Of a stretch of 64,000 nt of DNA, positions 1 to 64,000 are shown piece after piece; within the stretch, counting starts at the first letter, position 1; each line of letters starts with the position of its first letter. The translations under genes and the position numbers were made by a program. The stretch is from Halomonas aestuarii (lineage in GTDB: Bacteria > Pseudomonadota > Gammaproteobacteria > Pseudomonadales > Halomonadaceae): positions 1,302,001 to 1,366,000 of the forward strand of contig NZ_CP018139.1 of NCBI RefSeq assembly GCF_001886615.1. The letters run 5' to 3'. The notes beneath the pieces are model-generated. The model did not search any database, was not told the origin of the DNA, and was given only the letters and a program-made list of their open reading frames with translations.

Positions 1-131
1 TAAGGGCACGAGCGCCACCGCCCGGGTGGCCAGGACGCAAGACATGAGCAGACCTGGCAGAACGGTTCCTCATCCTTTTGTCGTAAACCAGGGTAGGCCG
101 ATTGTCACCCGCGGTCGAGGTCGTTATGGTA

Positions 132-167
132 CGTTCTGACGCCGAACGCGTGTTCGTCATGCGAACA
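132..167. promoter_or_regulatory. Tandem IclR-type operator upstream of the porin
   Basis: Two inverted repeats of the same design lie side by side: CGTTCT-N5-CGAACG at 132-148 and TGTTCG-N5-CGAACA at 151-167, with centres 19 bp apart. The same element, also with 19-bp spacing, precedes pcaI (6832-6867), and a single perfect copy precedes the iclR gene (7797-7813). IclR-family regulators of the beta-ketoadipate pathway are known to bind GTTCG-type inverted or repeated half-sites. Assigning these sites to the local IclR protein is inference. Confidence 0.7.
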
Positions 168-246
168 CATTACGTTTACGTCAAGGTTACCACAACAATT
201 GATCTGCCCTCTTGCAAGGGCAGCCACGCATAGAAAGGAACCGCTA

Positions 247-1407
247 GTGACAATTCAAAAAAGCGTAAAGCATGCCACCATTTTTACCGCCGGCGCCCTG
301 GCTCTCGCCGTGGCCAGCGCTTCACACGCCGTCGATTTCGAGGTGGGTGACACCAAGGCCAGCGTCTATGGCTATGCCAAACTGGATATCATCTACGACG
401 TGGATGCTGACCTGGGCAACTCCATCGGCCATAAGAATATTGCCCTGGATGGCGAGCCCAGCCAGGACGGCCATTTCAACATGCATGCTTACCAGAGCCG
501 TATCGGCTTCCAGACCACCACGCCGGTCTCTGGCAGCGACCTGGTGACCCGGATCGAGGGTGATTTCTACGGCAGCGGCGGCGGCTCCTTCCGCCTGCGC
601 CACGCCTACGGCTCCTGGAACGGCATACTGGCTGGCCAGACCTGGAACAACTTCTACGGCTTCGTCGCCGGCAGCCCGAGCATCGACTTCACAGGTCCTC
701 CCGGCGTCGCCGACCAGGCCCGCCAAGCCCAGTTGCGCTATACCACCGGCAACTTCTCAGTGGCCATCGAGGATCCGGACACCCGTGGCGGCTCCGAAGA
801 TACCGTCGATGCCACTCAGGTCAGCGAGGATGTCGCCAAGAGCAGCATGCCGGACCTGACCGCGCGCTATACCGACACCTCCGGCCCCTTCAAGTACTCC
901 GCGTCCGCCGTGCTGCGCAGGCTCGAGTTCGATGCCGAAGGCGACGCCACCGCTACAGTGGATGACGACTCCACCTTCGGCTGGGGCATGGCCCTGGAAG
1001 CCGCCATGGACGTCTCCGAGGCGCTGACCCTGCGCGCCGGCGTCACCCACGGCGACGGCATCGGCGGTTACATGAACGTCAGCCCGCAGACCTCTCCGGC
1101 CTACCTGGCCGCCGATGGTGAACTCGAGACCCTCGAGAGCACCGGCGGTACCATCGGTGCCAGCCTCAAGGCCGGCCCGGGCGCCATCAACGCCTCCTAC
1201 AACGTGGCAACCGTCGACTTGGACGATGCCGACTACTATGACGATGACGCCGACGACACCTACGAGACCGTCTACCTGAACTATATCTGGTCGCCGGCCG
1301 AGCGCATCAGCTACGGCATCGAGACCAGCTGGGCCAGCCGTGAGACCAAGGGTGGCGACGAGGGTGACGCCGTCCGCATCCAGGGCATGGTGATGTACAG
1401 CTTCTAA
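247..1407 (+). CDS. DcaP-like outer-membrane porin
   Basis: Outer-membrane beta-barrel protein of about 386 residues, most like the DcaP family of trimeric porins, which take up dicarboxylates and related acids. The start is taken as GTG at 247 because an AAAGGAA ribosome site lies just before it; an upstream ATG at 199 has no such site. A signal peptide of about 28 residues ends in a SASHA-type cleavage site before VDFEVGD. The mature N-terminus carries the SVYGYAKLDIIYD strand typical of DcaP proteins, and the chain ends in aromatic Phe (MVMYSF), as outer-membrane barrels do. Tandem IclR-type operators upstream match those of the pca genes, so a role in importing aromatic or dicarboxylic acids for that pathway is likely. 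The exact substrate is inferred only from family and context. Confidence 0.85.
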   Translation: MTIQKSVKHATIFTAGALALAVASASHAVDFEVGDTKASVYGYAKLDIIYDVDADLGNSIGHKNIALDGEPSQDGHFNMHAYQSRIGFQTTTPVSGSDLVTRIEGDFYGSGGGSFRLRHAYGSWNGILAGQTWNNFYGFVAGSPSIDFTGPPGVADQARQAQLRYTTGNFSVAIEDPDTRGGSEDTVDATQVSEDVAKSSMPDLTARYTDTSGPFKYSASAVLRRLEFDAEGDATATVDDDSTFGWGMALEAAMDVSEALTLRAGVTHGDGIGGYMNVSPQTSPAYLAADGELETLESTGGTIGASLKAGPGAINASYNVATVDLDDADYYDDDADDTYETVYLNYIWSPAERISYGIETSWASRETKGGDEGDAVRIQGMVMYSF

Positions 1408-1487
1408 GCCGACCCGATGGCGGGGCCTGCTCCGCCATCATTGCGATAGCGCTTTACAGTACAAGCCACTGTGTATTCGATCCTTGC

Positions 1488-1514
1488 GCCCCGGCCCTTA
1501 AGCCGGGGCTTTTT
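1488..1514 (+). terminator. Rho-independent terminator of the porin gene
   Basis: A perfect 8-bp stem, GCCCCGGC (1488-1495) with GCCGGGGC (1502-1509), encloses a 6-nt loop and is followed by five T residues. It lies about 80 bp after the porin stop. Confidence 0.9.
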
Positions 1515-1791
1515 CGGGTCCATCGCATTTGCCGGGAAAGCTGACCTTTTCCCCAGAAACCGGCCCACCGGCAATGTGCGATGTCCGCTACGTTTACCCT
1601 GATAGCACCGGCTGGCTCAGCCAGCGGCATGCCTTTCGATTGCCGGGCCTGCCTTCATCAGTACAACTGGCACCGCCCGCATGCCCGCCTGGACTGCCAG
1701 CCTCCTGTCAGCCGGGTGGGGCTTTCCGTGAACAGCCCGGAGGGGTTACACATCTAGCCATGGTTCCGTGAAATCCGGCGATTCGTCACAA
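1515..1791. other. Intergenic stretch, no gene seen
   Basis: Between the porin terminator and the stop of the SnoaL-like gene. The only open frame here (1529-1771, plus strand) has no family resemblance, biased composition and no ribosome site, so it is not called. No repeat or clear promoter was found. Confidence 0.6.
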
Positions 1792-2193
1792 CTACGGTTT
1801 CGCCCACGCAGCCCTACTGCTATGAGCCGCGGTCTTATTGGTGATTTTCCAGACCCCTTCGCTCTTCATCAGGGCGATCACGTCCACCCAGGAATCCGAC
1901 AGGTCCTCAGTGTTATCGAACCCCAGCAGGACACTGGCGATATCTCCGGCCTGGGTCACCGCAATGAAGCGCCCCTTGACCGGCCGGTGGCTGGTTGCCC
2001 ATCGCTCGAAGCGGTCGCTGACAAGGCCCTTACCCAACGCCCCTTGGGCATCGATGGCAAAAATCCAGGCGTCCTCATGGAAGGCTTCCCTGAGCTTTTC
2101 ACTCCCTCCTTGAAAGCCATCCACATACAGCTGAACAACCCGAACGATCTGATCGTAATCAGGGGCTTGACCAACAGAAACTGTGCGATTCAA
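1792..2193 (-). CDS. SnoaL/NTF2-like (lumazine-binding-type) protein
   Basis: Small protein of about 133 residues with the cone-shaped NTF2-like fold expected of the putative lumazine-binding/SnoaL-like families: an N-terminal helix (YDQIVRVVQLYVDGFQ), a FHEDAWIFAID segment and a C-terminal strand ending VWKITNKTAAH. The start is placed at TTG 2193 because AAAGGAG lies 7 nt before it; the upstream ATG at 2226 lacks a ribosome site. Members serve as small enzymes or ligand-binding proteins of many kinds, so no reaction can be assigned. It stands next to decayed remnants at the far end of the pca operon, in the same orientation. Confidence 0.75.
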   Translation of the reverse strand: MNRTVSVGQAPDYDQIVRVVQLYVDGFQGGSEKLREAFHEDAWIFAIDAQGALGKGLVSDRFERWATSHRPVKGRFIAVTQAGDIASVLLGFDNTEDLSDSWVDVIALMKSEGVWKITNKTAAHSSRAAWAKP

Positions 2194-2222
2194 GACGCTA
2201 CTCCTTTCATGTTTCAAAACGT

Positions 2223-2527
2223 TCATACGAAACCATGGGCTCTCAGTTCCGCCAGACTTATCGGCACACTTCGACTGCCTATGATTCGGCCGAAGCGCTC
2301 CGGGGACCAGAGCTTGGCCAGCACCGGCATGGCCGCCTGCACGAAGGCGATGCCCAGTCCGATGTTCACGGTGACCGCCATCATCGCCAGGAAGCTCTCC
2401 GGCAGGCTGGTGGAAATGGCCACTTCGCGCCGTTGAACCCCAGCACCGTCAAGCACAGGTAGAGCCCGAGGCACCGCAGCAGGCCGGAGACCAGCATGAC
2501 CTGCCGCCATTGTCCCGACTCGCCCAT
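2223..2527 (-). pseudogene. Remnant of an MFS (CynX/NimT-like) transporter
   Basis: Fragments of a major-facilitator protein lie in two reading frames. The first frame from ATG 2527 gives MGESGQWRQVMLVSGLLRC and a first membrane helix ending LTVLGFNG, then leaves the family. A second frame gives SLPESFLAMMAV and GLGIAFVQAAMPVLAKLWSPE, which resembles the helix-4 region of CynX-type permeases. A normal member is about 400 residues; here roughly 90 codons remain, with a frameshift, a missing middle and no C-terminal half. The remnant adds to the decay seen around the pca genes. Confidence 0.7.
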
Positions 2528-2609
2528 CGTCGCTGCCTCACCGCTCAACCTGCTCCTCCTTGCCTGCCTGCAGTGGCGATTGCTCCTGCTGGCCCAATGT
2601 GAAACGAAT

Positions 2610-2633
2610 GAAGCCGGCACTCGGGCCGGCTTC
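2610..2633. terminator. Possible hairpin terminator
   Basis: A perfect 9-bp inverted repeat, GAAGCCGGC (2610-2618) with GCCGGCTTC (2625-2633), has a 6-nt loop and lies just beyond the pcaC remnant in the reading direction of the pca operon. No long T run follows on either strand, so this is a weak candidate. Confidence 0.4.
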
Positions 2634-2692
2634 GTATCGCGCCATCACGGAGCCATCTTAGTGCCCGAATCAATGGTCAAGCCGCAGCGCGA

Positions 2693-3075
2693 TCAGTCTG
2701 TCTTCCTGCCCCACCCCAGCTCCTTGGCCAGCGCGAAGGCATGGTTGGCCGCCGGCACGCCGCCATAGATGGCGACATGCATCAGCACCTGACGCAGCTC
2801 CGCCTCAGTCAGCCCGATACGCTTGGCGGTCTTGAGGTGCAGGGTCAGCTCCTCACGGCCCAGCGCGGCCAGGATGCCGGTCGTGATCATGCTGCGCTCG
2901 CGACGTGTCAGGTCGTCATTGCTCCACAGCTCGCCCCAGGCCAGGCGGGTGATCATCTGCTGGAAGGGGCATCCAGGCTGGTGGCATTCTCGGTGGAGCG
3001 TGCCACGTGCTGCTCGCCCAGCACCTGCTTTCGAGTCTCGAGGCCAGTGGCATAACCCACCCCTTTAGCGCCCAC
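2693..3075 (-). pseudogene. pcaC: 4-carboxymuconolactone decarboxylase, frameshifted
   Basis: PcaC decarboxylates gamma-carboxymuconolactone to 3-oxoadipate enol-lactone in the protocatechuate branch. From GTG 3075, directly after the pcaD stop, one frame reads YATGLETRKQVLGEQHVARS and onward through SLDAP, then hits a stop. The rest of the protein (QQMITRLAWGELWS onward to GVPAANHAFALAKELGWG) continues in another frame. One base is missing in the CCCCTTCC tract at about 2961-2970; restoring it joins both halves into a full-length protein of about 127 residues. The downstream part alone has an ATG at 2956 but would lack the N-terminal third. A sequencing error in a homopolymer is the main alternative to a true lesion. 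Confidence 0.85.
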
Positions 3076-3870
3076 CTATCCCAAGTCAACTGCCATCACC
3101 GCCAGCAGTTTCTCGGCGAACAGGCTCGGCACCTCCACGGAGGGCACGTGGCCGACGCCCTCGAAGATCTCCAGCGGCGCGCCGTCACACTCGGCCGCCA
3201 GGGCCTCCAGCGTCGCCGGCGGGGTCGCCATGTCCTCGCTGCCACCGAACAGCTGGACCCTGACACCCTTCCCCGAGAGCTTCCCCGTGAAGGTATCGCG
3301 ACCCAGCATCTCGCACAGCAGCGCGTAGGCGTCATCGTCGCCACGGCCCATCTGGGTGCACCAGCCGGCCTTGAGGGCCGGCTCGGCCTGGAAGCAGGCC
3401 GGGGCGAACCAGCGGGGCACGATCTCCTCGGACATCGCCGCCAGGCCTTCCTGGCGCACGCGCCTGGCGCGGGTGTTCCACAGCTCGGCGTTGCCGATCA
3501 CCGCTCCGGTGTTGGTCAGGGTGGCTGAGAGCAATCGCTCGCCGTGCTCGGCCAACAACTGCTGGCCCACCACGCCGCCGACGGAGGTCCCGGCGAAGTG
3601 GAAGCGCTCGGCACCGGCATGGTCGGCCAGCGCTAGGGCCTCGCCCGCCAGGTCGGCCGGGGTGATCGGCCCCTCGCCCCAGGCCTGGCTGGCGCCGTGG
3701 CCGGGAAGGTCCCAGGTCAGCACGCGGTAACGCGGCAGCAGCATGGGCAGGACGTCGTCCCACACCGCCTGGCTCATGCCCAGCGGATGGGCCAGCATCA
3801 CCAGGGGATTGTCCTCGGCGCCGAGCAGGCGATAGGCCACGCTGCGGCCATGGATGGTCAGAAATGCCAT
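3076..3870 (-). CDS. pcaD: 3-oxoadipate enol-lactonase
   Basis: Alpha/beta hydrolase of 264 residues that opens 3-oxoadipate enol-lactone to 3-oxoadipate, a step common to the catechol and protocatechuate routes. Seen: the oxyanion region LAHPLGMSQ, the nucleophile elbow GTSVGG with Ser96, an acid residue in GGSEDMATPP and the catalytic His in GVGHVPSVE near the C-terminus. Length is normal for PcaD. A GGAGAG ribosome site precedes the ATG. It lies 78 nt after pcaF, and its stop touches the GTG start of the broken pcaC. The frame is intact, unlike the neighbouring pcaB and pcaC, which fits its use by both branches. Confidence 0.92.
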   Translation of the reverse strand: MAFLTIHGRSVAYRLLGAEDNPLVMLAHPLGMSQAVWDDVLPMLLPRYRVLTWDLPGHGASQAWGEGPITPADLAGEALALADHAGAERFHFAGTSVGGVVGQQLLAEHGERLLSATLTNTGAVIGNAELWNTRARRVRQEGLAAMSEEIVPRWFAPACFQAEPALKAGWCTQMGRGDDDAYALLCEMLGRDTFTGKLSGKGVRVQLFGGSEDMATPPATLEALAAECDGAPLEIFEGVGHVPSVEVPSLFAEKLLAVMAVDLG

Positions 3871-3948
3871 GTCAGTCTCTCCGTTCGTTGCAACTAGAAA
3901 AGCCGGCGAGTGCTGACTGCCGGCTTACATGCTGTCCTGCGGTATCGC

Positions 3949-5151
<1,203 letters not shown>

Positions 5152-5164
5152 TGAGGATCTCCTG

Positions 5165-5938
5165 TTAGTCGCCGGCGTGCTGGCGTTCGGTGCGTGCCTT
5201 CAGCTCGCGCAGGACTTCGAGCTCGCGCTCGGAGGGCTCTGGGGTGCTCTCGAGCTCGCCGGCGAAACGGATCTCCCAGCCGGTGGCCTCGACCACGTCC
5301 TCGCGGCTGACGCCCGGATGCAGCGAGACCACCGTGAGCTCCTTGGTCTCGGGATCCGGCTTCATCACGCAGAGGTCCGTGATGACGCGAGTAGGCCCCT
5401 TGCCGATGTTCGGCACACCGTCGCGGCCCTTGCCGTCTCGACCGAAGCCCAGGGTGGTGACAAAGTCCACGTCCTTCACGAGGGCCCGCTTGGAGTGCTT
5501 CAGGGTGATGAAGACCTCGCCCGCGTTGGTGGCGATCTCCGGCGCCCCGCCACCGCCCGGCAGGCGAACCTTGGGATCATGGTAGTCGCCGATCAGGGTG
5601 GTGTTGAGGTTGGCGTAGCGGTCGATCTGCGCGGTGCCCAGGAAGCCCACGCTGATCTTGCCACCCTGCAGCCAGTAGCGGAACATCTCCGGCACCGCGA
5701 CCGTGGTCAGGGCCGACTCGCAGAGCTCGCCGTCGCCGATGGAGAGCGGCAGCACTTCCGGCTTGGTCTGCAGGGTGCCGGACTCGTAGATCAGCACCAC
5801 GTCGGGGGCATGGGTCAGGCGCGCCAGGTTGGCCGCCTCGGAGGGCAGGCCGATGCCGACGAAGCAGGTCATGCCGTTTTCGAGTGCCCGGGCGGCGGTG
5901 ACGGTCATCATCTCCGAAGACGTGTACTCGATGCTCAT
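5165..5938 (-). CDS. pcaJ: 3-oxoadipate CoA-transferase subunit B
   Basis: Beta subunit (257 residues) of the enzyme that moves CoA from succinyl-CoA to 3-oxoadipate. The start ATG at 5938 overlaps the pcaI stop (ATGA), so the two subunits are translationally coupled. The catalytic glutamate is expected in IYESG (Glu52), and the glycine-rich [13 protein letters not shown] segment follows. At 276 + 257 residues the pair is longer than Pseudomonas PcaI/PcaJ and resembles the CatI/CatJ (glutaconate CoA-transferase-like) type; this length comparison is from memory of the families. An open frame reads further upstream into pcaI but is not the gene. Confidence 0.9.
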
Positions 5939-6768
5939 CAGGCCTCTCCTCCTGCTTTGTAGACGTTCTCGTCGAGCCACCGGGTGAAGGCGTCGCGGTC
6001 GCGGGCGATAGCATCCCACTCCTTGTAGAAGCGGTTGTCGCGCGGGTAGTAGCCGTGGGCATAGGAGGGAAGCGCGCCCTTCTCGGCCACGGCGATGGCA
6101 TCGATGGCCCAGCCCGGGATGATGCAGGTATTGGGATGGTAGTCTGACTCGACGGTCAGGTCCTCGACGATTTCCTCGACGGTGACGATGCTCTGTCTCG
6201 CCGCCAGCACAGCCTCCTTCTGTACGCCGACGATGCCCTCCACCAGCACGTTGCCGGCCCGGTCGGCCTTCTGGGCATGGACGATGGAGACATCCGGACG
6301 CACCGCCGGCACCGCCGCCAGGCGCTCGCCGGTGAAGGGGCACTCGATGAACTTGATCTGATCGTTGACATTGGGAAGCTCACTGCCCACGTAGCCGCGC
6401 AGCACGGCCAGCGGCAGCCCGGCGGCCCCGGCCTCGAAGGCGCAGGCCATGGCGGCGTGGCTGTGCTCCAGGATCTCGATCTTGCGCGGCCAGCCCTTCT
6501 CCACGGCGTCGCGCAGGCGATGCAGGGAGCCCACGCCCGGGTTGCCACCCCAGGAGAAGATCACCTTCCTCGCGCAGCCCGCGCCGATCAGTTGATCGTA
6601 GATCAGGTCGGGGGTCATGCGAACCAGGGTCAGATCGCGCTTCTTCTGGCGGATCACCTCGTGACCCGCGGCGAAGGGAATCAGGTGGGTAAAGCCTTCC
6701 ATGGCCACGGTGGCGCCGTCCTCGACGTAGCGCGCGACCGCGTCATGCAGGCTGAGAAACTCGGCCAT
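5938..6768 (-). CDS. pcaI: 3-oxoadipate CoA-transferase subunit A
   Basis: Alpha subunit (276 residues) of the 3-oxoadipate:succinyl-CoA CoA-transferase. Seen: EGFTHLIPFAAGHE near the N-terminus, the SWGGNPGVGSLHRLRD segment and PNTCIIPGWAIDAI, all of CatI type. The ATG at 6768 is chosen because an AGAGGCG site precedes it and the protein then begins MAEFLSLHD. It is the first gene of the intact leftward operon pcaI-pcaJ-pcaF-pcaD-(pcaC). Two IclR-type operators lie 64-99 bp upstream, so induction through the local IclR regulator is likely. Confidence 0.9.
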   Translation of the reverse strand: MAEFLSLHDAVARYVEDGATVAMEGFTHLIPFAAGHEVIRQKKRDLTLVRMTPDLIYDQLIGAGCARKVIFSWGGNPGVGSLHRLRDAVEKGWPRKIEILEHSHAAMACAFEAGAAGLPLAVLRGYVGSELPNVNDQIKFIECPFTGERLAAVPAVRPDVSIVHAQKADRAGNVLVEGIVGVQKEAVLAARQSIVTVEEIVEDLTVESDYHPNTCIIPGWAIDAIAVAEKGALPSYAHGYYPRDNRFYKEWDAIARDRDAFTRWLDENVYKAGGEA

Positions 6769-6831
6769 GATGGTTCGCCTCTTGCTGTTGCGTTCCGAAG
6801 GCCACCGACAGGACATCGGCCGGCCCAATTA

Positions 6832-6867
6832 AGTTCGTTATGTGAACATTGGTTTGTATGGCGAACA
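6832..6867. promoter_or_regulatory. Tandem IclR-type operator upstream of pcaI
   Basis: Two copies of the local operator: AGTTCG-N5-TGAACA at 6832-6848 and GGTTTG-N5-CGAACA at 6851-6867, with centres 19 bp apart. Spacing and arrangement equal those upstream of the porin. Both copies differ from the perfect palindrome at 7797-7813, mainly in their left half-sites. Confidence 0.7.
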
Positions 6868-6974
6868 AATTACTCCCATCGAATTCGGTCGTCAAATCCT
6901 GCCGAGCGCGCAAGAAAAAGGGAGGCCAGGCCTCCCTCACGTTTACCCCGCGCAAATGTCTCACTTGCAGTTGA

Positions 6975-7734
6975 TTACTTGCCCTCTAACCAGACGATGG
7001 CACGCTTTACCTGGGCGCGACTGCTACCAAGGTATAAGGCTGGATCACTGGCCCGCTCGAGGCCCGCCCGCTCGACACGCCCCGCCACCTCCTCGTGCTC
7101 CATCAGGACCTCGGCATAGGGACGGTCCGTCAGGCGTGCCGCTTCGGCGGCCTCGGCAATGATGCGCTTGGCGGCGTTCTGGCCCACGACCGGGGCCAGC
7201 TGACGTGAGACCGGCTCGGCCATGATGCCGCCGCCCGCCACCGCCAGGTTGCGCCGCATCGCCTCCGGTTGCACCGCCAGCCCTTCCAGCAGCACCGCGG
7301 TCTGCTCCAGCGCGCCTTCCAGCAGCAGGGCACTGTCGAGCATAGGTGCCCACTCGGCATGCCACTCTCCCAGGCCCCGCTCAAGGGGCTGAGCCGCTGA
7401 ATTGAGGATCACCGTGACATGGCCATGCACCTGGCGGGCCGATCCGCGGATCAGCGCGCAGCGTACCGGATTGCGCTTGTGCGGCATCGATGAGGACTCC
7501 CCCATGCCGGGAGCCACCGGCTCGGCCACCTCGCCGATCTCGGTCTAGCTCAGCAGTGACACGTCCAGGGCCAGCTTCTCGGCGGCGCCGGCGGCGGCAT
7601 CCAGCCCCGTGGGCCTCCTAGACCTCGGCCAGGGCCAGCTCGAAGGCCAGCATGGCGTCGACCATGGCTCGAGCATTGCACTCGGCCAGCGCCTGCTGGC
7701 TCATGAAGGGGTGCTGGATCAGGGCGTCAGGCAT
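6975..7734 (-). pseudogene. pcaB: 3-carboxy-cis,cis-muconate cycloisomerase remnant
   Basis: PcaB closes 3-carboxymuconate to gamma-carboxymuconolactone, a protocatechuate-branch step. From ATG 7734 about 38 codons match the family N-terminus (MPDALIQHPFMSQQALAE, then AMLAFELALAEV) and end at a stop. The sequence then jumps to the C-terminal half: EKLALDVSLL, a stop in place of the next residue, TEIGEVAEPVAPG and the superfamily signature GESSSMPHKRN. A PcaB is about 350-450 residues, so roughly 200 residues are missing inside. The C-terminal frame (6975-7529) stays open for 184 codons but lacks most of the active site, so a working enzyme is very unlikely. Confidence 0.88.
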
Positions 7735-7796
7735 GGAGGTCTCTCCGGTAGTAGCATGAGGCGTAGGCCAGGGGGCTTCCCCTATGGTCGCACACA

Positions 7797-7813
7797 TGTT
7801 CGCATTTCGAACA
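7797..7813. promoter_or_regulatory. IclR-type operator in the iclR/pcaB divergent region
   Basis: Perfect palindrome TGTTCG-CATTT-CGAACA. It lies 55 bp before the IclR gene and 63 bp before the start of the pcaB remnant, so it could serve autoregulation and the old pcaB promoter at once. It is the best copy of the element shared with the porin and pcaI upstream regions. Confidence 0.75.
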
Positions 7814-7867
7814 AATATGCTAGATTAGCCCCAGGTTTTCCGGCAACACGACCAAGGACAACGACGG

Positions 7868-8659
7868 ATGGAAACGTCCCTGCAGGACGAGGCCCTGAGC
7901 CCCGACGATCGTGACTTCGTGACCGCACTGGCCAGCGGCCTCGAGGTCATCCTGGCCTTCGACGAGGCCCACACGCGCATGACACTCAGCGAGGTGGCTG
8001 CGCGCACTGGCATGAACCGTGCCCGGGCGCGACGCTTCCTGCTGACCCTGCATGCCCTGGGCTATGTCCGCAAGCAGCAGCGCCACTTCGAGCTGGCCCC
8101 CAAGGTGCTGAACCTCGGCTATGCGTTCCTCTCGGCCAACAACTATCGCAGCGTGGTCCAGCAGATCCTCGAGGACATCACCACCGAATGTGGCGAGTCC
8201 TCATCGCTGGGCATGCTGGACGGCGACGACGTCACCTATGTGGCGCGCTCCTCCTCACGCCACCGGCTGATGGCCATCACCCTCTCCGTGGGGACGCGCC
8301 TGCCCGCGGCCCATACCTCCATGGGGCGGGTATTGCTGGCCCAGCTGCCGGAGGCCGAGCTCGACGCTTTCCTGGCGCGGGTGGTCCTCGAGCCACATAC
8401 CAACAAGACCATCACCGACAAGGCCGAGCTCAAGCGCTGCATCCTCGAGGTGCGCCAGCAGGGCTACGCCATCGCCGACCAGGAGCTCGACTCCGGGTTG
8501 CGCTCGGTGGCCGTGCCGGCCTTCGATGCCAACGGCCGGCTGCTGGGCGCTATCAACATCAGTACCAATGCTGCTCGTATCGATTACGACACCCTGGTCC
8601 GCCAGTACCTGCCACTGCTGCAGGAAAAGGCTCGCCAGATTCGCGCCAGCGTCAGCTGA
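7868..8659 (+). CDS. IclR-family regulator of the beta-ketoadipate genes (PcaR/PobR type)
   Basis: Transcription factor of 263 residues. Residues about 38-67 form the winged helix-turn-helix (MTLSEVAARTGMNRARARRF), and the rest is the IclR effector-binding domain, with VGTRLPAAHTSMGRVLLA and a QELDSGLRSVAVP segment typical of the PcaR/PcaU/PobR branch. Family members bind 3-oxoadipate, protocatechuate or 4-hydroxybenzoate; which one applies cannot be read here. It is divergent from the pcaB remnant and co-directional with a permease gene 27 nt downstream. A perfect TGTTCG-N5-CGAACA palindrome precedes it. Control of the porin and pcaI operon is inferred from shared sites. Confidence 0.88.
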   Translation: METSLQDEALSPDDRDFVTALASGLEVILAFDEAHTRMTLSEVAARTGMNRARARRFLLTLHALGYVRKQQRHFELAPKVLNLGYAFLSANNYRSVVQQILEDITTECGESSSLGMLDGDDVTYVARSSSRHRLMAITLSVGTRLPAAHTSMGRVLLAQLPEAELDAFLARVVLEPHTNKTITDKAELKRCILEVRQQGYAIADQELDSGLRSVAVPAFDANGRLLGAINISTNAARIDYDTLVRQYLPLLQEKARQIRASVS

Positions 8660-8686
8660 CCCCACCTGCAATCCAAGGACGGCCAA

Positions 8687-9637
8687 GTGCTTGAGATCCT
8701 GGCGATCACGCTGCCGATATTCCTGCTGATAGGTGCTGGTTACACCGCGGCGCGCACCGGCCTTTTGAGCCGCGACAACATGCAGGGCGTGGGCACCTTC
8801 GTCATGTACCTGGCCCTGCCATCGCTGATCATCCGCGCCTTGACCGACCACCCGCTGTCGGAGGTATTCAACCCGACCTACCTGCTCGCCTATGTGCTGG
8901 GTTCGCTGGCGGCGTTCCTGCTGGGACTGGCGATCTCCGTGGGGGTGCGTGGCAAGACCCTTGATGCCGGCGCCATCCACGCCCTTGGGATGTCGGCCTC
9001 AAATAGCGGCTTTATCGGTTATCCCGTGGCGATGATGGCGATCGGCCCTCCGGCGGCTATCTTCATGGCGCTCAACATGGTGGTGGAGACACTGATCATC
9101 ATCCCTACGGCGCTGATACTTGCCGAGGCCAGCCGCCAGAACGGCAATGGAGTCGGGCAGGTGGCGCGCCAGACCCTTGCTCGCCTGACACGCAACCCGG
9201 TGCTGATCGGACTGTTGATCGGCATCCTCCTCGCCCTGACCGGTCTGAGGCTGCCGGGCCCGCTATCCCAGGCTGTCAGCATGCTGGCCGACGCGGCGGG
9301 CCCCGCGGCACTGTTCACCATCGGCGGCATGCTCCATGGCCTCAAGGTGCGTGGCATGGCCATGGATGTCAGCCAGGTGGTACTGGGCAAGCTGTTCCTT
9401 CACCCCCTGTCCGTGCTGGGCCTCTTCCTGTTGCTGCCCCACCCGGACCCGCTGCTGATCGCCGGCGGCATGCTGTTCGCCAGCGCCCCCATGATCAGCG
9501 TCTACCCGCTGTTCGGTAAGCAGTATGGCCAGGGCGACACCAGCGCCGCGGGCCTGATGGTCAGCACCCTCGCCTCCTTCGTGACCATCAGCCTGATGAT
9601 CTGGCTGCTGACGCAATTCGGCCTGCTGCCGGTCTGA
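8687..9637 (+). CDS. AEC-family (auxin efflux carrier-like) permease
   Basis: Integral membrane protein of 316 residues with about ten hydrophobic segments and the AEC/MdcF fold: an N-terminal LEILAITLPIFLLIGAGY helix, NSGFIGYPVAMMA in the first half and an ASAPMISVYPLFGKQYG re-entrant segment in the second. The start is GTG at 8687, preceded by AAGGACGG. Bacterial AEC proteins carry malonate, malate and other carboxylates. Lying 27 nt after the IclR gene, it is probably co-transcribed and may move a pathway acid, but direction and substrate are unknown. Confidence 0.82.
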   Translation: MLEILAITLPIFLLIGAGYTAARTGLLSRDNMQGVGTFVMYLALPSLIIRALTDHPLSEVFNPTYLLAYVLGSLAAFLLGLAISVGVRGKTLDAGAIHALGMSASNSGFIGYPVAMMAIGPPAAIFMALNMVVETLIIIPTALILAEASRQNGNGVGQVARQTLARLTRNPVLIGLLIGILLALTGLRLPGPLSQAVSMLADAAGPAALFTIGGMLHGLKVRGMAMDVSQVVLGKLFLHPLSVLGLFLLLPHPDPLLIAGGMLFASAPMISVYPLFGKQYGQGDTSAAGLMVSTLASFVTISLMIWLLTQFGLLPV

Positions 9638-10010
9638 TACCCGCTATCAGCAAGCTGACACCTCGCCTGGGACCATTACCGGACTCTGGCGGCCCGACAC
9701 CCTGGCAGCCTGGCTGCTGTCCGTTTCTCCCCCGGCGGCAATGCAGCGTTCCTCTGTTCAGTCAGCATGACGAACATCGCCCGGTGCCCCCTGAAAAATC
9801 CAATCTGGTCAGATTGGCCATGGCGGCAACTGTCATTGCCGGACCGGCCTGCAGACAATACGGGGCAGCAAGGACACACAGCGCACCGCTCACGCGAAAG
9901 CTCGCCGTGGAGGACTCCTTGTAGACACCGGCTCCATGCGCCAAGAGATACGGGCCACCAGGTCAGCGGTGGTATGGAGAGACCCACAACAAGATTTCCG
10001 AGGTGACACG
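9638..10010. other. Intergenic region before the SDR gene
   Basis: No gene is supported on either strand. The region holds the palindrome at 9800-9817 and is probably the promoter region of the dehydrogenase gene. No clear terminator for the AEC gene was found. Confidence 0.6.
9800..9817. promoter_or_regulatory. Perfect palindrome, candidate operator
   Basis: CCAATCTG-GT-CAGATTGG: 8-bp perfect arms with a 2-bp centre, about 190 bp before the SDR gene. The left arm plus centre (CCAATCTGGT) recurs at 23248-23257 upstream of the ABC importer operon with a degenerate right arm. The two sites flank the catabolic island, so a shared regulator, perhaps the HTH/solute-binding fusion encoded between them, is plausible. 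Confidence 0.6.
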
Positions 10011-10814
10011 ATGGACAAGACTCGACTTGCAGGAAAGAACTGCCTGATCACAGGCGCCGCGCGGGGCATGGGTGCCGCCGTTGCCGAACACTATGCGGCA
10101 CAGGGTGCCAATGTGTGCGTGGCCGATCTCAACACCGACGGGTGCAATGAGGTCGTGGCACGCATCAAGGAGAAGGGTGGCAATGCCATCGCCGTGAAGC
10201 TCAACGTTACCGAGCGTGACCAGATGAAGGCGGCCGTCAAGGCCACCGTCGATGCCTTCGGCAGCCTCAACGTCATGGTCAACAACGCCGGCATCAACAA
10301 GCCACTGATGTTCATGGACATCACGGAAGAAAACTGGCACCAGATCATGGACGTCAATGCCCTGGGTTGCCTGATCGGGATGCAGGAAGCCGCCAGGCAG
10401 ATGATCGACCAGGGCAAGGAGAACGGTCCCTACAAGATCATCAATGTCGGCTCCATCCTGTCCCGCCAGGCCTTCGATGATGTGGTGCCCTACTCCTGCA
10501 GCAAGCACGCCGTGCTGGCGATGATCAACGGCGGCGCCAAGGCGCTGGTGGACCACAACATCACCGTCAACGGCTATGGCCCGGGCGTCGTTCGCACCGA
10601 GCTGTGGGAGCAGCTGGACAAGGACCTCGTCAGCATCGGCAAGTTCGACAAGCAAGGCCAGTCCATGGACGAGCTCGCCGAGAAGATGATCCTGATGAAG
10701 CGCTACTCCTACCCGGAGGACGTGGTCGGTACCGCCTCCTTCCTGGCCAGCCAGGAGTCGGACTACATGACCGGCCAGCTGCTGATGATCGACGGCGGCA
10801 TGATCATGCAGTGA
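10011..10814 (+). CDS. Short-chain dehydrogenase/reductase
   Basis: Classical SDR of 267 residues. Seen: cofactor motif TGAARGMG (residues 14-21), NNAG in the middle, catalytic Ser148, Tyr161 and Lys165 in YSCSK, and a C-terminal MTGQLLMIDGGM. The Asp39 after strand 2 suggests NAD(H) preference. A GAGGTGACACG site precedes the ATG. It faces the leftward catabolic operon convergently and has its own upstream palindrome. The substrate is unknown; an alcohol, polyol or alicyclic diol of the island's pathway is possible. Confidence 0.88.
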   Translation: MDKTRLAGKNCLITGAARGMGAAVAEHYAAQGANVCVADLNTDGCNEVVARIKEKGGNAIAVKLNVTERDQMKAAVKATVDAFGSLNVMVNNAGINKPLMFMDITEENWHQIMDVNALGCLIGMQEAARQMIDQGKENGPYKIINVGSILSRQAFDDVVPYSCSKHAVLAMINGGAKALVDHNITVNGYGPGVVRTELWEQLDKDLVSIGKFDKQGQSMDELAEKMILMKRYSYPEDVVGTASFLASQESDYMTGQLLMIDGGMIMQ

Positions 10815-10839
10815 GGCCACCGGCCTCCCGGCGGGTGGC

Positions 10840-12615
10840 TCAGTAGTATTCCCTGTCGCGCATCAATCGATCGGCCCTGTCCTGCGCAATGGACAGGGCC
10901 TTCTTGATGGAGCGGCGCCCGTCGAGCACCTCGAATATCTCGTGCCCGGCAATGCCGATCAGCTCCGTGATCCCCGGCACCGGGGGGCGTGGCCAGGCCT
11001 GCAGGATGTCCTTCCGCGCCATCTCGTCCACCACGCCGATGAGCGGTGAAAGCGAAGATACCTCCGGGTCGCGACTGACACTGAAGCGCGGGGTGACCAG
11101 GCTCCCGTTCATGACATAGAGCTTCGACAGGCCGGCCGAGGTCAGCGTCTTCAGGGCGCTCCAGGCGGCTTCGATGCGTGCCTCGGAGAGGTTGGCCGGA
11201 ATGGCCAGCGCATAGCCGCCGATCGGGGTGATCGGGGCACCATGGTTACCGACCGGGTGGGGCAGGTACCCGGTATTGCCCCAGGCAGGCGACGTCTGGT
11301 TGAGCTCGAACAGGGGGGCCAGCAGCGTGTAACTGTAGGCCATGCAGGACTCACCCGAGGCATAGGACCTGGCACGCTCGTACCAGGCCATGTTGAGGAT
11401 GTTCGGCGGCGAATATTTCAGGATATCCAGCATGTATTCACAGGCGCGAAAGGCCGCATCCGTCTGGAACATCGGCCGATACTCCTCGCCTGACACGTGC
11501 TGGAAGTCATAGCCGTTCCGGGTGCGCCGAAGGTTCATGATCGGCTGGCCGAACTTCGCCATCAGGAAGGTGAACGTATGGCCCAGCGGCGTTCCCCTGG
11601 CGGCGTTCCAGGCGATGCCGTAGCGCCCCTTGCCGGGATCATGCAGTCGCCTGGCGACCTTGATCAGTTCCTCGGTGGTCGTCGGGGGCGCCAGGTGTTC
11701 CCGCTCGAAGATATCCTTTCGATAGCACAGCAGCTCCGGCGTCGTCTGGACCGGAATGCCGTACTGCCTGCCGGCATACTGCGAGCTCTGGATGGCCATG
11801 GGGTGGAAATCGGACAGGTCATGGCCGTCCCGCGCCAGCAGGCGGTCCAGCGGCAGCAGCATGTCCTGGGATGCCAGCTCCCCGAACCAGGGGAGGTCAC
11901 AGGCGATGACATCGTACCGGGAGTTGGGCAGGCAAGCGTTGGAGAGGATCTCCGCGCGTAGCCCGTCGATCGACTTCGCCTTGTTCTTGATCTCCACCCC
12001 GAAGACCGCCTCCAGCTGCCGCTTGAGGTTGTGCATGGCCATGAAGGTCGGGTCGGCATGGACCAGGACGCGCAGTCCCCCTCTCAGCTCGAGGCGCTGG
12101 GAGAGCACGGCGGGCGGCGGGATGACGGCGGAAGTCTCGTCGACCTTTCCCAGCAGGATGCGACTGTCCGGGCCGGCGCCCGCCTCCACCCCGAAGGTGT
12201 CACCCAGCAGGGACTTGATCCGGAGGGCATAGGCTTCCCACTCGTCGATCAGCGCCGCAGACGGGTGGAGGGACACCGTCTTGCCCGACTTGGTCCGGGG
12301 ACGCGACAGCAGCAGCCCCCGCTTGAGGAGGCTCTCGATGCCGCGCTTGGCCGTGCCATAGGACAGGCTGGAGGCATCGGCCAGCGAGGTGGGCGTCGTG
12401 AGTCGTCCCGCCAAGTGGTTGCGCATGATGTGGATCATCATGCGCATCTCCCGATACCCATGGGTCATGGAGAGCGCCTGCTCGGTTTCCTCCTCGAGCT
12501 GCTCGATGAAATCGATGAACCGCGCAAGCTCCGTGTTCGAGAGCTTCGACATGGGAGTCTGGGGCAGCGTGTCGTAGGGTCCCTCCGGGTACTGCACACA
12601 CTGATCGTCGATCAT
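10840..12615 (-). CDS. HTH / extracellular-solute-binding-domain fusion regulator
   Basis: Protein of about 591 residues (603 if TTG 12651 is used; ATG 12615 is preferred, with GAGGTGAGA before it). Residues about 55-120 look like a MarR-type winged helix-turn-helix (MMIHIMRNHLAGRL, then SLADASSLSYGTAKRGIESL and a basic wing RPRTKSGKT). From about 178 to 560 the chain resembles a family-1 solute-binding protein (LRVLVHADPTFMAMHNLKRQ; QYGIPVQTTPELLCYRKDIF; PIGGYALAIPANLSEA). There is no signal peptide or membrane helix, so the binding domain should sense its ligand in the cytoplasm. It is the last gene of the leftward catabolic island and convergent with the SDR gene. Function as its transcriptional regulator is inference. 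Confidence 0.8.
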   Translation of the reverse strand: MIDDQCVQYPEGPYDTLPQTPMSKLSNTELARFIDFIEQLEEETEQALSMTHGYREMRMMIHIMRNHLAGRLTTPTSLADASSLSYGTAKRGIESLLKRGLLLSRPRTKSGKTVSLHPSAALIDEWEAYALRIKSLLGDTFGVEAGAGPDSRILLGKVDETSAVIPPPAVLSQRLELRGGLRVLVHADPTFMAMHNLKRQLEAVFGVEIKNKAKSIDGLRAEILSNACLPNSRYDVIACDLPWFGELASQDMLLPLDRLLARDGHDLSDFHPMAIQSSQYAGRQYGIPVQTTPELLCYRKDIFEREHLAPPTTTEELIKVARRLHDPGKGRYGIAWNAARGTPLGHTFTFLMAKFGQPIMNLRRTRNGYDFQHVSGEEYRPMFQTDAAFRACEYMLDILKYSPPNILNMAWYERARSYASGESCMAYSYTLLAPLFELNQTSPAWGNTGYLPHPVGNHGAPITPIGGYALAIPANLSEARIEAAWSALKTLTSAGLSKLYVMNGSLVTPRFSVSRDPEVSSLSPLIGVVDEMARKDILQAWPRPPVPGITELIGIAGHEIFEVLDGRRSIKKALSIAQDRADRLMRDREYY

Positions 12616-12682
12616 TCTCACCTCGAGGACCTCGATGGAATCGATATCCAAAGTACCCCTCGACTAGCCTGCCGAGCAACTG

Positions 12683-13420
12683 TTACCCGGCACCATCGAC
12701 GATCAGCCGAATGCCCAGCAGGATCAGCAGGGTGAGAATGACCCGAAAGAACAACTCCCCGCTCAGACGCTTCTGGATGACGAGCCCCAGGCGGACCCCG
12801 AGCCAGGCGACGGGGATCATCAGCAGGGCCACCGTCAGGTTCTCGACGCTGAGCAGGCCGAGCAGCCCATAGGGCACCAGCTTGACGAGGTTGGTGGCGG
12901 CCAGGAAGACCACGGCGGTGCCCAGGAACTGTTCCTTGGAGAGCCGGCACTGCAGCAGGTAGAAGTTCAGCGGCGGGCCCCCGGCATGGGCGATGAAGCT
13001 GGTGAAACCGGCGATCCCGCCACAGAGTCCGCCGATCCAGCCCGGCATCACGCGACCACGGAAGGGCTTGAACAGGCCCCACAGGCCGAACAGGATCGAG
13101 AAGATGCCCAGCAGCACCTTGAGCAGGTCATCATCGAAGAGCCCGTAGGTCAGATAGCCGACGGCGACGCCCAGTATCGCCGGGGGGAACATCAGCCACA
13201 GCAGCGAGCCGGCACGATGTCGCCACCAGGCCCGCAGGCTGAAGACATCCATGACGATCAACAGCGGCAGCATGACGGCCACGGCGAAGGTCGGGCTCGC
13301 CTTCAGCGAGATCAGGGGGACGGCCACCACCCCGACGCCCCCGGCGAACCCCGACTTCGAGATGCCGGTGATCAGTACCGCCACGACCATCAGGACAATG
13401 AACTGCCAGTCATACACCAT
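12683..13420 (-). CDS. TauE/SafE-family permease
   Basis: Membrane protein of 245 residues with about eight hydrophobic segments and the family features GISKSGFAGGVGVVAVPL near the N-terminus and GGPPLNFYLLQ in the second half. The ATG at 13420 gives a start directly before the first helix; upstream codons read without a membrane signal. Family members export sulfite or sulfonates or carry organic acids. It sits 121 nt after the nitroreductase gene in the island; no substrate can be assigned. Confidence 0.85.
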   Translation of the reverse strand: MVYDWQFIVLMVVAVLITGISKSGFAGGVGVVAVPLISLKASPTFAVAVMLPLLIVMDVFSLRAWWRHRAGSLLWLMFPPAILGVAVGYLTYGLFDDDLLKVLLGIFSILFGLWGLFKPFRGRVMPGWIGGLCGGIAGFTSFIAHAGGPPLNFYLLQCRLSKEQFLGTAVVFLAATNLVKLVPYGLLGLLSVENLTVALLMIPVAWLGVRLGLVIQKRLSGELFFRVILTLLILLGIRLIVDGAG

Positions 13421-13541
13421 GTGACGCCTCGTGCTTTCCGGAGGAAATGAAAAAGGGCCGTGCGAACACGGCCCACATCCAAAGAACATGCAGAGTCCGG
13501 CGGCCGCACCGGATCAACGAGGCGGCCGCCGGTCGGACCTG

Positions 13542-14132
13542 TCAGAGGACCTGGCAGACCTCATCGAACTCGAAACGATCCTGGCGCGGGAAGAGCGCCG
13601 AGGCATCGCCGTATCCCAGGTTGCAGAGGAAGTTGCTCTTCACCTGGCCATCGGGGAAGAACTCCTCATCCACGGCCGCGTTGTTGAAGCCGGACATCGG
13701 CCCGGCATTCAGTCCCAGCGCGCGAGCGGCCAGGATGAAGTAGCCCCCCTGGATGGAGCTGTTGCGAAAGGCCGTGGTATTGATGAAGTCGGTCTTGCCC
13801 TCGAACAGCGACTTGGCATCCTTGTTGTGGGAGAACATGCGCGGCAGATGCTCGTAGAATTTCGTGTCGTAGCCCAGCACGGCCACCACCGGCGCCTTCA
13901 TGGTCTTCTCCTGGTTACCGGGAAGCAGGGCCGGCTTGAGCCTTTCCTTGGCTTCCTGGCTCTTCAGGAAGATCACGCGAAGGGGCTGGCAGTTCATGGA
14001 GGTCGGGCCGAAATGCATCAGTCGATACAGCTCGCGCAGCTTTTCCTCGCTGACATCCTGATCCGTCCACACATTGTGGGTGCGTGCCTCGGTGAACAGG
14101 GTCTCGACCGCATGGTTGTCAATGACAGTCAT
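13542..14132 (-). CDS. Nitroreductase-family enzyme (RutE/HadB-like)
   Basis: FMN-dependent reductase of 196 residues in the RutE/HadB branch: MHFGPTSMNCQPLRVIF near the N-terminus, an FRNSSIQGGYFILAARALGL helix and GPMSGFNNAAVDEEFF. RutE reduces malonic semialdehyde to 3-hydroxypropionate; other members reduce quinones, enones or nitro compounds. The Ser-Met-Asn-Cys-Gln flavin-binding stretch is intact. It follows the dioxygenase gene by about 50 nt in the operon, so it may act on a quinone- or enone-like intermediate; this is inference. Confidence 0.82.
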   Translation of the reverse strand: MTVIDNHAVETLFTEARTHNVWTDQDVSEEKLRELYRLMHFGPTSMNCQPLRVIFLKSQEAKERLKPALLPGNQEKTMKAPVVAVLGYDTKFYEHLPRMFSHNKDAKSLFEGKTDFINTTAFRNSSIQGGYFILAARALGLNAGPMSGFNNAAVDEEFFPDGQVKSNFLCNLGYGDASALFPRQDRFEFDEVCQVL

Positions 14133-14182
14133 CTAGCGTTCCTCTTTCTGGTAATGGATGGTTTCGTCTTGTTGCGATGCGA

Positions 14183-15046
14183 CTAGCGACTCGCCTTCAG
14201 GCCGAAGTCGTATGTCAGATGGCGGTAGGGCACTTCCATCGACCGTCCATCCGGTGCCTTTCCTGGCGGCAGCAACTCATACTCCTTGACCAGGGAATCC
14301 TTGACGCCGAACACGGCATCGGAGTCCAGATAGGGGTCGTCCTCGGCGAAGACCTGGGTCACCAGGGTCTCGTAGCCCTCGGCCATCAGCATGAAGTGCA
14401 CGTGGGCGGGCCGGTAGGGATGGCGTCCGGTGATCTCCAGCATCTTGCCCACGGGGCCGTCGGTGGGGATCGGATAGGGCGAGGGAGTCACCGTCCAGAA
14501 GGCGTATCGCCCCTGATCGTCGGTGGTGAACCGGGCCCGCAGCGAGGCACTCTCGAGCTCCTTCTGGACGTCATAGAAGCCTTCACTGTCCGACTGCCAG
14601 ACGTCGACGACGACATTGGCCAGTGGCTCGCCGCGTTGGTCGTGGACCCGCCCCTCCACGAAGAAGGGCTCTCCCTCGACGTTCCAGTCGATGGACTCGC
14701 CCTGGGCGACCTCGGGCGGGTCGGCGACATAGAAGGGGCCCAGCACCGTGCTTTCCGACACCATCGGGTCCGACGTATGGTGATTGATGGCGTCGACCAG
14801 CATCGTCACGCCCAGGGTATCGGAGAGCAGGATGAACTCCTGGCGCTCATCGTCGCACATCTGGCCGGTCCGGGTCAGGAAGTCGATGGCCTGGGTCCAC
14901 TCCTTCTCGGTGGGCTCCACCTCGCGGAGGAAGGCGTGCAGGTGGCTCACCAGGCCGTTCAGGATGGTCTTCAGTCGCTCATCCTGACACCCGGAGAACT
15001 CCTCGATCACGGCGTCGGTGATGTTCTCTGCATTCAGGTTGCGCAT
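14183..15046 (-). CDS. Hydroxyquinol 1,2-dioxygenase (intradiol)
   Basis: Non-haem Fe(III) intradiol dioxygenase of 287 residues that would open hydroxyquinol (1,2,4-trihydroxybenzene) to maleylacetate. Iron ligands can be read as Tyr158 in EGFYDV, Tyr191 in SPYPIP, and His215 and His217 in RPAHVHF. The STVLGPFYV and PIPTDGPVGKML segments are of the hydroxyquinol/chlorocatechol type, and the N-terminal helical domain is present. ATG 15046 is the start; extra upstream codons overlap the previous gene. A maleylacetate reductase in the same operon supports hydroxyquinol as the substrate; catechol is the main alternative. Confidence 0.85.
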   Translation of the reverse strand: MRNLNAENITDAVIEEFSGCQDERLKTILNGLVSHLHAFLREVEPTEKEWTQAIDFLTRTGQMCDDERQEFILLSDTLGVTMLVDAINHHTSDPMVSESTVLGPFYVADPPEVAQGESIDWNVEGEPFFVEGRVHDQRGEPLANVVVDVWQSDSEGFYDVQKELESASLRARFTTDDQGRYAFWTVTPSPYPIPTDGPVGKMLEITGRHPYRPAHVHFMLMAEGYETLVTQVFAEDDPYLDSDAVFGVKDSLVKEYELLPPGKAPDGRSMEVPYRHLTYDFGLKASR

Positions 15047-15050
15047 GGCA

Positions 15051-15959
15051 TTACCCCTTTGTGGGCTCGATGGCCGACAGCCCAGAGAGGCGCTCGGTGT
15101 GATGGACGGTGGCGATGTAGTCGTCCTCACCGTGCCCCGTGCCGATCAGCGAGGTGTAGGCCTCGCGCATCTGCGCGGCGAGGGGCACCGGCACGCCGGC
15201 GCCATGGGCACAGCCGAGAATCAGGTCGAGATCCTTGGCCATCTGGGCGGCAGAGAACGTCGAGGTGAAGTCCCGCTCGCGCAGGGGCGGCACCTTGTAC
15301 TGGACCATCGGCGAGCCCACCGCGCTGTCGGCGACCAGCTCGAGCATGTCGTCCCAACCGATGTTGCCCTTGCGGGCCAGGGTCAGGGACTCGCCCAGCA
15401 TCCCGGCGCTGACCGCGATCATCAGGTTGATCGCCAGCTTGGCGTAGCGACCCTGCTCCTCGTCGCCCAGCCAGTACTGGGCCTTGGTGAAGCTCTGCAT
15501 GACCGGAACGGCCGCCTCCAGGGCCTCCCGCGGGCCGGAGACCATGGCCGACAGGGTGCCGGCCTCGGCGGCGACCGGGTTGCCCGAGACCGGGCTTCGC
15601 AGGTAGGCGATGCCCCGCGCCTCGGTGGCCCGGGCCACCTGCGCGGAGGCCTCGATGCTCACGGTGCTGGTCTCGATCAGCGTGGCGCCGGGCGCCATGT
15701 GAGCGATCAGCTCCCCGGCCCCCAGGCAGAGCCCCAGCAGGGCCCGGTCATCGGGAATCGAGACCAGGACCAGGGAGCAGCCGTCGACGGCGGAGGCCAG
15801 GTCCTGGTGGACGACGATGCCGGCCTGCTCGGCCAGGGCCATGCGCTCGGCGCTGAGGTCGAACCCCTGCACCGCGTGCCCCGCGGCGGCGATGCGGGCC
15901 GCCATGGGCAGGCCGAGCTTGCCCAGTCCCACCCAGGCCACCTTGTGTGTGGTTGTCAT
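15051..15959 (-). CDS. NAD(P)-dependent beta-hydroxyacid dehydrogenase family protein
   Basis: Protein of 302 residues of the 3-hydroxyisobutyrate/2-hydroxy-3-oxopropionate dehydrogenase family. Seen: the dinucleotide motif VGLGKLGLPMA at residues 10-20, the substrate segment SPVSGNPVAAEAGTLSAMVSG at about 122-142 (the family pattern is usually APVSGG) and the catalytic Lys174 in YAKLAINLM. Its ATG overlaps the amidohydrolase stop by 4 nt, and it ends 4 nt before the dioxygenase start, so it is firmly in the operon. The substrate is unknown. Confidence 0.85.
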   Translation of the reverse strand: MTTTHKVAWVGLGKLGLPMAARIAAAGHAVQGFDLSAERMALAEQAGIVVHQDLASAVDGCSLVLVSIPDDRALLGLCLGAGELIAHMAPGATLIETSTVSIEASAQVARATEARGIAYLRSPVSGNPVAAEAGTLSAMVSGPREALEAAVPVMQSFTKAQYWLGDEEQGRYAKLAINLMIAVSAGMLGESLTLARKGNIGWDDMLELVADSAVGSPMVQYKVPPLRERDFTSTFSAAQMAKDLDLILGCAHGAGVPVPLAAQMREAYTSLIGTGHGEDDYIATVHHTERLSGLSAIEPTKG

Positions 15960-17323
15960 TGGGCTGTCTCCTCGTGTTGTTGCCGTTTCTGCAGCTCGGC
16001 GTAGATGCGATGGCCGGACGCCTCCAGCTCGCTCAGGCCATCGGCGACATCGGCCAGCAGCCGACCGTGTCGCTTGTGGAACTCCCCCGCCACCATGACG
16101 CTGTCGACGTTGGCGAGACTCGCCTGCATGACGACGCTGGACACCGGGTCGCTGACCGGCTGCATGTTGAGCAGGTTGCTGTCCAGCAGCACGATGTCGG
16201 CCTGCTTGCCGGGCGTGAGACTGCCGATGCGGTCCTCGAGCCCGAGGGCGCGAGCGCCGTGGAGGGTGATCCACTCCAGCGCCTCGCGGGTGCGGATGGT
16301 CGAGGTGGCGGGGATGGTGCCCTGCTCCCGGCGCGAGGCGTCGTTGTCCAGCGAGCGCTGCATGCCCAGGGCCGCGCGCGCCACGGCGAACATGTCGCCC
16401 GAGATCACCGACTCGAGATCCACCCCCAGCGACACGACGCCGCCATGGCGGCGGACATGGCCGGTGATCGGGAAGCCGTGCCCCTGGGTCATCTCGTTCT
16501 CGGGAGCGATGGAGAAGGTCACGCCCTGCGCGCAGAAGCGGGCCAGCTGACCATCATCCAGGCTCTGGCCGTGCACGATGTTGATGTCCGGCCCCAGCAG
16601 TCCGCGCTCCTCGATGACGTCCCAGCCCCCGGGACTCACGGCCTGGCCGCCGCCCTGGTGCATGGAGGCCACCAGGCCGAACTCCTTGGCGAGCTCGAAG
16701 TCGTGCAGGGAGACGTCGAGGGTCGAGTAGTGCGGGCCCAGGATCGCGAGACCCAGGGTCACGCGCCCCTGCCGATCCGCCAACGGCCCGGCCAGCAGTC
16801 TCTCGACTTCGCTGCGGGGATGGGGAATCTCGCTGAAGTGGGGCTGGCCGGGCTTGGGGTCCGGCTTGGGAGAGCCGTGGAAGAAGACGGCGCGGATGCC
16901 CGACTCCTGCAGCCCCCTGACGGCGGCATCGGTATGCGCCGGCGTGGGGTTGTTATGACACCAGTCGCCCAGGGTGGTGGCACCGCAGTTGAGCTGGTTC
17001 AGTGCGCCCAGGCGGGTCGCGACATGGATGTCCTCGGGGGTGAACAGCGTCGCCAGGCCGCGATGCACGTGACCGAAGTATTCGAGCAGCGTCCAGTTGG
17101 CGGCGACCCCGCGCAGGGCCGTCTGCCAGGTATGCATGTGGGCATTGACCAGCCCCGGGATGAGGATGCCGCCGCGACAGTCGACGACCTCGGCACCCTC
17201 GGCGGACAGGTCATGCCCCACGGCCAGGATGCGGTCGTCTTCCACCAGGACCTGGCCCGAGGTCAGGTCCCCGATGTCCGGGTCGAGGGTCAGCACGGTG
17301 GCATTGGTCAGCAAGGTCTTCAT
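15956..17323 (-). CDS. Metal-dependent amidohydrolase (AtzB/TrzN/guanine-deaminase-like)
   Basis: Cytoplasmic amidohydrolase of 455 residues. Metal ligands of the mononuclear subgroup can be read: His62 and His64 in NAHMHTW, His222 in ASMHQGG, His251 in IVHGQ and Asp302 in GVDLESVISGDMF. Relatives deaminate or dechlorinate N-heterocycles (guanine, 8-oxoguanine, S-adenosylhomocysteine, s-triazines). Its presence suggests that the island's substrate carries an amino, amide or halogen group on a ring. It overlaps its neighbours by 4 nt at both ends, so translation is coupled. Confidence 0.85.
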   Translation of the reverse strand: MKTLLTNATVLTLDPDIGDLTSGQVLVEDDRILAVGHDLSAEGAEVVDCRGGILIPGLVNAHMHTWQTALRGVAANWTLLEYFGHVHRGLATLFTPEDIHVATRLGALNQLNCGATTLGDWCHNNPTPAHTDAAVRGLQESGIRAVFFHGSPKPDPKPGQPHFSEIPHPRSEVERLLAGPLADRQGRVTLGLAILGPHYSTLDVSLHDFELAKEFGLVASMHQGGGQAVSPGGWDVIEERGLLGPDINIVHGQSLDDGQLARFCAQGVTFSIAPENEMTQGHGFPITGHVRRHGGVVSLGVDLESVISGDMFAVARAALGMQRSLDNDASRREQGTIPATSTIRTREALEWITLHGARALGLEDRIGSLTPGKQADIVLLDSNLLNMQPVSDPVSSVVMQASLANVDSVMVAGEFHKRHGRLLADVADGLSELEASGHRIYAELQKRQQHEETAQ

Positions 17324-18399
17324 GCGTCGGTGGCCTCCAGGGTTTCGGGACGACGGCCGGCATAGGCATCGTCCAGCAGCCGGTGGATGCCCTTGGCCTC
17401 GATCTCGCGGGGATTCCAGTAGGGGTTGGCGGTGGCGATCTCCGTGGCCCGGTCGATGTCGCCCTCCTTGAGGCCGATATCACGCAGGGCGAGGGGGGCC
17501 CCCACGGACCGCGCCAGGTCGTAAAGCCCCGCGGCGGCATCCTCCGCGCCCAGCGCCCGGGCGATGCGCGCCATCGCCTCCGGGGCGGCCTCGGCGTTGT
17601 AGGCCACGGCATGGGGCAGCACGATGGTGTGGGTCTCGGCATGGGGCAGGTCGAAGGAGCCACCCAGGGTGTGGCAGAGCTTGTGATGCAGCGACATCCC
17701 CACCGAGCCGAGACAGGCGCCGCACAGCCAGGCGCCATAGAGCGCGTCGGAGCGCGCGTCGACGTCTTCTGGGGTGCCGGCGATCGTCGGCAGGCTGCGC
17801 GCCAGGGCCGCGATCCCCTCCTCCGCCATCATCGAGACGATCGGGTTACGATCCTTGGCATAGAGGGCCTCCACGGCATGCGCGATGGCATTGATGCCGC
17901 TGGTGCCCGACATGCCCACGGGCAGCCCGAGCGTCAGGTCGACGTCATAGATGACCGTCTCGGGCAGTACCTTGAGGGTCCGCTGGGTGGTCTTGAGGCC
18001 GTCCTTCGTCTCCCCGAGGATCGGCGTCATCTCGGAACCGGCGTAGGTGGTGGGAATCACGATCTGAGGCAGGTCGGCACGCAGGGCGATCGCCTTGCCG
18101 AGCCCGATGGTGGACCCGCCCCCGATGGCCACGACGCCGTCGGCGCCCAGCGAGGCCAGCACGCGCATCGCCTCCTCGGTGGTCTCCACCGGGGTATGCA
18201 TGCGGGCCCCGGCGAAGACATCGGCCCCCAGTTCACCGAGCTGGTCCAGCACCTGGCGTGCCTGGCCTTCCTGCTGGGGCGTGGAAAGCACCAGCACCCG
18301 TTGGCAGCCCAGCGCCTGGACCTCTTCCGCCACCCGGGCCAGGGTCCCCTGGCCGAAGATGACCCGGGACGGCAGGCCATTGTAGGTGAATGGCATCAT
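17320..18399 (-). CDS. Maleylacetate reductase
   Basis: Iron-type alcohol dehydrogenase family protein of 359 residues that reduces maleylacetate to 3-oxoadipate with NAD(P)H. Maleylacetate-reductase features are clear: AIGGGSTIGLGKAIAL for the cofactor, PTTYAGSEMTPILGE and HHKLCHTLGGSFDLPHAETH. The start is the first of two adjacent ATGs (18399, 18396) after GAGGACA. It is 40 nt downstream of the ABC ATPase gene. Its product, 3-oxoadipate, is the substrate of PcaIJ encoded about 11 kb away in this window. Confidence 0.92.
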   Translation of the reverse strand: MMPFTYNGLPSRVIFGQGTLARVAEEVQALGCQRVLVLSTPQQEGQARQVLDQLGELGADVFAGARMHTPVETTEEAMRVLASLGADGVVAIGGGSTIGLGKAIALRADLPQIVIPTTYAGSEMTPILGETKDGLKTTQRTLKVLPETVIYDVDLTLGLPVGMSGTSGINAIAHAVEALYAKDRNPIVSMMAEEGIAALARSLPTIAGTPEDVDARSDALYGAWLCGACLGSVGMSLHHKLCHTLGGSFDLPHAETHTIVLPHAVAYNAEAAPEAMARIARALGAEDAAAGLYDLARSVGAPLALRDIGLKEGDIDRATEIATANPYWNPREIEAKGIHRLLDDAYAGRRPETLEATDA

Positions 18400-18439
18400 G
18401 ATGTTGTCCTCGTTGGTTGGGTGAGCACCAAGATGGGCA

Positions 18440-20014
18440 TCAGGTGACGGGCCGATCGGCGGACGCATCGGCACCGGTCACGTACTGCCCGGTGATGGCC
18501 TGCACCAGCGCATCCTCGGAGACCGCATCGCCGTCGAACTCGGCGGTCACCTTCCCGTCGTACATGGCGATGATGCGATTGCTGACGCCCAGGACCTCGG
18601 GCATCTCCGAGGAGATCACCAGGACCGCGTACCCGGTCCTGGCCAGGTCCTTGATCAGGGCATGGATCTCCGCCTTGGAGCCCACATCGATGCCGCGGGT
18701 CGGCTCATCGAGGATCAGCAGCTTGGGATGGGTGTGCAGCCACTTGCCGATGACGATCTTCTGCTGGTTGCCGCCGCTGAGGTTGCCGACCTTCTGTCGC
18801 CAGCTCGGCGTCTTGATCTTCATCGCCTGCTGATACTTGTCGTAGACGCTCTTCTCGGCAGCGGGCTTCATGAAGCCGTTGGTGGAGACGGTCTCCAGGC
18901 CCGCGAGGGTCATGTTGTCGCGACAGTTCATCCCGAGGATCAGCCCCTGGTCCTTGCGATCCTCCGGCACCAGCGCGATCCCCTGGGCGACCGCATCGTG
19001 GGTGGAATGCAACCGGGCGACCTGGCCATCGAGCAGAATCTCGCCTGCCGAGATCTTGCGCAGGCCGAAGATGGTTTCCGCCACCTCCGAGCGCCCCGCT
19101 CCGACCAGGCCATACATGCCGACGATCTCGCCCTTGCGGACGTTGAAACTCACGTCACTGAATACCCCGTCGACGGTGAGGCCACGGAGCTCGAGCATGT
19201 TCTCGCCGAAGTCCTTCGGCTTGCTGGCATGGTCGAGCTCGAGGCTGCGGCCGATCATCAGCTTGGTGACTTCGTCCTCGTTGGTGTCGGCGGTGTTCAC
19301 CGTGCCGTTGTACTCGCCGTCCCGGAGCACCGAGATCCGCTGGGAGAGATGGAAGATCTCGTCCATGCGGTGGGAGATGTAGACGATGCCCACCCCCTGC
19401 TCGCGCAGGGTATTGATGATCTCGTAGAGAACCGGTTTCTCGTGGTCGGTCAGCGACGCCGTCGGCTCATCGAAGACCACGATCTTGGGGGTGAAGACGA
19501 GCGCCCGGGCGATCTCGACCATCTGCTTCTTGGCGATGGAGAGTTCGCTCACCATGGCCTTCGAACTGAAGGAGCACTTCAGGCGGTCGAGGATTTCCGT
19601 ACTCTCGCGGTGCAGGGTCTTCCAGTCGACCCGGTTACCCCACTTCTTGGGGAGGCTGCCCAGGAAGATGTTCTCGGCCACGGACATCTCCGGCACCAGC
19701 GACTGCTCCTGGTGGATCAGCACGATGCCGCTCTTCTTGGCCTCCTTGGGGTTCTCGAAGACCTTCTCCTCCCCCTCGAGCAGAATCTGGCCACCGTTGG
19801 GGGTGTGCTTGCCGGCCAGCACCTTCATCAGCGTGGACTTGCCCGCACCGTTCTCGCCCAGCAGGGCATGGACCTCGCCTGCCCGGACGTCGAGGCTGAC
19901 CTTGTTGAGCGCGATCACGCCCGGGAACTTCTTGGTGATCTCGACCAGGGAGAGGATGGGAGTTTCCCCGTGTGCAGACGCTCCTGATGTGTGTGTCGCA
20001 GCTGCAGTGCTCAT
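18440..20014 (-). CDS. Ribose-type ABC importer ATPase (RbsA-like)
   Basis: Double ATPase of 524 residues. The first nucleotide-binding domain has Walker A LLGENGAGKST (about residues 51-61), signature LSIAKKQ and Walker B VVFDEPTASL. The second has the degenerate loop GLVGAGRSEVAE, signature LSGGNQQKIVIGKWL and Walker B LLILDEPTRGID. This is the CUT2/RbsA layout. The ATG overlaps the permease stop by 4 nt. It energises uptake by the two permeases and the binding protein upstream. Confidence 0.93.
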   Translation of the reverse strand: MSTAAATHTSGASAHGETPILSLVEITKKFPGVIALNKVSLDVRAGEVHALLGENGAGKSTLMKVLAGKHTPNGGQILLEGEEKVFENPKEAKKSGIVLIHQEQSLVPEMSVAENIFLGSLPKKWGNRVDWKTLHRESTEILDRLKCSFSSKAMVSELSIAKKQMVEIARALVFTPKIVVFDEPTASLTDHEKPVLYEIINTLREQGVGIVYISHRMDEIFHLSQRISVLRDGEYNGTVNTADTNEDEVTKLMIGRSLELDHASKPKDFGENMLELRGLTVDGVFSDVSFNVRKGEIVGMYGLVGAGRSEVAETIFGLRKISAGEILLDGQVARLHSTHDAVAQGIALVPEDRKDQGLILGMNCRDNMTLAGLETVSTNGFMKPAAEKSVYDKYQQAMKIKTPSWRQKVGNLSGGNQQKIVIGKWLHTHPKLLILDEPTRGIDVGSKAEIHALIKDLARTGYAVLVISSEMPEVLGVSNRIIAMYDGKVTAEFDGDAVSEDALVQAITGQYVTGADASADRPVT

Positions 20015-20970
20015 ACCTGCACCCCCTTGGAAGACTTGACATTGATCTGCTGGTCGATGATCAGCACGGTGATCAGGATCGCCCCGAGGATGACCAGCAC
20101 GTAGAAGGCCGGCACCTGCATCATGTTCATCCCGTTGCGCAGGACCCCGATGGCCAGCACGCCACCCAGGGTGCCGGTGATGCTGCCGTAGCCCCCGGTG
20201 AGCTTGGTGCCGCCGAGCACGACGGCGGTGATGGTCCAGAGTTCGTAGTCCCGACCGAGGTTGGGCGTCGAGGCCCCCATCTGGGTGGCCAGCAGGACAC
20301 CGGCCAGGGCCGCGAAGAAGCCGACGATCATGAAGTTGATCATCATGTTGCGGCCGATCCGGATACCGGCATCCAGGGCCGCCTCGGGGTTGCCCCCCAC
20401 GGCGAAGGTGTTGCGGCCATGACCGGTCTTCTTGAGCACCAGGTGCATCGCCAGGGTGCAGAGCAGGAAGATGATGGCCAGCACGGGGAAGGGGCCGATG
20501 GTGCTGGCACCGAAGTCAGAGAAGGCGAAGTTGCTGGCGTAGAAGGACTGTTCTTCGGTGTAGACGAAGATCAGCCCCCGCACCCCGATCATCGCACCCA
20601 GGGTGACGATGAAGGCGTTGACCCCGGTCTTCCAGACCAGCAGGCCATTGAGGGCACCCAGCGCCACACCCGTGGTGATGGCGACCAGCACCGCCAGGGT
20701 CAGGCTGTACTCCTGCAGGCCCACCGAGAGGGACGCCGCCAGACCCAGGGTCGCCCCCACGGAGAGGTCGATGTTGCCGTTGATCATCACGTAGGTCATG
20801 CCGAGGGCGATCAGCCCGATGGTGGACGTCTGGACGAGGATGTTCGTCAGGTTACCCACCGACAGGAAGTAGTCGGACATGACGCTGAAGAAGACGGTGA
20901 TGACGATGACGAAGATCCAGATCGGCTGAATGGCCGCTCCGCCGCTCATGAAACGTTTCATATCGATCAT
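20011..20970 (-). CDS. Ribose-type ABC importer permease 2 (RbsC-like)
   Basis: Membrane permease of 319 residues with about eight to ten helices. Seen: MTYVMINGNIDLSVGATLGL and FAVGGNPEAALDAGIR, both RbsC hallmarks, and VVLGGTKLTGGYGS. The start is ATG 20970; the longer upstream frame reads through the preceding permease gene. It lies 11 nt after permease 1. Two different RbsC-like subunits probably form a heterodimer. Confidence 0.92.
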   Translation of the reverse strand: MIDMKRFMSGGAAIQPIWIFVIVITVFFSVMSDYFLSVGNLTNILVQTSTIGLIALGMTYVMINGNIDLSVGATLGLAASLSVGLQEYSLTLAVLVAITTGVALGALNGLLVWKTGVNAFIVTLGAMIGVRGLIFVYTEEQSFYASNFAFSDFGASTIGPFPVLAIIFLLCTLAMHLVLKKTGHGRNTFAVGGNPEAALDAGIRIGRNMMINFMIVGFFAALAGVLLATQMGASTPNLGRDYELWTITAVVLGGTKLTGGYGSITGTLGGVLAIGVLRNGMNMMQVPAFYVLVILGAILITVLIIDQQINVKSSKGVQV

Positions 20971-20981
20971 GGTGTTCCCCC

Positions 20982-21992
20982 TCAGGAGTGGCGGGTCAGC
21001 AGATGCTTGCGCTTGTTGGCAAGATCCAGCCATACCGCGAGGATGATGATGACCCAGGTCACGAGCCACTGGGTGTAGTAGGGGTAGCCCAGCAGCAGCA
21101 GGCCGTTCTGGATGAAGCCAAGGATCAGCACGCCGATGACCGTCTTCCAGATACTGCCGGCGCCGCCCAGCAGGCTGGTGCCGCCGAGGATGATCCCGGC
21201 CAGCACGAGCAGCTCGTAGCCCTGCCCCACGTTGTTCTGGGAGCCCATCACCCGCGAGCCGAGCACCAGGGCGGCACAGGCCACACAGAAGGCCGAGATC
21301 AGGTAGGTGCTGAACACGCACCAGTTCTTGCGAATACCGGAATAGACGGCTGCCACGGGATTGCCCCCGATGGCGAAGATACGCCGTCCGTAGCCGGTGA
21401 AGGACATGACGACCTGCACGATGATGGCCAGCAGGGCGAAGATGATGACCGGTACCGCGATGCCCAGCAGGTAGCCCTGCCCGAACACGCTGAACCAGGT
21501 CTCGCTCTGATTGGCGATGTCGACGTTCTGGCCACCGCTGTAGATCAGCACCAGGCCCTGGATCGCCGAGAGCATCGCCAGGGTGACGATGAGCGAATTG
21601 AGCCTCATGAACCCCACCAGGAAGCCGTTCACGGCCCCGAGCATCAGGGTCAGCGCGAACATCACCAGGATGGCGCCGACCGGGCCGATCTTGTCATGGA
21701 GATCCACCACCAGGACGGTGGAGAACGACAGCATCGATCCCACCGAGAGGTCGAGGTTCCCGCCGATGATCACCACGGTCACGCCGACCGCGATGATGCC
21801 GATGATCGAGGCCTGTCGAACCACCGTCATGATGTTCGACTGGGAAAGAAACTGTTCGGAAAACAGCGAAAATGCAAACATGCAGATCAGGAAGAACACC
21901 AGGATTCCCTGGGCCGATAGGAAGTTCAGGAGACCGGCCTTGTGTTTCTTGCTGAGCATGAAGCCTTGCTTGGTCTGTTCTGCAGAAGCCAT
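20982..21992 (-). CDS. Ribose-type ABC importer permease 1 (RbsC-like)
   Basis: Membrane permease of 336 residues. GGNLDLSVGSMLSFSTV, FAIGGNPVAAVYSGIRKN and IILGGTSLLGGAGS show the RbsC family. ATG 21992 follows AGGTGAG; the open frame upstream is not used. It is separated from the binding-protein gene by 200 nt that contain a strong hairpin, which may lower expression of the membrane parts relative to the binding protein. Confidence 0.92.
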   Translation of the reverse strand: MASAEQTKQGFMLSKKHKAGLLNFLSAQGILVFFLICMFAFSLFSEQFLSQSNIMTVVRQASIIGIIAVGVTVVIIGGNLDLSVGSMLSFSTVLVVDLHDKIGPVGAILVMFALTLMLGAVNGFLVGFMRLNSLIVTLAMLSAIQGLVLIYSGGQNVDIANQSETWFSVFGQGYLLGIAVPVIIFALLAIIVQVVMSFTGYGRRIFAIGGNPVAAVYSGIRKNWCVFSTYLISAFCVACAALVLGSRVMGSQNNVGQGYELLVLAGIILGGTSLLGGAGSIWKTVIGVLILGFIQNGLLLLGYPYYTQWLVTWVIIILAVWLDLANKRKHLLTRHS

Positions 21993-22150
21993 GTCACTCA
22001 CCTGTATGGGCGCAACCTTGTTCCGAAGGTCACCGGATGTCCGTCCAGTGAGCTGACCTCCACGATACGGCGTCGATGCCGGAGAAAAGGGCAGAGCACT
22101 GCGGGACCATCCACCATGGCCAACGGACTGTCTTTGAAGAAGCACCAGAG

Positions 22151-22176
22151 CGCATGAGGCCCGAAGGCCTCATGCG
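22151..22176 (-). terminator. Intercistronic hairpin after the binding-protein gene
   Basis: Perfect 11-bp stem CGCATGAGGCC (22151-22161) with GGCCTCATGCG (22166-22176) and tetraloop CGAA. It begins about 17 nt after the stop of the binding-protein gene in the direction of transcription. No T run follows, so it more likely stabilises the upstream mRNA or partly attenuates than fully terminates. Confidence 0.75.
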
Positions 22177-22192
22177 ACTCGGCGGGGGACCT

Positions 22193-23131
22193 TCAGAACA
22201 CCGGCTTGTCGAACTCGGAGATATTGTCGGCCGTGATCTTGGGGGTCTCGAAGAAGTTCATCTTCGGCACCTCCTTGCCCTCCAGGACATCGAGTGCCGT
22301 CTGGAGCGCCGCCTCGGCGTCATCGACCGGGGACTGGTAGATGGAGCCGTAGTACTCGCCACGCTCGATGGCCTCGTAGCCCACGGCGAAGTTGGTGGCG
22401 CCGATGAAGGCGATATCCCCCGCCCTGCCGGCACTCTTGGCCGCGTTCAGCGCGCCGACGCCCATGTTGTCGTCACCGGAATAGACACCATCGATGTTGT
22501 CGTACTTGGTGAGGAAGTTCTCCATGACCCGCTGGGCCTTCTCGCGGTTCCAGTCCGCGGGCTGGGTCTCGAGGATCTCGACGCCGGGACAGGCCTCGGC
22601 CAGCCGCTCCTCGAAGCCCCCGGAGCGCTCCATGGCCGTGGTATAACCGGGCTGCCCGGCGATCTGGACGATCTGCCCCTCACCATCGAGGGCATCGCAC
22701 ATCATCTCGGCGGAAGAGGCGCCCTGCTGGACGTTGTCGGGACCCGAGAAGGCGGCGATATACTCCATGCCCGCATCGGCAATCTTGGAGTTGGTCACCA
22801 CGACCGGGATGCCCGCCTGGTGGGCCTGTCGAATGGCGGGGATGACCGCCTGGCCGTTGGTGGGCCAGATGATGATCGCATCGACCTGCTGCTGGATCAG
22901 GTTGCGAACCTGGCCGATCTGGCGCGCCACATCGCCGCCGGCATCGAGGACGACGACGTCGACGTTCTCGTTTTGTGCAGCGGCATTTTCGAAGGCGCTT
23001 TCATAGGTGGTCTGGTAGCTGTCGACGCCGACATTGTTCTGGGTGATGCCGATCCGGTAGGTCTCTTCCGCGTGGGCAAGACCCGCCGAGAGCATCATGA
23101 CACTGGTGGCTAGCGCTGTTTTGTAGAACAT
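22193..23131 (-). CDS. Ribose-type ABC importer periplasmic binding protein (RbsB-like)
   Basis: Substrate-binding protein of 312 residues with a 21-residue signal peptide ending GLAHA. The mature part shows the sugar-binding Rossmann pattern: YRIGITQNNVGVDSYQTTYES, VVLDAGGDVARQIGQVRNLI and YSGDDNMGVGALNAA. Family ligands are pentoses, hexoses, polyols, cyclitols and autoinducers. First gene of the leftward operon. Its linkage to aromatic-ring enzymes suggests a non-sugar or glycosidic or cyclitol ligand; that is inference. Confidence 0.9.
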   Translation of the reverse strand: MFYKTALATSVMMLSAGLAHAEETYRIGITQNNVGVDSYQTTYESAFENAAAQNENVDVVVLDAGGDVARQIGQVRNLIQQQVDAIIIWPTNGQAVIPAIRQAHQAGIPVVVTNSKIADAGMEYIAAFSGPDNVQQGASSAEMMCDALDGEGQIVQIAGQPGYTTAMERSGGFEERLAEACPGVEILETQPADWNREKAQRVMENFLTKYDNIDGVYSGDDNMGVGALNAAKSAGRAGDIAFIGATNFAVGYEAIERGEYYGSIYQSPVDDAEAALQTALDVLEGKEVPKMNFFETPKITADNISEFDKPVF

Positions 23132-23601
23132 GGTGACTCCTGCTTTGTTGTAGTAGCTTTCACCGACTCACCGAGGGGGCGGTGAGAGTACGTGGAGCTT
23201 AGGGCCGCCCCCTGATTTGGCGCAACGCGACCACGAGAGAGAAATGACCAATCTGGTTATTTTGTCTCCCTGCCCATCGCCACAGGCTGGCCTCGCTCGA
23301 CCAAGAAACAACACAACCAATTGAAATAAAAGATATTTTAAAAACTTCCGACCAAGAGGCCGCACGACAAGTAAAGTGCCGCGCCCCACCGGTCGTGATC
23401 CGGGGGAGGCGAACCGGCGGGCGGGATGGGCGGTGAATCCCGCTCCATGGGCGGCGGTAAGGCAGGCGAGGAAGGCCTCGTGCAGGCGTCGGCGAGGACT
23501 GACGCGAGCAGCAGGTGCTTGAGGGCGACGACGAGGTCAGGGACGAGGAAGCCGGAGACGGCCAGCGCCCCGGGAGTGAGGGGCGAGGCACACGATGACG
23601 G
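23132..23601. other. Promoter region of the catabolic operon
   Basis: About 470 bp without a supported gene. The half next to the binding-protein gene contains the partial operator at 23248-23265 and an unusually AT-rich stretch near 23305-23350, suited to a leftward promoter. The rest, towards the M48 gene, is GC-rich with no convincing frame. Confidence 0.6.
23248..23265. promoter_or_regulatory. Partial copy of the island palindrome
   Basis: CCAATCTGGT (23248-23257) repeats the left arm and centre of the palindrome at 9800-9817; the right arm keeps only four of eight bases. It lies about 117 bp before the start of the binding-protein gene, suitable for an operator of the leftward operon. 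Confidence 0.45.
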
Positions 23602-24402
23602 CTAGCCGGCGCAGCGTGCCGGGGGAGCGTCACGGAAGGCGGCCATGGCCTCCGGCATGCGGCGCTCGAGGGCCTCGATGCGGGTGTCGTGGGCCGGGTG
23701 GGTGGAAAGAAATTCCGGCGGCTGGCCGCCGCCCGCGGCGGCCATGTTGCGCCACAGGGCCACGCTCTGGCGGGGGTCGAACCCCGCCGTGGCCATGATG
23801 GCGAGGCCCATCTGGTCGGCCTCCTCCTCGTGGGCGCGGCTGAACGGCAGGGCGATGCCCAGGCGGGCCCCCAGCCCCAGGGCCTGCATCAGCCCCTCCC
23901 GGGCCAGCTCCCCCTCGCTGACGAGCCCCACCACCAGCAGCACCGCCCTGATACCGAGCTGCTGGGTGAACCGCTCGTTGCCGTGGCTGGCGAGCACGTG
24001 TCCGACCTCATGGCCGAGCACGGCGGCCAGCTGGGCGGGGGTCTCGGCCACCCGCAGCAGTCCGGCATGCACCCCGATGCGCCCGCCCGGCAGGGCGAAG
24101 GCATTGGGGGTGGGGTCGTCGAACACGACCACCTCCCAGGCCTCGGGCATCGCCGCGCCGGGGTAGCGCGCCTCGGCGGCATCGACCACGGTGCGCGCCA
24201 CGCACTGCACGAGCCGGTTGGCGGCCGGGTCGCGCGCGATGGGCCGCTGGCGGCGCATCTGCGTGAAGGCGTCGCCTCCCATCTCGTCCATCAGGCCCTC
24301 GGGCACCAGGGCCAACTGGGAGCGGCCGGTCGGCGTCTTCTCGCAGCCGGCCAGCAGCAGCGTGGCCAGCAGGAGCAGCAGGCAACGCCTCATCCGCCAC
24401 AT
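23602..24402 (-). CDS. M48-family metallopeptidase lipoprotein
   Basis: Zinc peptidase of 266 residues attached to a membrane by its lipobox (LLLAGC, Cys20), so probably periplasmic. The zinc site is HEVGH (His131, Glu132, His135) with a downstream EEEADQMG acid ligand. It belongs to the LoiP/BepA-like group that trims outer-membrane proteins. It starts 5 nt after the aroQ stop and is the last gene of glnE-aroQ-M48. Confidence 0.9.
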   Translation of the reverse strand: MWRMRRCLLLLLATLLLAGCEKTPTGRSQLALVPEGLMDEMGGDAFTQMRRQRPIARDPAANRLVQCVARTVVDAAEARYPGAAMPEAWEVVVFDDPTPNAFALPGGRIGVHAGLLRVAETPAQLAAVLGHEVGHVLASHGNERFTQQLGIRAVLLVVGLVSEGELAREGLMQALGLGARLGIALPFSRAHEEEADQMGLAIMATAGFDPRQSVALWRNMAAAGGGQPPEFLSTHPAHDTRIEALERRMPEAMAAFRDAPPARCAG

Positions 24403-24407
24403 CGACC

Positions 24408-24839
24408 CTAGCCCGCCATCACCGCGTCAAGGGCGGCCCGATACCCCTGGCTGCCGAGGCCCGCGATCACGCCGTCGGCGCGCAGCGAGACATAGGAATG
24501 GTGACGGAAGGGCTCGCGCCGGTGCACGTTGGAGAGATGCACCTCGATCACCGTGCCGTCGAAGGCGTTGAGGGCATCGAGGATCGCCACCGAGGTGTGG
24601 GTGTAGGCGGCGGGATTGATGATGATCGCCGCCGTGCCGTCCAGGCGCGCGGCCTGGATGAGGTCGATCAGCTCGCCCTCGTGGTTGCTCTGCCGGCAGG
24701 CGATCTCCCAGCCGCCCAGGGCCGCCTCCTGGTAGAGCGCGTTGTTGATGTCCTCGAGGGTCTGATGGCCATAGACCTCGGGCTGGCGGGTGCCGAGCAG
24801 GTTGAGGTTGGGGCCGTGCAGGACCAGTACCTTGTTCAT
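24408..24839 (-). CDS. aroQ: 3-dehydroquinate dehydratase, type II
   Basis: Small shikimate-pathway enzyme of 143 residues that converts 3-dehydroquinate to 3-dehydroshikimate. Seen: [18 protein letters not shown] with the catalytic Tyr, [21 protein letters not shown] and [17 protein letters not shown]. Length is standard. It lies 35 nt after glnE. The longer open frame upstream of ATG 24839 runs inside glnE and is not used. Confidence 0.95.
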
Positions 24840-24874
24840 GTCGTCTCGTTCCTTGATCGCTGTCGCAGTGTCAG

Positions 24875-27856
24875 TCAGGACGCCGGCTCGAGCAGGCGCT
24901 GCCAGAGCGCGATGACGGCGTCGCGATGTTGCTGGAAATCCGCCTTGAGCCCGCGGGCGGGCTCCCCGGTCAGGGCCGCGCGATGGGCGGCGGTGCGACA
25001 GGCGAGGTAGGCCTCGCGCAGCCGCCGGCACTCGTCGGCGGGCAGCCGCCCGGTCGCCTCGAGGGTCTCGAGGATGCGCATGTTGTCGCTGTAGGTCAGC
25101 AGGTCGGGGGTCTCGTGGCCCATGGAGAGCACCGCGAACTGGCAGAGGAACTCGATGTCGACCATCCCGCCGGGGTCGTGCTTGAGGTCGAAGTCGTCGC
25201 CCGCGCCCTTGCTGCCCAGGTGGTCGCGCATCTTGTGGCGCATCTTCACCACCTCCTCGCGCAGGGCCTCGAGGTCGCGCTCGCGCCCGAGGATCTCGCC
25301 GCGGATCTCGCCGAACCGCTCGGCCAGCCGGGAATCCCCGGCCACCACTCGGGCCCGCACCAGCGCCTGGTGCTCCCAGGTCCAGGCCTGCTCGCGCTGG
25401 TAGTCGGCGAAGGCCTCCAGGGTGGAGACCAGCAGCCCTGAGTTGCCCGAGGGACGAAGGCGCATGTCCACCTCGTAGAGGCTGCCCGCGGGGGTCACGG
25501 CGGTGAGCAGGTGGATGATCCGCTGGCCCAGCCGGGTGAAGAAGACCGCGTTGTCGATGGGCCGCTCCCCGTCGGTGGTGCCCTGCCCCGCGCCGTCATG
25601 GAGGAACACCAGGTCGAGGTCGGAGCCGTAGCCGAGCTCGATGCCGCCGAGCTTGCCGTAGCCGACGACCAGGAACTCGGCCTCGCTGCCGCAGCGCCCC
25701 TCCCCGCGACGCTCCGGGAAGCCGTGCTTGCGGGTCAGGTGCTTCCAGGCCATGGCCAGCACCGCCTCCAGGACCACCTCGGCGATGTAGGTGAGGTAGT
25801 CGCTGACCTTCATCAGGTGGCGGGTGCCGGCGATGTCGGAAGCCGCCACGTGCAGCACCTGGGCGTGCTTGAAGACCCGCAGCGCCTCCAGCGCCGCCTC
25901 CTCGTCGTCCTCGGGGATGCGCCCCAGGGCCTGGCGGAGCTCGTCGGCCAGGCGCGCCTTGTCGGCGGGGGTATAGAGGGTCTCCGGGGTCAGCAGCTCG
26001 TCGAGCAGGATGGGATGGCGGGCGAGCTGGGCGGCGATCCAGGGACTGGCGCTGCACAGCTTCATCAGGTGTTCCAGGGCATCCGGGTTCTCCCGCAGCA
26101 GCGCCAGGTAGGCGGTACGCCGCAGCACCGCCTCGATCAGCGGCAGCACCCTTTCCAGGGCGATGTCGGGGGTCTCGCTGGCGGCCACGGCATCGAGCAG
26201 CAGCGGCATCAGGGCATCGAGGCGCTCGAAGCCGATGCGCTGCATGCCCTGCACCTGGCGGGAGTGGCGCAGCGCCCGCAGCCGACGCATGGCGACCTCC
26301 GGCTCGGCCAGCCCGGCCTCCTCGAGCAGCGACGTCGCCTCGTCCTCCTCCAGCTCGCCACGCCACAGCGCTCGCCACTCCTCCAGGCCGGTGGCGCCCG
26401 AGGCCTCGACCTCGTCGGCGTTCTCCACCTCCTCCTCGGGTTCGGCGATGACGGCATCGAAGTGGCGACGCACCCGCTCCCGCACCTCGTCGAGCCGCGC
26501 CATCACCGCGGGCCAGTCCTCCATGTCCAGCGCCAGGGCGACCCGCTCCCGGTCGGTGTCGTCGGCGGGCAGTGTCTGGGTCTGGCGATCCTCCAGGGCC
26601 TGCAGCACATGCTCCAGGTCGCGCAGGAAGACGTAGTCGGGGGTGAGCTCGTCGACCACCTCGCGGGGCAGCAGGCCGAGCTCGGGCAGTCGCTCAAGCG
26701 CGGTCTTGAGGGAGGTGACCTGCAGTTCGGTGTCGCGCCCGCCGCGGATCAGCTGGAAGGCCTGGACCACGAACTCCACCTCACGGATGCCACCGGGGCC
26801 GAGCTTGATGTTGCCCTGCATGCCCTTGCGGCGGACCTCGCGGTTGATCATCGCCTTGAGCTCACGCAGCGACTCGATGGCACCGAAGTCCAGGTAGCGG
26901 CGATAGACGAAGGGACGCAGGCTGGCGAGCAGCTCCCTCCCCGCCTCCAGGTCGCCGGCCACCGGCCGCGCCTTGAGCATGGCGTAGCGCTCCCACTCGC
27001 GCCCCTGGTCCTGGTAGTAGCCGGCCAGCGAGGAGAAGGCGCCCACCAGGGGACCGCCGTCGCCCAGCGGGCGCAGCCGCATGTCGACGCGGAAGGCGAA
27101 GCCGTCGGCGGTCACGGCATCGAGGGCGGTGATCAGCCGCTGGCCGATCTTGGTGAAGTACTCCTGGTGCTCCAGGGACTTGCGCCCGTCCTCGGTCTCG
27201 CCCTTCTCGGGGAAGGCGAAGATCAGGTCGATGTCGGAGGAGAGGTTGAGCTCGCCGGCGCCCAGCTTGCCCATGCCCAGCACCACCAGCCGCTGCTCGC
27301 TGCCGTCGCGACGCAGGGCGGGCCGCCCCCAGCGTGCAGAGAAGTGGGCCTCCAGCCAGGCGAGGGCCGCCTCCAGGCAGGTCTCGGCGAGCCGCGACAC
27401 GGCCGCGGCGGTCACCCACATGTCGATGCCGGGCGGGCGGGTCAGGTCTCGCCAGACGATGCCCAGCATGCGAGCGCGGCGAAAGCGGCGGATGGCGGCG
27501 TGCAGGGCCGCCTCGTCCTCGGCGGCCTCCAGCCGTTCGTCGAGCCAGCTGCGCAGCGATTCTGCGGCGGGGGTCTCGTCCAGCTCGCCGCTGGCATCCA
27601 GATGGAGCAGCCAGTCGGGATAGCGCACCAGGGTCTCGGCGGCAAAGGAGGAGATGGCCAGCACCCGGGCCAGCTGACGGCGCCGCACCTCCGACAGCGA
27701 CCGCCAGTCCTCCAGCGGGGAGTCGCTGCCGGTCATGTCGGCCAGGTTGTCGGCCTGCTCCAGCGAGCTCGCCACCCGGTCGCGGGCATGCGCCAGGGGA
27801 GCCCTCAGGGGCTCGGGGATGTCATCCAGCGGCAGGAAGTCGTCGGGCAGGGCCAT
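24875..27856 (-). CDS. glnE: Bifunctional glutamine synthetase adenylyltransferase/deadenylase
   Basis: Protein of 993 residues that adenylylates and de-adenylylates GlnA in response to PII and glutamine. Two nucleotidyltransferase domains are visible: [19 protein letters not shown] at about residue 200 (removal) and [18 protein letters not shown] at about 740 (attachment), each followed by helical PII-type domains. Length and order are normal. A long open frame on the opposite strand is an artefact of GC-rich codon use. Confidence 0.95.
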
Positions 27857-27931
27857 GGGCGTCTCGCATCCGGTTCTCGAATGCCTCCAGCATAGCGAAG
27901 CCGGCCCCGCCCCATAACCCGGCCGGGCGCC

Positions 27932-28333
27932 TCAACCGAGGAATTTCTCCCAGGCCAGCAGCCCCCAGGTCAGCCCGGCGATGAAGAGCGCCATCATCAC
28001 CGCCGCCGAGCCGATGTCCTTGGCCCGGCCGGAGAGCTCGTGACGTTCTGGGCCGATGCGATCCACCACGCACTCGATGGCGCTGTTGACCAGCTCGACG
28101 ACCAGCACTAGCAGGCAGCTGCCCGCCAGCAGGATCCATTCCACCGGGCCATCGCCGATCCAGGCGGCCAGCGGCAGCAGGAGCACGCAGATCGCGACCT
28201 CCTGGCGAAAGGCCTCCTCGTGGCGGAAGGCCGCCCTGAGCCCCATCAGCGAGTAACGCGTCGAGTGCACCAGGTGGCGCCAGCCGGTGTGTCCCGGTTT
28301 CATATCGGGCTTCCCGGGGGATTCAGTAGGCAT
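27932..28333 (-). CDS. dgkA: Diacylglycerol kinase
   Basis: Small trimeric inner-membrane kinase of 133 residues that phosphorylates diacylglycerol to phosphatidate. Seen: RAAFRHEEAFRQE amphipathic helix, three membrane helices and the catalytic VVELVNSAIECVVDR segment with Glu and Asn. The ATG at 28333 has GAGGAG before it and overlaps the dacB end by 11 nt; an internal ATG at 28303 is an alternative. Confidence 0.93.
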   Translation of the reverse strand: MPTESPGKPDMKPGHTGWRHLVHSTRYSLMGLRAAFRHEEAFRQEVAICVLLLPLAAWIGDGPVEWILLAGSCLLVLVVELVNSAIECVVDRIGPERHELSGRAKDIGSAAVMMALFIAGLTWGLLAWEKFLG

Positions 28334-29756
28334 CGATCATCTCCTCCAGGTCCGCGGCCAGCGGGTCGAGCACCTGCCGCCAGTTGAGCCACGGCGTCGT
28401 GGCGGTGCCGTTGACCAGCACGCTGAACACGCCCCACTGCCCGGACCGGGTGCGGAAGTAGCCGCCCACGGCGCGCACGGCCACCGGCCGGTTGAGGGTG
28501 CCGGTCTTGAGCATGACGTGCTGCTGAAAGGTGGGCGAGCCGCGACGAATGAAGCGCATCACCCCGTTGCCCGGCGACTGCAGGGCGGCGACGAAGCTGG
28601 GGAACAGCGCCGGACGGTGGTACATGCTCTCCAGCAGGGCATTCACGCCGGCGGCGGAGGTGCGGTTCTCGGGGGTGAGGCCGCTGCCGCTGCGCAGCGT
28701 GACGGGGCCATGCCCGGGGATGCCTGCCGCGAAGGCCTCCAGCGCCACGCCCCCCTGTTCCAGGCTGGCGCGCGCCGTCTCGACCAGGTTCAGGGCCAGC
28801 ACGTCGGCCATGAAGTTGTTGGAGTAGTTGAGGGTCCTCAGCAGCAGCTCTTGCAGCGGCTCGCCCTCCACGGCGGCGAGCTCCCGGGCCGACTCGGGCG
28901 GTTCGGTGACCGCCACCGAGGCCCCCTCGCGCACCGCGATGCCCGCCTGCTCGAGCATCGCCAGCAGGGTGTCGGCACTCTGCCGCGCCGGGTCGGAACT
29001 CGCCCGGTAGACCTGTCTCGGCCGGGCATTGGTGGAGATCTGGCCGCGAATCACCATGACGTCACCGGTGTCGCGCAGCACCCGCTCGGCATTGAGCTCG
29101 GTACCGCTGTCATCCGGCTTCGTCTCGACACGGTTGTCGATGCCGACGATCGGCGCCTGGCTCGCGCAGCTGTTGATGCGGGCCGGCTCGCCGGCGGCCG
29201 CGGCGGGGGCCACGGAGACGCACCAGCTGCCGAAGTTCACCCCCGCCGAGGAGAGCAGGGCACTGTAGGCGTTGGCCACCCGGGAGTGGGCCTGGCAGCG
29301 ATCGGTGGTCAGGCACTCCACCGGACCGTAGCGCCACTGGCTGACCACCAGCCGGCCGTCGACGCGTCGCACCCCGGTCTGGTGCAGTCGCTGCACCAGC
29401 CGCCAGAGGTCCTCGCTGGTCAGGGCCGGGTCGCCGCCGCCATCGAAGACCAGGTCGCCATGCAGCACCCCCTCGGCATCGGGAGCGGCCGTGCTCACCA
29501 GCCGGCTGGTGAACCGGTGCTGGGGCCCCCAGCGGTCCAGCGCCGCCGCCGCCATGTAGACCTTGGAGACCGAGGCCGGCGAGAGCTGTCGCTCGGGCTC
29601 GATGGCCCCCAGGAGCTCGCCGCTGCCGAGCAGCCGCGCCTCGGCACCGACCCGGAAGCCCTTGTCGGTCAGCTCGGCGATCCTGGAAAAGCCACTCGCC
29701 TGGGCGAGGAGCGGCAGCAGCGTCAGCAGCACGCAGAGCAGGGGGCGACGGAACAT
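28323..29756 (-). CDS. dacB: D-alanyl-D-alanine carboxypeptidase/endopeptidase (PBP4)
   Basis: Periplasmic peptidoglycan hydrolase of 477 residues with an N-terminal signal (LLCVLLTLLPLLAQA). Class-C penicillin-binding motifs: SVSK with nucleophile Ser62 and Lys65 (full motif SxxK), an SNN box in YSNNFMADV and KTG in MLKTGTL. The long insert between the first and second motifs is typical of PBP4. ATG 29756 is chosen over 29783 because the signal peptide then begins MFRRPLL. Confidence 0.92.
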   Translation of the reverse strand: MFRRPLLCVLLTLLPLLAQASGFSRIAELTDKGFRVGAEARLLGSGELLGAIEPERQLSPASVSKVYMAAAALDRWGPQHRFTSRLVSTAAPDAEGVLHGDLVFDGGGDPALTSEDLWRLVQRLHQTGVRRVDGRLVVSQWRYGPVECLTTDRCQAHSRVANAYSALLSSAGVNFGSWCVSVAPAAAAGEPARINSCASQAPIVGIDNRVETKPDDSGTELNAERVLRDTGDVMVIRGQISTNARPRQVYRASSDPARQSADTLLAMLEQAGIAVREGASVAVTEPPESARELAAVEGEPLQELLLRTLNYSNNFMADVLALNLVETARASLEQGGVALEAFAAGIPGHGPVTLRSGSGLTPENRTSAAGVNALLESMYHRPALFPSFVAALQSPGNGVMRFIRRGSPTFQQHVMLKTGTLNRPVAVRAVGGYFRTRSGQWGVFSVLVNGTATTPWLNWRQVLDPLAADLEEMIDAY

Positions 29757-29788
29757 GGGACCTCCGGGAAACGGCGAAGCCACCCAGC

Positions 29789-30118
29789 TTAATGGGGCGA
29801 GACGGAAGAGAACACCTGAATCACCACCACGCCGCCAACGATCATGGCCAGGCCCAGCAGGGCCGGCAGGTCCGGCTTCTCGCCGTAGACCAGGATGCCC
29901 ACCAGGGTCACCAGCACGATGCCGAGCCCCGCCCAGAAGGCGTAGGCGATGCCCACGGGAAGGGTGCGCAGCACCAGGGCGAGCAGGTAGAAGGCCAGCC
30001 CGTAGCCCACCATCACCGTGACGCTGGGCCAGAAGCGGGTGAAGCCTGCCGAGCTCTTCAGCGCACTGGTGGCCACCACCTCGGCGATGATGGCGAGTGC
30101 CAGGTAGAGATAGGTCAT
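29789..30118 (-). CDS. Small multidrug resistance (EmrE-type) efflux protein
   Basis: Four-helix SMR exporter of 109 residues. The membrane-embedded glutamate of helix 1 is in LALAIIAEVVATSALK; AYAFWAGLGIVLVTLVG is the helix-3 pattern of the SugE/EmrE family with Trp. It expels cationic toxins or guanidinium by proton antiport. Its ATG overlaps the PACE gene stop by 4 nt, so the two pumps are coupled. Confidence 0.92.
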   Translation of the reverse strand: MTYLYLALAIIAEVVATSALKSSAGFTRFWPSVTVMVGYGLAFYLLALVLRTLPVGIAYAFWAGLGIVLVTLVGILVYGEKPDLPALLGLAMIVGGVVVIQVFSSVSPH

Positions 30119-30537
30119 CGTCCTCCCTCCTGCGCCAGCCGTCGGCGCATCACGTGATCGAACGTCGTGTTGAACAGCAGGGCATAGATCAGGAAGAACA
30201 GCATGAAGCCGAGGTCCAGCCAGAAGGCCTCGACCAGGCCGATCCCGAGCCACCAGGCCACTACCGGCAGGGTGGCGACGAGCAGCCCCAGCTCGAAGCC
30301 GGATGCCTGGGCGATGCGCTGGGCCAGGCTGCGTCGCCGGGTCGGCACCCAGGCATCGAACAGCCGGTTCCAGACCAGGTTCCAGAGCATGGCGGCACCG
30401 GCGAGCCCCACCGCCAGCACGCCGATGGCCCCGGCATCATGGCCGCTGAGCACGCTGCTCAGGGGAATCACGATGGCCAGGCCGGTCGCCTCGAACAGCA
30501 CCATGTGGGTCACGCGCTCTTTCCAGGAACGCATCAT
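30115..30537 (-). CDS. PACE-family (AceI-like) efflux transporter
   Basis: Membrane protein of 140 residues with two tandem bacterial transmembrane pairs: ERVTHMVLFEATGLAIVIPL with the conserved membrane Glu, and LGIGLVEAFWLDLGFMLFFLIYALLFN. PACE proteins export chlorhexidine, acriflavine and short diamines. The start follows AGGAGG; ATG 30534 and GTG 30549 are alternatives. Divergent from a LysR regulator 115 nt away, as is common for this family. Confidence 0.9.
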   Translation of the reverse strand: MMRSWKERVTHMVLFEATGLAIVIPLSSVLSGHDAGAIGVLAVGLAGAAMLWNLVWNRLFDAWVPTRRRSLAQRIAQASGFELGLLVATLPVVAWWLGIGLVEAFWLDLGFMLFFLIYALLFNTTFDHVMRRRLAQEGGR

Positions 30538-30652
30538 GCACCTCCTCACCTCGAACGGCCGAGGCCCGTGTCCTCGACGACGGGCCCCATTCTAGCCATG
30601 ATGACGATGGAAACGAGTTGGAACCCATCAGAAAAACAGATAGGTCAGCATC

Positions 30653-31546
30653 ATGCGCTGGAGCCTCGACCAGCTGGAGATCCTCGTCGCCTGCGCCGAG
30701 CGGGGATCCTTCTCCTCCGCGGCGCGCCACCTCGGCCGCGCCCAGTCGGCGGTCAGCACCGCCATCGCGCACCTGGAGGCCGACCTCGATTGTCCGCTGT
30801 TCGACCGCAGCGGCCGCCTGCCTCGCCTGACCCAGGCCGGCGAGGCCCTGCTGCACGAGGCCCGGGCGGTGATTCGCCAGTGCCAGCGGCTGGACGCCCG
30901 TGCCCGGGCCATCGCCCAGGGCGAGGAGGCCCGGCTGGTGCTGGCCATCGACGAGGCCCTGGTGGAGATGCCGCCGGTGGACGAGACCCTGGAGGCCCTG
31001 GCGAGGCACTACCCCGCCCTGCAGCTGACCCTGCTCTACGGCGCCCAGGGCGACATCGCCGGCTGGGTGGAGGACCGCACCGCCGACCTCGGCATCCTGC
31101 TGCGCCAGCAGGGCCAGGGACCGGTGCTGGAGGGGATCGGCATCGCGCACCTGCAGCAGGCGCTGGTGGTCGCCCGCGACCACCCCCTGGCCGCCCTTGC
31201 CTCGCCGACCGTCGGGGACCTCGCCGCCCATCGCCAGCTGATGATCGCCTCGCGCGGCGAGGACGACCGCCAGGCGCCGCTCACCGCCCAGTTCTGGCGA
31301 CTCAACAGCTTCTACTCCATGGCGGAGCTCGCCACCCGCGGCCTCGGCTGGGCGCTGGTGCCGCGCCATATCGCCCACTATCCGCCCTTTCGCGACGACC
31401 TGGTGGAGCTGGCCGGCGAGGCGCTGGGCACGCCGCCGGTCATCGAGGTGGAAACGGTCTCGCGACGCGACGCCGACCGCGGGCCCATCGCCCGCTGGCT
31501 GCGCCACACCCTCGGCGAGCGCTTTCGCGACCGCCGGTGGCGCTGA
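30653..31546 (+). CDS. LysR-family regulator
   Basis: Transcription factor of 297 residues: N-terminal winged helix (MRWSLDQLEILVACAERGSF, then AARHLGRAQSAVSTAI), linker helix and a periplasmic-binding-like effector domain ending GLGWALVPRHIAHY. Divergent from the PACE-SMR pair, so control of these pumps is likely, as LysR genes commonly sit beside PACE genes. The effector is unknown. Confidence 0.9.
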   Translation: MRWSLDQLEILVACAERGSFSSAARHLGRAQSAVSTAIAHLEADLDCPLFDRSGRLPRLTQAGEALLHEARAVIRQCQRLDARARAIAQGEEARLVLAIDEALVEMPPVDETLEALARHYPALQLTLLYGAQGDIAGWVEDRTADLGILLRQQGQGPVLEGIGIAHLQQALVVARDHPLAALASPTVGDLAAHRQLMIASRGEDDRQAPLTAQFWRLNSFYSMAELATRGLGWALVPRHIAHYPPFRDDLVELAGEALGTPPVIEVETVSRRDADRGPIARWLRHTLGERFRDRRWR

Positions 31547-31552
31547 TGCCCC

Positions 31553-32242
31553 TCAGCCGGCGGGCACCAGGCCGGGGTCGTGGGGAAGCTCGACCACCAG
31601 TCGCCAGAGCGCCTGGCCGCTGGCGTGGTACTTCTGCTCGAAGGGGGTCAGGCAGGTCTCCCCCGGCACGAAGGGCTCGGCCGAGGCCGGCACCCCGGTG
31701 GCCTGGGTCACCGCCAGGGCGAACTCCTCCACGTAGATCCGCCAGTTGGAGCGCAGCTCCAGCCGACCGCCCAGCGCCAGCATCACCGGCAGCACCGGGT
31801 GGCCCTGCCAGCGCATCTTGAGATGGGCGGCCTTGGGGTAGGGATTGGGGTAGAGCAGGTAGTGGCCCGCCGGGCGCCAGTCGGCGTCCAGGGCCAGGCG
31901 CCAGAAGTCCACCAGGTCGGCGCGCACCAGCAGGGCGTTGTCCGGCAGCCGCCCGTGGTCGCGGGAGAGGCGGTCGGCACTGCGATCCACGCCGATCACC
32001 GAGGCGTCCGGGAAACGCCCGGCCAGCCGGCGGGTCGAGAGGCCCACCCCGCAGCCCGCATCCAGGATCAGGGGGCCCCCGCCACGACGCCCGAGCCAGT
32101 CGCTGGCCCCGGCGAAGGCCTCGCGGGTATGCTCGGCCAGGGGCTTGCGCAGGGGGTGCGCCAGGGCCCTGGCCACGCGGCGGGCCAGGTCCTCGTGGGG
32201 GCCGGTCTGGCGGCTGACGATGGATCGCGAACGGGCAGTCAT
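31553..32242 (-). CDS. TrmB-like SAM-dependent methyltransferase
   Basis: Class-I methyltransferase of 229 residues. The SAM motif ILDAGCGVGLSTRRLA and a LLYPNPYPKAAHLKMRWQGHP segment resemble the tRNA guanine-N7 methyltransferase TrmB (which has a DPWPKxRHxKRR pattern), but the basic residues are reduced. It is therefore probably a TrmB paralogue rather than TrmB itself. Convergent with the LysR gene, with 6 nt between their ends. ATG 32242 is the start; upstream codons add a proline-rich leader without homology. Confidence 0.75.
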   Translation of the reverse strand: MTARSRSIVSRQTGPHEDLARRVARALAHPLRKPLAEHTREAFAGASDWLGRRGGGPLILDAGCGVGLSTRRLAGRFPDASVIGVDRSADRLSRDHGRLPDNALLVRADLVDFWRLALDADWRPAGHYLLYPNPYPKAAHLKMRWQGHPVLPVMLALGGRLELRSNWRIYVEEFALAVTQATGVPASAEPFVPGETCLTPFEQKYHASGQALWRLVVELPHDPGLVPAG

Positions 32243-32403
32243 GGCAGCGGGCTCGGCGGGAGGAGGAAGGCGTGGCATTCTACCAGCAGCGCGTCCATGG
32301 CGCAGGGGCGCCGGCATGACGCCAACGCGGGCCGGGTGCTATCATCGACGGCCTGACAATGACAATGCAGCCACGACATCAACCGCACAACGAGGAACCC
32401 GGC

Positions 32404-35110
<2,707 letters not shown>

Positions 35111-35170
35111 GCCCGCTCGCCGCCTCCCCATTCCCGACCTCCCCTCCTGCTGACCCCCCAGGCATGAATA

Positions 35171-35199
35171 CGGCGCCCCGCTCATCGAGCGGGGCGCCG
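35171..35199. terminator. Terminator hairpin between yfhL and the small membrane protein gene
   Basis: Perfect 13-bp stem (35171-35183 with 35187-35199) with a three-base ATC loop, GC-rich, without a T run. It lies between convergent genes and may serve both directions. Confidence 0.75.
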
Positions 35200-35239
35200 T
35201 GTCGTCGTGGGGCCGCCGGTGCGGCCTGGCGCACGTGCC

Positions 35240-35563
35240 CTACATCTCGTCGGCGCGCCGGCTGATCTCGCAGCCAAGGCATCGCCGGAAGGCGGCCTCG
35301 GCCGGCGTCTTGATCAGGGTCTCCGCCGCGACGTCCACGTTGCCGCCCAGGGCAGAGAACGGCAGCGACACCAGGAAGATCGCCGCGCCCCCCACCGTGG
35401 CCACCGCCAGCAGCGGCCGGGCGATGACCGCATCGGCGATCATCGCGCCACCGCTGGGCCTGACCTCCGTGCGCTCACCTTGCGCCACGGCCGGCAGGCT
35501 TCCCAGCAGCAACACCAGTGCCAGCATGGCGAATACCGTGCTCTTGCCCAATTGCTTCTTCAT
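35240..35563 (-). CDS. Small secreted/membrane protein of unknown function
   Basis: Protein of 107 residues from ATG 35563 (site GGGAGCGAG). A signal peptide (about 28 residues, ending LPAVAQG) is followed by a single hydrophobic helix, LLAVATVGGAAIFLVSLPFSALGG, and a C-terminal tail FRRCLGCEISRRAD with two cysteines. The family resembles small proteins often annotated only as membrane or transporter-like; no function is assigned. It faces yfhL convergently. Confidence 0.75.
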   Translation of the reverse strand: MKKQLGKSTVFAMLALVLLLGSLPAVAQGERTEVRPSGGAMIADAVIARPLLAVATVGGAAIFLVSLPFSALGGNVDVAAETLIKTPAEAAFRRCLGCEISRRADEM

Positions 35564-35748
35564 GTTCTCGCTCCCTGCCCTGTCGCCCATGTGATTGCCC
35601 GGCCGGCCCTAACCGGACCATGGCATGCCGTCATGTTCGCGCCTAGACTCAACTTAGTTACACCCCTTCACAGGATCTTACATCAGGGTAGTCCGCTTTC
35701 CGGGGATGCCCAAGCCGAGGGGGCCTGCCCCACCATGCAAAGGAGCGC

Positions 35749-36378
35749 ATGATGAAACGCCTGATCGCCACCGCCGCCCTGGCCTCCCTGGTCGCCAGCC
35801 CGGCCTTTGCCCAGAGCTACCAGTACACGCCTATCGAGGGCCCCTACCTGGGTGGCGCGATCGGCCATGCCAGCCTGGACAGCGACACCCTCAACGAGTT
35901 GGAGGAGCTTGGGCTCGACACCGACGACAGCGATACCGCCTACAAGCTGTTTGCCGGCTACCGGTTCACCCCCAACTTTGCCATGGAGGCCAGCTATCTG
36001 GACTTCGGGGACTTCTCCGCCGACGCCACCTTCACGAACGGCACCGATACGGCCACGGCAGACCTCGAAGGAGGCCTCGATGGGGTGGGTCTTGCCCTGG
36101 TCGGCAAGCTGCCGATCCAGGGCGGCCTGAGCGTGCATGGCAAGCTGGGCATGATCGCCTGGGACGGGGATGTCTCGGGCACGGCCCGGTTGAATGGCGA
36201 GGTGATCTACGATGGCGCGGCAGGTGAAGACGGCACCGATCCCTTCTATGGCATCGGCGCCGAGTACGAGATCCAGCAGGTCATGATCCGTGGCGAGTAC
36301 GAGCGTTACGACATCAGCGACAGCGGCGAGGACTTCGAGATCGACCTCTTCTCCGCGAGCCTGGGCTACCGCTTCTAG
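35749..36378 (+). CDS. Outer-membrane beta-barrel protein (OmpA-domain-like)
   Basis: Protein of 209 residues with a 21-residue signal peptide (LVASPAFA-QSYQ) and alternating strands of an eight-stranded barrel: GPYLGGAIGHASLD, FAGYRFTPNFAMEASYLDFG, GVGLALVGKLPIQGG, YGIGAEYEIQQVMIRGEYERYD and a terminal SASLGYRF ending in Phe. AAAGGAG precedes two adjacent ATGs; the second (35752) is equally possible. The loops are acidic, as expected of a halophile. Function beyond outer-membrane structure is unknown. Confidence 0.85.
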   Translation: MMKRLIATAALASLVASPAFAQSYQYTPIEGPYLGGAIGHASLDSDTLNELEELGLDTDDSDTAYKLFAGYRFTPNFAMEASYLDFGDFSADATFTNGTDTATADLEGGLDGVGLALVGKLPIQGGLSVHGKLGMIAWDGDVSGTARLNGEVIYDGAAGEDGTDPFYGIGAEYEIQQVMIRGEYERYDISDSGEDFEIDLFSASLGYRF

Positions 36379-36398
36379 GGCCTGACGCACCCTCCTCG

Positions 36399-36424
36399 AC
36401 GGCCCCGCCCATCGGCGGGGCCGT
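36399..36424 (+). terminator. Terminator of the outer-membrane protein gene
   Basis: 11-bp perfect stem ACGGCCCCGCC (36399-36409) with GGCGGGGCCGT (36414-36424) and a CATC loop, about 20 bp after the stop. Confidence 0.8.
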
Positions 36425-36490
36425 TGCGTTACGGGGCGAAACGCGCCACCCTGCCCGGCCTTTCCGCCACCGGACCGCCGTGACGCCCCC

Positions 36491-37852
36491 ATGACCCGCC
36501 CGCCTGCCGACACGCGATCGCGCATCCTCTCGCTGGCCTGGCCGATCATCGTGTCGAACATCACCGTCCCGCTGCTCGGGCTGGTGGATACCGCCGTGGT
36601 CGGCCACCTTCCGGACTCGCGCTACCTCGCCGGGGTGACCCTGGGGGCGACGCTCTTCAGCTTCCTCTTCTGGGGCTTCGGCTTCCTGCGAATGGGCACC
36701 ACCGGCCTCACCTCCCAGGCGGTGGGACGCGAGGCCGATGGCGAGGTGCGCAACCTGCTCGGCCAGTCGCTGCTGCTCGCCATGGTCATCGGCCTGGGGT
36801 TGATACTGGCCGGCGGCCCGCTGGTGGATCTGGGGCTGTGGCTGCTCGACGGCAGCGAGGTGGCCACGGAACTGGCCGCGGAGTACGCCCGCATCCGCCT
36901 GCTCTCGGCCCCGGCGGTGCTGGCCAACTATGCGATCCTCGGCTGGTTTCTCGGCCAGCAGAACTCGCGGGTGACCCTGGCCATCCTGGTGCTGACCAAC
37001 GGCGTCAACATCGCCCTCGACCTGCTGTTCGTGGTGGGGCTGGGCATGACCAGCGATGGCGTCGCCTGGGCCACGGTGCTCGCCGACTACACGGCGCTGG
37101 CCTTCGGCCTCTGGCTGGTGTCGCGCCAGCTCAGGGTGCTGTCGGGATGCTTCCTGCGCCAGCGGCTGCTCCGGCTCGCCGCCTACGGCGAGCTCTTCCG
37201 GGTCAACGCCAACCTCTTCGTGCGCACCCTGGGCCTGCTGTTCGCCATGGCCTTCTTCACGTCCCGCGGCGCCGCCCAGGGCGACACGGTGCTGGCGGCC
37301 AACGCCGTGCTGCTGCAGTTCATCATGCTGACCAGCTACGCCCTGGACGGCTTCGCCCATGCCGCCGAGGCACTGGCCGGCCGCGCCGTGGGCCGGCGGC
37401 GCTTCGACGAGTTCGGACAGGTCGTCGCCGACGCCGCTCGCTTCTCGCTGGTCACGGCGGCAGGGGCCTCGCTGGCCTTCGCCCTGGGCGGCGACTGGCT
37501 GATCGCGGCACTGACCGGCCTGCCAGAGGTGCGCGCCACCGCCGGCGACTACCTGCCCTGGATGGTCGTCATGCCGCTGGTGGCCGTGTGGAGCTACCTG
37601 CTCGACGGCGTCTTCATCGGGGCCACCGCGATCCGCGAGATGCGCAACAGCATCTATGCGGGGCTCGTGGTCTACCTGCCGCTCTGGTGGCTGACCACGC
37701 CACTGGGCAACCACGGCCTGTGGCTGGCCTTCCTGGCCTTCGCCGTGGTGCGCTCGGGGGTGCTCGCGGCCTACTACCGGCACCACCGCCGCACCCGCTG
37801 GCGCCACCGGGACGCGAAGGTCTCCGTTGACGAGGAGCCCCGTCCCGGGTAG
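36491..37852 (+). CDS. MATE-family multidrug efflux protein (DinF-like)
   Basis: Twelve-helix exporter of 453 residues. Seen: WPIIVSNITVPLLGLVDTAVVGHL and MGTTGLTSQAVGRE in helices 1-2, and YALDGFAHAAEALAGRAVG in the second half, all of the DinF branch. It uses an ion gradient to expel drugs or oxidised products. The stop codon lies inside the terminator stem at 37849-37876. No regulator is adjacent. Confidence 0.92.
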   Translation: MTRPPADTRSRILSLAWPIIVSNITVPLLGLVDTAVVGHLPDSRYLAGVTLGATLFSFLFWGFGFLRMGTTGLTSQAVGREADGEVRNLLGQSLLLAMVIGLGLILAGGPLVDLGLWLLDGSEVATELAAEYARIRLLSAPAVLANYAILGWFLGQQNSRVTLAILVLTNGVNIALDLLFVVGLGMTSDGVAWATVLADYTALAFGLWLVSRQLRVLSGCFLRQRLLRLAAYGELFRVNANLFVRTLGLLFAMAFFTSRGAAQGDTVLAANAVLLQFIMLTSYALDGFAHAAEALAGRAVGRRRFDEFGQVVADAARFSLVTAAGASLAFALGGDWLIAALTGLPEVRATAGDYLPWMVVMPLVAVWSYLLDGVFIGATAIREMRNSIYAGLVVYLPLWWLTTPLGNHGLWLAFLAFAVVRSGVLAAYYRHHRRTRWRHRDAKVSVDEEPRPG

Positions 37853-37876
37853 CGCAACCCTCTGAGGTTGCGCTAC
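37849..37876 (+). terminator. Terminator overlapping the MATE stop codon
   Basis: Perfect 11-bp stem GTAGCGCAACC (37849-37859) with GGTTGCGCTAC (37866-37876), a 6-nt loop and TTTC. The TAG stop (37850-37852) is within the left arm, so a terminating ribosome would cover it. Confidence 0.8.
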
Positions 37877-37936
37877 TTTCTCTGAGGCACGCCAACATCG
37901 ACAATCGACAACTGACAACAGAAGAAGGGAACCCCC

Positions 37937-39247
37937 ATGCTCAAGGCCCTATCGAGACCGGCCGTCAGGCTGGTCGAGAAGTACCTGCCCGACCCCTACA
38001 TCTTCGTGCTGCTGCTGACGGTCATCGCCGCCGCCGCGGCCATTGCCGTGGAGCGACAGACCCCGCTGGCCGTGCTGCGGTTCTGGGGGGACGGCTTCTG
38101 GAACCTGCTGACCTTCTCGATGCAGATGCTGCTGGTGCTGGTGACCGGCTTCATGCTGGCCAGCTCCCCCCCCGTCAGCCGTCTGCTGCAGAAGCTGGCC
38201 GGCCTGGCCAACAATGCCGGCGCCGCCATCCTGCTCGTGACCCTGGTCTCGCTGGCCGCCAGCTGGATCAACTGGGGCTTCGGCCTGGTGGTCGGCGCCC
38301 TGTTCGCCAAGGAGCTGGCCCGCCAGGTGAAGGTGGACTATCGCCTGCTGGTGGCGAGCGCCTACTCCGGTTTCGTCGTCTGGCACGGCGGGCTCGCCGG
38401 CTCGATCCCGCTGACCATCGCCACCGAGGGCCATTTCACCGTCGAGCAGATCGGCGTGATCGGCACCGGCGAGACCGTCTTCTCGCTGTTCAACATCGCC
38501 ATCGTGCTCTGCCTGTTCGTGGCGGTGCCCCTGGTCAACCGGATGATGCTTCCGGACGAGAAGGACAGCGTCTACATCGATTCCAAGCTGCTCGGCGAGA
38601 CCGAGACGCAACGGCCGCGCATCACCCGCCCGGCGGAGCGCCTCGAGAACAGCATGACGCTGGCCTGGCTGGTCGGCATCCCCGGCCTGCTGTTCCTGTT
38701 CGACCACTTCGTGCTTCGCGGCGGCGGCCTGAACCTGAACGTGGTGAACTTCCTGTTCCTGTTCCTGGCCATCGTGCTGCATCGCACGCCCCAGAGCCTG
38801 CTCAACAGCCTGCAGGAGGCCATCAAGGGCGGCGCCGGGATCGTGATCCAGTTCCCCTTCTACGCGGGGATCATGGCGATCATGGTGCAGTCCGGGCTCG
38901 CCGAGACCCTGTCCGGTGCGCTGATCTCCTTCGCCACCGAGACCACCCTGCCCTTCTGGTCCTTCATCAGTGCCGGCGTCGTCAACATCTTCGTGCCCTC
39001 CGGTGGCGGCCAGTGGGCCGTGCAGGCCCCGGTGATGCTGCCGGCCGCCCAAGCCCTGGGCGTGGACATCCCCCGAGTGGCCATGGCCGTGGCCTGGGGC
39101 GACGCCTGGACCAACCTGCTGCAACCCTTCTGGGCCCTGCCGGTCCTCGGGATCGCCGGCCTCAAGGCCAAGGACATCATGGGCTTCTGCCTGATCCAGC
39201 TGCTCATCACCGGCATCATCATCGCCGTCGGCCTGACCTGGTTCTGA
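37937..39247 (+). CDS. atoE: Short-chain fatty acid transporter (AtoE-like)
   Basis: Membrane carrier of 436 residues, about twelve helices, for acetoacetate, butyrate and similar acids. Seen: VEKYLPDPYIFVLLLTVI at the N-terminus, ASWINWGFGLVVGALFAKE, VWHGGLAGSIPLTIATEGH and NIFVPSGGGQWAVQAPVM, which are hallmark stretches of the AtoE family. GAAGGGAA precedes the ATG. It stands alone between two terminators. Confidence 0.9.
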   Translation: MLKALSRPAVRLVEKYLPDPYIFVLLLTVIAAAAAIAVERQTPLAVLRFWGDGFWNLLTFSMQMLLVLVTGFMLASSPPVSRLLQKLAGLANNAGAAILLVTLVSLAASWINWGFGLVVGALFAKELARQVKVDYRLLVASAYSGFVVWHGGLAGSIPLTIATEGHFTVEQIGVIGTGETVFSLFNIAIVLCLFVAVPLVNRMMLPDEKDSVYIDSKLLGETETQRPRITRPAERLENSMTLAWLVGIPGLLFLFDHFVLRGGGLNLNVVNFLFLFLAIVLHRTPQSLLNSLQEAIKGGAGIVIQFPFYAGIMAIMVQSGLAETLSGALISFATETTLPFWSFISAGVVNIFVPSGGGQWAVQAPVMLPAAQALGVDIPRVAMAVAWGDAWTNLLQPFWALPVLGIAGLKAKDIMGFCLIQLLITGIIIAVGLTWF

Positions 39248-39275
39248 CAGCGGCACGAACCGATACCCGCCCGAC

Positions 39276-39310
39276 AACGCCTTGCTCCCCCTTTGCGGGA
39301 GCAAGGCGTT
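39276..39310 (+). terminator. Terminator after atoE
   Basis: Perfect 14-bp stem (39276-39289 with 39297-39310) with a 7-nt loop, 29 bp after the stop; there is no T run beyond TT. Confidence 0.8.
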
Positions 39311-39342
39311 ATGCTGTGGAAAACCTTCATGGGGACACTTCG

Positions 39343-39846
39343 ATGGACGACCAGACCCTGACGGGCCAGCACGAGCTCTCGATGACCGTGCTGATGACCC
39401 CGGACATGGCCAACTTCAGCGGCAAGGTGCATGGCGGCGCCATCCTCAAGAAACTCGACGAGGTGGCCTATGCCTGCGCCAGCCGCTATGCCGGTCATTA
39501 CGTGGTGACGCTGTCGGTCGACCAGGTGCTGTTCAAGCAGCCGATCCATGTCGGTGAACTGGTCACCTTCCTGGCCAGCGTCAACCACGTGGGAAGCTCC
39601 TCCATGGAGATCGGCATCAAGGTGGTCGCCGAGGATATCCGCCAGAAGATGATCCGCCACACCAACAGCTGCTACCTGACCATGGTCGCCGTGGACGACC
39701 ACGGCAAGCCGGCCAGGGTGCCGCCGCTCAGGCTGGACACCCGCGTGCAGAAGCTGCGTTTCGAGAAGGCCGCCCTGCGCAAGAAGCTGCGCAAGCAGGC
39801 CGAGGAGGAGGAGCGCCTCACCCAGGCCAGGCACGAGGATCCCTGA
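39343..39846 (+). CDS. Acyl-CoA thioesterase (YciA/hot-dog family)
   Basis: Hot-dog-fold enzyme of 167 residues that hydrolyses acyl-CoAs. Seen: MTPDMANFSGKVHGGAILKKLDEVAY with the catalytic-region Asp, SVDQVLFKQPIHVGELVTF and NSCYLTMVAVDDHGK. The C-terminus has a basic coiled stretch (EKAALRKKLRKQAEEEE). ATG 39343 is taken as the start; an open frame runs further upstream across the terminator but lacks family residues. Confidence 0.9.
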   Translation: MDDQTLTGQHELSMTVLMTPDMANFSGKVHGGAILKKLDEVAYACASRYAGHYVVTLSVDQVLFKQPIHVGELVTFLASVNHVGSSSMEIGIKVVAEDIRQKMIRHTNSCYLTMVAVDDHGKPARVPPLRLDTRVQKLRFEKAALRKKLRKQAEEEERLTQARHEDP

Positions 39847-39973
39847 ACGGGTAGAGACGGGGAATGGAGGGGCAGAGCGACAGGCGTCGACTGCCCGACC
39901 CTGCCGGTATCGTCACACGCCGGAGCGGGACTCCGGCGCCACGTGGGAGGGGGCTTCGATCATGCCCCGGGCA
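39847..39973. other. Intergenic stretch, nothing seen
   Basis: Short GC-rich spacer between convergent genes (thioesterase and entericidin-like). No hairpin of note was found. Confidence 0.4.
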
Positions 39974-40105
39974 TCAACTGGCGGCGTCCTGCACCGCCTG
40001 ACCACCCTGCTCGATGTCCTCTCCGGCGCCACGCATGGTATTGCAGCCACCGAGCAGCGACAGGGTGAACAGCGCGACCAGCACCAGTGCAAGTGTCCTT
40101 TTCAT
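39974..40105 (-). CDS. Entericidin-like small lipoprotein
   Basis: Peptide of 43 residues: MKRTLALVLVALFTLSLLGG-C, then NTMRGAGEDIEQGGQAVQDA. The lipobox LLGGC and the short tail GAGEDI-x-GG-x-A are those of the entericidin EcnA/EcnB family. A strong GGAGG site precedes the ATG. Entericidins are small outer-membrane or periplasmic lipopeptides linked to stationary-phase lysis control in enterobacteria; the role here is unknown. No partner copy is seen nearby. Confidence 0.85.
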   Translation of the reverse strand: MKRTLALVLVALFTLSLLGGCNTMRGAGEDIEQGGQAVQDAAS

Positions 40106-40203
40106 GCTCGCCTCCTCGTCCTTTCGGATATGCAGTAAGGGGATGCTACATCCTTAATTTAGCACGTGATGGCCACAGCGACAGGCCGACTGAGTCGACG
40201 CCC

Positions 40204-40950
40204 CTAGCCCAGCAGCAGCCGCAGGATGATCGCGGCGATGACCGCGACGGTCAGCCACTTGACGACGAAGGCCCCGCGCGGGCTCATGTTGACCTTCACC
40301 GCCAGCCAGGCCCCCAGCATGCTGCCCCCCGCCAGCACCAGGCCATAGCTCCAGCGCACCTGGTCATTGACCAGGAAGATCGCCAGGGCCGGCAGGGTAT
40401 AGATCAGCACAATCAGCACCTTGAAGACGTTCACCTGGGCGAGGTCGATCTTCAGCATGCGATAGAGCACCACGATGAACAGGACGCCCACCCCGACCTG
40501 GATGAACCCGCCGTAGAGGCCGATGGCGAACATCGCCAGATAGACCGCGGGGGTGAGGCGCTCCGGGGTCAACGGGCGGGTATCCAGGCGCGGCTGGGGC
40601 AGAAGCATCAGCACCGCCGAGCACGCCATCACCGTGATCAGGATCGCCTCGAACAGCGCATCGCCGGTCTGCAGGGCCAGCCAGGCCCCCAGAAGCGAAC
40701 CGACCACCGCCGGCACCGACAGCCGCAGCGAGAGGCCCACGTGACGGGCGCCGGCACGGAAGAAGCTGGTCACCGCCGAGATGCTCTGCAGGGCAATGGA
40801 GACCCGGTTGGTGCCGTTGGCGGCCTGGGGCGGCAGTCCCAGGAACATCAGCAGCGGCAGCGTCAACATCGACCCCCCGGCGGAGAGCACGTTGATGAAG
40901 CCGGCCAGGGTCCCGATGGTCAGCAGGGCGAGTGCCTCGAGCAAGGTCAT
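40204..40950 (-). CDS. TauE/SafE-family permease
   Basis: Membrane protein of 248 residues with the two family repeats: GTLAGFINVLSAGGSMLTLP (first) and GLYGGFIQVGVGVLFIVVL (second), about eight helices. The N-A-A-N-G-T-N-R segment after helix 2 is typical. It probably exports a sulfur or organic anion. ATG 40950 is chosen; the upstream extension has no homology. Unrelated in context to the first TauE-like gene. Confidence 0.88.
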   Translation of the reverse strand: MTLLEALALLTIGTLAGFINVLSAGGSMLTLPLLMFLGLPPQAANGTNRVSIALQSISAVTSFFRAGARHVGLSLRLSVPAVVGSLLGAWLALQTGDALFEAILITVMACSAVLMLLPQPRLDTRPLTPERLTPAVYLAMFAIGLYGGFIQVGVGVLFIVVLYRMLKIDLAQVNVFKVLIVLIYTLPALAIFLVNDQVRWSYGLVLAGGSMLGAWLAVKVNMSPRGAFVVKWLTVAVIAAIILRLLLG

Positions 40951-41083
40951 GCGGCATCCGTGAGTGGTGAGCGAAGGGCGCCCAGCATACCGACCTCGCC
41001 CCACCGGGGGAATCTGTCCGCTCCCCGCAGGGCTGTGCCATGATGGGCTGGACAGGGACCCCAATGCCGAAAGGAGACGCGCG

Positions 41084-41515
41084 ATGCAGGATTTCGAGCC
41101 CGATGGCCGCCTGGTGGCGGACACCTACCCGGTCACCGAGCTACCGCTGTGTCAGCTGCGGCTGATGGATGATGCGCGCTTTCCCTGGCTGGTGCTGGTG
41201 CCCCGTCGCCAGGCGATCAGCGAGGTGTTCGAGCTCGAGGCCTCGGCCCAGCAGCAGCTGTGGCGGGAGGCCACGGAGGTGGGCAGGGCCCTGCTCGAGG
41301 TCATGGAGGGCGACAAGCTCAACATCGCCAGCCTGGGCAACGTGGTCGCCCAGCTGCACGTGCATGTCATCGTGCGCCGCCGCGAGGATGCCGCCTGGCC
41401 GGCGCCGGTCTGGGGCCACGGCAGGGCCGAGCCCTACGACCCGGACGGCCTCGCCGACATGCGTGACACGGTGCTGGCCGTGCTGGAGGGACTGGACCTG
41501 GCGTCAGGGGAGTAG
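41084..41515 (+). CDS. HIT-domain protein
   Basis: Histidine-triad nucleotide-binding family protein of 143 residues. The motif QLHVHVIVRR holds the His-x-His core but shows two of the three histidines in place; N-terminal strands ARFPWLVLVPRR match the family. AAAGGAG precedes ATG 41084. It probably hydrolyses a nucleotide conjugate. Its 3' end overlaps the end of the convergent lipoprotein gene by 12 nt. Confidence 0.88.
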   Translation: MQDFEPDGRLVADTYPVTELPLCQLRLMDDARFPWLVLVPRRQAISEVFELEASAQQQLWREATEVGRALLEVMEGDKLNIASLGNVVAQLHVHVIVRRREDAAWPAPVWGHGRAEPYDPDGLADMRDTVLAVLEGLDLASGE

Positions 41516-41860
41516 CCCCAGGCGTGACTGGAGGTCGGTCAGCAGGGGGTCCAGCACGGTGGGCGGCAATGCCCGCCCGCCCCGCGTGGCGATGAAGGCG
41601 ACCCGGCTGTCGTCACCCTGGCCCGTCACCCGCAGGGAGACGGCATAGCCCGGCATCCGGGCCAGCACGGCATCCAGCCGCCCCAGTTCGCCATCGGCAT
41701 GACGGATCACGTACCCGCGCTCCATCAGCAGGTGCATGGCCTTGCGCAGCGTCTCCCCGGGAGACGCGGCCAGTTGCAGCTCGTGAGGCTGCGGCGGGGC
41801 CGGCGTGGCGCAGCCGGCAAGCCACCCGGCCAGCAGCAGGATCAGGATCGAGCGCTTCAT
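41504..41860 (-). CDS. Lipoprotein of unknown function (paralogue A)
   Basis: Protein of 118 residues with lipobox LAGC (Cys17). The mature part (SPGETLRKAMHLLMERGYVI, then RHADGELGRLDAVLAR) resembles its upstream neighbour, so the two look like ancient tandem duplicates. Its ATG overlaps the stop of that gene by 4 nt. No enzymatic motif was seen. Confidence 0.8.
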   Translation of the reverse strand: MKRSILILLLAGWLAGCATPAPPQPHELQLAASPGETLRKAMHLLMERGYVIRHADGELGRLDAVLARMPGYAVSLRVTGQGDDSRVAFIATRGGRALPPTVLDPLLTDLQSRLGLLP

Positions 41861-42405
41861 GGGGCCTCCCCTGTCGGTACGGCCTCGATGGCGTGGCGGA
41901 GGTCTCGGCAGAAGCCGGCGTCGCTGGCGCTGCGCGACTCGCGCAGGTCACCCCGCCAGTCGATCATGCGAATGTCACGGGCCACCTGCAGCTGCCCCTG
42001 GTCGAGCATCACCGAGACCCGCTCGACCCGGGTAGCCTCGTCGACGCCCACCCCGAAGCCCGTGCCGAGCCCGATCATCACACCGGAGGACACATGACCG
42101 CCGCTGCCCCCCAGCACGAAGCCGCCGAAGTGCGGCAGGCGATCGACGCCGTTGTCGTGGTAGATAGTGGTCCTGGCGCGCTCGGCACTGACCAGCCCCA
42201 GCGGGACATCGGTGTGGCGCACCAGGAAGCCTTCCGCCTCCAGGGCGGTGACCACCCGGTCCAGGCTGTCGCCCGGCCCGGCGGACCAGCGGCATTCGGC
42301 GGACGGGGCGGGCTCGGCCACGGGCAACGTCGTCGGCGTCACCTGGCAACCGGCCAGCACCCCCGTCAGCCCCCCGGTCAGCAACAACAGCAGCCATGCT
42401 CGCAT
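41857..42405 (-). CDS. Lipoprotein of unknown function (paralogue B)
   Basis: Protein of 182 residues from ATG 42405 (GGAGATT site), with lipobox VLAGC. A segment GPGDSLDRVVTALEAEGFLV, then RHTDVPLGLVSAERAR, parallels paralogue A, followed by a glycine-rich FVLGGSGGHVSSGVMIGLG stretch. Probably a periplasmic or outer-membrane-anchored binding or assembly factor; function unknown. Confidence 0.8.
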   Translation of the reverse strand: MRAWLLLLLTGGLTGVLAGCQVTPTTLPVAEPAPSAECRWSAGPGDSLDRVVTALEAEGFLVRHTDVPLGLVSAERARTTIYHDNGVDRLPHFGGFVLGGSGGHVSSGVMIGLGTGFGVGVDEATRVERVSVMLDQGQLQVARDIRMIDWRGDLRESRSASDAGFCRDLRHAIEAVPTGEAP

Positions 42406-42530
42406 GGGGCAATCTCCATCAGCGGTTACCGTCATTCTAGGCCGGAAGCCGACGGTGATGAAGCGCCGGGGTTCTGTCCGGGCCTCGCGGCCGCTAAGCT
42501 GGAAACCCCTTCCACACGACGAGACAGGCC

Positions 42531-43676
42531 ATGAAGATCCTGATCTGCCCGGACAGCTTCAAGGATGCCCTGCCCGCGGCCGATGCCGCCCGGGCCATCG
42601 CCCGCGGGGCCCGTCGCGCCGGCGGCAGCCTGGAACTCCGGGAATGCCCGCTGGCCGACGGCGGCGAGGGCAGCCTCGATGCCCTGCTGGCCGCCACCGG
42701 CGCCGAGCGCCGCACTGCCCGCGTCCACGACGCCCTGGGACGCCCGACCCGGGCCGACTGGGGCTGGCACGCCAGGAGCCGCACCGCCTACGTGGAACTG
42801 GCCGAGGCCAGCGGCCTGCAGCAGCTCACGCCCAATGAGCGCACCGCCCTGCACAGCACCACCCTGGGCGTCGGCGAGCTGATCCGCGAGGCGCTGGACG
42901 CCGGGGCCGAGCACCTGCTGCTGACCCTCGGGGGCAGCGCCACCAACGATGGCGGGGCGGGGATGCTGGCCGCCCTGGGGGCCCGGCTGCGCGACGCCGA
43001 GGGCCGCGAGCTGGCCCAGGGCGGCGCCGCCCTGGCCGGGCTTGCCGAGCTCGACCTGTCCGGCCTCGACCCGCGCCTGGCGGGGCTGCGGGTCGAGGCC
43101 GCCGTGGACGTTGATAACCCGCTGCTGGGCGAGCGCGGCGCCAGCGCGGTCTTCGGCCCCCAGAAGGGCGCCACGCCGGAGGATGTCGACCGCCTGGACG
43201 TGGCGCTGGCTCGCCTGGCCGATGTCACCGCCGAGGCGCTGGGCGAGGATCATCGCGAGCTGCCGGGGGCGGGGGCCGCGGGCGGCATGGGCTTCGCTGC
43301 CCGGGCCTTCCTGGGCGCCGGGCTGCGCCCCGGCATCGAGCTGGTGATGGCCCAGGCCGAGGTCGAGACGCTGATGGCGGACGCCGACCTGGTGATCACC
43401 GGCGAGGGCCAGCTCGACGGCCAGAGCCTGTCCGGCAAGACGCCGGTCGGGGTGTCACGGGCCGCGCGCCGGCACGGCGTGCCGGTGGTCATCCTGGCCG
43501 GACGCCTGGCGCCGGGCTGGCAGGCCGCCTTCGACGAGGGGGTCACCGCGGCCTTCGCCCTGGCCGACGGTCCCATGGCCCTCGACGAGGCCCTGGCGCG
43601 CTGCGCCGACCTGCTGGCCGATCGCACCGAGAGCCTGGTGCGATGCTGGCTCGCCGCGGCCGGCGGCCGGCCTTGA
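42531..43676 (+). CDS. Glycerate 2-kinase (GarK/GlxK family)
   Basis: Kinase of 381 residues that phosphorylates D-glycerate. Seen: the N-terminal ICPDSFKDALPAADAARAIARG, LTLGGSATNDGGAGMLAALG and VITGEGQLDGQSLSGKTPVGV, the canonical motifs. Length is normal. It stands without glyoxylate or tartronate genes nearby, so its exact supply route is not visible. Confidence 0.93.
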   Translation: MKILICPDSFKDALPAADAARAIARGARRAGGSLELRECPLADGGEGSLDALLAATGAERRTARVHDALGRPTRADWGWHARSRTAYVELAEASGLQQLTPNERTALHSTTLGVGELIREALDAGAEHLLLTLGGSATNDGGAGMLAALGARLRDAEGRELAQGGAALAGLAELDLSGLDPRLAGLRVEAAVDVDNPLLGERGASAVFGPQKGATPEDVDRLDVALARLADVTAEALGEDHRELPGAGAAGGMGFAARAFLGAGLRPGIELVMAQAEVETLMADADLVITGEGQLDGQSLSGKTPVGVSRAARRHGVPVVILAGRLAPGWQAAFDEGVTAAFALADGPMALDEALARCADLLADRTESLVRCWLAAAGGRP

Positions 43677-43796
43677 ACTTCGCCTCTGGCGCCCGCAGGA
43701 CATCGACACTGGCTATGGTGGCCATGGAGAAAATTGGCTTAGCCGCGTCCACCGGGCCGCCGTATCATGAGCAGACCGCGATCAAGGAGGCATTGC

Positions 43797-44270
43797 ATGA
43801 GCGATACCAACACCATCGGCCTGCACGAGGCCAGCGCCAGCCAGCTGGCCGAGAAGCTCAACGAGCTGCTGGCCAACTACCAGATCCTCTACATGAACGT
43901 GCGCGGCTATCACTGGAACGTGAAGGGGCGGCAGTTCTTCCAGCTCCACGAGAAGTTCGAGGAGTTCTACACCGACCTGCTGGTCAAGGTCGACGAGGTC
44001 GCCGAGCGCATCCTGACCCTGGGCCACACCCCGGTGCATGCCTACAGCGACTACGTGAAGCTCTCCCGCATCGAGGAGGACAAGGACGTGCATGACGGCG
44101 AGGCCTGCGTGCGCGGCGTGCTCGTGGGCTACCAGACCCTGATCGAGCTGCAGCGCGAGCTGCTCTCCCTGGCCTCCGACGCCGACGACGAGGGCACCGC
44201 CGCCCAGGCCGGCGACTACATCCGCGAACAGGAAAAGACCGTGTGGATGCTGGGCGCCTACCTCGGCTGA
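43797..44270 (+). CDS. dps: Dps/ferritin-like DNA-protection protein
   Basis: Ferritin-fold protein of 157 residues that oxidises and stores iron and can coat DNA. The inter-subunit ferroxidase ligands lie in YHWNVKGRQFFQLHEKFEEFY with HxxxxxxxxFxxxHexxEexy spacing. AAGGAGG precedes ATG 43797. Followed by a terminator, so monocistronic. OxyR or stationary-phase control is common for the family, but no such site was identified. Confidence 0.93.
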   Translation: MSDTNTIGLHEASASQLAEKLNELLANYQILYMNVRGYHWNVKGRQFFQLHEKFEEFYTDLLVKVDEVAERILTLGHTPVHAYSDYVKLSRIEEDKDVHDGEACVRGVLVGYQTLIELQRELLSLASDADDEGTAAQAGDYIREQEKTVWMLGAYLG

Positions 44271-44302
44271 TCGCCCCCGGCATCGCCGGGGAGCCTGCAC
44301 GC

Positions 44303-44328
44303 ACGACGCCGCCTACGGGCGGCGTCGT
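44303..44328 (+). terminator. Terminator after dps
   Basis: 11-bp perfect stem ACGACGCCGCC (44303-44313) with GGCGGCGTCGT (44318-44328) and a TACG tetraloop. Confidence 0.8.
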
Positions 44329-44355
44329 CGTGTGGGGCCCTGACGCTGGGCGGCC

Positions 44356-45807
44356 TCAGCCGCGCCCCGACGCCGGCTCCTCCCTGTCTTTCACCCCTTC
44401 GCCTGCCGCGTCGTCGCCTGTTGCTTCGTCGCCGCCGGCGGCCCGCACCAGCTCCGTCGGCAGCGGCTTCTTCATGCGCACCCCCAGCCGCTGCAGCTCA
44501 GTGGCCTGGGCCACCAGGCTGCCCTGGCCGCTGGAGAGCCGACCCATGGCCCGGCGATGGCTGTCGCTCGCCCGCTCCAGGTGACGCCCCACGTCCTCGA
44601 GGCTCTCGACGAAGCCACCGAACTTGGCCAGCAGCTTCTCGGCCCGGTCGCCGATGAGGCGCGCGTTCTCGTTCTGTCGCTCCAGGCTCCACAGGCCCGC
44701 CACGGTACGCAGGCTCGCCAGCAGGGTGGTCGGGGTGACCACCACCACCTGGCGGTCGAAGGCCTCCTGAAAGAGCGTGGGGTCGCGCTCGAAGGCCGCG
44801 GCGAAGGCCGGCTCCACCGGCACGAAGAGGAACACGAAGTCCGGCGAGTGGAGCCCCGGCAGGGCCGGGTAGTCCTTGCCCGCGAGGCCGGCCACATGGC
44901 TGCGCAGCGACTGCAGGTGAGCCTTCATGGCCGCCTCGCGCTCGCCCTCCTCCTCGGCGTTGACCACCCGGGTCCAGGCGACCAGCGACACCTTGGCATC
45001 GACGATCAGGTGACGGTCGTCGGGCAGGTAGATCACCGCATCGGGACGCTGGCGCCCCTGCTCGCCCTGGAGGGAGACCTCGCGGCGGTACTCGATGTCC
45101 CGGCGCAGGCCGCTGCGCTCGAGCACCGTCTCCAGCATCAGCTCTCCCCAGTGGCCCTGGGCCTTCTGGTCCCCCTTGAGCGCCCGGGCGAGGCCCGCGG
45201 CCTCCTCGCCGAGGCGCGCGTTGAGCCCGGCGAGCTGCTCGAGCTGGGCCTTGAGGGAGCCGCTGTCCCGGCTCTGCTGGCCGTGGAGCTCCTCGACCCG
45301 TCGGCGGAACTGGTCGACCTGCTCGCGGAACGGGCGCAGCGTCGCCTCGAGGCCGTCGCGGCTCTGCGCCGAGAAGGCCTGCTGACGCTCCTCGAAGATG
45401 CGACCGGCCAGCTGGCGGAACTCCTCCTTGAGCCGCTCCCGGGCCTCCTCCAGCAGGGCCAGCTGCTCGCGATGACGCAGCGCCATCTGCTCGCGCTCGG
45501 TCTCCAGCCGGGCGGACCGCTCACGCTGCTCGGCCAGCCGGTCGCGCGTCCCGGCGAGCTCAGTCTCGAGGGCCGCCAGGCGCTCGCGGCTGGCGTCCAG
45601 CTGGGCGTCGCTCTGGGAGAGCTCCTGCTCCAGCCGGCGCACGGCGGCCTCGAGATCGGGGCGCTCCTGTTCCAGGGCGTGCCGTCGTGCCTCGGCGGTC
45701 GCCAGCCGCTGCCGCCAGCGCAGCGCCATGGCCACCACCACCGCCAGCAGCCCCGCCAGCCCCCACGACACCCAGGCCGGAGCGGCCCCCTGCAGCAGTT
45801 CGTTCAT
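44356..45807 (-). CDS. rmuC: DNA recombination protein RmuC
   Basis: Protein of 483 residues with one N-terminal membrane helix (AWVSWGLAGLLAVVVAMAL), a long coiled coil (about residues 35-190, rich in RRLEQELS and RERLAALE heptads) and the C-terminal RmuC nuclease-like domain containing RPDAVIYLPDDRHLIVDAKVSL and LFVPVEPAFAAAFE. RmuC limits inverted-repeat rearrangements. It is convergent with dps. Confidence 0.93.
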   Translation of the reverse strand: MNELLQGAAPAWVSWGLAGLLAVVVAMALRWRQRLATAEARRHALEQERPDLEAAVRRLEQELSQSDAQLDASRERLAALETELAGTRDRLAEQRERSARLETEREQMALRHREQLALLEEARERLKEEFRQLAGRIFEERQQAFSAQSRDGLEATLRPFREQVDQFRRRVEELHGQQSRDSGSLKAQLEQLAGLNARLGEEAAGLARALKGDQKAQGHWGELMLETVLERSGLRRDIEYRREVSLQGEQGRQRPDAVIYLPDDRHLIVDAKVSLVAWTRVVNAEEEGEREAAMKAHLQSLRSHVAGLAGKDYPALPGLHSPDFVFLFVPVEPAFAAAFERDPTLFQEAFDRQVVVVTPTTLLASLRTVAGLWSLERQNENARLIGDRAEKLLAKFGGFVESLEDVGRHLERASDSHRRAMGRLSSGQGSLVAQATELQRLGVRMKKPLPTELVRAAGGDEATGDDAAGEGVKDREEPASGRG

Positions 45808-45971
45808 GGCAGCCTCGAATGTGGAGAGAATCGGGAAAAGCCTGACATATCAGCGAACAGTGTTCGAGTACCGTCGAGCGCTGTTTATACTTCGGGTCAG
45901 GGAACACGAGGGGTGCACCGGGACACCGCCACATCACGCGTCATCCACGTCACGTCTGAGAGAGAACCCCC

Positions 45972-46292
45972 ATGAAACGACTCCTGATCGCCGCCTCGAT
46001 CGCGGTCCTGACCCTGGCGATGAGCGTGCCGGCCATGGCCGACCGCGACCGCCACCACGGCGCTTCGTCGCACGACTACGCCCACGACCGGCACCATGAT
46101 CGTGGCAAGCACCACAGGAAGCATCATCACAAGCGTCACCACAAGGCCCATCGCCGGGTGGTGGAGCATCACTATTACGGCCGGGATTACGACCGTCGAT
46201 CGCGTCATCGCGACGACCGCCGCCATAGCAGCGACATCCCGCTGGTCACGGTGGATGGCTATCCCGTGGTCAGGATCCAGGTCAACCACTGA
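45972..46292 (+). CDS. Histidine-rich periplasmic protein
   Basis: Protein of 106 residues: signal peptide MKRLLIAASIAVLTLA ending PAMA, then a tract with HH, HHH and RHH clusters; 19 histidines occur in about 83 mature residues, with many Arg and Asp. The last 20 residues (IPLVTVDGYPVVRIQVNH) form an ordered patch resembling the RcnB-like nickel/cobalt protein tail. Metal binding in the periplasm is likely from composition but unproven. Divergent from rmuC with a 164-bp spacer. Confidence 0.8.
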   Translation: MKRLLIAASIAVLTLAMSVPAMADRDRHHGASSHDYAHDRHHDRGKHHRKHHHKRHHKAHRRVVEHHYYGRDYDRRSRHRDDRRHSSDIPLVTVDGYPVVRIQVNH

Positions 46293-46298
46293 TCCCTT

Positions 46299-46369
46299 GC
46301 CGCCGCCGCCCGGTGCGGTGGCGGCGGCGCACTGCCATCGGGACGCCTCGCCGAGCGGCGAGGCGTCCC
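46299..46369. terminator. Two adjacent hairpins between convergent genes
   Basis: First: GCCGCCGCC (46299-46307) with GGCGGCGGC (46320-46328). Second: perfect 13-bp stem 46340-46352 with 46357-46369, loop GAGC. They lie between the His-rich gene and pepD and probably end transcription from both sides. Confidence 0.75.
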
Positions 46370-46370
46370 C

Positions 46371-46434
46371 GGCCAGGTCCTCCGCTTGATCGGTGACCAG
46401 GTCCTCACCTTATTCGGTGGCCAGATCCTCCACC
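46371..46434. repeat. 24-bp degenerate tandem repeat at the pepD 3' end
   Basis: Unit 1 (46371-46394) and unit 2 (46395-46418) match at 19 of 24 bases, and a third partial unit starts at 46419 within the gene. The pepD stop codon lies in unit 2. Read past the stop, each unit encodes a xEDLxTx peptide like the true C-terminus. Confidence 0.7.
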
Positions 46435-47873
46435 AGTGCGCGCAGCAGCGTCCAGAACTCCTCCACCGAGTCCAGCTCCACCCGCTCGTCCGGCGAATGG
46501 GCGCCGCGGATCAGCGGCCCGAAGGAGATCATGTCCAGTTGCGGATACTTGCCGCCCAGGATGCCGCACTCCAGGCCGGCATGGATCACCTTCACCTCCG
46601 GGTCGCTCCCCAGCCGCTCCTGATGCAGGCGACGGAAGCGCGCCAGCAGGGGGCTGTCCGGGTTCGGCGTCCACCCCGGGTAGGCGTTCTCGACCCGGGT
46701 CTCGGCCCCGATCAGCTCGAACAGCGCCCGGAAGCGGTCGGCGATGTCCGCCGTGGCGCTGTCACGCAGCGAGCGCACCAGGGCACAGAGGTGGAAGCGG
46801 CCCACCTCCAGGCTGACCACCCCCAGGTTGTTGGAGGTCTCCACCACGCCGGGCACCTCGACGCTCATCCTCTCGACGCCGTAGGGCGCCGCGTGCAGGG
46901 CGCGGACCAGCCGCTGGCTGGCCTGGACCGTCAGGGCCTCCGCCGGTGCCTCTTCCCGGGGCTCCAGGGCCAGGGAGAGTCCCTCGTCGACGCCGGCCAG
47001 CTCGGTGCGCAGCTCGGTTTCCAGCGACGCCACCCGTGCCCAGGCCTGCTCCAGGACGTCATCCGGCAGGAGCAGGGTGGCGAAGGCCTCCCGCGGCAGG
47101 GCATTGCGCAGGGTGCCGCCATGGTAGTCGACCAGTCGCGCCCCGAGGGGCTCCAGGGCGCGCAGCACCCTCACCAGCAGCCGGTTGGCATTGCCTCGCC
47201 CCTTGTGGATGTCGATGCCGGAGTGGCCGCCGGAGAGCCCCGTGAGCGACAGCGTCAGCGCCTGCTCCCCGGTCGCCGGCGGCGCGGTGGGCAGCTGGGC
47301 GTCCACGTTGACGTCGGCCCCGCCGGCACAGCCGATGTAGACCTGGCCGCGATCCTCGGAGTCCAGGTTGAGCAGCACGCGCCCCTCCAGCCAGCCCTCG
47401 GCCAGGTGGAGGGCGCCGCCCATGGAGGACTCCTCCTCCAGGGTGAAGAGCGCCTCCAGCGGACCGTGGACCAGGGCGTCGTCCTCGAGTATCGCCAGCG
47501 CCGCCGCCACGCCGAGGCCGTTGTCCGCGCCGAGGGTGGTGTGGCGGGCGTGCAGCCAGCCGTCGTCACCCACCCGGGTCTCGATGGGATCGCGGGTGAA
47601 GTCGTGGGGATGGTCGGCGTTGGCCTGGGCCACCATGTCCAGGTGGCCCTGCAGGATCACCCCGGGCGCCTGCTCGTGGCCCGGCGTGGCGGGCTTGCGG
47701 AGCCGCAGGTTGCCGAAGGCGTCGCGGTCATGGGCCAGGCCCTGGCCGTCGGCCCATCGCTCCAGGGTCGCCACCAGGGCGGCCTCGTGCCCGGAGGGGC
47801 GGGGCGTGTTGCAGAGGGTGCGGAAATGGCGCCACAGGGGCCGGGGGGAGAGCTGTTCGAGATGTGCGTTCAT
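46410..47873 (-). CDS. pepD: Aminoacyl-histidine dipeptidase (peptidase D)
   Basis: M20C zinc dipeptidase of 487 residues that cleaves Xaa-His dipeptides in the cytoplasm. Metal site: His77 and Asp79 in GHLDMVAQ, Asp117 in GADNGLGVA, catalytic Glu146/147 in LEEESSMGGA and a C-terminal His in VKVIHAGLECG. Full length. It follows tmcA in the same direction. Its end lies in a 24-bp tandem repeat. Confidence 0.94.
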   Translation of the reverse strand: MNAHLEQLSPRPLWRHFRTLCNTPRPSGHEAALVATLERWADGQGLAHDRDAFGNLRLRKPATPGHEQAPGVILQGHLDMVAQANADHPHDFTRDPIETRVGDDGWLHARHTTLGADNGLGVAAALAILEDDALVHGPLEALFTLEEESSMGGALHLAEGWLEGRVLLNLDSEDRGQVYIGCAGGADVNVDAQLPTAPPATGEQALTLSLTGLSGGHSGIDIHKGRGNANRLLVRVLRALEPLGARLVDYHGGTLRNALPREAFATLLLPDDVLEQAWARVASLETELRTELAGVDEGLSLALEPREEAPAEALTVQASQRLVRALHAAPYGVERMSVEVPGVVETSNNLGVVSLEVGRFHLCALVRSLRDSATADIADRFRALFELIGAETRVENAYPGWTPNPDSPLLARFRRLHQERLGSDPEVKVIHAGLECGILGGKYPQLDMISFGPLIRGAHSPDERVELDSVEEFWTLLRALVEDLATE

Positions 47874-47905
47874 GGGGGCTCTGTCTCGCGTTTGATCCCG
47901 GCACT

Positions 47906-50101
47906 CTACCGGCCGGCCTCGCCGGGGGAAAGCCCGTCACCACGGGCGAGGAGTCGCGCCACGATCGCTCGCAACCCGGCCTGGACGCCCTTCCTGCCCG
48001 ACACCCCCAGGCGCAGCGCCAGCCAGGTCGCCCCACGCCCCTGGAAGGCCCAGGCCGCCAGCAGCGCCAGCCCCTCATCCCGCCCGCTCACCCCACCTGC
48101 CGCACGGTACCTGACCAGCGCCTGGATCGCCGGGCGGGCCAGGGCCGGCTCACGATGGCAGAAGGCCACATCGGCGAGATCGCGACGGTCCGCCTCGTCG
48201 AGGGGGGCCGCCGGCCCCTCGGCGAGCAGGGCCAGCACCACCGCCGGCGCCAGCTCGGCCAGCTCGAAGGCCAGCAGGCCGGGGAGCTGGCGCTGGAAGC
48301 GCGTCCGCAAGCGCTCGGCGAGGGCCTCCCCCGCCGAGCTGGTGGGCCGCACCACCATCAGCGCGTGCTCCCCGGTGGCGGTCTCCCGCGTCAGCCCCAG
48401 GCGGACGGCCCGGAACCCGGTCGACTGCCAGAAGGCCAGCAGACCCGGCTCGGCACCGAAGCTCGCGCCCAGCAGGTCGACCCCCTCGTGGCGGGCCTGT
48501 TCGACCTCGGCCGCGAGCAGGCAATGCCCCAGCCCGTGGCGGCGACAATCGGCGGGCACGGCGATACGCAGCACCCGCCGCAGGCGCGCGGTCAGCGCCT
48601 CGCGCTCCCCGGCATGGGCGGCGAGCGACTGGGCGAGCAGGTGGCCGCGGGGGCGACGCTCGCCCCGCGCCACCCGCTCGGCGAGGTCGGCCGGAAAGCC
48701 GCCCTCGTCGCCGCTCACCGCCACGCCCTGCAGATGCCCCCCCGCCTCGAGGGTCGCGATGCCGACCCCCGGCCCGTCCAGCAGCCGACGCAGGTCGGCG
48801 GGCGTAGTGCGGTAGTGGGCCTGCACCAGCAGGCCGAACAGTGCCCGCAGCCGTGGCTCGTCGATCGCCAGGGCATCGCGGTCCAGGCGGCGACGGGTGG
48901 GCACCCCGGCGGAGGACGAGGGTGTCGCCGGCTCGGCATCCAGCAGCAGCAGGCTCGCGGTGAGCGCCTCCAGAGGATCGCCCCGGGCCCAGCGGATCGG
49001 CTCGGCCAGGTGGCACTCTCGCCAGTCGGGTGTCTGCCGCTCGAGCCGTTCACGGAAGCGCAGCGCGAAGCCGCGCCCCGACCCCTCGTAGCCATGCACG
49101 GTGGTGGCGAAGGCGATGCGCGGGAAGGCATCGAGCCAGTCCCCCAGCAGGGGGGCGGGGATCGCCGCCGCCTCGTCCACCAGCAGCAGCCGGCCGGGGC
49201 CGCCGACCTCGCCACGTTCGGCCAGGTTTGCCAGCTCGTCGGGGGCCAGGAAGCGCACCCGACCCTCGGCCGTCTCGAAGGCATTGCCCCGCCGGACGCC
49301 CTCGGGGCAGAGCGCCGCCAGGCGCTCGAAGAGCCCGGCCACCGCCGCCGGGCGCGGGGCCGTGACCAGGATCTCGGCCTCTCCCGACGCCAGCAGCCGG
49401 GCGCAGGCGATGCCCAGCGCCGCCGTCTTGCCGCGGCCACGATCGGCGGTCAGCACCAGCGGGCGGCGACGGCGCAGCCGGGTCAGCCGCGACACCGCCT
49501 CGGCCTGGTCAAGGGTCAGGCAGGCCTCGTCGCCGGGCGGTGGCGGGGCGGCGGGCAGGGCCTGGTCTGATGAGGCCACGGGCAGGTCAGGCAGGCACGG
49601 CACCTCGCCCGCCGTCCAGCGGATCACGCGCGCATCGCGGTGCAGCAGCCGGGCGAGGCGCGCCAGGTAGCGGGCGGTGAGCTGTTCCGCCCGCCAGGGG
49701 TGGTCGGCCAGGCGGCGATAGTCGGCATCGGGGCGATGTCCCCAGTCGTAAGGAGTCATCAGCGCCAGCAGGCCGCCGGCCCGCAGCGTGCCGACCAGCG
49801 CCCCGAAGGCCTCGGGGTCGAAGCCGCTCGCTGCCGATACGGCATCGACGACCACCAGGTCCTGCTCGCCCCCCAGCCGCGTGCGGGCCTTCGCCGCCGG
49901 CAGCCAGGCCGAGGCCTCGAGGCCATCGGGCGGCTCGGCGGCGATCCACAGCGGCGCTTGCCAGGCCTCCTCCCGCCACAGGGCCAGGGCCTCCCGGCGG
50001 CAGGCCTCGGCCTCGCCGGTCAGCCATACCAGGCCGCGCCAGCGGCAGCGGGCGAGCCGGCGGCGGGTTTCCTGCAGGGGGGCGAGGCGGCTGGAGGTCA
50101 T
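47906..50101 (-). CDS. tmcA: tRNA(Met) cytidine acetyltransferase
   Basis: Enzyme of 731 residues that acetylates the wobble C34 of elongator tRNA-Met using ATP and acetyl-CoA. Domain order: N-terminal DUF1726-type domain, RNA-helicase-like ATPase with Walker A TADRGRGKTAALG at about residue 220 and LLLVDEAAAIP Walker B, a GNAT domain with CRRHGLGHCLLAAEVEQA at about 515, and a C-terminal tRNA-binding part. Length is slightly above the enterobacterial form. Confidence 0.93.
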   Translation of the reverse strand: MTSSRLAPLQETRRRLARCRWRGLVWLTGEAEACRREALALWREEAWQAPLWIAAEPPDGLEASAWLPAAKARTRLGGEQDLVVVDAVSAASGFDPEAFGALVGTLRAGGLLALMTPYDWGHRPDADYRRLADHPWRAEQLTARYLARLARLLHRDARVIRWTAGEVPCLPDLPVASSDQALPAAPPPPGDEACLTLDQAEAVSRLTRLRRRRPLVLTADRGRGKTAALGIACARLLASGEAEILVTAPRPAAVAGLFERLAALCPEGVRRGNAFETAEGRVRFLAPDELANLAERGEVGGPGRLLLVDEAAAIPAPLLGDWLDAFPRIAFATTVHGYEGSGRGFALRFRERLERQTPDWRECHLAEPIRWARGDPLEALTASLLLLDAEPATPSSSAGVPTRRRLDRDALAIDEPRLRALFGLLVQAHYRTTPADLRRLLDGPGVGIATLEAGGHLQGVAVSGDEGGFPADLAERVARGERRPRGHLLAQSLAAHAGEREALTARLRRVLRIAVPADCRRHGLGHCLLAAEVEQARHEGVDLLGASFGAEPGLLAFWQSTGFRAVRLGLTRETATGEHALMVVRPTSSAGEALAERLRTRFQRQLPGLLAFELAELAPAVVLALLAEGPAAPLDEADRRDLADVAFCHREPALARPAIQALVRYRAAGGVSGRDEGLALLAAWAFQGRGATWLALRLGVSGRKGVQAGLRAIVARLLARGDGLSPGEAGR

Positions 50102-50450
50102 CCGGGGCTCCGTCAGAGGCTCAACTTTGGTCTAAGAACGGCCGGCCTTTTCAACGATGGCGGCCATTTCGGGACTGCAACACTACCCTCATACGATCGT
50201 TTCAAGATGCTGATCTATATGACATTATACTCATGAGAACGGCGTTCTATCGCCACCGGTCCGGACCCTCGGCGCGGCAACGCTCCCGGTCGAACATTGC
50301 CGCCGGCCCATGCTAGCTTGATTCCTGTTGCCGAGTTGCCCGGCCGGTCAGGCCGGTGCCCGGGAGCCCGAAAGGATCCCGCACCGGCACCCGACGGCCG
50401 TTCACCCATCGACTTCTCCAACAACAGAACAACCCATAGGGAGCACCTCC
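50102..50450. other. Divergent promoter region of tmcA and dctP
   Basis: 349 bp without a gene. The AT-rich stretch near 50200-50235 contains TATACT (50226-50231), a possible -10 element for dctP with a poor -35; confidence is low. No clear operator palindrome was seen. Confidence 0.5.
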
Positions 50451-51554
50451 ATGAAGAAGATGACAAGGTTTGCCCTCACCGGGCTGGCGGCCGGCGTCGC
50501 CATCGCCGCCATGAGTTCCACCGCCCAGGCCCAGGAACAGTGGACCATGACCACCACCTGGCCGGACAACCTGGACCTGATCCAGATCGACCGCCACTGG
50601 GCCGAGCTGGTCAACACGCTCGCCGGTGACGAGGTGAAGATCAACTTCCGCGCCGGCGGCACCCTGATGCCCGGCACCGAGGTGTTCGACGCCACCCAGA
50701 CCGGCAGCATCCAGGCCGCCGGCGACTGGCCCGGCTACTGGGCCGGCTACAGCCCGGCCTTCTCGCCGCTGGCCACCACCACCAGCCTGTTCAACGGCGT
50801 GGACTACCTGAACTGGATCAACGAGTGGGGCGGCTTCGAGCTCTACCAGGAGGTCTACGGCGACTACAACATGGTCTACCTGCCCTACGGCATCACCAAC
50901 AACGAGTCCGGTTTCCGCGGCGGCACGCCGATCGAGAGCCTCGCCGACCTCGAGGGCAAGCGCCTGCGCCTCTCCGGCCGTGACCAGGGCCGGGTGCTCG
51001 AGAAGCTGGGCGGCTCCCAGGTCACCCTGGCCGGCGGCGAGATCTACCAGGCCATCGAGCGCGGCGTGGTCGACGGCGCCGAGTTCTCCACCCCCGGCGT
51101 GGACTACAAGGCCGGGTTCTCCGAGGTGGCCGACTACTGGTCCGTGCCGGGCTGGCACCAGTCCGCCAGCGTGTTCGGCGTGATGATCAACAAGGATTCC
51201 TGGGACGCCCTCTCCGAGGAGACCCAGGAGAAGCTGAAGATCGCCGCACAGGCCACCATGGCGTGGTCCCTGGCCTGGTCCGAGCGCGAGTCCACCGAGG
51301 GCACGGTGAAGTTCCTGGAGGACGGCACCGAGATCAACCAGCTCTCCGCGGAGGATCTCGCCGAGATCCAGCGCATCACCAACGAGGTGATCGTCCAGGG
51401 GGCCTGCGAGGACCCGATGCACGCCAAGGTCTACCACTCCATGATCAGCTACCTGGAGCACTACGCCAACTGGCGCGACGTCTCGGTGCCCTACAACATG
51501 AGCCGCGTCACCGACGACCTGCCCTCGCTGGAGGAGATCGAGGCCTGCATGTAA
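50451..51554 (+). CDS. dctP: TRAP transporter periplasmic binding protein (DctP, TakP-like)
   Basis: Binding protein of 367 residues with a signal peptide of about 26 residues (ending STAQA). Seen: GTLMPGTEVFDATQTGSIQA, GKRLRLSGRDQGRVLEKLGG with the conserved Arg that grips a carboxylate, and GEIYQAIERGVVDGAEFSTP. The pattern is nearest the TakP-type branch that binds 2-oxo or hydroxy acids. ATG 50451 follows GGGAGCACCTCC. First gene of a complete dctPQM set. Confidence 0.9.
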   Translation: MKKMTRFALTGLAAGVAIAAMSSTAQAQEQWTMTTTWPDNLDLIQIDRHWAELVNTLAGDEVKINFRAGGTLMPGTEVFDATQTGSIQAAGDWPGYWAGYSPAFSPLATTTSLFNGVDYLNWINEWGGFELYQEVYGDYNMVYLPYGITNNESGFRGGTPIESLADLEGKRLRLSGRDQGRVLEKLGGSQVTLAGGEIYQAIERGVVDGAEFSTPGVDYKAGFSEVADYWSVPGWHQSASVFGVMINKDSWDALSEETQEKLKIAAQATMAWSLAWSERESTEGTVKFLEDGTEINQLSAEDLAEIQRITNEVIVQGACEDPMHAKVYHSMISYLEHYANWRDVSVPYNMSRVTDDLPSLEEIEACM

Positions 51555-51589
51555 GGCCTCACCCTGGCCTCCCGCCCGGGAGGCCCTGC

Positions 51590-51623
51590 CGGCCGGCCAT
51601 CGCCCTCTGGGGATGGCCGGCCG
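51590..51623 (+). terminator. Intercistronic hairpin between dctP and dctQ
   Basis: Perfect 12-bp stem 51590-51601 with 51612-51623 and a 10-nt loop; a smaller palindrome (51566-51585) precedes it. Position after a binding-protein gene suggests mRNA stabilisation or partial attenuation to keep dctP in excess. Confidence 0.7.
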
Positions 51624-51660
51624 ATCGTCGTGTTCCCACTGATTCACGAGAGCCTCGCTC

Positions 51661-52164
51661 ATGAACGCCATTGCCAAGGCCATCGATGCCCTCAACGAGG
51701 GGTTCGGTCGCCTGATCGCTCCGCTGATCGCCGTGGTCACCCTGATCGTGATCTACGACATCGGCATGCGCTTCTTCATCGGACGGCCCAGTGACTGGGC
51801 CTTCGACATCACCAAGATGCTGTTCGGCGTCCACTTCATGCTGATGGCCGCCTACGGGCTGCGCCACCATGCCCATGTCGAGGTCGACGTGCTCAAGCGC
51901 CTGATCTCGCGTCGCAAGCAGGCGGCGCTCGAGATCATCGGCTACCTGATCTTCTTCGTGCCCTTCATCTGGATGCTGATCACCCTGGGCTGGAGCTTCT
52001 TCGAACGCTCCTTCAGCCGCGGCGAGACCACCTACGGGATGGTCGCCATCCCCGTCTACCCGGTGAAGGCGGTGATCGTCATCACCGCCGTGCTGCTCCT
52101 GCTCCAGGCCGTGGCCATCGTCATCCGTGCCATCCAGCAACTGCGCGAGGAGGAGGCCGCATGA
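51661..52164 (+). CDS. dctQ: TRAP transporter small permease (DctQ)
   Basis: Four-helix membrane protein of 167 residues. Helices start VTLIVIYDIGMRFFIGRPSDWAFD (with the family Arg-Phe pattern) and end VITAVLLLLQAVAIVIRAIQ. Its stop overlaps the dctM start by 4 nt. Confidence 0.92.
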   Translation: MNAIAKAIDALNEGFGRLIAPLIAVVTLIVIYDIGMRFFIGRPSDWAFDITKMLFGVHFMLMAAYGLRHHAHVEVDVLKRLISRRKQAALEIIGYLIFFVPFIWMLITLGWSFFERSFSRGETTYGMVAIPVYPVKAVIVITAVLLLLQAVAIVIRAIQQLREEEAA

Positions 52165-53489
52165 GCCCCGAAATGCTCACCCTGTTCATGTTCAGCGGCC
52201 TGCTGATCGGCCTGTTCATGGGCCATCCGCTGGCCTTCGTGCTGGGCGGCATGGCCGTTCTGGGTGCCTGGCTCGGCCCCGGCGCCAACACGCTCGGCAT
52301 CATCATCAACAACATCTACGGCAACGCCATGGACAACTATGTCCTGGTGGCGATCCCGCTGTTCATCCTCATGGCCCGCTTCCTCAACGACTCGGGGGTC
52401 ACCGAGAAGATGTTCGACACGATGCGCCTGCTGCTCGCCAACCTGCGCGGCGGCCTGGCGCTGACGGTGGTGGTCGTCTCGGTGCTGCTGGCCGCCACCA
52501 CCGGCATCGTCGGCGCCTCCATCGCGGTGATGGGCATGATCGCCCTGGTCCCGATGCTCAAGTACGGCTACAACAAGCAGCTCAGCACGGGCGTGATCAT
52601 GGCCAGCGGCTGCCTGGGCATCCTGATCCCGCCGAGCATCATGCTCATCCTGATGGCCAGCTACTCGCCGGTCTCGGTGGGGGCGCTGTTCGCCGGCGCC
52701 CTGGTGCCCGGCCTGATGCTCGGGGTGATGTACGCCCTCTACGTGCTGGTGATCTGCCACATCAAGCCCTCCTACGGCCCGCTGGTGCCGGCGGAGGAGC
52801 AGGCGGAGAACAGCACCCGCGAGCTGCTGGTCATGCTGGGCAAGTACGTGCTGCCGCCCATGGCGCTGATCCTCGGGGTGCTGGGCTCGCTGTTCACGGG
52901 CATCGCCACCGCCACCGAGGCCTCGGCCATCGGCGTGACCATCGCCTTCCTGCTGTTCCTGATCTTCGGTGACCGCAAGGCCTCGACCTGCTACAACACC
53001 CTGATCGAGGCCAGCAAGACCACCACCATGGTGATGCTGGTGCTGGTCGGCGCCACCGCCTTCACCGGGGTCTTCTCCATCGGCGGCGGCATGGAGGTGA
53101 TCCACGAGGTGGTGATGGCCATGCCGGGCGGCAACGTCGGGGCGCTGATCCTGATGTTCTTCCTGGTCTTCATCCTGGGCATGTTCCTGGACTGGACCGG
53201 CATCGTCCTGCTGAGCTTCCCGATCATGCTGCCGATCATCGACAGCATGGGCGTCGACGTGCTGTGGTTCGTGGTAATGGTCGCCGTGGTGCTGCAGACC
53301 TCGTTCCTCACGCCGCCGTTCGGCTATGCGCTCTTCTACCTGAAGGGGGTGGCCCCCAAGGGGGTCGAGACCCTCGACCTCTACCGGGCGGTGATCCCGT
53401 TCTGCGCGCTGATCGTGCTGGCCTGTCTGCTGATGGCCTTCTTCCCGGTGCTGGTGACCGGCCTGCCGTCGATGCTGATCGGCTACTGA
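52161..53489 (+). CDS. dctM: TRAP transporter large permease (DctM)
   Basis: Twelve-helix sodium-driven permease of 442 residues. Seen: LFMGHPLAFVLGGMAVLGAWL, VGASIAVMGMIALVPMLKYGY, ASGCLGILIPPSIMLILMA and LTPPFGYALFYLKGVAP, all diagnostic. Works with DctP and DctQ. Ended by a very strong terminator. Confidence 0.94.
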   Translation: MSPEMLTLFMFSGLLIGLFMGHPLAFVLGGMAVLGAWLGPGANTLGIIINNIYGNAMDNYVLVAIPLFILMARFLNDSGVTEKMFDTMRLLLANLRGGLALTVVVVSVLLAATTGIVGASIAVMGMIALVPMLKYGYNKQLSTGVIMASGCLGILIPPSIMLILMASYSPVSVGALFAGALVPGLMLGVMYALYVLVICHIKPSYGPLVPAEEQAENSTRELLVMLGKYVLPPMALILGVLGSLFTGIATATEASAIGVTIAFLLFLIFGDRKASTCYNTLIEASKTTTMVMLVLVGATAFTGVFSIGGGMEVIHEVVMAMPGGNVGALILMFFLVFILGMFLDWTGIVLLSFPIMLPIIDSMGVDVLWFVVMVAVVLQTSFLTPPFGYALFYLKGVAPKGVETLDLYRAVIPFCALIVLACLLMAFFPVLVTGLPSMLIGY

Positions 53490-53509
53490 CCCCTCCCCCG
53501 AGGCACGCC

Positions 53510-53546
53510 CACGACGCCCGCCGCTCCCCGAGCGGCGGGCGTCGTG
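53510..53546 (+). terminator. Terminator of the TRAP operon
   Basis: Perfect 16-bp GC-rich stem (53510-53525 with 53531-53546) and a 5-nt CCCCG loop, 21 bp after the dctM stop. Confidence 0.85.
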
Positions 53547-53590
53547 CTTGACGGAGGTCACGACGGCAGTGGCTGCAGTGGCACGGGCCA

Positions 53591-53608
53591 ACTGATACAA
53601 TTCTCAGT
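53591..53608. promoter_or_regulatory. Weak Fur-box-like site before the iron permease gene
   Basis: ACTGA-N8-TCAGT inverted repeat; on the minus strand it contains TGAGAAT followed by TATC, resembling a Fur box shortened by one base. Plausible given the iron transporter downstream, but far from consensus. Confidence 0.35.
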
Positions 53609-53661
53609 CGCAAATATCTCGCATCCCTGCATCCAACGCCCCGGCACGGAAGGAGACCTCG

Positions 53662-55341
53662 TTGACCAGTCCGGCCAGTTCCCGCGCGCGTGCCCCCTCT
53701 CGCCTGTCGATGCCCTTCACCGTCTGGAATGCGCTGACCATCGGCATCGCCCTGATCGTCGCGCTGCCGGTCATCGTGGTGCTGGCGCACCTGTTCATGC
53801 CCACCGACGGCATCTGGCAGCACCTGGGCAGCACGGTGCTGCCCCGCTACCTGGGCAATACCCTCTTCCTGGTGGTGACGGTGGGCCTCGGCACCTTCGT
53901 CATCGGCACCGGCACCGCCTGGCTGGTGGTGATGTGCCGCTTTCCGGGACGCCGGCTCTTCGAGTGGGGGCTGCTGCTGCCGCTGGCGGTGCCGACTTAC
54001 GTGATAGCCTATGCCTACACGGACTTCCTGCAGTTCGCCGGCCCGCTCCAGACCTGGCTGCGCGAGACCTTCGGCTGGTCGGCCGGCGACTACTTCTTCC
54101 CGGACATCCGCTCGCTGTGGGGGGCGGCGACCCTGATCACCCTGGTGCTCTACCCCTACGTCTACATGCTGGCCCGGGCGGCCTTCCTGGAGCAGTCGGT
54201 GTGCGTCCTGGACGTGGGGCGGACCCTGGGACGCGGCCCCTGGCGGCTGTTCACCAGCGTGGCCCTGCCGCTGGCGCGCCCGGCCATCGTCGGGGGGGTG
54301 TCGCTGGCGTTGATGGAGACCCTCAACGAGTTCGGGGCGGTGCAGTACTTCGGCGTCGACACCTTCACCACCGGCATCTACCGCACCTGGTTCGGCATGG
54401 GTGAACAGGTGGCCGCGGCCCAGCTCGCCGCCTGCCTGCTGGCCTTCGTGATCGCCCTGGTGCTGCTGGAGCGCTGGTCCCGGGGCAAGCGGCGCTACTT
54501 CCACACCACGGGCCGCTACCAGCACCTCCCCGAGTTCGTGCTCCACGGCTGGCGGGCCTGGGCCACCACCCTCGCCTGCCTGGTCCCGGTGCTGCTCGGC
54601 TTCTTGATCCCCTGCGCCCTGCTGGGCTACCTCTCGTTCCAGGGTGGGGATTCGCTGTTCGGTGCCGCCTTCCTGGAGTTCGCCGGCAACAGCCTGCTGC
54701 TGGCGGCGCTCGCGTCGGTGGTGGCCGTGAGTCTCGCCCTGCTGCTGAGCTACGGGGCAAGGCTCAACCCCGGCAGGGTCACCCGGGTGGCCACGCGCGT
54801 CGCCGCCATGGGCTATGCGGTGCCGGGCTCGGTGGTGGCGGTGGGCATCCTGATCCCCTTCGTGTGGATGGACCACCAGATCAACGACCTCATGAAGGGG
54901 CAGTTCGGGATCGTCGTGGGGCTGCTGCTCAGCGGATCGGCGTTCATCCTGATCTACGCCTACCTGGTGCGCTTCCTGGCCGTCTCCTTCAACGCCATCG
55001 AGGCGAGCCTCGGCAAGGTGACGCCGAGCATGGATGCGGCCTCACGGACGCTGGGGCAGACGGCGAGCGGCACCCTGCGCAAGGTGCATACTCCCATCAT
55101 GCGCGGCAGCCTGATCGCCGCTGGCATCCTGGTCTTCGTGGACGTGATGAAGGAGCTGCCGGCCACGGTGATCCTGCGCCCCTTCAACTTCGATACCCTG
55201 GCCATCCGGGCCCACAGCCTGGCCGCCGACGAACGCCTGGCCGAGGCCTCGACCTCGTCACTGGCCATCGTGGCAGTAGGCATCCTCCCGGTGGTCCTGC
55301 TCAGCATCGCCATGCGCCGCTCCCGCCCCGGCAGCCGCTGA
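53662..55341 (+). CDS. fbpB: Iron(III) ABC importer permease (FbpB-like)
   Basis: Fused double permease of 559 residues with about twelve helices and two EAA loops: DVGRTLGRGPWRLFTSVALPLARPAI in the first half and DAASRTLGQTASGTLRKVHTPI in the second. TTG 53662 is the start with AAGGAGA before it. It would import Fe(III) with the FbpA and FbpC proteins encoded next to it. Its last 84 bp overlap the convergent fbpC gene. Confidence 0.9.
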   Translation: MTSPASSRARAPSRLSMPFTVWNALTIGIALIVALPVIVVLAHLFMPTDGIWQHLGSTVLPRYLGNTLFLVVTVGLGTFVIGTGTAWLVVMCRFPGRRLFEWGLLLPLAVPTYVIAYAYTDFLQFAGPLQTWLRETFGWSAGDYFFPDIRSLWGAATLITLVLYPYVYMLARAAFLEQSVCVLDVGRTLGRGPWRLFTSVALPLARPAIVGGVSLALMETLNEFGAVQYFGVDTFTTGIYRTWFGMGEQVAAAQLAACLLAFVIALVLLERWSRGKRRYFHTTGRYQHLPEFVLHGWRAWATTLACLVPVLLGFLIPCALLGYLSFQGGDSLFGAAFLEFAGNSLLLAALASVVAVSLALLLSYGARLNPGRVTRVATRVAAMGYAVPGSVVAVGILIPFVWMDHQINDLMKGQFGIVVGLLLSGSAFILIYAYLVRFLAVSFNAIEASLGKVTPSMDAASRTLGQTASGTLRKVHTPIMRGSLIAAGILVFVDVMKELPATVILRPFNFDTLAIRAHSLAADERLAEASTSSLAIVAVGILPVVLLSIAMRRSRPGSR

Positions 55342-56442
55342 GGGCTCGAGGGGAAAGACGAACACCTGGGAGGCATCCAGGCCGATCATGATCGGCTGGC
55401 CCTCCCGGGGCAGGAAGACCCCCGGGGCGCGGGCGTGCAGGTGGGATTCCTCGCCGTCGGGGGTGTGGGCACAGATGTGCAGCATGCTGGTGCGGCCCAG
55501 CAGCTTGGCCATGATGATGTGGCTGTGGTGGTGCTCGGGAGGCTCGTCCAGCGGCACCACCCGCAGGGCCTCGGGCCGGATCATCACCCGCACCCGACTG
55601 CCCTCCGGCAGGTCCTGGCCGGAGACGTCCCCCACCGGGGTCACCACCCTGCCGTCCACCACCCGTCCCTCGAGTTCGTTCACCTCGCCGAAGAAGGTGA
55701 CCACGAAGGGGTCGGCCGGAGTGCAGTAGAGCTCCAGCGGCGTCCCGGCCTGGACCACCCGTCCCTCGCGCATCAGCACGATGCGATCGGCCATGAACAT
55801 GGCCTCCTCGGGATCATGGGTCACCAGCAGCACGCCCGCGCCGACCTTCTTCAGCACGTGCAGGGTATCGTCGCGGATGCGGTCGCGCAGGCGGGCGTCG
55901 AGGCTGGAGAAGGGTTCGTCGAGCAGCATCAGCTGCGGGGCTGGCGCCAGCGCCCGGGCCAGGGCGATCCGCTGCTGCTGCCCCCCCGACAGCATGTGCG
56001 GGAAGACCCGCGCATAGCGCTCCATGCCCAGCAGCTCCAGCAGTTCGTAGGCCCGGCGACGGCGCTGCTGCGCGGGCAGCGACTCGAGACCGAAGGCCAC
56101 GTTGTCGAGCACCGACAGGTGCGGGAACAGGGCCGAATCCTGGAAGGCGAGGCCGACGTTGCGCTTCTCCGGCGGGACATGGGAGCGGCCGCTCCCCATC
56201 GACTCGCCGCCCAGCGCCACGCTCCCCTGCTGGACACGCTCGAGCCCTGCGGCGATCCGCAGCAGGGTGGACTTGCCGCAGCCAGAGGGGCCCAGCAGAC
56301 AAACGATCTCCCCGGGCTTGACCTCCAGGGAGACGTCCTCCACGGCCAGGTGCTGCTGGTAGGCATGGCGGATCTGGTGCATGGCGAGCACGGGCGCCGC
56401 ATCCGCCGTCGCGTCGGGGGAAAGGATCGGTTGGCTGGTCAT
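55258..56442 (-). CDS. fbpC: Iron(III) ABC importer ATPase (FbpC-like)
   Basis: ATPase of 394 residues: Walker A LLGPSGCGKSTLL, signature LSGGQQQRIALARAL, Walker B LMLLDEPFSSLD, and a C-terminal TOBE-type regulatory domain (TPVGDVSGQDLPEGSRVRVM and onward). Members of this branch bind Fe in the C-terminal domain. The gene is inverted relative to fbpB and fbpA; its last codons (after VFVFPLEP) are a low-complexity tail antisense to the fbpB end. Confidence 0.9.
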   Translation of the reverse strand: MTSQPILSPDATADAAPVLAMHQIRHAYQQHLAVEDVSLEVKPGEIVCLLGPSGCGKSTLLRIAAGLERVQQGSVALGGESMGSGRSHVPPEKRNVGLAFQDSALFPHLSVLDNVAFGLESLPAQQRRRRAYELLELLGMERYARVFPHMLSGGQQQRIALARALAPAPQLMLLDEPFSSLDARLRDRIRDDTLHVLKKVGAGVLLVTHDPEEAMFMADRIVLMREGRVVQAGTPLELYCTPADPFVVTFFGEVNELEGRVVDGRVVTPVGDVSGQDLPEGSRVRVMIRPEALRVVPLDEPPEHHHSHIIMAKLLGRTSMLHICAHTPDGEESHLHARAPGVFLPREGQPIMIGLDASQVFVFPLEPSAAAGAGAAHGDAEQDHREDAYCHDGQ

Positions 56443-56625
56443 GGGGTCTCGACTGCCGATGAAGAGTGTCTGGATTGCATGGTAACGCGAAAGCCTCCTG
56501 AATGCGTTGTACTATCGCTCGCATTCCCCCCGGTGCCCCGCGAGGCATGGCCGACCCTGATCTGGGTCAGGTCTCTCGAGCCCCGGCCTTGACGGCGGAT
56601 GCGGGAGGCGCTTCAATAGCGAAAG

Positions 56626-56644
56626 TTTAATGCAAAGCATTATC
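56626..56644. promoter_or_regulatory. Fur box upstream of fbpA
   Basis: The 19 bp ending GCATTATC match the GATAATGATAATCATTATC consensus at 14 positions. It lies 37 bp before the fbpA start in the divergent fbpC/fbpA region, so iron repression of fbpA is likely, with fbpC possibly included. Confidence 0.65.
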
Positions 56645-56680
56645 ATTTGAAACCGCACTACGATCACACGAGGCCTCTCC

Positions 56681-57712
56681 ATGCCACTGAACCGTCGCAT
56701 CGCCCTGCCCCTCGCCGCCCTGATGGCCGGCTCCGCCATGGCCTCCCAGGCCGCTGCCGCCGAGGAGCTCAACATCTACTCGGCACGCCACTATGACTCC
56801 GACGCGGCGCTCTACGCGGCCTTCACGGAGCAGACCGGCATCGAGGTCAACGTGCTGGAGGGCGACTCCGACCAGCTGATCCAGCGTCTCAAGCTGGAGG
56901 GCGAGGCGGGGCCAGCCGACGTGCTGATCACCGTGGACGCCGGCCGCCTGTGGCGCGGCGAGCAGGAAGGCGTCTTCGCCAGCGTCGAGTCGGCGGTGCT
57001 CGACGAGCGACTGCCGGCCTACATGCACCACCCGGAAGGCAAGTGGTTCGGCTTCAGCCAGCGCGTCCGGGCGATCTTCATCGACCCCACCGAGGTCGAC
57101 GCCGACGCCATTACCCGCTACGAGAACCTGGCCGACCCGGCGTTGAAAGGCGAGGTCTGCATCCGCTCCTCCAACAACATCTACAACCAGTCCTTGCTGG
57201 CCTCGATGATCGCCCACCACGGCGAGGAGGAGGCCGAGGCGTGGGCCCAGGGCGTGGTCGACAACTTCGCGCGAGACCCCGAGGGCGGCGACACCGACCA
57301 GATCCTCGGCGTCGCCAGCGGTGAGTGCAACGTCGCCGTGGCCAACCACTACTACTACGTGCGCCTGCTCAACTCCGACAACGAATCCGACCGCGAGGCC
57401 GCCGAGAAGGTCCAGATCGTCTTCCCCAACCAGGAAGATCGCGGCGCGCACGTCAACGTGGGCGGTGCCGGCATGGTGAAAGGCGCGCCCCATCCGGAAA
57501 ACGCGGTGCGCTTCCTCGAGTTCCTCGCCTCCGACGAGGCCCAGGCCCTCTTTGCCACCGGCAACTACGAGTTCCCCGCTGTGGACTCCGTGGAGCTCGA
57601 CGGCGTCATCGCCGCCTGGGGCGACTTCAAGAAGGACGACCTGAACGTCAGCGTGCTGGGCGAGAACAACCCGGAAGCGGTGCGCATCTTCGATCGAGTC
57701 GGCTGGCGGTAA
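56681..57712 (+). CDS. fbpA: Iron(III) periplasmic binding protein (FbpA/FutA-like)
   Basis: Binding protein of 343 residues with a 26-residue signal peptide (SAMASQAAAA). Mature start EELNIYSARHYDSDAALYAAF. The tyrosine cluster NHYYYVRLL supplies the Fe(III) ligands of the FbpA/FutA family, with an additional N-terminal Tyr-Ser-x-Arg-His-Tyr. A Fur box precedes it and a strong terminator follows it. Confidence 0.93.
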   Translation: MPLNRRIALPLAALMAGSAMASQAAAAEELNIYSARHYDSDAALYAAFTEQTGIEVNVLEGDSDQLIQRLKLEGEAGPADVLITVDAGRLWRGEQEGVFASVESAVLDERLPAYMHHPEGKWFGFSQRVRAIFIDPTEVDADAITRYENLADPALKGEVCIRSSNNIYNQSLLASMIAHHGEEEAEAWAQGVVDNFARDPEGGDTDQILGVASGECNVAVANHYYYVRLLNSDNESDREAAEKVQIVFPNQEDRGAHVNVGGAGMVKGAPHPENAVRFLEFLASDEAQALFATGNYEFPAVDSVELDGVIAAWGDFKKDDLNVSVLGENNPEAVRIFDRVGWR

Positions 57713-57737
57713 GCCATCAGGCCAGCCTCAGACGAAC

Positions 57738-57768
57738 ACGCCACCGCAACCGCGGTGGCGTTTTTTTT
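57738..57768 (+). terminator. Terminator of fbpA
   Basis: 10-bp stem (57738-57747 with 57752-57761), AACC loop and a run of eight T. The clearest rho-independent terminator in the window. Confidence 0.95.
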
Positions 57769-57792
57769 CAACCCTATGGTTGGTGAAGGTGG

Positions 57793-57913
57793 GAGCTGCG
57801 TCACGAGCGAATATAGGCTGGCCGCCGCCGGAGCACAGCTCCCGGAATGTAGCCTGCTACATGAGGAGAGCGCGCACCGCCGGCGGCCAGATTATCGAGC
57901 GCAGTAGCAGCTC
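57793..57913. repeat. Nested palindromic intergenic repeat
   Basis: A long imperfect inverted repeat of about 121 bp. Outer arms GAGCTGC (57793-57799) with GCAGCTC (57907-57913); inner arms CTGGCCGCCG (57818-57827) with CGGCGGCCAG (57881-57890); centre hairpin ATGTAGC (57847-57853) with GCTACAT (57856-57862). It lies between the fbpA terminator and the polA stop. It looks like a REP/BIME-type dispersed element, but copy number cannot be judged from this window. Confidence 0.7.
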
Positions 57914-57922
57914 GCCCTTCGC

Positions 57923-60682
57923 CTAGTGGGCCTCGTCCCAGTTGGCCCCCGACTCGGCCTCGACGGTCAGCGCCACGTCGAGCGCCGCGGCCCCTTCCAT
58001 GCGCGTCTTCACCTCCGCGATGAACTCATCGACCTGCTCCTCGGCCACCTCGAAGACCAGTTCGTCGTGGACCTGCATCACCATCACCGCATCGAAGGCC
58101 TCGCTCGAGAGCCAGGCATCCACGTCGATCATGGCCCGCTTGATGATGTCCGCCGCGGTGCCCTGCATGGGGGCGTTGATGGCGGTGCGCTCGGCGCCCT
58201 GGCGGCGGGCGCGGTTCTGGGAGCGGATCTCCGGCAGGTGGAGGCGGCGGCCGAAGACCGTCTCCACGTAGCCGTCCTCGGCGGCCTGGGCACGGATGCG
58301 CTCCATGTAGCGGGCGACGCCGGGGTAGCGGTCGAAGTAACGGTCGATGTAGGTCTGGGCCTGGTTGCGCTCGATGTGCAGCTGACGGCCGAGCCCCCAG
58401 GCGCTCATGCCGTAGATCAGCCCGAAGTTGATCGCCTTGGCGCTGCGGCGCTGGTCGCCGGACACCTTGTCGAGGGCCACCCCGAACACCTCGGCGGCGG
58501 TGGCGGCATGGATGTCGCGGCCCTCGGCGAAGGCCTCGAGCAGCCCCTTGTCGCCGGAGAGGTGGGCCATGATGCGCAACTCGATCTGGGAGTAGTCGGC
58601 GGCGACGATGCGATAGCCGGGCCGGGCGATGAAGGCCTGACGGATCCTGCGCCCCTCCTCGGTGCGGATGGGGATGTTCTGCAGGTTGGGATCCGACGAC
58701 GACAGCCGGCCGGTGGCCGTGACCGCCTGGTGGTAGCTGGTATGCAGGCGTCCGGTGGCCTTGTTGACCAGCCGAGGGAGCTTGTCGGTGTAGGTGGACT
58801 TCAGCTTGGCGAGCCCGCGATGCTCCATGATCACCTTGGGCAGCGGGTAGTCCAGCGCCAGCTCCTCGAGCACCGCCTCGGCGGTGGAGGGCGCCCCCTT
58901 GGGGGTCTTCTTGATCACCGGGATCTTCTGTTCCTCGAAGAGGATCTGGCCGAGCTGCTTGGGCGAGCCCAGGTTGAACTCGCGGCCGGCGAGATCATAG
59001 GCCCGGGTCTCCAGCTCGCGGATGCGGGCCTCCAGCTCCTGGCTCTGGGTGTGCAGCCGCTCGGGGTCCAGCGCCACGCCGGTACGCTCCATGCGCGAGA
59101 GCACCGGGATCAGCGGCAGCTCGATGGCCTCCAGCACCTCGCCGAGCCGCCCCTCGGCCTCGACCCGGGGGCGCAGCAGCCGGTGCAGGCGCAGGGTGAT
59201 GTCGACGTCCTCACAGGCATAGGGCGTGGCCTGCTCCAGGGCGACCTGGTTGAAGGTGAGCTGCTTGGCCCCCTTGCCGGCGATCTCCTCGAAGGAGACG
59301 GTCTTCTCGCCCAGGTACTTCAGCGCCAGCGAATCCATGTCGTGGCGGGTCGCCGTGGAGTCGAGCACGTAGGACTCCAGCATGGTGTCCTCCAGCGGCC
59401 CGGCCACCCGGATGCCGACGTTGGCCAGCACCGAGATGTCGTACTTGAGGTTCTGGCCGACCTTGGTGCGCTTGGCGTCCTCCCAAAGCGGGCGCAGCGC
59501 CTCGAGCACGGCATCGCGGTCGAGCTGCTCCGGGGCATCGAGGTAGTCGTGGGCCAGCGGAATGTAGGCCGCCTCGCCCGGCTCGAGCGCGAGCCCCACG
59601 CCGACCACCCGGGCCTCCATATAGTCGAGGCTGGTGGTCTCCAGGTCGAAGCAGAAGGTGTCGCTGGCCTCGAGGCGCGCGAGCCAGGCGTCGAGGTCGG
59701 CCTGCGAGAGGATGACGTGGTCCTCGCGGGCCGCACTGCCGCCGCCCCCTTCGGCCTCGGCCGGGGCCGGCGTGCCACCGGCGGCGTCATCGACGCCCTC
59801 GTCCTTGCCCTCCAGCAGCTCCGAGAGCCAGGCCCGGAACTCCAGCCGGCGATAGAGCTCGACCAGGGCCTCGCGGTCGGGATGGGCGATGTCCAGGTCG
59901 TCGAGCCCCACCGGCAGCTCGCAGTCGGTCTTGATGGTCGCCAGGCGGTACGAGAGGAAGGCCTGGTCGCGGTGCTCCTCGAGCTTCTTCGGCAGCGTCT
60001 TGGCACCGCGAAAGCCCAGCTCCTTGATCGCGTCGAGGTCGGCATAGAGGGTCTCGAGCCCGCCCTGCATGCCCTGCAGCAGGCCCAGCGCGGTCTTCTC
60101 GCCCACGCCCGGCACGCCGGGGATGTTGTCGACCTTGTCGCCCATCAGCGCCAGGAAGTCGATGATCAGCTCCGGGGGCAGGCCGAACTTCTCCTTCACG
60201 CCGTCGACGTCCAGGGTCTCGTCCTTCATGGTGTTGACCAGCGTGATGTGCGCATTGACCAGCTGGGCCATGTCCTTGTCGCCGGTGGAGATCACCGCAT
60301 CGCGACCGGCCTCGGTGGCCTGTCGCGCGAGGGTGCCGATGACGTCGTCGGCCTCCACGCCTTGGATACACAGCAGCGGCAACCCGAGGGCGCGCACGCA
60401 GTCGTGCAGCGGCTGCACCTGCGAGCGCAGGTCATCGGGCATCGGCGGGCGATGGGACTTGTACTCCTCGAACAGCTCGTCGCGGAAGGTCTTGCCGGGG
60501 GCGTCGAAGACCACGGCCATGGGGCTGTCGGGATAGTCCTTGATCAGCCGCTTGAGCATGTTGAGCACCCCCTTGATCGCCCCGGTGGGCTGCCCCTCGG
60601 AGGTGGTCAGCGGCGGCAGGGCATGGAAGGCGCGGTAGAGATAGGAAGAACCGTCGACGAGAACGATGGGCGTGTCGGCCAT
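57923..60682 (-). CDS. polA: DNA polymerase I
   Basis: Repair and Okazaki-fragment polymerase of 919 residues. Domains: 5'-3' exonuclease ([16 protein letters not shown] start, to about 290), 3'-5' exonuclease with [11 protein letters not shown] (acidic residues present, so proofreading is likely active), and polymerase with motif [14 protein letters not shown], motif [15 protein letters not shown] and motif [15 protein letters not shown] 60682 is the start; the upstream extension is non-homologous. Confidence 0.96.
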
Positions 60683-60842
60683 GTATCGGCATCCATTGAG
60701 GCGTGGCGTGATGTGATCCTGGTCGCCCATGATACGCATTGCGGGCGTCTTTTGCCGGGGGTGGTAGGCCGGGAGGCGGCAAGCCCCTACACTGGGGGGT
60801 ATCCAACGTCCTGTCCGGCCCCGTGCGGCCATGGAGGTCACC

Positions 60843-61142
60843 ATGAAGAAGATCCTGCGATGCGAGCTGCCCGCCCTGGGACTCGCCCTCATCCTGGCCC
60901 TGGTCGGCAGTGCCGGCGCCCTGGCCCAGTCCTCCAGCGACCTCGAGCCGGACATCACCATCCGCCAGGAAGATGATCGCATGATCCGCGAGTACCGGGT
61001 CAACGGCGAGCTCTATGCCATCGAGATCCGTCCCTCGGCCGGCCCCTCCTACTATCTCGTCGACCATGACGGCGACGGCGACTTCGAGCGCCGGGAGGGC
61101 GACCGCATCGCCGTTCCCGAGTGGGTCCTGAAGACATTCTGA
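60843..61142 (+). CDS. DUF2782-family protein
   Basis: Secreted protein of 99 residues: signal peptide about 28 residues ([10 protein letters not shown]), then [22 protein letters not shown] and [18 protein letters not shown]. Matches DUF2782, which lies between polA and thrB in many gammaproteobacteria. ATG 60843 follows GGAGGT. Function unknown. Confidence 0.88.
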
Positions 61143-61264
61143 GCCCCCGGCCGACCTGCCGCCGGCTTCCTGCCCCGGCGGACCCACCGCCGAGGTCGGG
61201 GTGCGTGCATCGGAGTGCCAAGTCGCTACAATAGGCGGCTTGGCATTTCCCGGGCGAGAGACAC

Positions 61265-62224
61265 ATGGCCGTATTCACACCGCTTACCGAACCTCAGGTC
61301 GCCGAGTTCCTCAGCCGCTTCGATGCCGGCTCGCTGGTCTCCCTCGAGGGCGTGCCCGCCGGCACCGAGAACACCACCTTCTTCGTCACCACCGACCGGC
61401 GCGACCTGGTGCTGACCCTGTTCGAGCAGGGCGAGCACGAGGAACTGCCGTTCTTCGTCGACCTGCTCGACTACCTGGACGAGCACCGCCTGCCGGTCCC
61501 CGGCCCCCTTCACGATCGCGACGGCGTGGCCCTGCATGCCCTGGCCGACAAGCCGGCACTGCTGTTCCCGAAGCTGCCCGGCAAGCACCCCAAGGCCCCG
61601 AACCTGGCCCAGTGCCGCGAGTTGGGCGACGCCCTGGGGCGCATGCACGCGGTCTCCCGGCATTTCCCCGGCCATCGCCCCAACCCGCGGGACCTCCACT
61701 GGCTGCTGCCCATGCACCACAAGGTGCTGGTCTACCTCTCGCCGGAGGACCAGACACTGATGAAGGACGAGGTGGAGACCTACCAGGACTTCTTCGGCAA
61801 CGCCCCGGACCTGCCCCAGGGCGCGCTGCATGGCGATCTATTCCGCGACAACACCCTGTTCGACGGGGACCGCCTGGGCGGGCTGATCGACTTCTACAAC
61901 GGCTGCACCGGCGACCTGCTGTTCGACCTGGCCATCGTCATCAACGACTGGGCCACCGAGGCCGACGGCCGCCTGGATGCCGCGCGCCACGACGCCCTCC
62001 TCGGCGCCTACCTGGCGCGCCGGCCGCTCAACGCGACCGAGCGTGATGCCTGGCCGATGATGCTGCGCCTGACCGCCCTGCGCTACTGGCTCTCCCGGCT
62101 GCTGGTGGTCTACGTGGACCCGCCGGCCCACGACCTCACGCCCCACGACCCCGACCAGTTCCGCACCATCCTCAAGGCGCGCCTGGAACATGGCGCCCTG
62201 CCGCTACCGGAAGGAGGCGCATGA
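61265..62224 (+). CDS. thrB: Homoserine kinase
   Basis: Kinase of 319 residues of the aminoglycoside-phosphotransferase fold, the ThrB form common in Pseudomonas. It phosphorylates homoserine in threonine synthesis. Seen: N-terminal FTPLTEPQVAEFLSRFDAG, EGVPAGTENTTFFV for ATP, the catalytic LHGDLFRDNTLFDG and metal-binding GLIDFYNGC. It overlaps speA by 4 nt. Confidence 0.92.
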   Translation: MAVFTPLTEPQVAEFLSRFDAGSLVSLEGVPAGTENTTFFVTTDRRDLVLTLFEQGEHEELPFFVDLLDYLDEHRLPVPGPLHDRDGVALHALADKPALLFPKLPGKHPKAPNLAQCRELGDALGRMHAVSRHFPGHRPNPRDLHWLLPMHHKVLVYLSPEDQTLMKDEVETYQDFFGNAPDLPQGALHGDLFRDNTLFDGDRLGGLIDFYNGCTGDLLFDLAIVINDWATEADGRLDAARHDALLGAYLARRPLNATERDAWPMMLRLTALRYWLSRLLVVYVDPPAHDLTPHDPDQFRTILKARLEHGALPLPEGGA

Positions 62225-64000
62225 GCCTGTCCCCGAGAAGCAAGGCCGGACCGGCCCAGCGAGCCCGTCGCACCTGGAACATCGACCAGTGGGGCAGCGG
62301 CTACTTCGACGTCAACGACAGCGGCCAGGCCCTGGTGCGACCCCTGGGCAGCGACGACGACGGCCCCGCCCTGCCGCTGCAGCCGCTGGTGAACAAGCTG
62401 CGCGAGGCGGGCCTGCGCCTGCCGGTGCTGGTGCGCTTCACCGACATCCTGCACGACCGGGTCGAGCAGCTCTGCGCCGCCTTCGACACCGCCATGCGGG
62501 AGGAGGCCTTCTCGGGCGGCTATACCGCCGTCTACCCGATCAAGGTCAACCAGCAGCGCCGGGTGGTCGAGGAGATCCTCGGCACCCAGGAGCGCGGCCG
62601 CGGCCAGGTGGGCCTCGAGGCCGGCAGCAAGCCGGAGCTGCTGGCGGTGCTGGCGCTCTCGGCCGACGGCTCCTCGCTGATCGTCTGCAACGGCTACAAG
62701 GACCGCGAGTACATCCGCCTGGCCCTGATGGGCGAGAAGATCGGTCACCGGGTCTACCTGGTGGTGGAGAAGCTCTCCGAGCTGCCGCTGATCCTCGAGG
62801 AGGCCAGCCGCCTCGGCGTCACGCCGCGGATCGGCCTGCGCGCCCGGCTCTCCACGGTGGGCCGCGGCCGCTGGCAGAACACCGGCGGCGAGAAGTCCAA
62901 GTTCGGCCTCACCGCCAGCCAGATCCTGGCGGTGGTGGAGCAGCTGCGCGATGCCGATGCCCTGGAGAGCCTGCAGATGGTGCACTTCCACCTCGGCTCA
63001 CAGATCGCCAACATCCGCGACATCCAGCGCGGCCTGCGCGAGTGCGCCCGCTTCTACCAGAGCCTGGTGGCCCTGGGCGCCCCGGTGGACACCGTGGATG
63101 TCGGCGGGGGCCTGGGCATCGACTACGAGGGCACCCGCTCGCGCAGCTTCTGCTCGGCCAACTACTCGATGCTGGAGTACGCCCGCAACGTGGTGGCGGC
63201 CTTCGCCCAGGCCTGCGTGGAGCAGGAGCTGCCGCAGCCGCACATCATCAGCGAGTCCGGCCGTGCCCTGACCGCACACCACGCGGTGCTGATCTCCAAC
63301 GTGATCGGCGAGGAGCGGGTCAGCCACCTCTCGCCGGAACGGCGCGTGAAGGACGAGCCCCAGGTCGACGAGCTGTGGCGGGTCCACGACCTGCTGCACG
63401 ACCAGGCCGAACCCCGCGGCCTGGTGGAGGCCTGGCACGACCTGGTCCACGCCATGGGCGAGCTCCACGAGCGCTTCGTCATCGGCATGACCGACATCGA
63501 CGCCCGGGCCGAGGGCGAGAGCGTCTACTTCGCCGCCTGCGCAAGGCTGCGCGGCCTGCTCGACACCCGCAACCGCGCCCATCGCGAGATCGCCGACGAG
63601 CTGGCCGAGAAGCTCGCCGACAAGCTGTTCGTCAACTTCTCGCTGTTCCAGTCGGTGCCGGACGTCTGGGGCATCCAGCAGATCTTCCCGGTGCTGCCGC
63701 TGGAGGGGCTCGACCGTGGTCCGGAGCGGCGCGGCGTGATCCAGGACATCACCTGCGATTCCGACGGGCGCATCGACGGCTACGTGGACGGCCAGGGGGT
63801 CGAGACCACCCTGCCCCTGCCCGAGTGGCGCGAAGGCGAGGAGAAGCTGCTGGGCTTCTTCCTGGTGGGGGCCTACCAGGAGATCCTCGGCGACCTGCAC
63901 AATCTGTTCGGGGACACCGATTCGGCGGACGCCGCCCTGGACGGCAACGGCGACTGGGCGATCACCCAGGTCCAGCAGGGCGACCGCGTGGCCGACGTGC
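62221..64000 (+). CDS. speA: Biosynthetic arginine decarboxylase (cut by window edge)
   Basis: PLP enzyme that decarboxylates arginine to agmatine for polyamine synthesis. Visible part about 593 residues, no stop before the edge; full length is usually 630-660. Seen: WNIDQWGSGYFDVNDSG at the N-terminus, PLP lysine in YTAVYPIKVNQQRR, VGLEAGSKPELLAVL and GGGLGIDYEGTRSRS, CNGYKDREYIRLAL. Start ATG 62221 overlaps the thrB stop. Confidence 0.94.
   Translation, partial: MSLSPRSKAGPAQRARRTWNIDQWGSGYFDVNDSGQALVRPLGSDDDGPALPLQPLVNKLREAGLRLPVLVRFTDILHDRVEQLCAAFDTAMREEAFSGGYTAVYPIKVNQQRRVVEEILGTQERGRGQVGLEAGSKPELLAVLALSADGSSLIVCNGYKDREYIRLALMGEKIGHRVYLVVEKLSELPLILEEASRLGVTPRIGLRARLSTVGRGRWQNTGGEKSKFGLTASQILAVVEQLRDADALESLQMVHFHLGSQIANIRDIQRGLRECARFYQSLVALGAPVDTVDVGGGLGIDYEGTRSRSFCSANYSMLEYARNVVAAFAQACVEQELPQPHIISESGRALTAHHAVLISNVIGEERVSHLSPERRVKDEPQVDELWRVHDLLHDQAEPRGLVEAWHDLVHAMGELHERFVIGMTDIDARAEGESVYFAACARLRGLLDTRNRAHREIADELAEKLADKLFVNFSLFQSVPDVWGIQQIFPVLPLEGLDRGPERRGVIQDITCDSDGRIDGYVDGQGVETTLPLPEWREGEEKLLGFFLVGAYQEILGDLHNLFGDTDSADAALDGNGDWAITQVQQGDRVADV

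Follow-up and report, generated by a model that had tools for sequence, protein, structure and literature searches.

What compound does the salt-loving bacterium Halomonas aestuarii take up through a sugar-type importer whose genes are joined to those for cleavage of an aromatic ring, and how would that compound become hydroxyquinol? The question is raised by one long operon of 11 minus-strand genes (10840-23131) in the window, the whole stretch of 64,000 nucleotides that we analysed, and by an SDR gene that faces it on the opposite strand. All of the genes named in an earlier sequence-only reading were recovered in place, and the operon holds two more, encoding a TauE-type membrane protein and a 603-residue SBP_bac_1 protein. 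In three places neighbouring genes share four bases (20011/20014, 17320/17323 and 15956/15959). All 12 genes, each at 50% identity or more, are present in 31 of the 35 loci that carry a hydroxyquinol 1,2-dioxygenase (HQDO) of at least 70% identity, thus the grouping is not due to chance. In the remaining four loci the contig ends at the operon or close to it. Type strains with the operon include those of Halomonas beimenensis and Onishia taeanensis.

We examined the importer genes. The operon opens with a periplasmic binding protein of the RbsB/polyol type (22193-23131, minus strand; Peripla_BP_4, 2.8e-60), whose best solved relatives are 4rsm, 5hko and 2ioy. It is followed on the same strand by permease 1 (20982-21992; BPD_transp_2, 3.2e-32), permease 2 (20011-20970; BPD_transp_2, 5.7e-42), which shares one of the four-base overlaps with the ATPase gene, and a double ATPase of the AraG/RbsA/XylG type (18440-20014) that reaches none of the cut-offs set for the sugar equivalogs listed. 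Between the binding-protein and permease 1 genes lies a minus-strand stem-loop (22145-22180; fold of 22135-22195, -36.3 kcal/mol, z -6.07). The combination of a Peripla_BP_4 binding protein, an RbsA-type double ATPase and BPD_transp_2 permeases strongly supports a predicted CUT2 importer. The system differs from known CUT2 importers (Rbs, polyol, myo-inositol) in its two permease genes, in its link to aromatic-ring cleavage and in the ribose-contact positions. Aligned to E. coli RbsB, the binding protein has N-S for D89-R90, D for N190 and T for D215, the four residues that we take to contact ribose, while R141 and Q235 are retained. Thus, the proposal of a ribose-type importer holds for the sugar-type class but not for the pocket.

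The lower pathway is clearer. The HQDO (14183-15046, minus strand) carries Dioxygenase_N (PF04444, 3.5e-31) and Dioxygenase_C (PF00775, 1.4e-42) domains and matches 1tmx, a hydroxyquinol 1,2-dioxygenase, at 8.6e-82, followed by 8r2x (1e-76) and 8r2w (2.9e-65), which are also named (chloro)hydroxyquinol dioxygenases. The best catechol enzyme match, 2azq, reaches 3.3e-36, and the protein reaches none of the three cut-offs for (chloro)catechol equivalogs. By sequence it is therefore nearer to the solved hydroxyquinol enzymes than to the catechol enzymes, as had been suggested. The predicted maleylacetate reductase (MacR; 17320-18399, minus strand) matches 3jzd (3.2e-135) and shows full-length similarity to 3hl0 (2e-132) and 3w5s (1.1e-131), both named maleylacetate reductase. 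Conversion of hydroxyquinol to 3-oxoadipate by these two predicted enzymes is strongly supported. Further along the window, PcaF and two CoA-transferase subunits, PcaJ- and PcaI-like, are encoded on the minus strand (3949-6768). PcaF scores 683 bits against a TIGR02430 cut-off of 597. The two CoA-transferase candidates match CoA_trans in Pfam (3.4e-46 and 2.3e-20), with the PcaJ candidate far under its NCBIfam cut-off and the PcaI candidate lacking an NCBIfam match. The expected outlet for 3-oxoadipate is thus supported for PcaF, and for PcaIJ at the level of the CoA-transferase family.

A RutE/HadB-type flavin reductase (13542-14132, minus strand) is 52% identical to E. coli RutE and passes the NF003768 cut-off (296.6 versus 152 bits), which bears out its description as RutE-like. 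However, its gene company makes a role as malonic semialdehyde reductase doubtful. It is the sole copy found in the genome, and no other rut-type genes stand beside it in the operon, a setting unlike that of the E. coli rut (pyrimidine) operon. The gene reappears close to HQDO in loci of several different gene orders, which makes hydroxybenzoquinone reductase the more likely role; the protein is presumably related to the HadB/TcpB quinone reductases.

The amidohydrolase (AHyd; 15956-17323, minus strand) belongs to the PRK08204 group (NF006056, 584.6 versus a cut-off of 391), a model named merely "hypothetical protein". Its fold is common to adenosine deaminases, 8-oxoguanine deaminase-type enzymes and TrzN/AtzA. 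At E 1e-100, a search for AHyd gave 2 of 274 genomes in the class and 8 of 398 in the phylum, the source genome being counted in both. The residues H62, H64, H222, H251 and D302 are invariant across 24 aligned rows and correspond to what we take to be the metal ligands (HxH, H, H, D) of cytosine-deaminase-type Zn-dependent deaminases. The glutamate three residues after the third histidine (HxxE), presumably the catalytic residue of deaminases, is replaced by G225 in all 24 rows, whereas the aligned, deaminase-like 3hpa has Glu. Among the matches listed, which are below 81% identity, one more distant paralogue has Met at this position. Thus, AHyd keeps the metal site of a deaminase but not its Glu; this weakens the idea of an aminocyclitol deaminase, and an aminocyclitol is not favoured over a nitrogen-free polyol as the substrate. 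In two loci (L089 and L090), AHyd relatives of 47% identity adjoin FAD monooxygenases and alpha/beta hydrolases. These neighbours fit aromatic substrates and count against an alicyclic reading.

Two dehydrogenases accompany AHyd. The beta-hydroxyacid dehydrogenase family protein (HIBADH; 15051-15959, minus strand) has NAD_binding_2 and NAD_binding_11 domains, and its best solved relative is the tartronate semialdehyde reductase 1vpd (1.9e-37). The SDR (10011-10814, plus strand) resembles acetoin/polyol dehydrogenases, and in the Marinobacterium operons an 84% identical copy follows TauE on its downstream side. The TauE/SafE-type protein (about 12683-13420, minus strand, start codon uncertain; PF01925, 2.8e-29) is proposed to be an anion exporter. 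The 603-residue protein (10840-12651, minus strand) is a putative regulator, with SBP_bac_1 (PF01547) at residues 244-507 and a putative helix-turn-helix-like N-terminal part in a region free of Pfam matches; it is conserved in Halomonadaceae, Marinobacterium and Skermanella. The Skermanella loci additionally carry ThuA, of a family named for trehalose utilisation.

We compared the operon with more distant loci. Fifteen rhizobial loci, comprising 7 of 45 more distant HQDO loci, 7 genomes from the AHyd search of the phylum and one plasmid record (L088), all contain MacR, AHyd, HIBADH, HQDO, a CUT2 ATPase and a FAD_binding_4 oxidase. Among the 45 HQDO loci, a full-length CUT2 ATPase occurs in all seven with AHyd versus 2 of the 38 without. 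The Halomonas and rhizobial sets do not form one clade for either the CUT2 ATPases (p-AU 3.75e-5; 33 selected rows) or the HQDOs (p-AU 3.55e-57; 54 selected rows from 95 loci); both trees, like that of AHyd (31 selected rows), have long branches, which were flagged. The coupling of importer and HQDO thus arose at least twice, and the joining of separately derived CUT2 importers and HQDO lineages to the same AHyd core supports a functional tie, as predicted from sequence, between sugar-type import and hydroxyquinol cleavage. With an identity of only about 25% and unlike pocket residues, the Halomonas and rhizobial binding proteins may recognise different ligands, which weighs against a shared substrate reading. 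The alcohol oxidoreductase partnered with AHyd is of three unrelated kinds: SDR in the window, FAD_binding_4 (L097) and GMC (L086 and L087). L086 combines AHyd and HQDO, with no CUT2 importer among its annotated neighbours.

Elsewhere, HQDO-MacR pairs accompany dehydratase-type proteins, a KstD-like ketone desaturase or an IolG-type inositol dehydrogenase; with such neighbours, an alicyclic source of hydroxyquinol is credible. On plasmid pRM41A of S. meliloti Rm41 (L093), the pair occurs with a type II dehydroquinase and a KstD-like desaturase. As in the Halomonas operon, none of the listed neighbours is annotated as a ring hydroxylase; this locus differs in these two enzymes, in its Liv-type permeases and TIM-barrel protein, and in having no annotated AHyd-, HIBADH- or RutE-type gene. 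In Cupriavidus (L084), HQDO-MacR lies near IolG and a CUT2 importer, although the inositol genes may belong to one operon and the hydroxyquinol genes to the next. The Halomonas operon is distinct from iol inositol catabolism, since a family search found neither an IolG-type dehydrogenase nor an IolE-type dehydratase among its proteins.

Known hydroxyquinol pathways likewise feed 3-oxoadipate through HQDO and MacR and have a RutE/HadB-type flavin reductase, a possible quinone reductase, but they make hydroxyquinol by a ring hydroxylase, as expected in a gra-type resorcinol/hydroxyquinol cluster. In its place the Halomonas locus has the CUT2 importer, amidohydrolase, beta-hydroxyacid dehydrogenase and SDR, and none of the hydroxylase families sought was found among the 12 proteins, in agreement with the sequence-only reading. 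An ordinary hydroxylase of the resorcinol/4-hydroxysalicylate type could be encoded elsewhere, with the importer bringing in a phenol or its glycoside. This would match the known pathways, and strong FAD_binding_3 proteins occur in at least 25 of 30 operon-bearing genomes; however, 5 of the 30 have neither these nor an HpaB_N match (for FAD_binding_3, among at most 47 scored candidates per genome, of up to 82). In the H. aestuarii genome, a search limited to flavin families and Phenol_Hydrox found two near-full-length FAD_binding_3 proteins, both UbiH-like, and no match to HpaB_N. Of six Acyl-CoA_dh_2 matches, the three that were read resemble acyl-CoA dehydrogenases and three were judged by length alone. 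Phenol_Hydrox gave no match, and its control was equally silent. No glycosidase family occurs among the operon proteins, a further point against this reading. We consider a hydroxylase elsewhere improbable.

As the best explanation we tentatively favour, at a little less than an even chance, import of an alicyclic polyol that is turned into hydroxyquinol without a hydroxylase. The CUT2 transporter would take up a small polyol-like ring compound, and the SDR would first oxidise one alcohol, a step given to FAD-linked or GMC oxidases in relatives. AHyd, proposed to act on this oxidised ring precursor, would help, perhaps with the beta-hydroxyacid dehydrogenase, in the loss of water or another group, and elimination would aromatise the ring to hydroxyquinol; this putative aromatising role is drawn from the missing Glu and the gene company. 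The RutE-like flavin protein may re-reduce any 2-hydroxybenzoquinone, HQDO would convert hydroxyquinol to maleylacetate and MacR maleylacetate to 3-oxoadipate, and the Pca enzymes would yield acetyl-CoA and succinyl-CoA. A quercitol-type cyclitol would be an exact fit, since deoxyinosose (C6H10O5) minus two waters equals hydroxyquinol (C6H6O3). The full sequence, in which a saturated cyclitol such as quercitol or deoxyinosose is imported, oxidised, aromatised by a metal-dependent eliminase of the amidohydrolase fold and then cleaved, an oxygenase-free entry, is conceivable but rather doubtful. Against an alicyclic precursor, the Halomonas operon encodes no dehydratase of a known family. Thus, the precursor suggested earlier gains from the lack of a hydroxylase family and from the dehydratase, desaturase and IolG company elsewhere, whereas its aminocyclitol variant does not.

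In the leading alternative, the imported compound would be aromatic already, a hydroxyquinol or hydroxybenzoquinone masked by a methoxy, amino, acyl or similar group. AHyd would then unmask it hydrolytically, in the manner of TrzN/AtzA with electron-poor rings, RutE would reduce the quinone, HQDO would cleave the ring and the dehydrogenases would clear the released side chain. This is a real possibility, if one we are inclined to doubt. The usual cargo of CUT2 importers is sugars and polyols, and the core is paired with two CUT2 systems of separate derivation; three kinds of alcohol oxidoreductase partner are hard to explain with an aromatic substrate. Moreover, TrzN has a Glu where AHyd has Gly: structure titles of TrzN variants give E241Q, and we take E241 to be the Glu at the position of G225, mutated to Gln in the solved variants. 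That importer and hydroxyquinol genes merely share a promoter would suit the generic nature of a CUT2 annotation, but the gene set is intact in the 31 loci and the same pairing recurs where both importer and HQDO belong to other lineages, making unrelated functions very improbable.

We found no description of the operon or of a cyclitol-to-hydroxyquinol route in the open-licence literature, an absence that carries little weight. The words hydroxyquinol and quercitol do not appear in an inositol survey (PMC9430895). The acetosyringone (AsdA) pathway was set aside, since the genes listed around asdA (PMC12911418) code for alpha/beta hydrolases, a transporter and a VOC protein, with no mention of an amidohydrolase. 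Sorgoleone was considered because L089 comes from a sorghum isolate with AHyd beside a FAD monooxygenase, and the literature offered nothing usable. Mycosporine amino acids and pinitol were considered as substrates on chemistry alone.

With an alicyclic precursor, aromatic catabolism would gain a hydroxylase-free entry point, the PRK08204 amidohydrolase group a testable reaction, and plant and algal cyclitols a fate via 3-oxoadipate. Even if a masked aromatic is imported, the operon is conserved and its importer defined, and ligand screening could find the substrate. Should the cyclitol route hold, the pairing of one core with two sugar-type importers of separate origin would mark "sugars burned as aromatics" as a strategy that recurs among bacteria.

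The window spans positions 1302001–1366000 of a 3.54 Mb genome in a single contig, and the operon noted in the sequence-only reading stands. Eleven minus-strand genes run from 23131 down to 10840 and encode, in order, the binding protein of a CUT2 (sugar/polyol-type) ABC importer, two permeases and the CUT2 double ATPase; maleylacetate reductase (MacR, 17320–18399), an amidohydrolase of the PRK08204 group (AHyd, 15956–17323), a β-hydroxyacid dehydrogenase family protein (HIBADH, 15051–15959) and hydroxyquinol 1,2-dioxygenase (HQDO, 14183–15046); and, at the end, a flavin reductase like RutE, a TauE-type membrane protein and a putative SBP_bac_1-containing regulator. They are faced by an SDR gene (10011–10814). 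Three gene pairs overlap by 4 bases, and a strong hairpin comes after the binding-protein gene, a common means of obtaining more binding protein than permease. The putative regulator (10840–12651, minus strand) joins an N-terminal part that we read as HTH-like to an SBP_bac_1 fold and is strongly conserved (mean column identity of 77%, 11 aligned rows). It is worth study as a putative ligand-sensing type.

Among solved structures, HQDO lies nearest to the hydroxyquinol 1,2-dioxygenase 1tmx (8.6e-82), to PnpC and to another three intradiol enzymes, including two that bear the name (chloro)hydroxyquinol dioxygenase (2.9e-65 or better); the catechol enzymes are far off (3.3e-36). MacR matches solved maleylacetate reductases with E of about 1e-132, PcaF scores above its cut-off and two CoA-transferase subunits adjoin PcaF. 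Thus, homology gives good support to the predicted route from hydroxyquinol to 3-oxoadipate in the window.

Beside other pca genes of the window, a pcaB-like ORF (6975–7529, minus strand) is a C-terminal piece only, covering positions 269–445 of a 453-position cycloisomerase model. Just before the window (locus L107, 3712–12182) lies an apparent tandem duplication of genes putatively named ring-dioxygenase small subunit, large subunit and catechol-type dioxygenase, in which two 162-residue proteins agree across the 90 residues compared. Elsewhere in the same genome, at 2.83 Mb (locus L106, 9324–10178), another hydroxyquinol-type dioxygenase, which matches the first at 47%, lies near a putative integrase-like gene, and MacR was not found within the 20 kb examined there.

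We searched a species genome collection with HQDO as the single protein query and retained the best 80 of 379 loci. Among these 80, the closest are from Halomonadaceae and 35 have HQDO at 70% or above. All 12 genes are present in 31 of the 35, and the other four lie on contigs that break off within the operon or close to it. Two of the complete loci are from Marinobacterium, where a second SDR gene separates the binding-protein gene from those of the permeases. A Skermanella rosea plasmid carries a very similar gene set, with TauE not annotated and an extra ThuA protein, and also encodes 3-oxoadipate:acetyl-CoA acetyltransferase (469.5 bits, cut-off 350), consistent with a route that yields 3-oxoadipate.

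Hydroxyquinol could be supplied by ring hydroxylation or, as the sequence-only reading proposed, from an alicyclic precursor such as a cyclitol or aminocyclitol. Domain searches of the 12 operon and SDR proteins found no hydroxylase family. In the genome as a whole HpaB_N has no match, FAD_binding_3 has 15, of which only a UbiH-like pair approaches full length, and Acyl-CoA_dh_2 has six, three resembling acyl-CoA dehydrogenases by sequence and three judged on length only. Across 30 operon-bearing relatives, HpaB_N exceeds its cut-off once, in a short frame containing a stop, while FAD_binding_3 is strong in 25 and gives nothing at E 1e-32 in five. Thus, the tested flavin hydroxylases seem dispensable in those five relatives and in the present genome.

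AHyd has the fold of adenosine deaminases, 8-oxoguanine deaminase-type enzymes and TrzN/AtzA. Residues H62, H64, H222, H251 and D302 do not vary across the 24 aligned rows, nor does G225, which stands where the aligned deaminase-like 3hpa has a glutamate. From the metal-ligand residues, this glycine and the fold, AHyd is a metal hydrolase that probably does not carry out conventional deamination, and the aminocyclitol and deaminase part of the earlier proposal is weakened by G225 at the glutamate site. AHyd recurrently has an alcohol oxidoreductase as its partner, drawn from three unrelated families (SDR, FAD_binding_4 and GMC), and we therefore place an alcohol oxidation before it; AHyd would then act on the ketone so formed, by elimination or hydrolysis. 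Counting against this step, AHyd relatives at 47% (L089 and L090) adjoin FAD monooxygenases.

Among the best 80 of 379 loci, HQDO is more distant in 45, and 7 of these also carry AHyd at 50% or above (Xanthobacter, two Aquabacter, two Bosea, Azorhizobium and one Rhizobiales MAG). A full-length CUT2 ATPase accompanies it in all seven, versus 2 of the 38 such loci without AHyd. With one plasmid record and seven AHyd-bearing genomes from a single family, out of 398 sampled across the phylum, this rhizobial set reaches 15 loci. All 15 have MacR, AHyd, HIBADH, HQDO, the CUT2 binding protein and ATPase, and a FAD_binding_4 oxidase; Dabb and YciI proteins are each found in 14 and an FMN reductase in four, and RutE, TauE, SDR and the SBP_bac_1 regulator have no match in any of the 15 stretches. 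Neither the CUT2 ATPases (forced log-likelihood 53 lower, p-AU 3.75e-5, long branches flagged) nor the HQDOs (113 lower, p-AU 3.55e-57) of the rhizobial and Halomonas sets form one clade. On a Paraburkholderia plasmid, AHyd accompanies a further, different HQDO alongside RutE, MacR and a GMC oxidase, the CUT2 importer not being annotated. AHyd and HQDO have been joined more than once, on two occasions together with a CUT2 importer. This recurrence speaks for a single pathway served by both.

The YciI protein was seen in 18 of the loci examined (including L096, 1181–1468), with both CUT2 and Liv-type importers. TftG of the 2,4,5-T pathway is a YciI-like dehydrochlorinase, and by this likeness a ring-elimination role is possible.

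The RutE-like protein scores above the malonic semialdehyde reductase model cut-off. Its gene is the sole copy found in the genome and lies in this operon, not with pyrimidine genes; RutE-like genes also lie close to HQDO across Halomonadaceae, Marinobacterium, Skermanella, Paraburkholderia, Zeimonas and a Burkholderiaceae MAG. UniProt groups RutE with HadB of chlorophenol pathways. The simpler reading is a putative 2-hydroxybenzoquinone reductase. In the Burkholderiaceae MAG (L069, 2966–5657) HQDO, RutE-like and TauE-like genes stand together, a grouping which suggests that TauE is part of the hydroxyquinol function rather than of sulfite.

Sequence comparison places the binding protein closest to M. 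smegmatis proteins (4rsm, 5hko) and to ribose-binding proteins. In an alignment with E. coli RbsB, it retains R141 and Q235 and is changed at D89, R90, N190 and D215, which we take to be ribose contacts, and the rhizobial binding proteins are different again. An ordinary ribose importer is, on this alignment, unlikely.

Further HQDO-MacR clusters have dehydratase- or cyclase-like partners. On S. meliloti Rm41 pRM41A (L093, 5553–13537), HQDO and MacR occur with a type II dehydroquinase and with SnoaL-like, enolase-family and TIM-barrel proteins. A KstD-like desaturase there is akin to oxocyclohexene-carboxylate dehydrogenase (795 bits, versus 758 for PRK12843), and the cluster is an even clearer candidate for hydroxyquinol formation from an alicyclic acid. 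In Cupriavidus sp. LEh25 (L084, 1088–14767), HQDO-Dabb-MacR lies between a CUT2/Gfo-Idh/TIM-barrel set, whose TIM barrel is weakly like QuiC, and an SDR plus an IolG-type inositol dehydrogenase (388.7 versus 355). These clusters make an alicyclic origin credible, short of proof for the window. An alicyclic precursor, now independently supported, is the best single reading, albeit unproven. As a form of the hydroxyquinol pathway the operon is new, and its conserved importer is open to testing.
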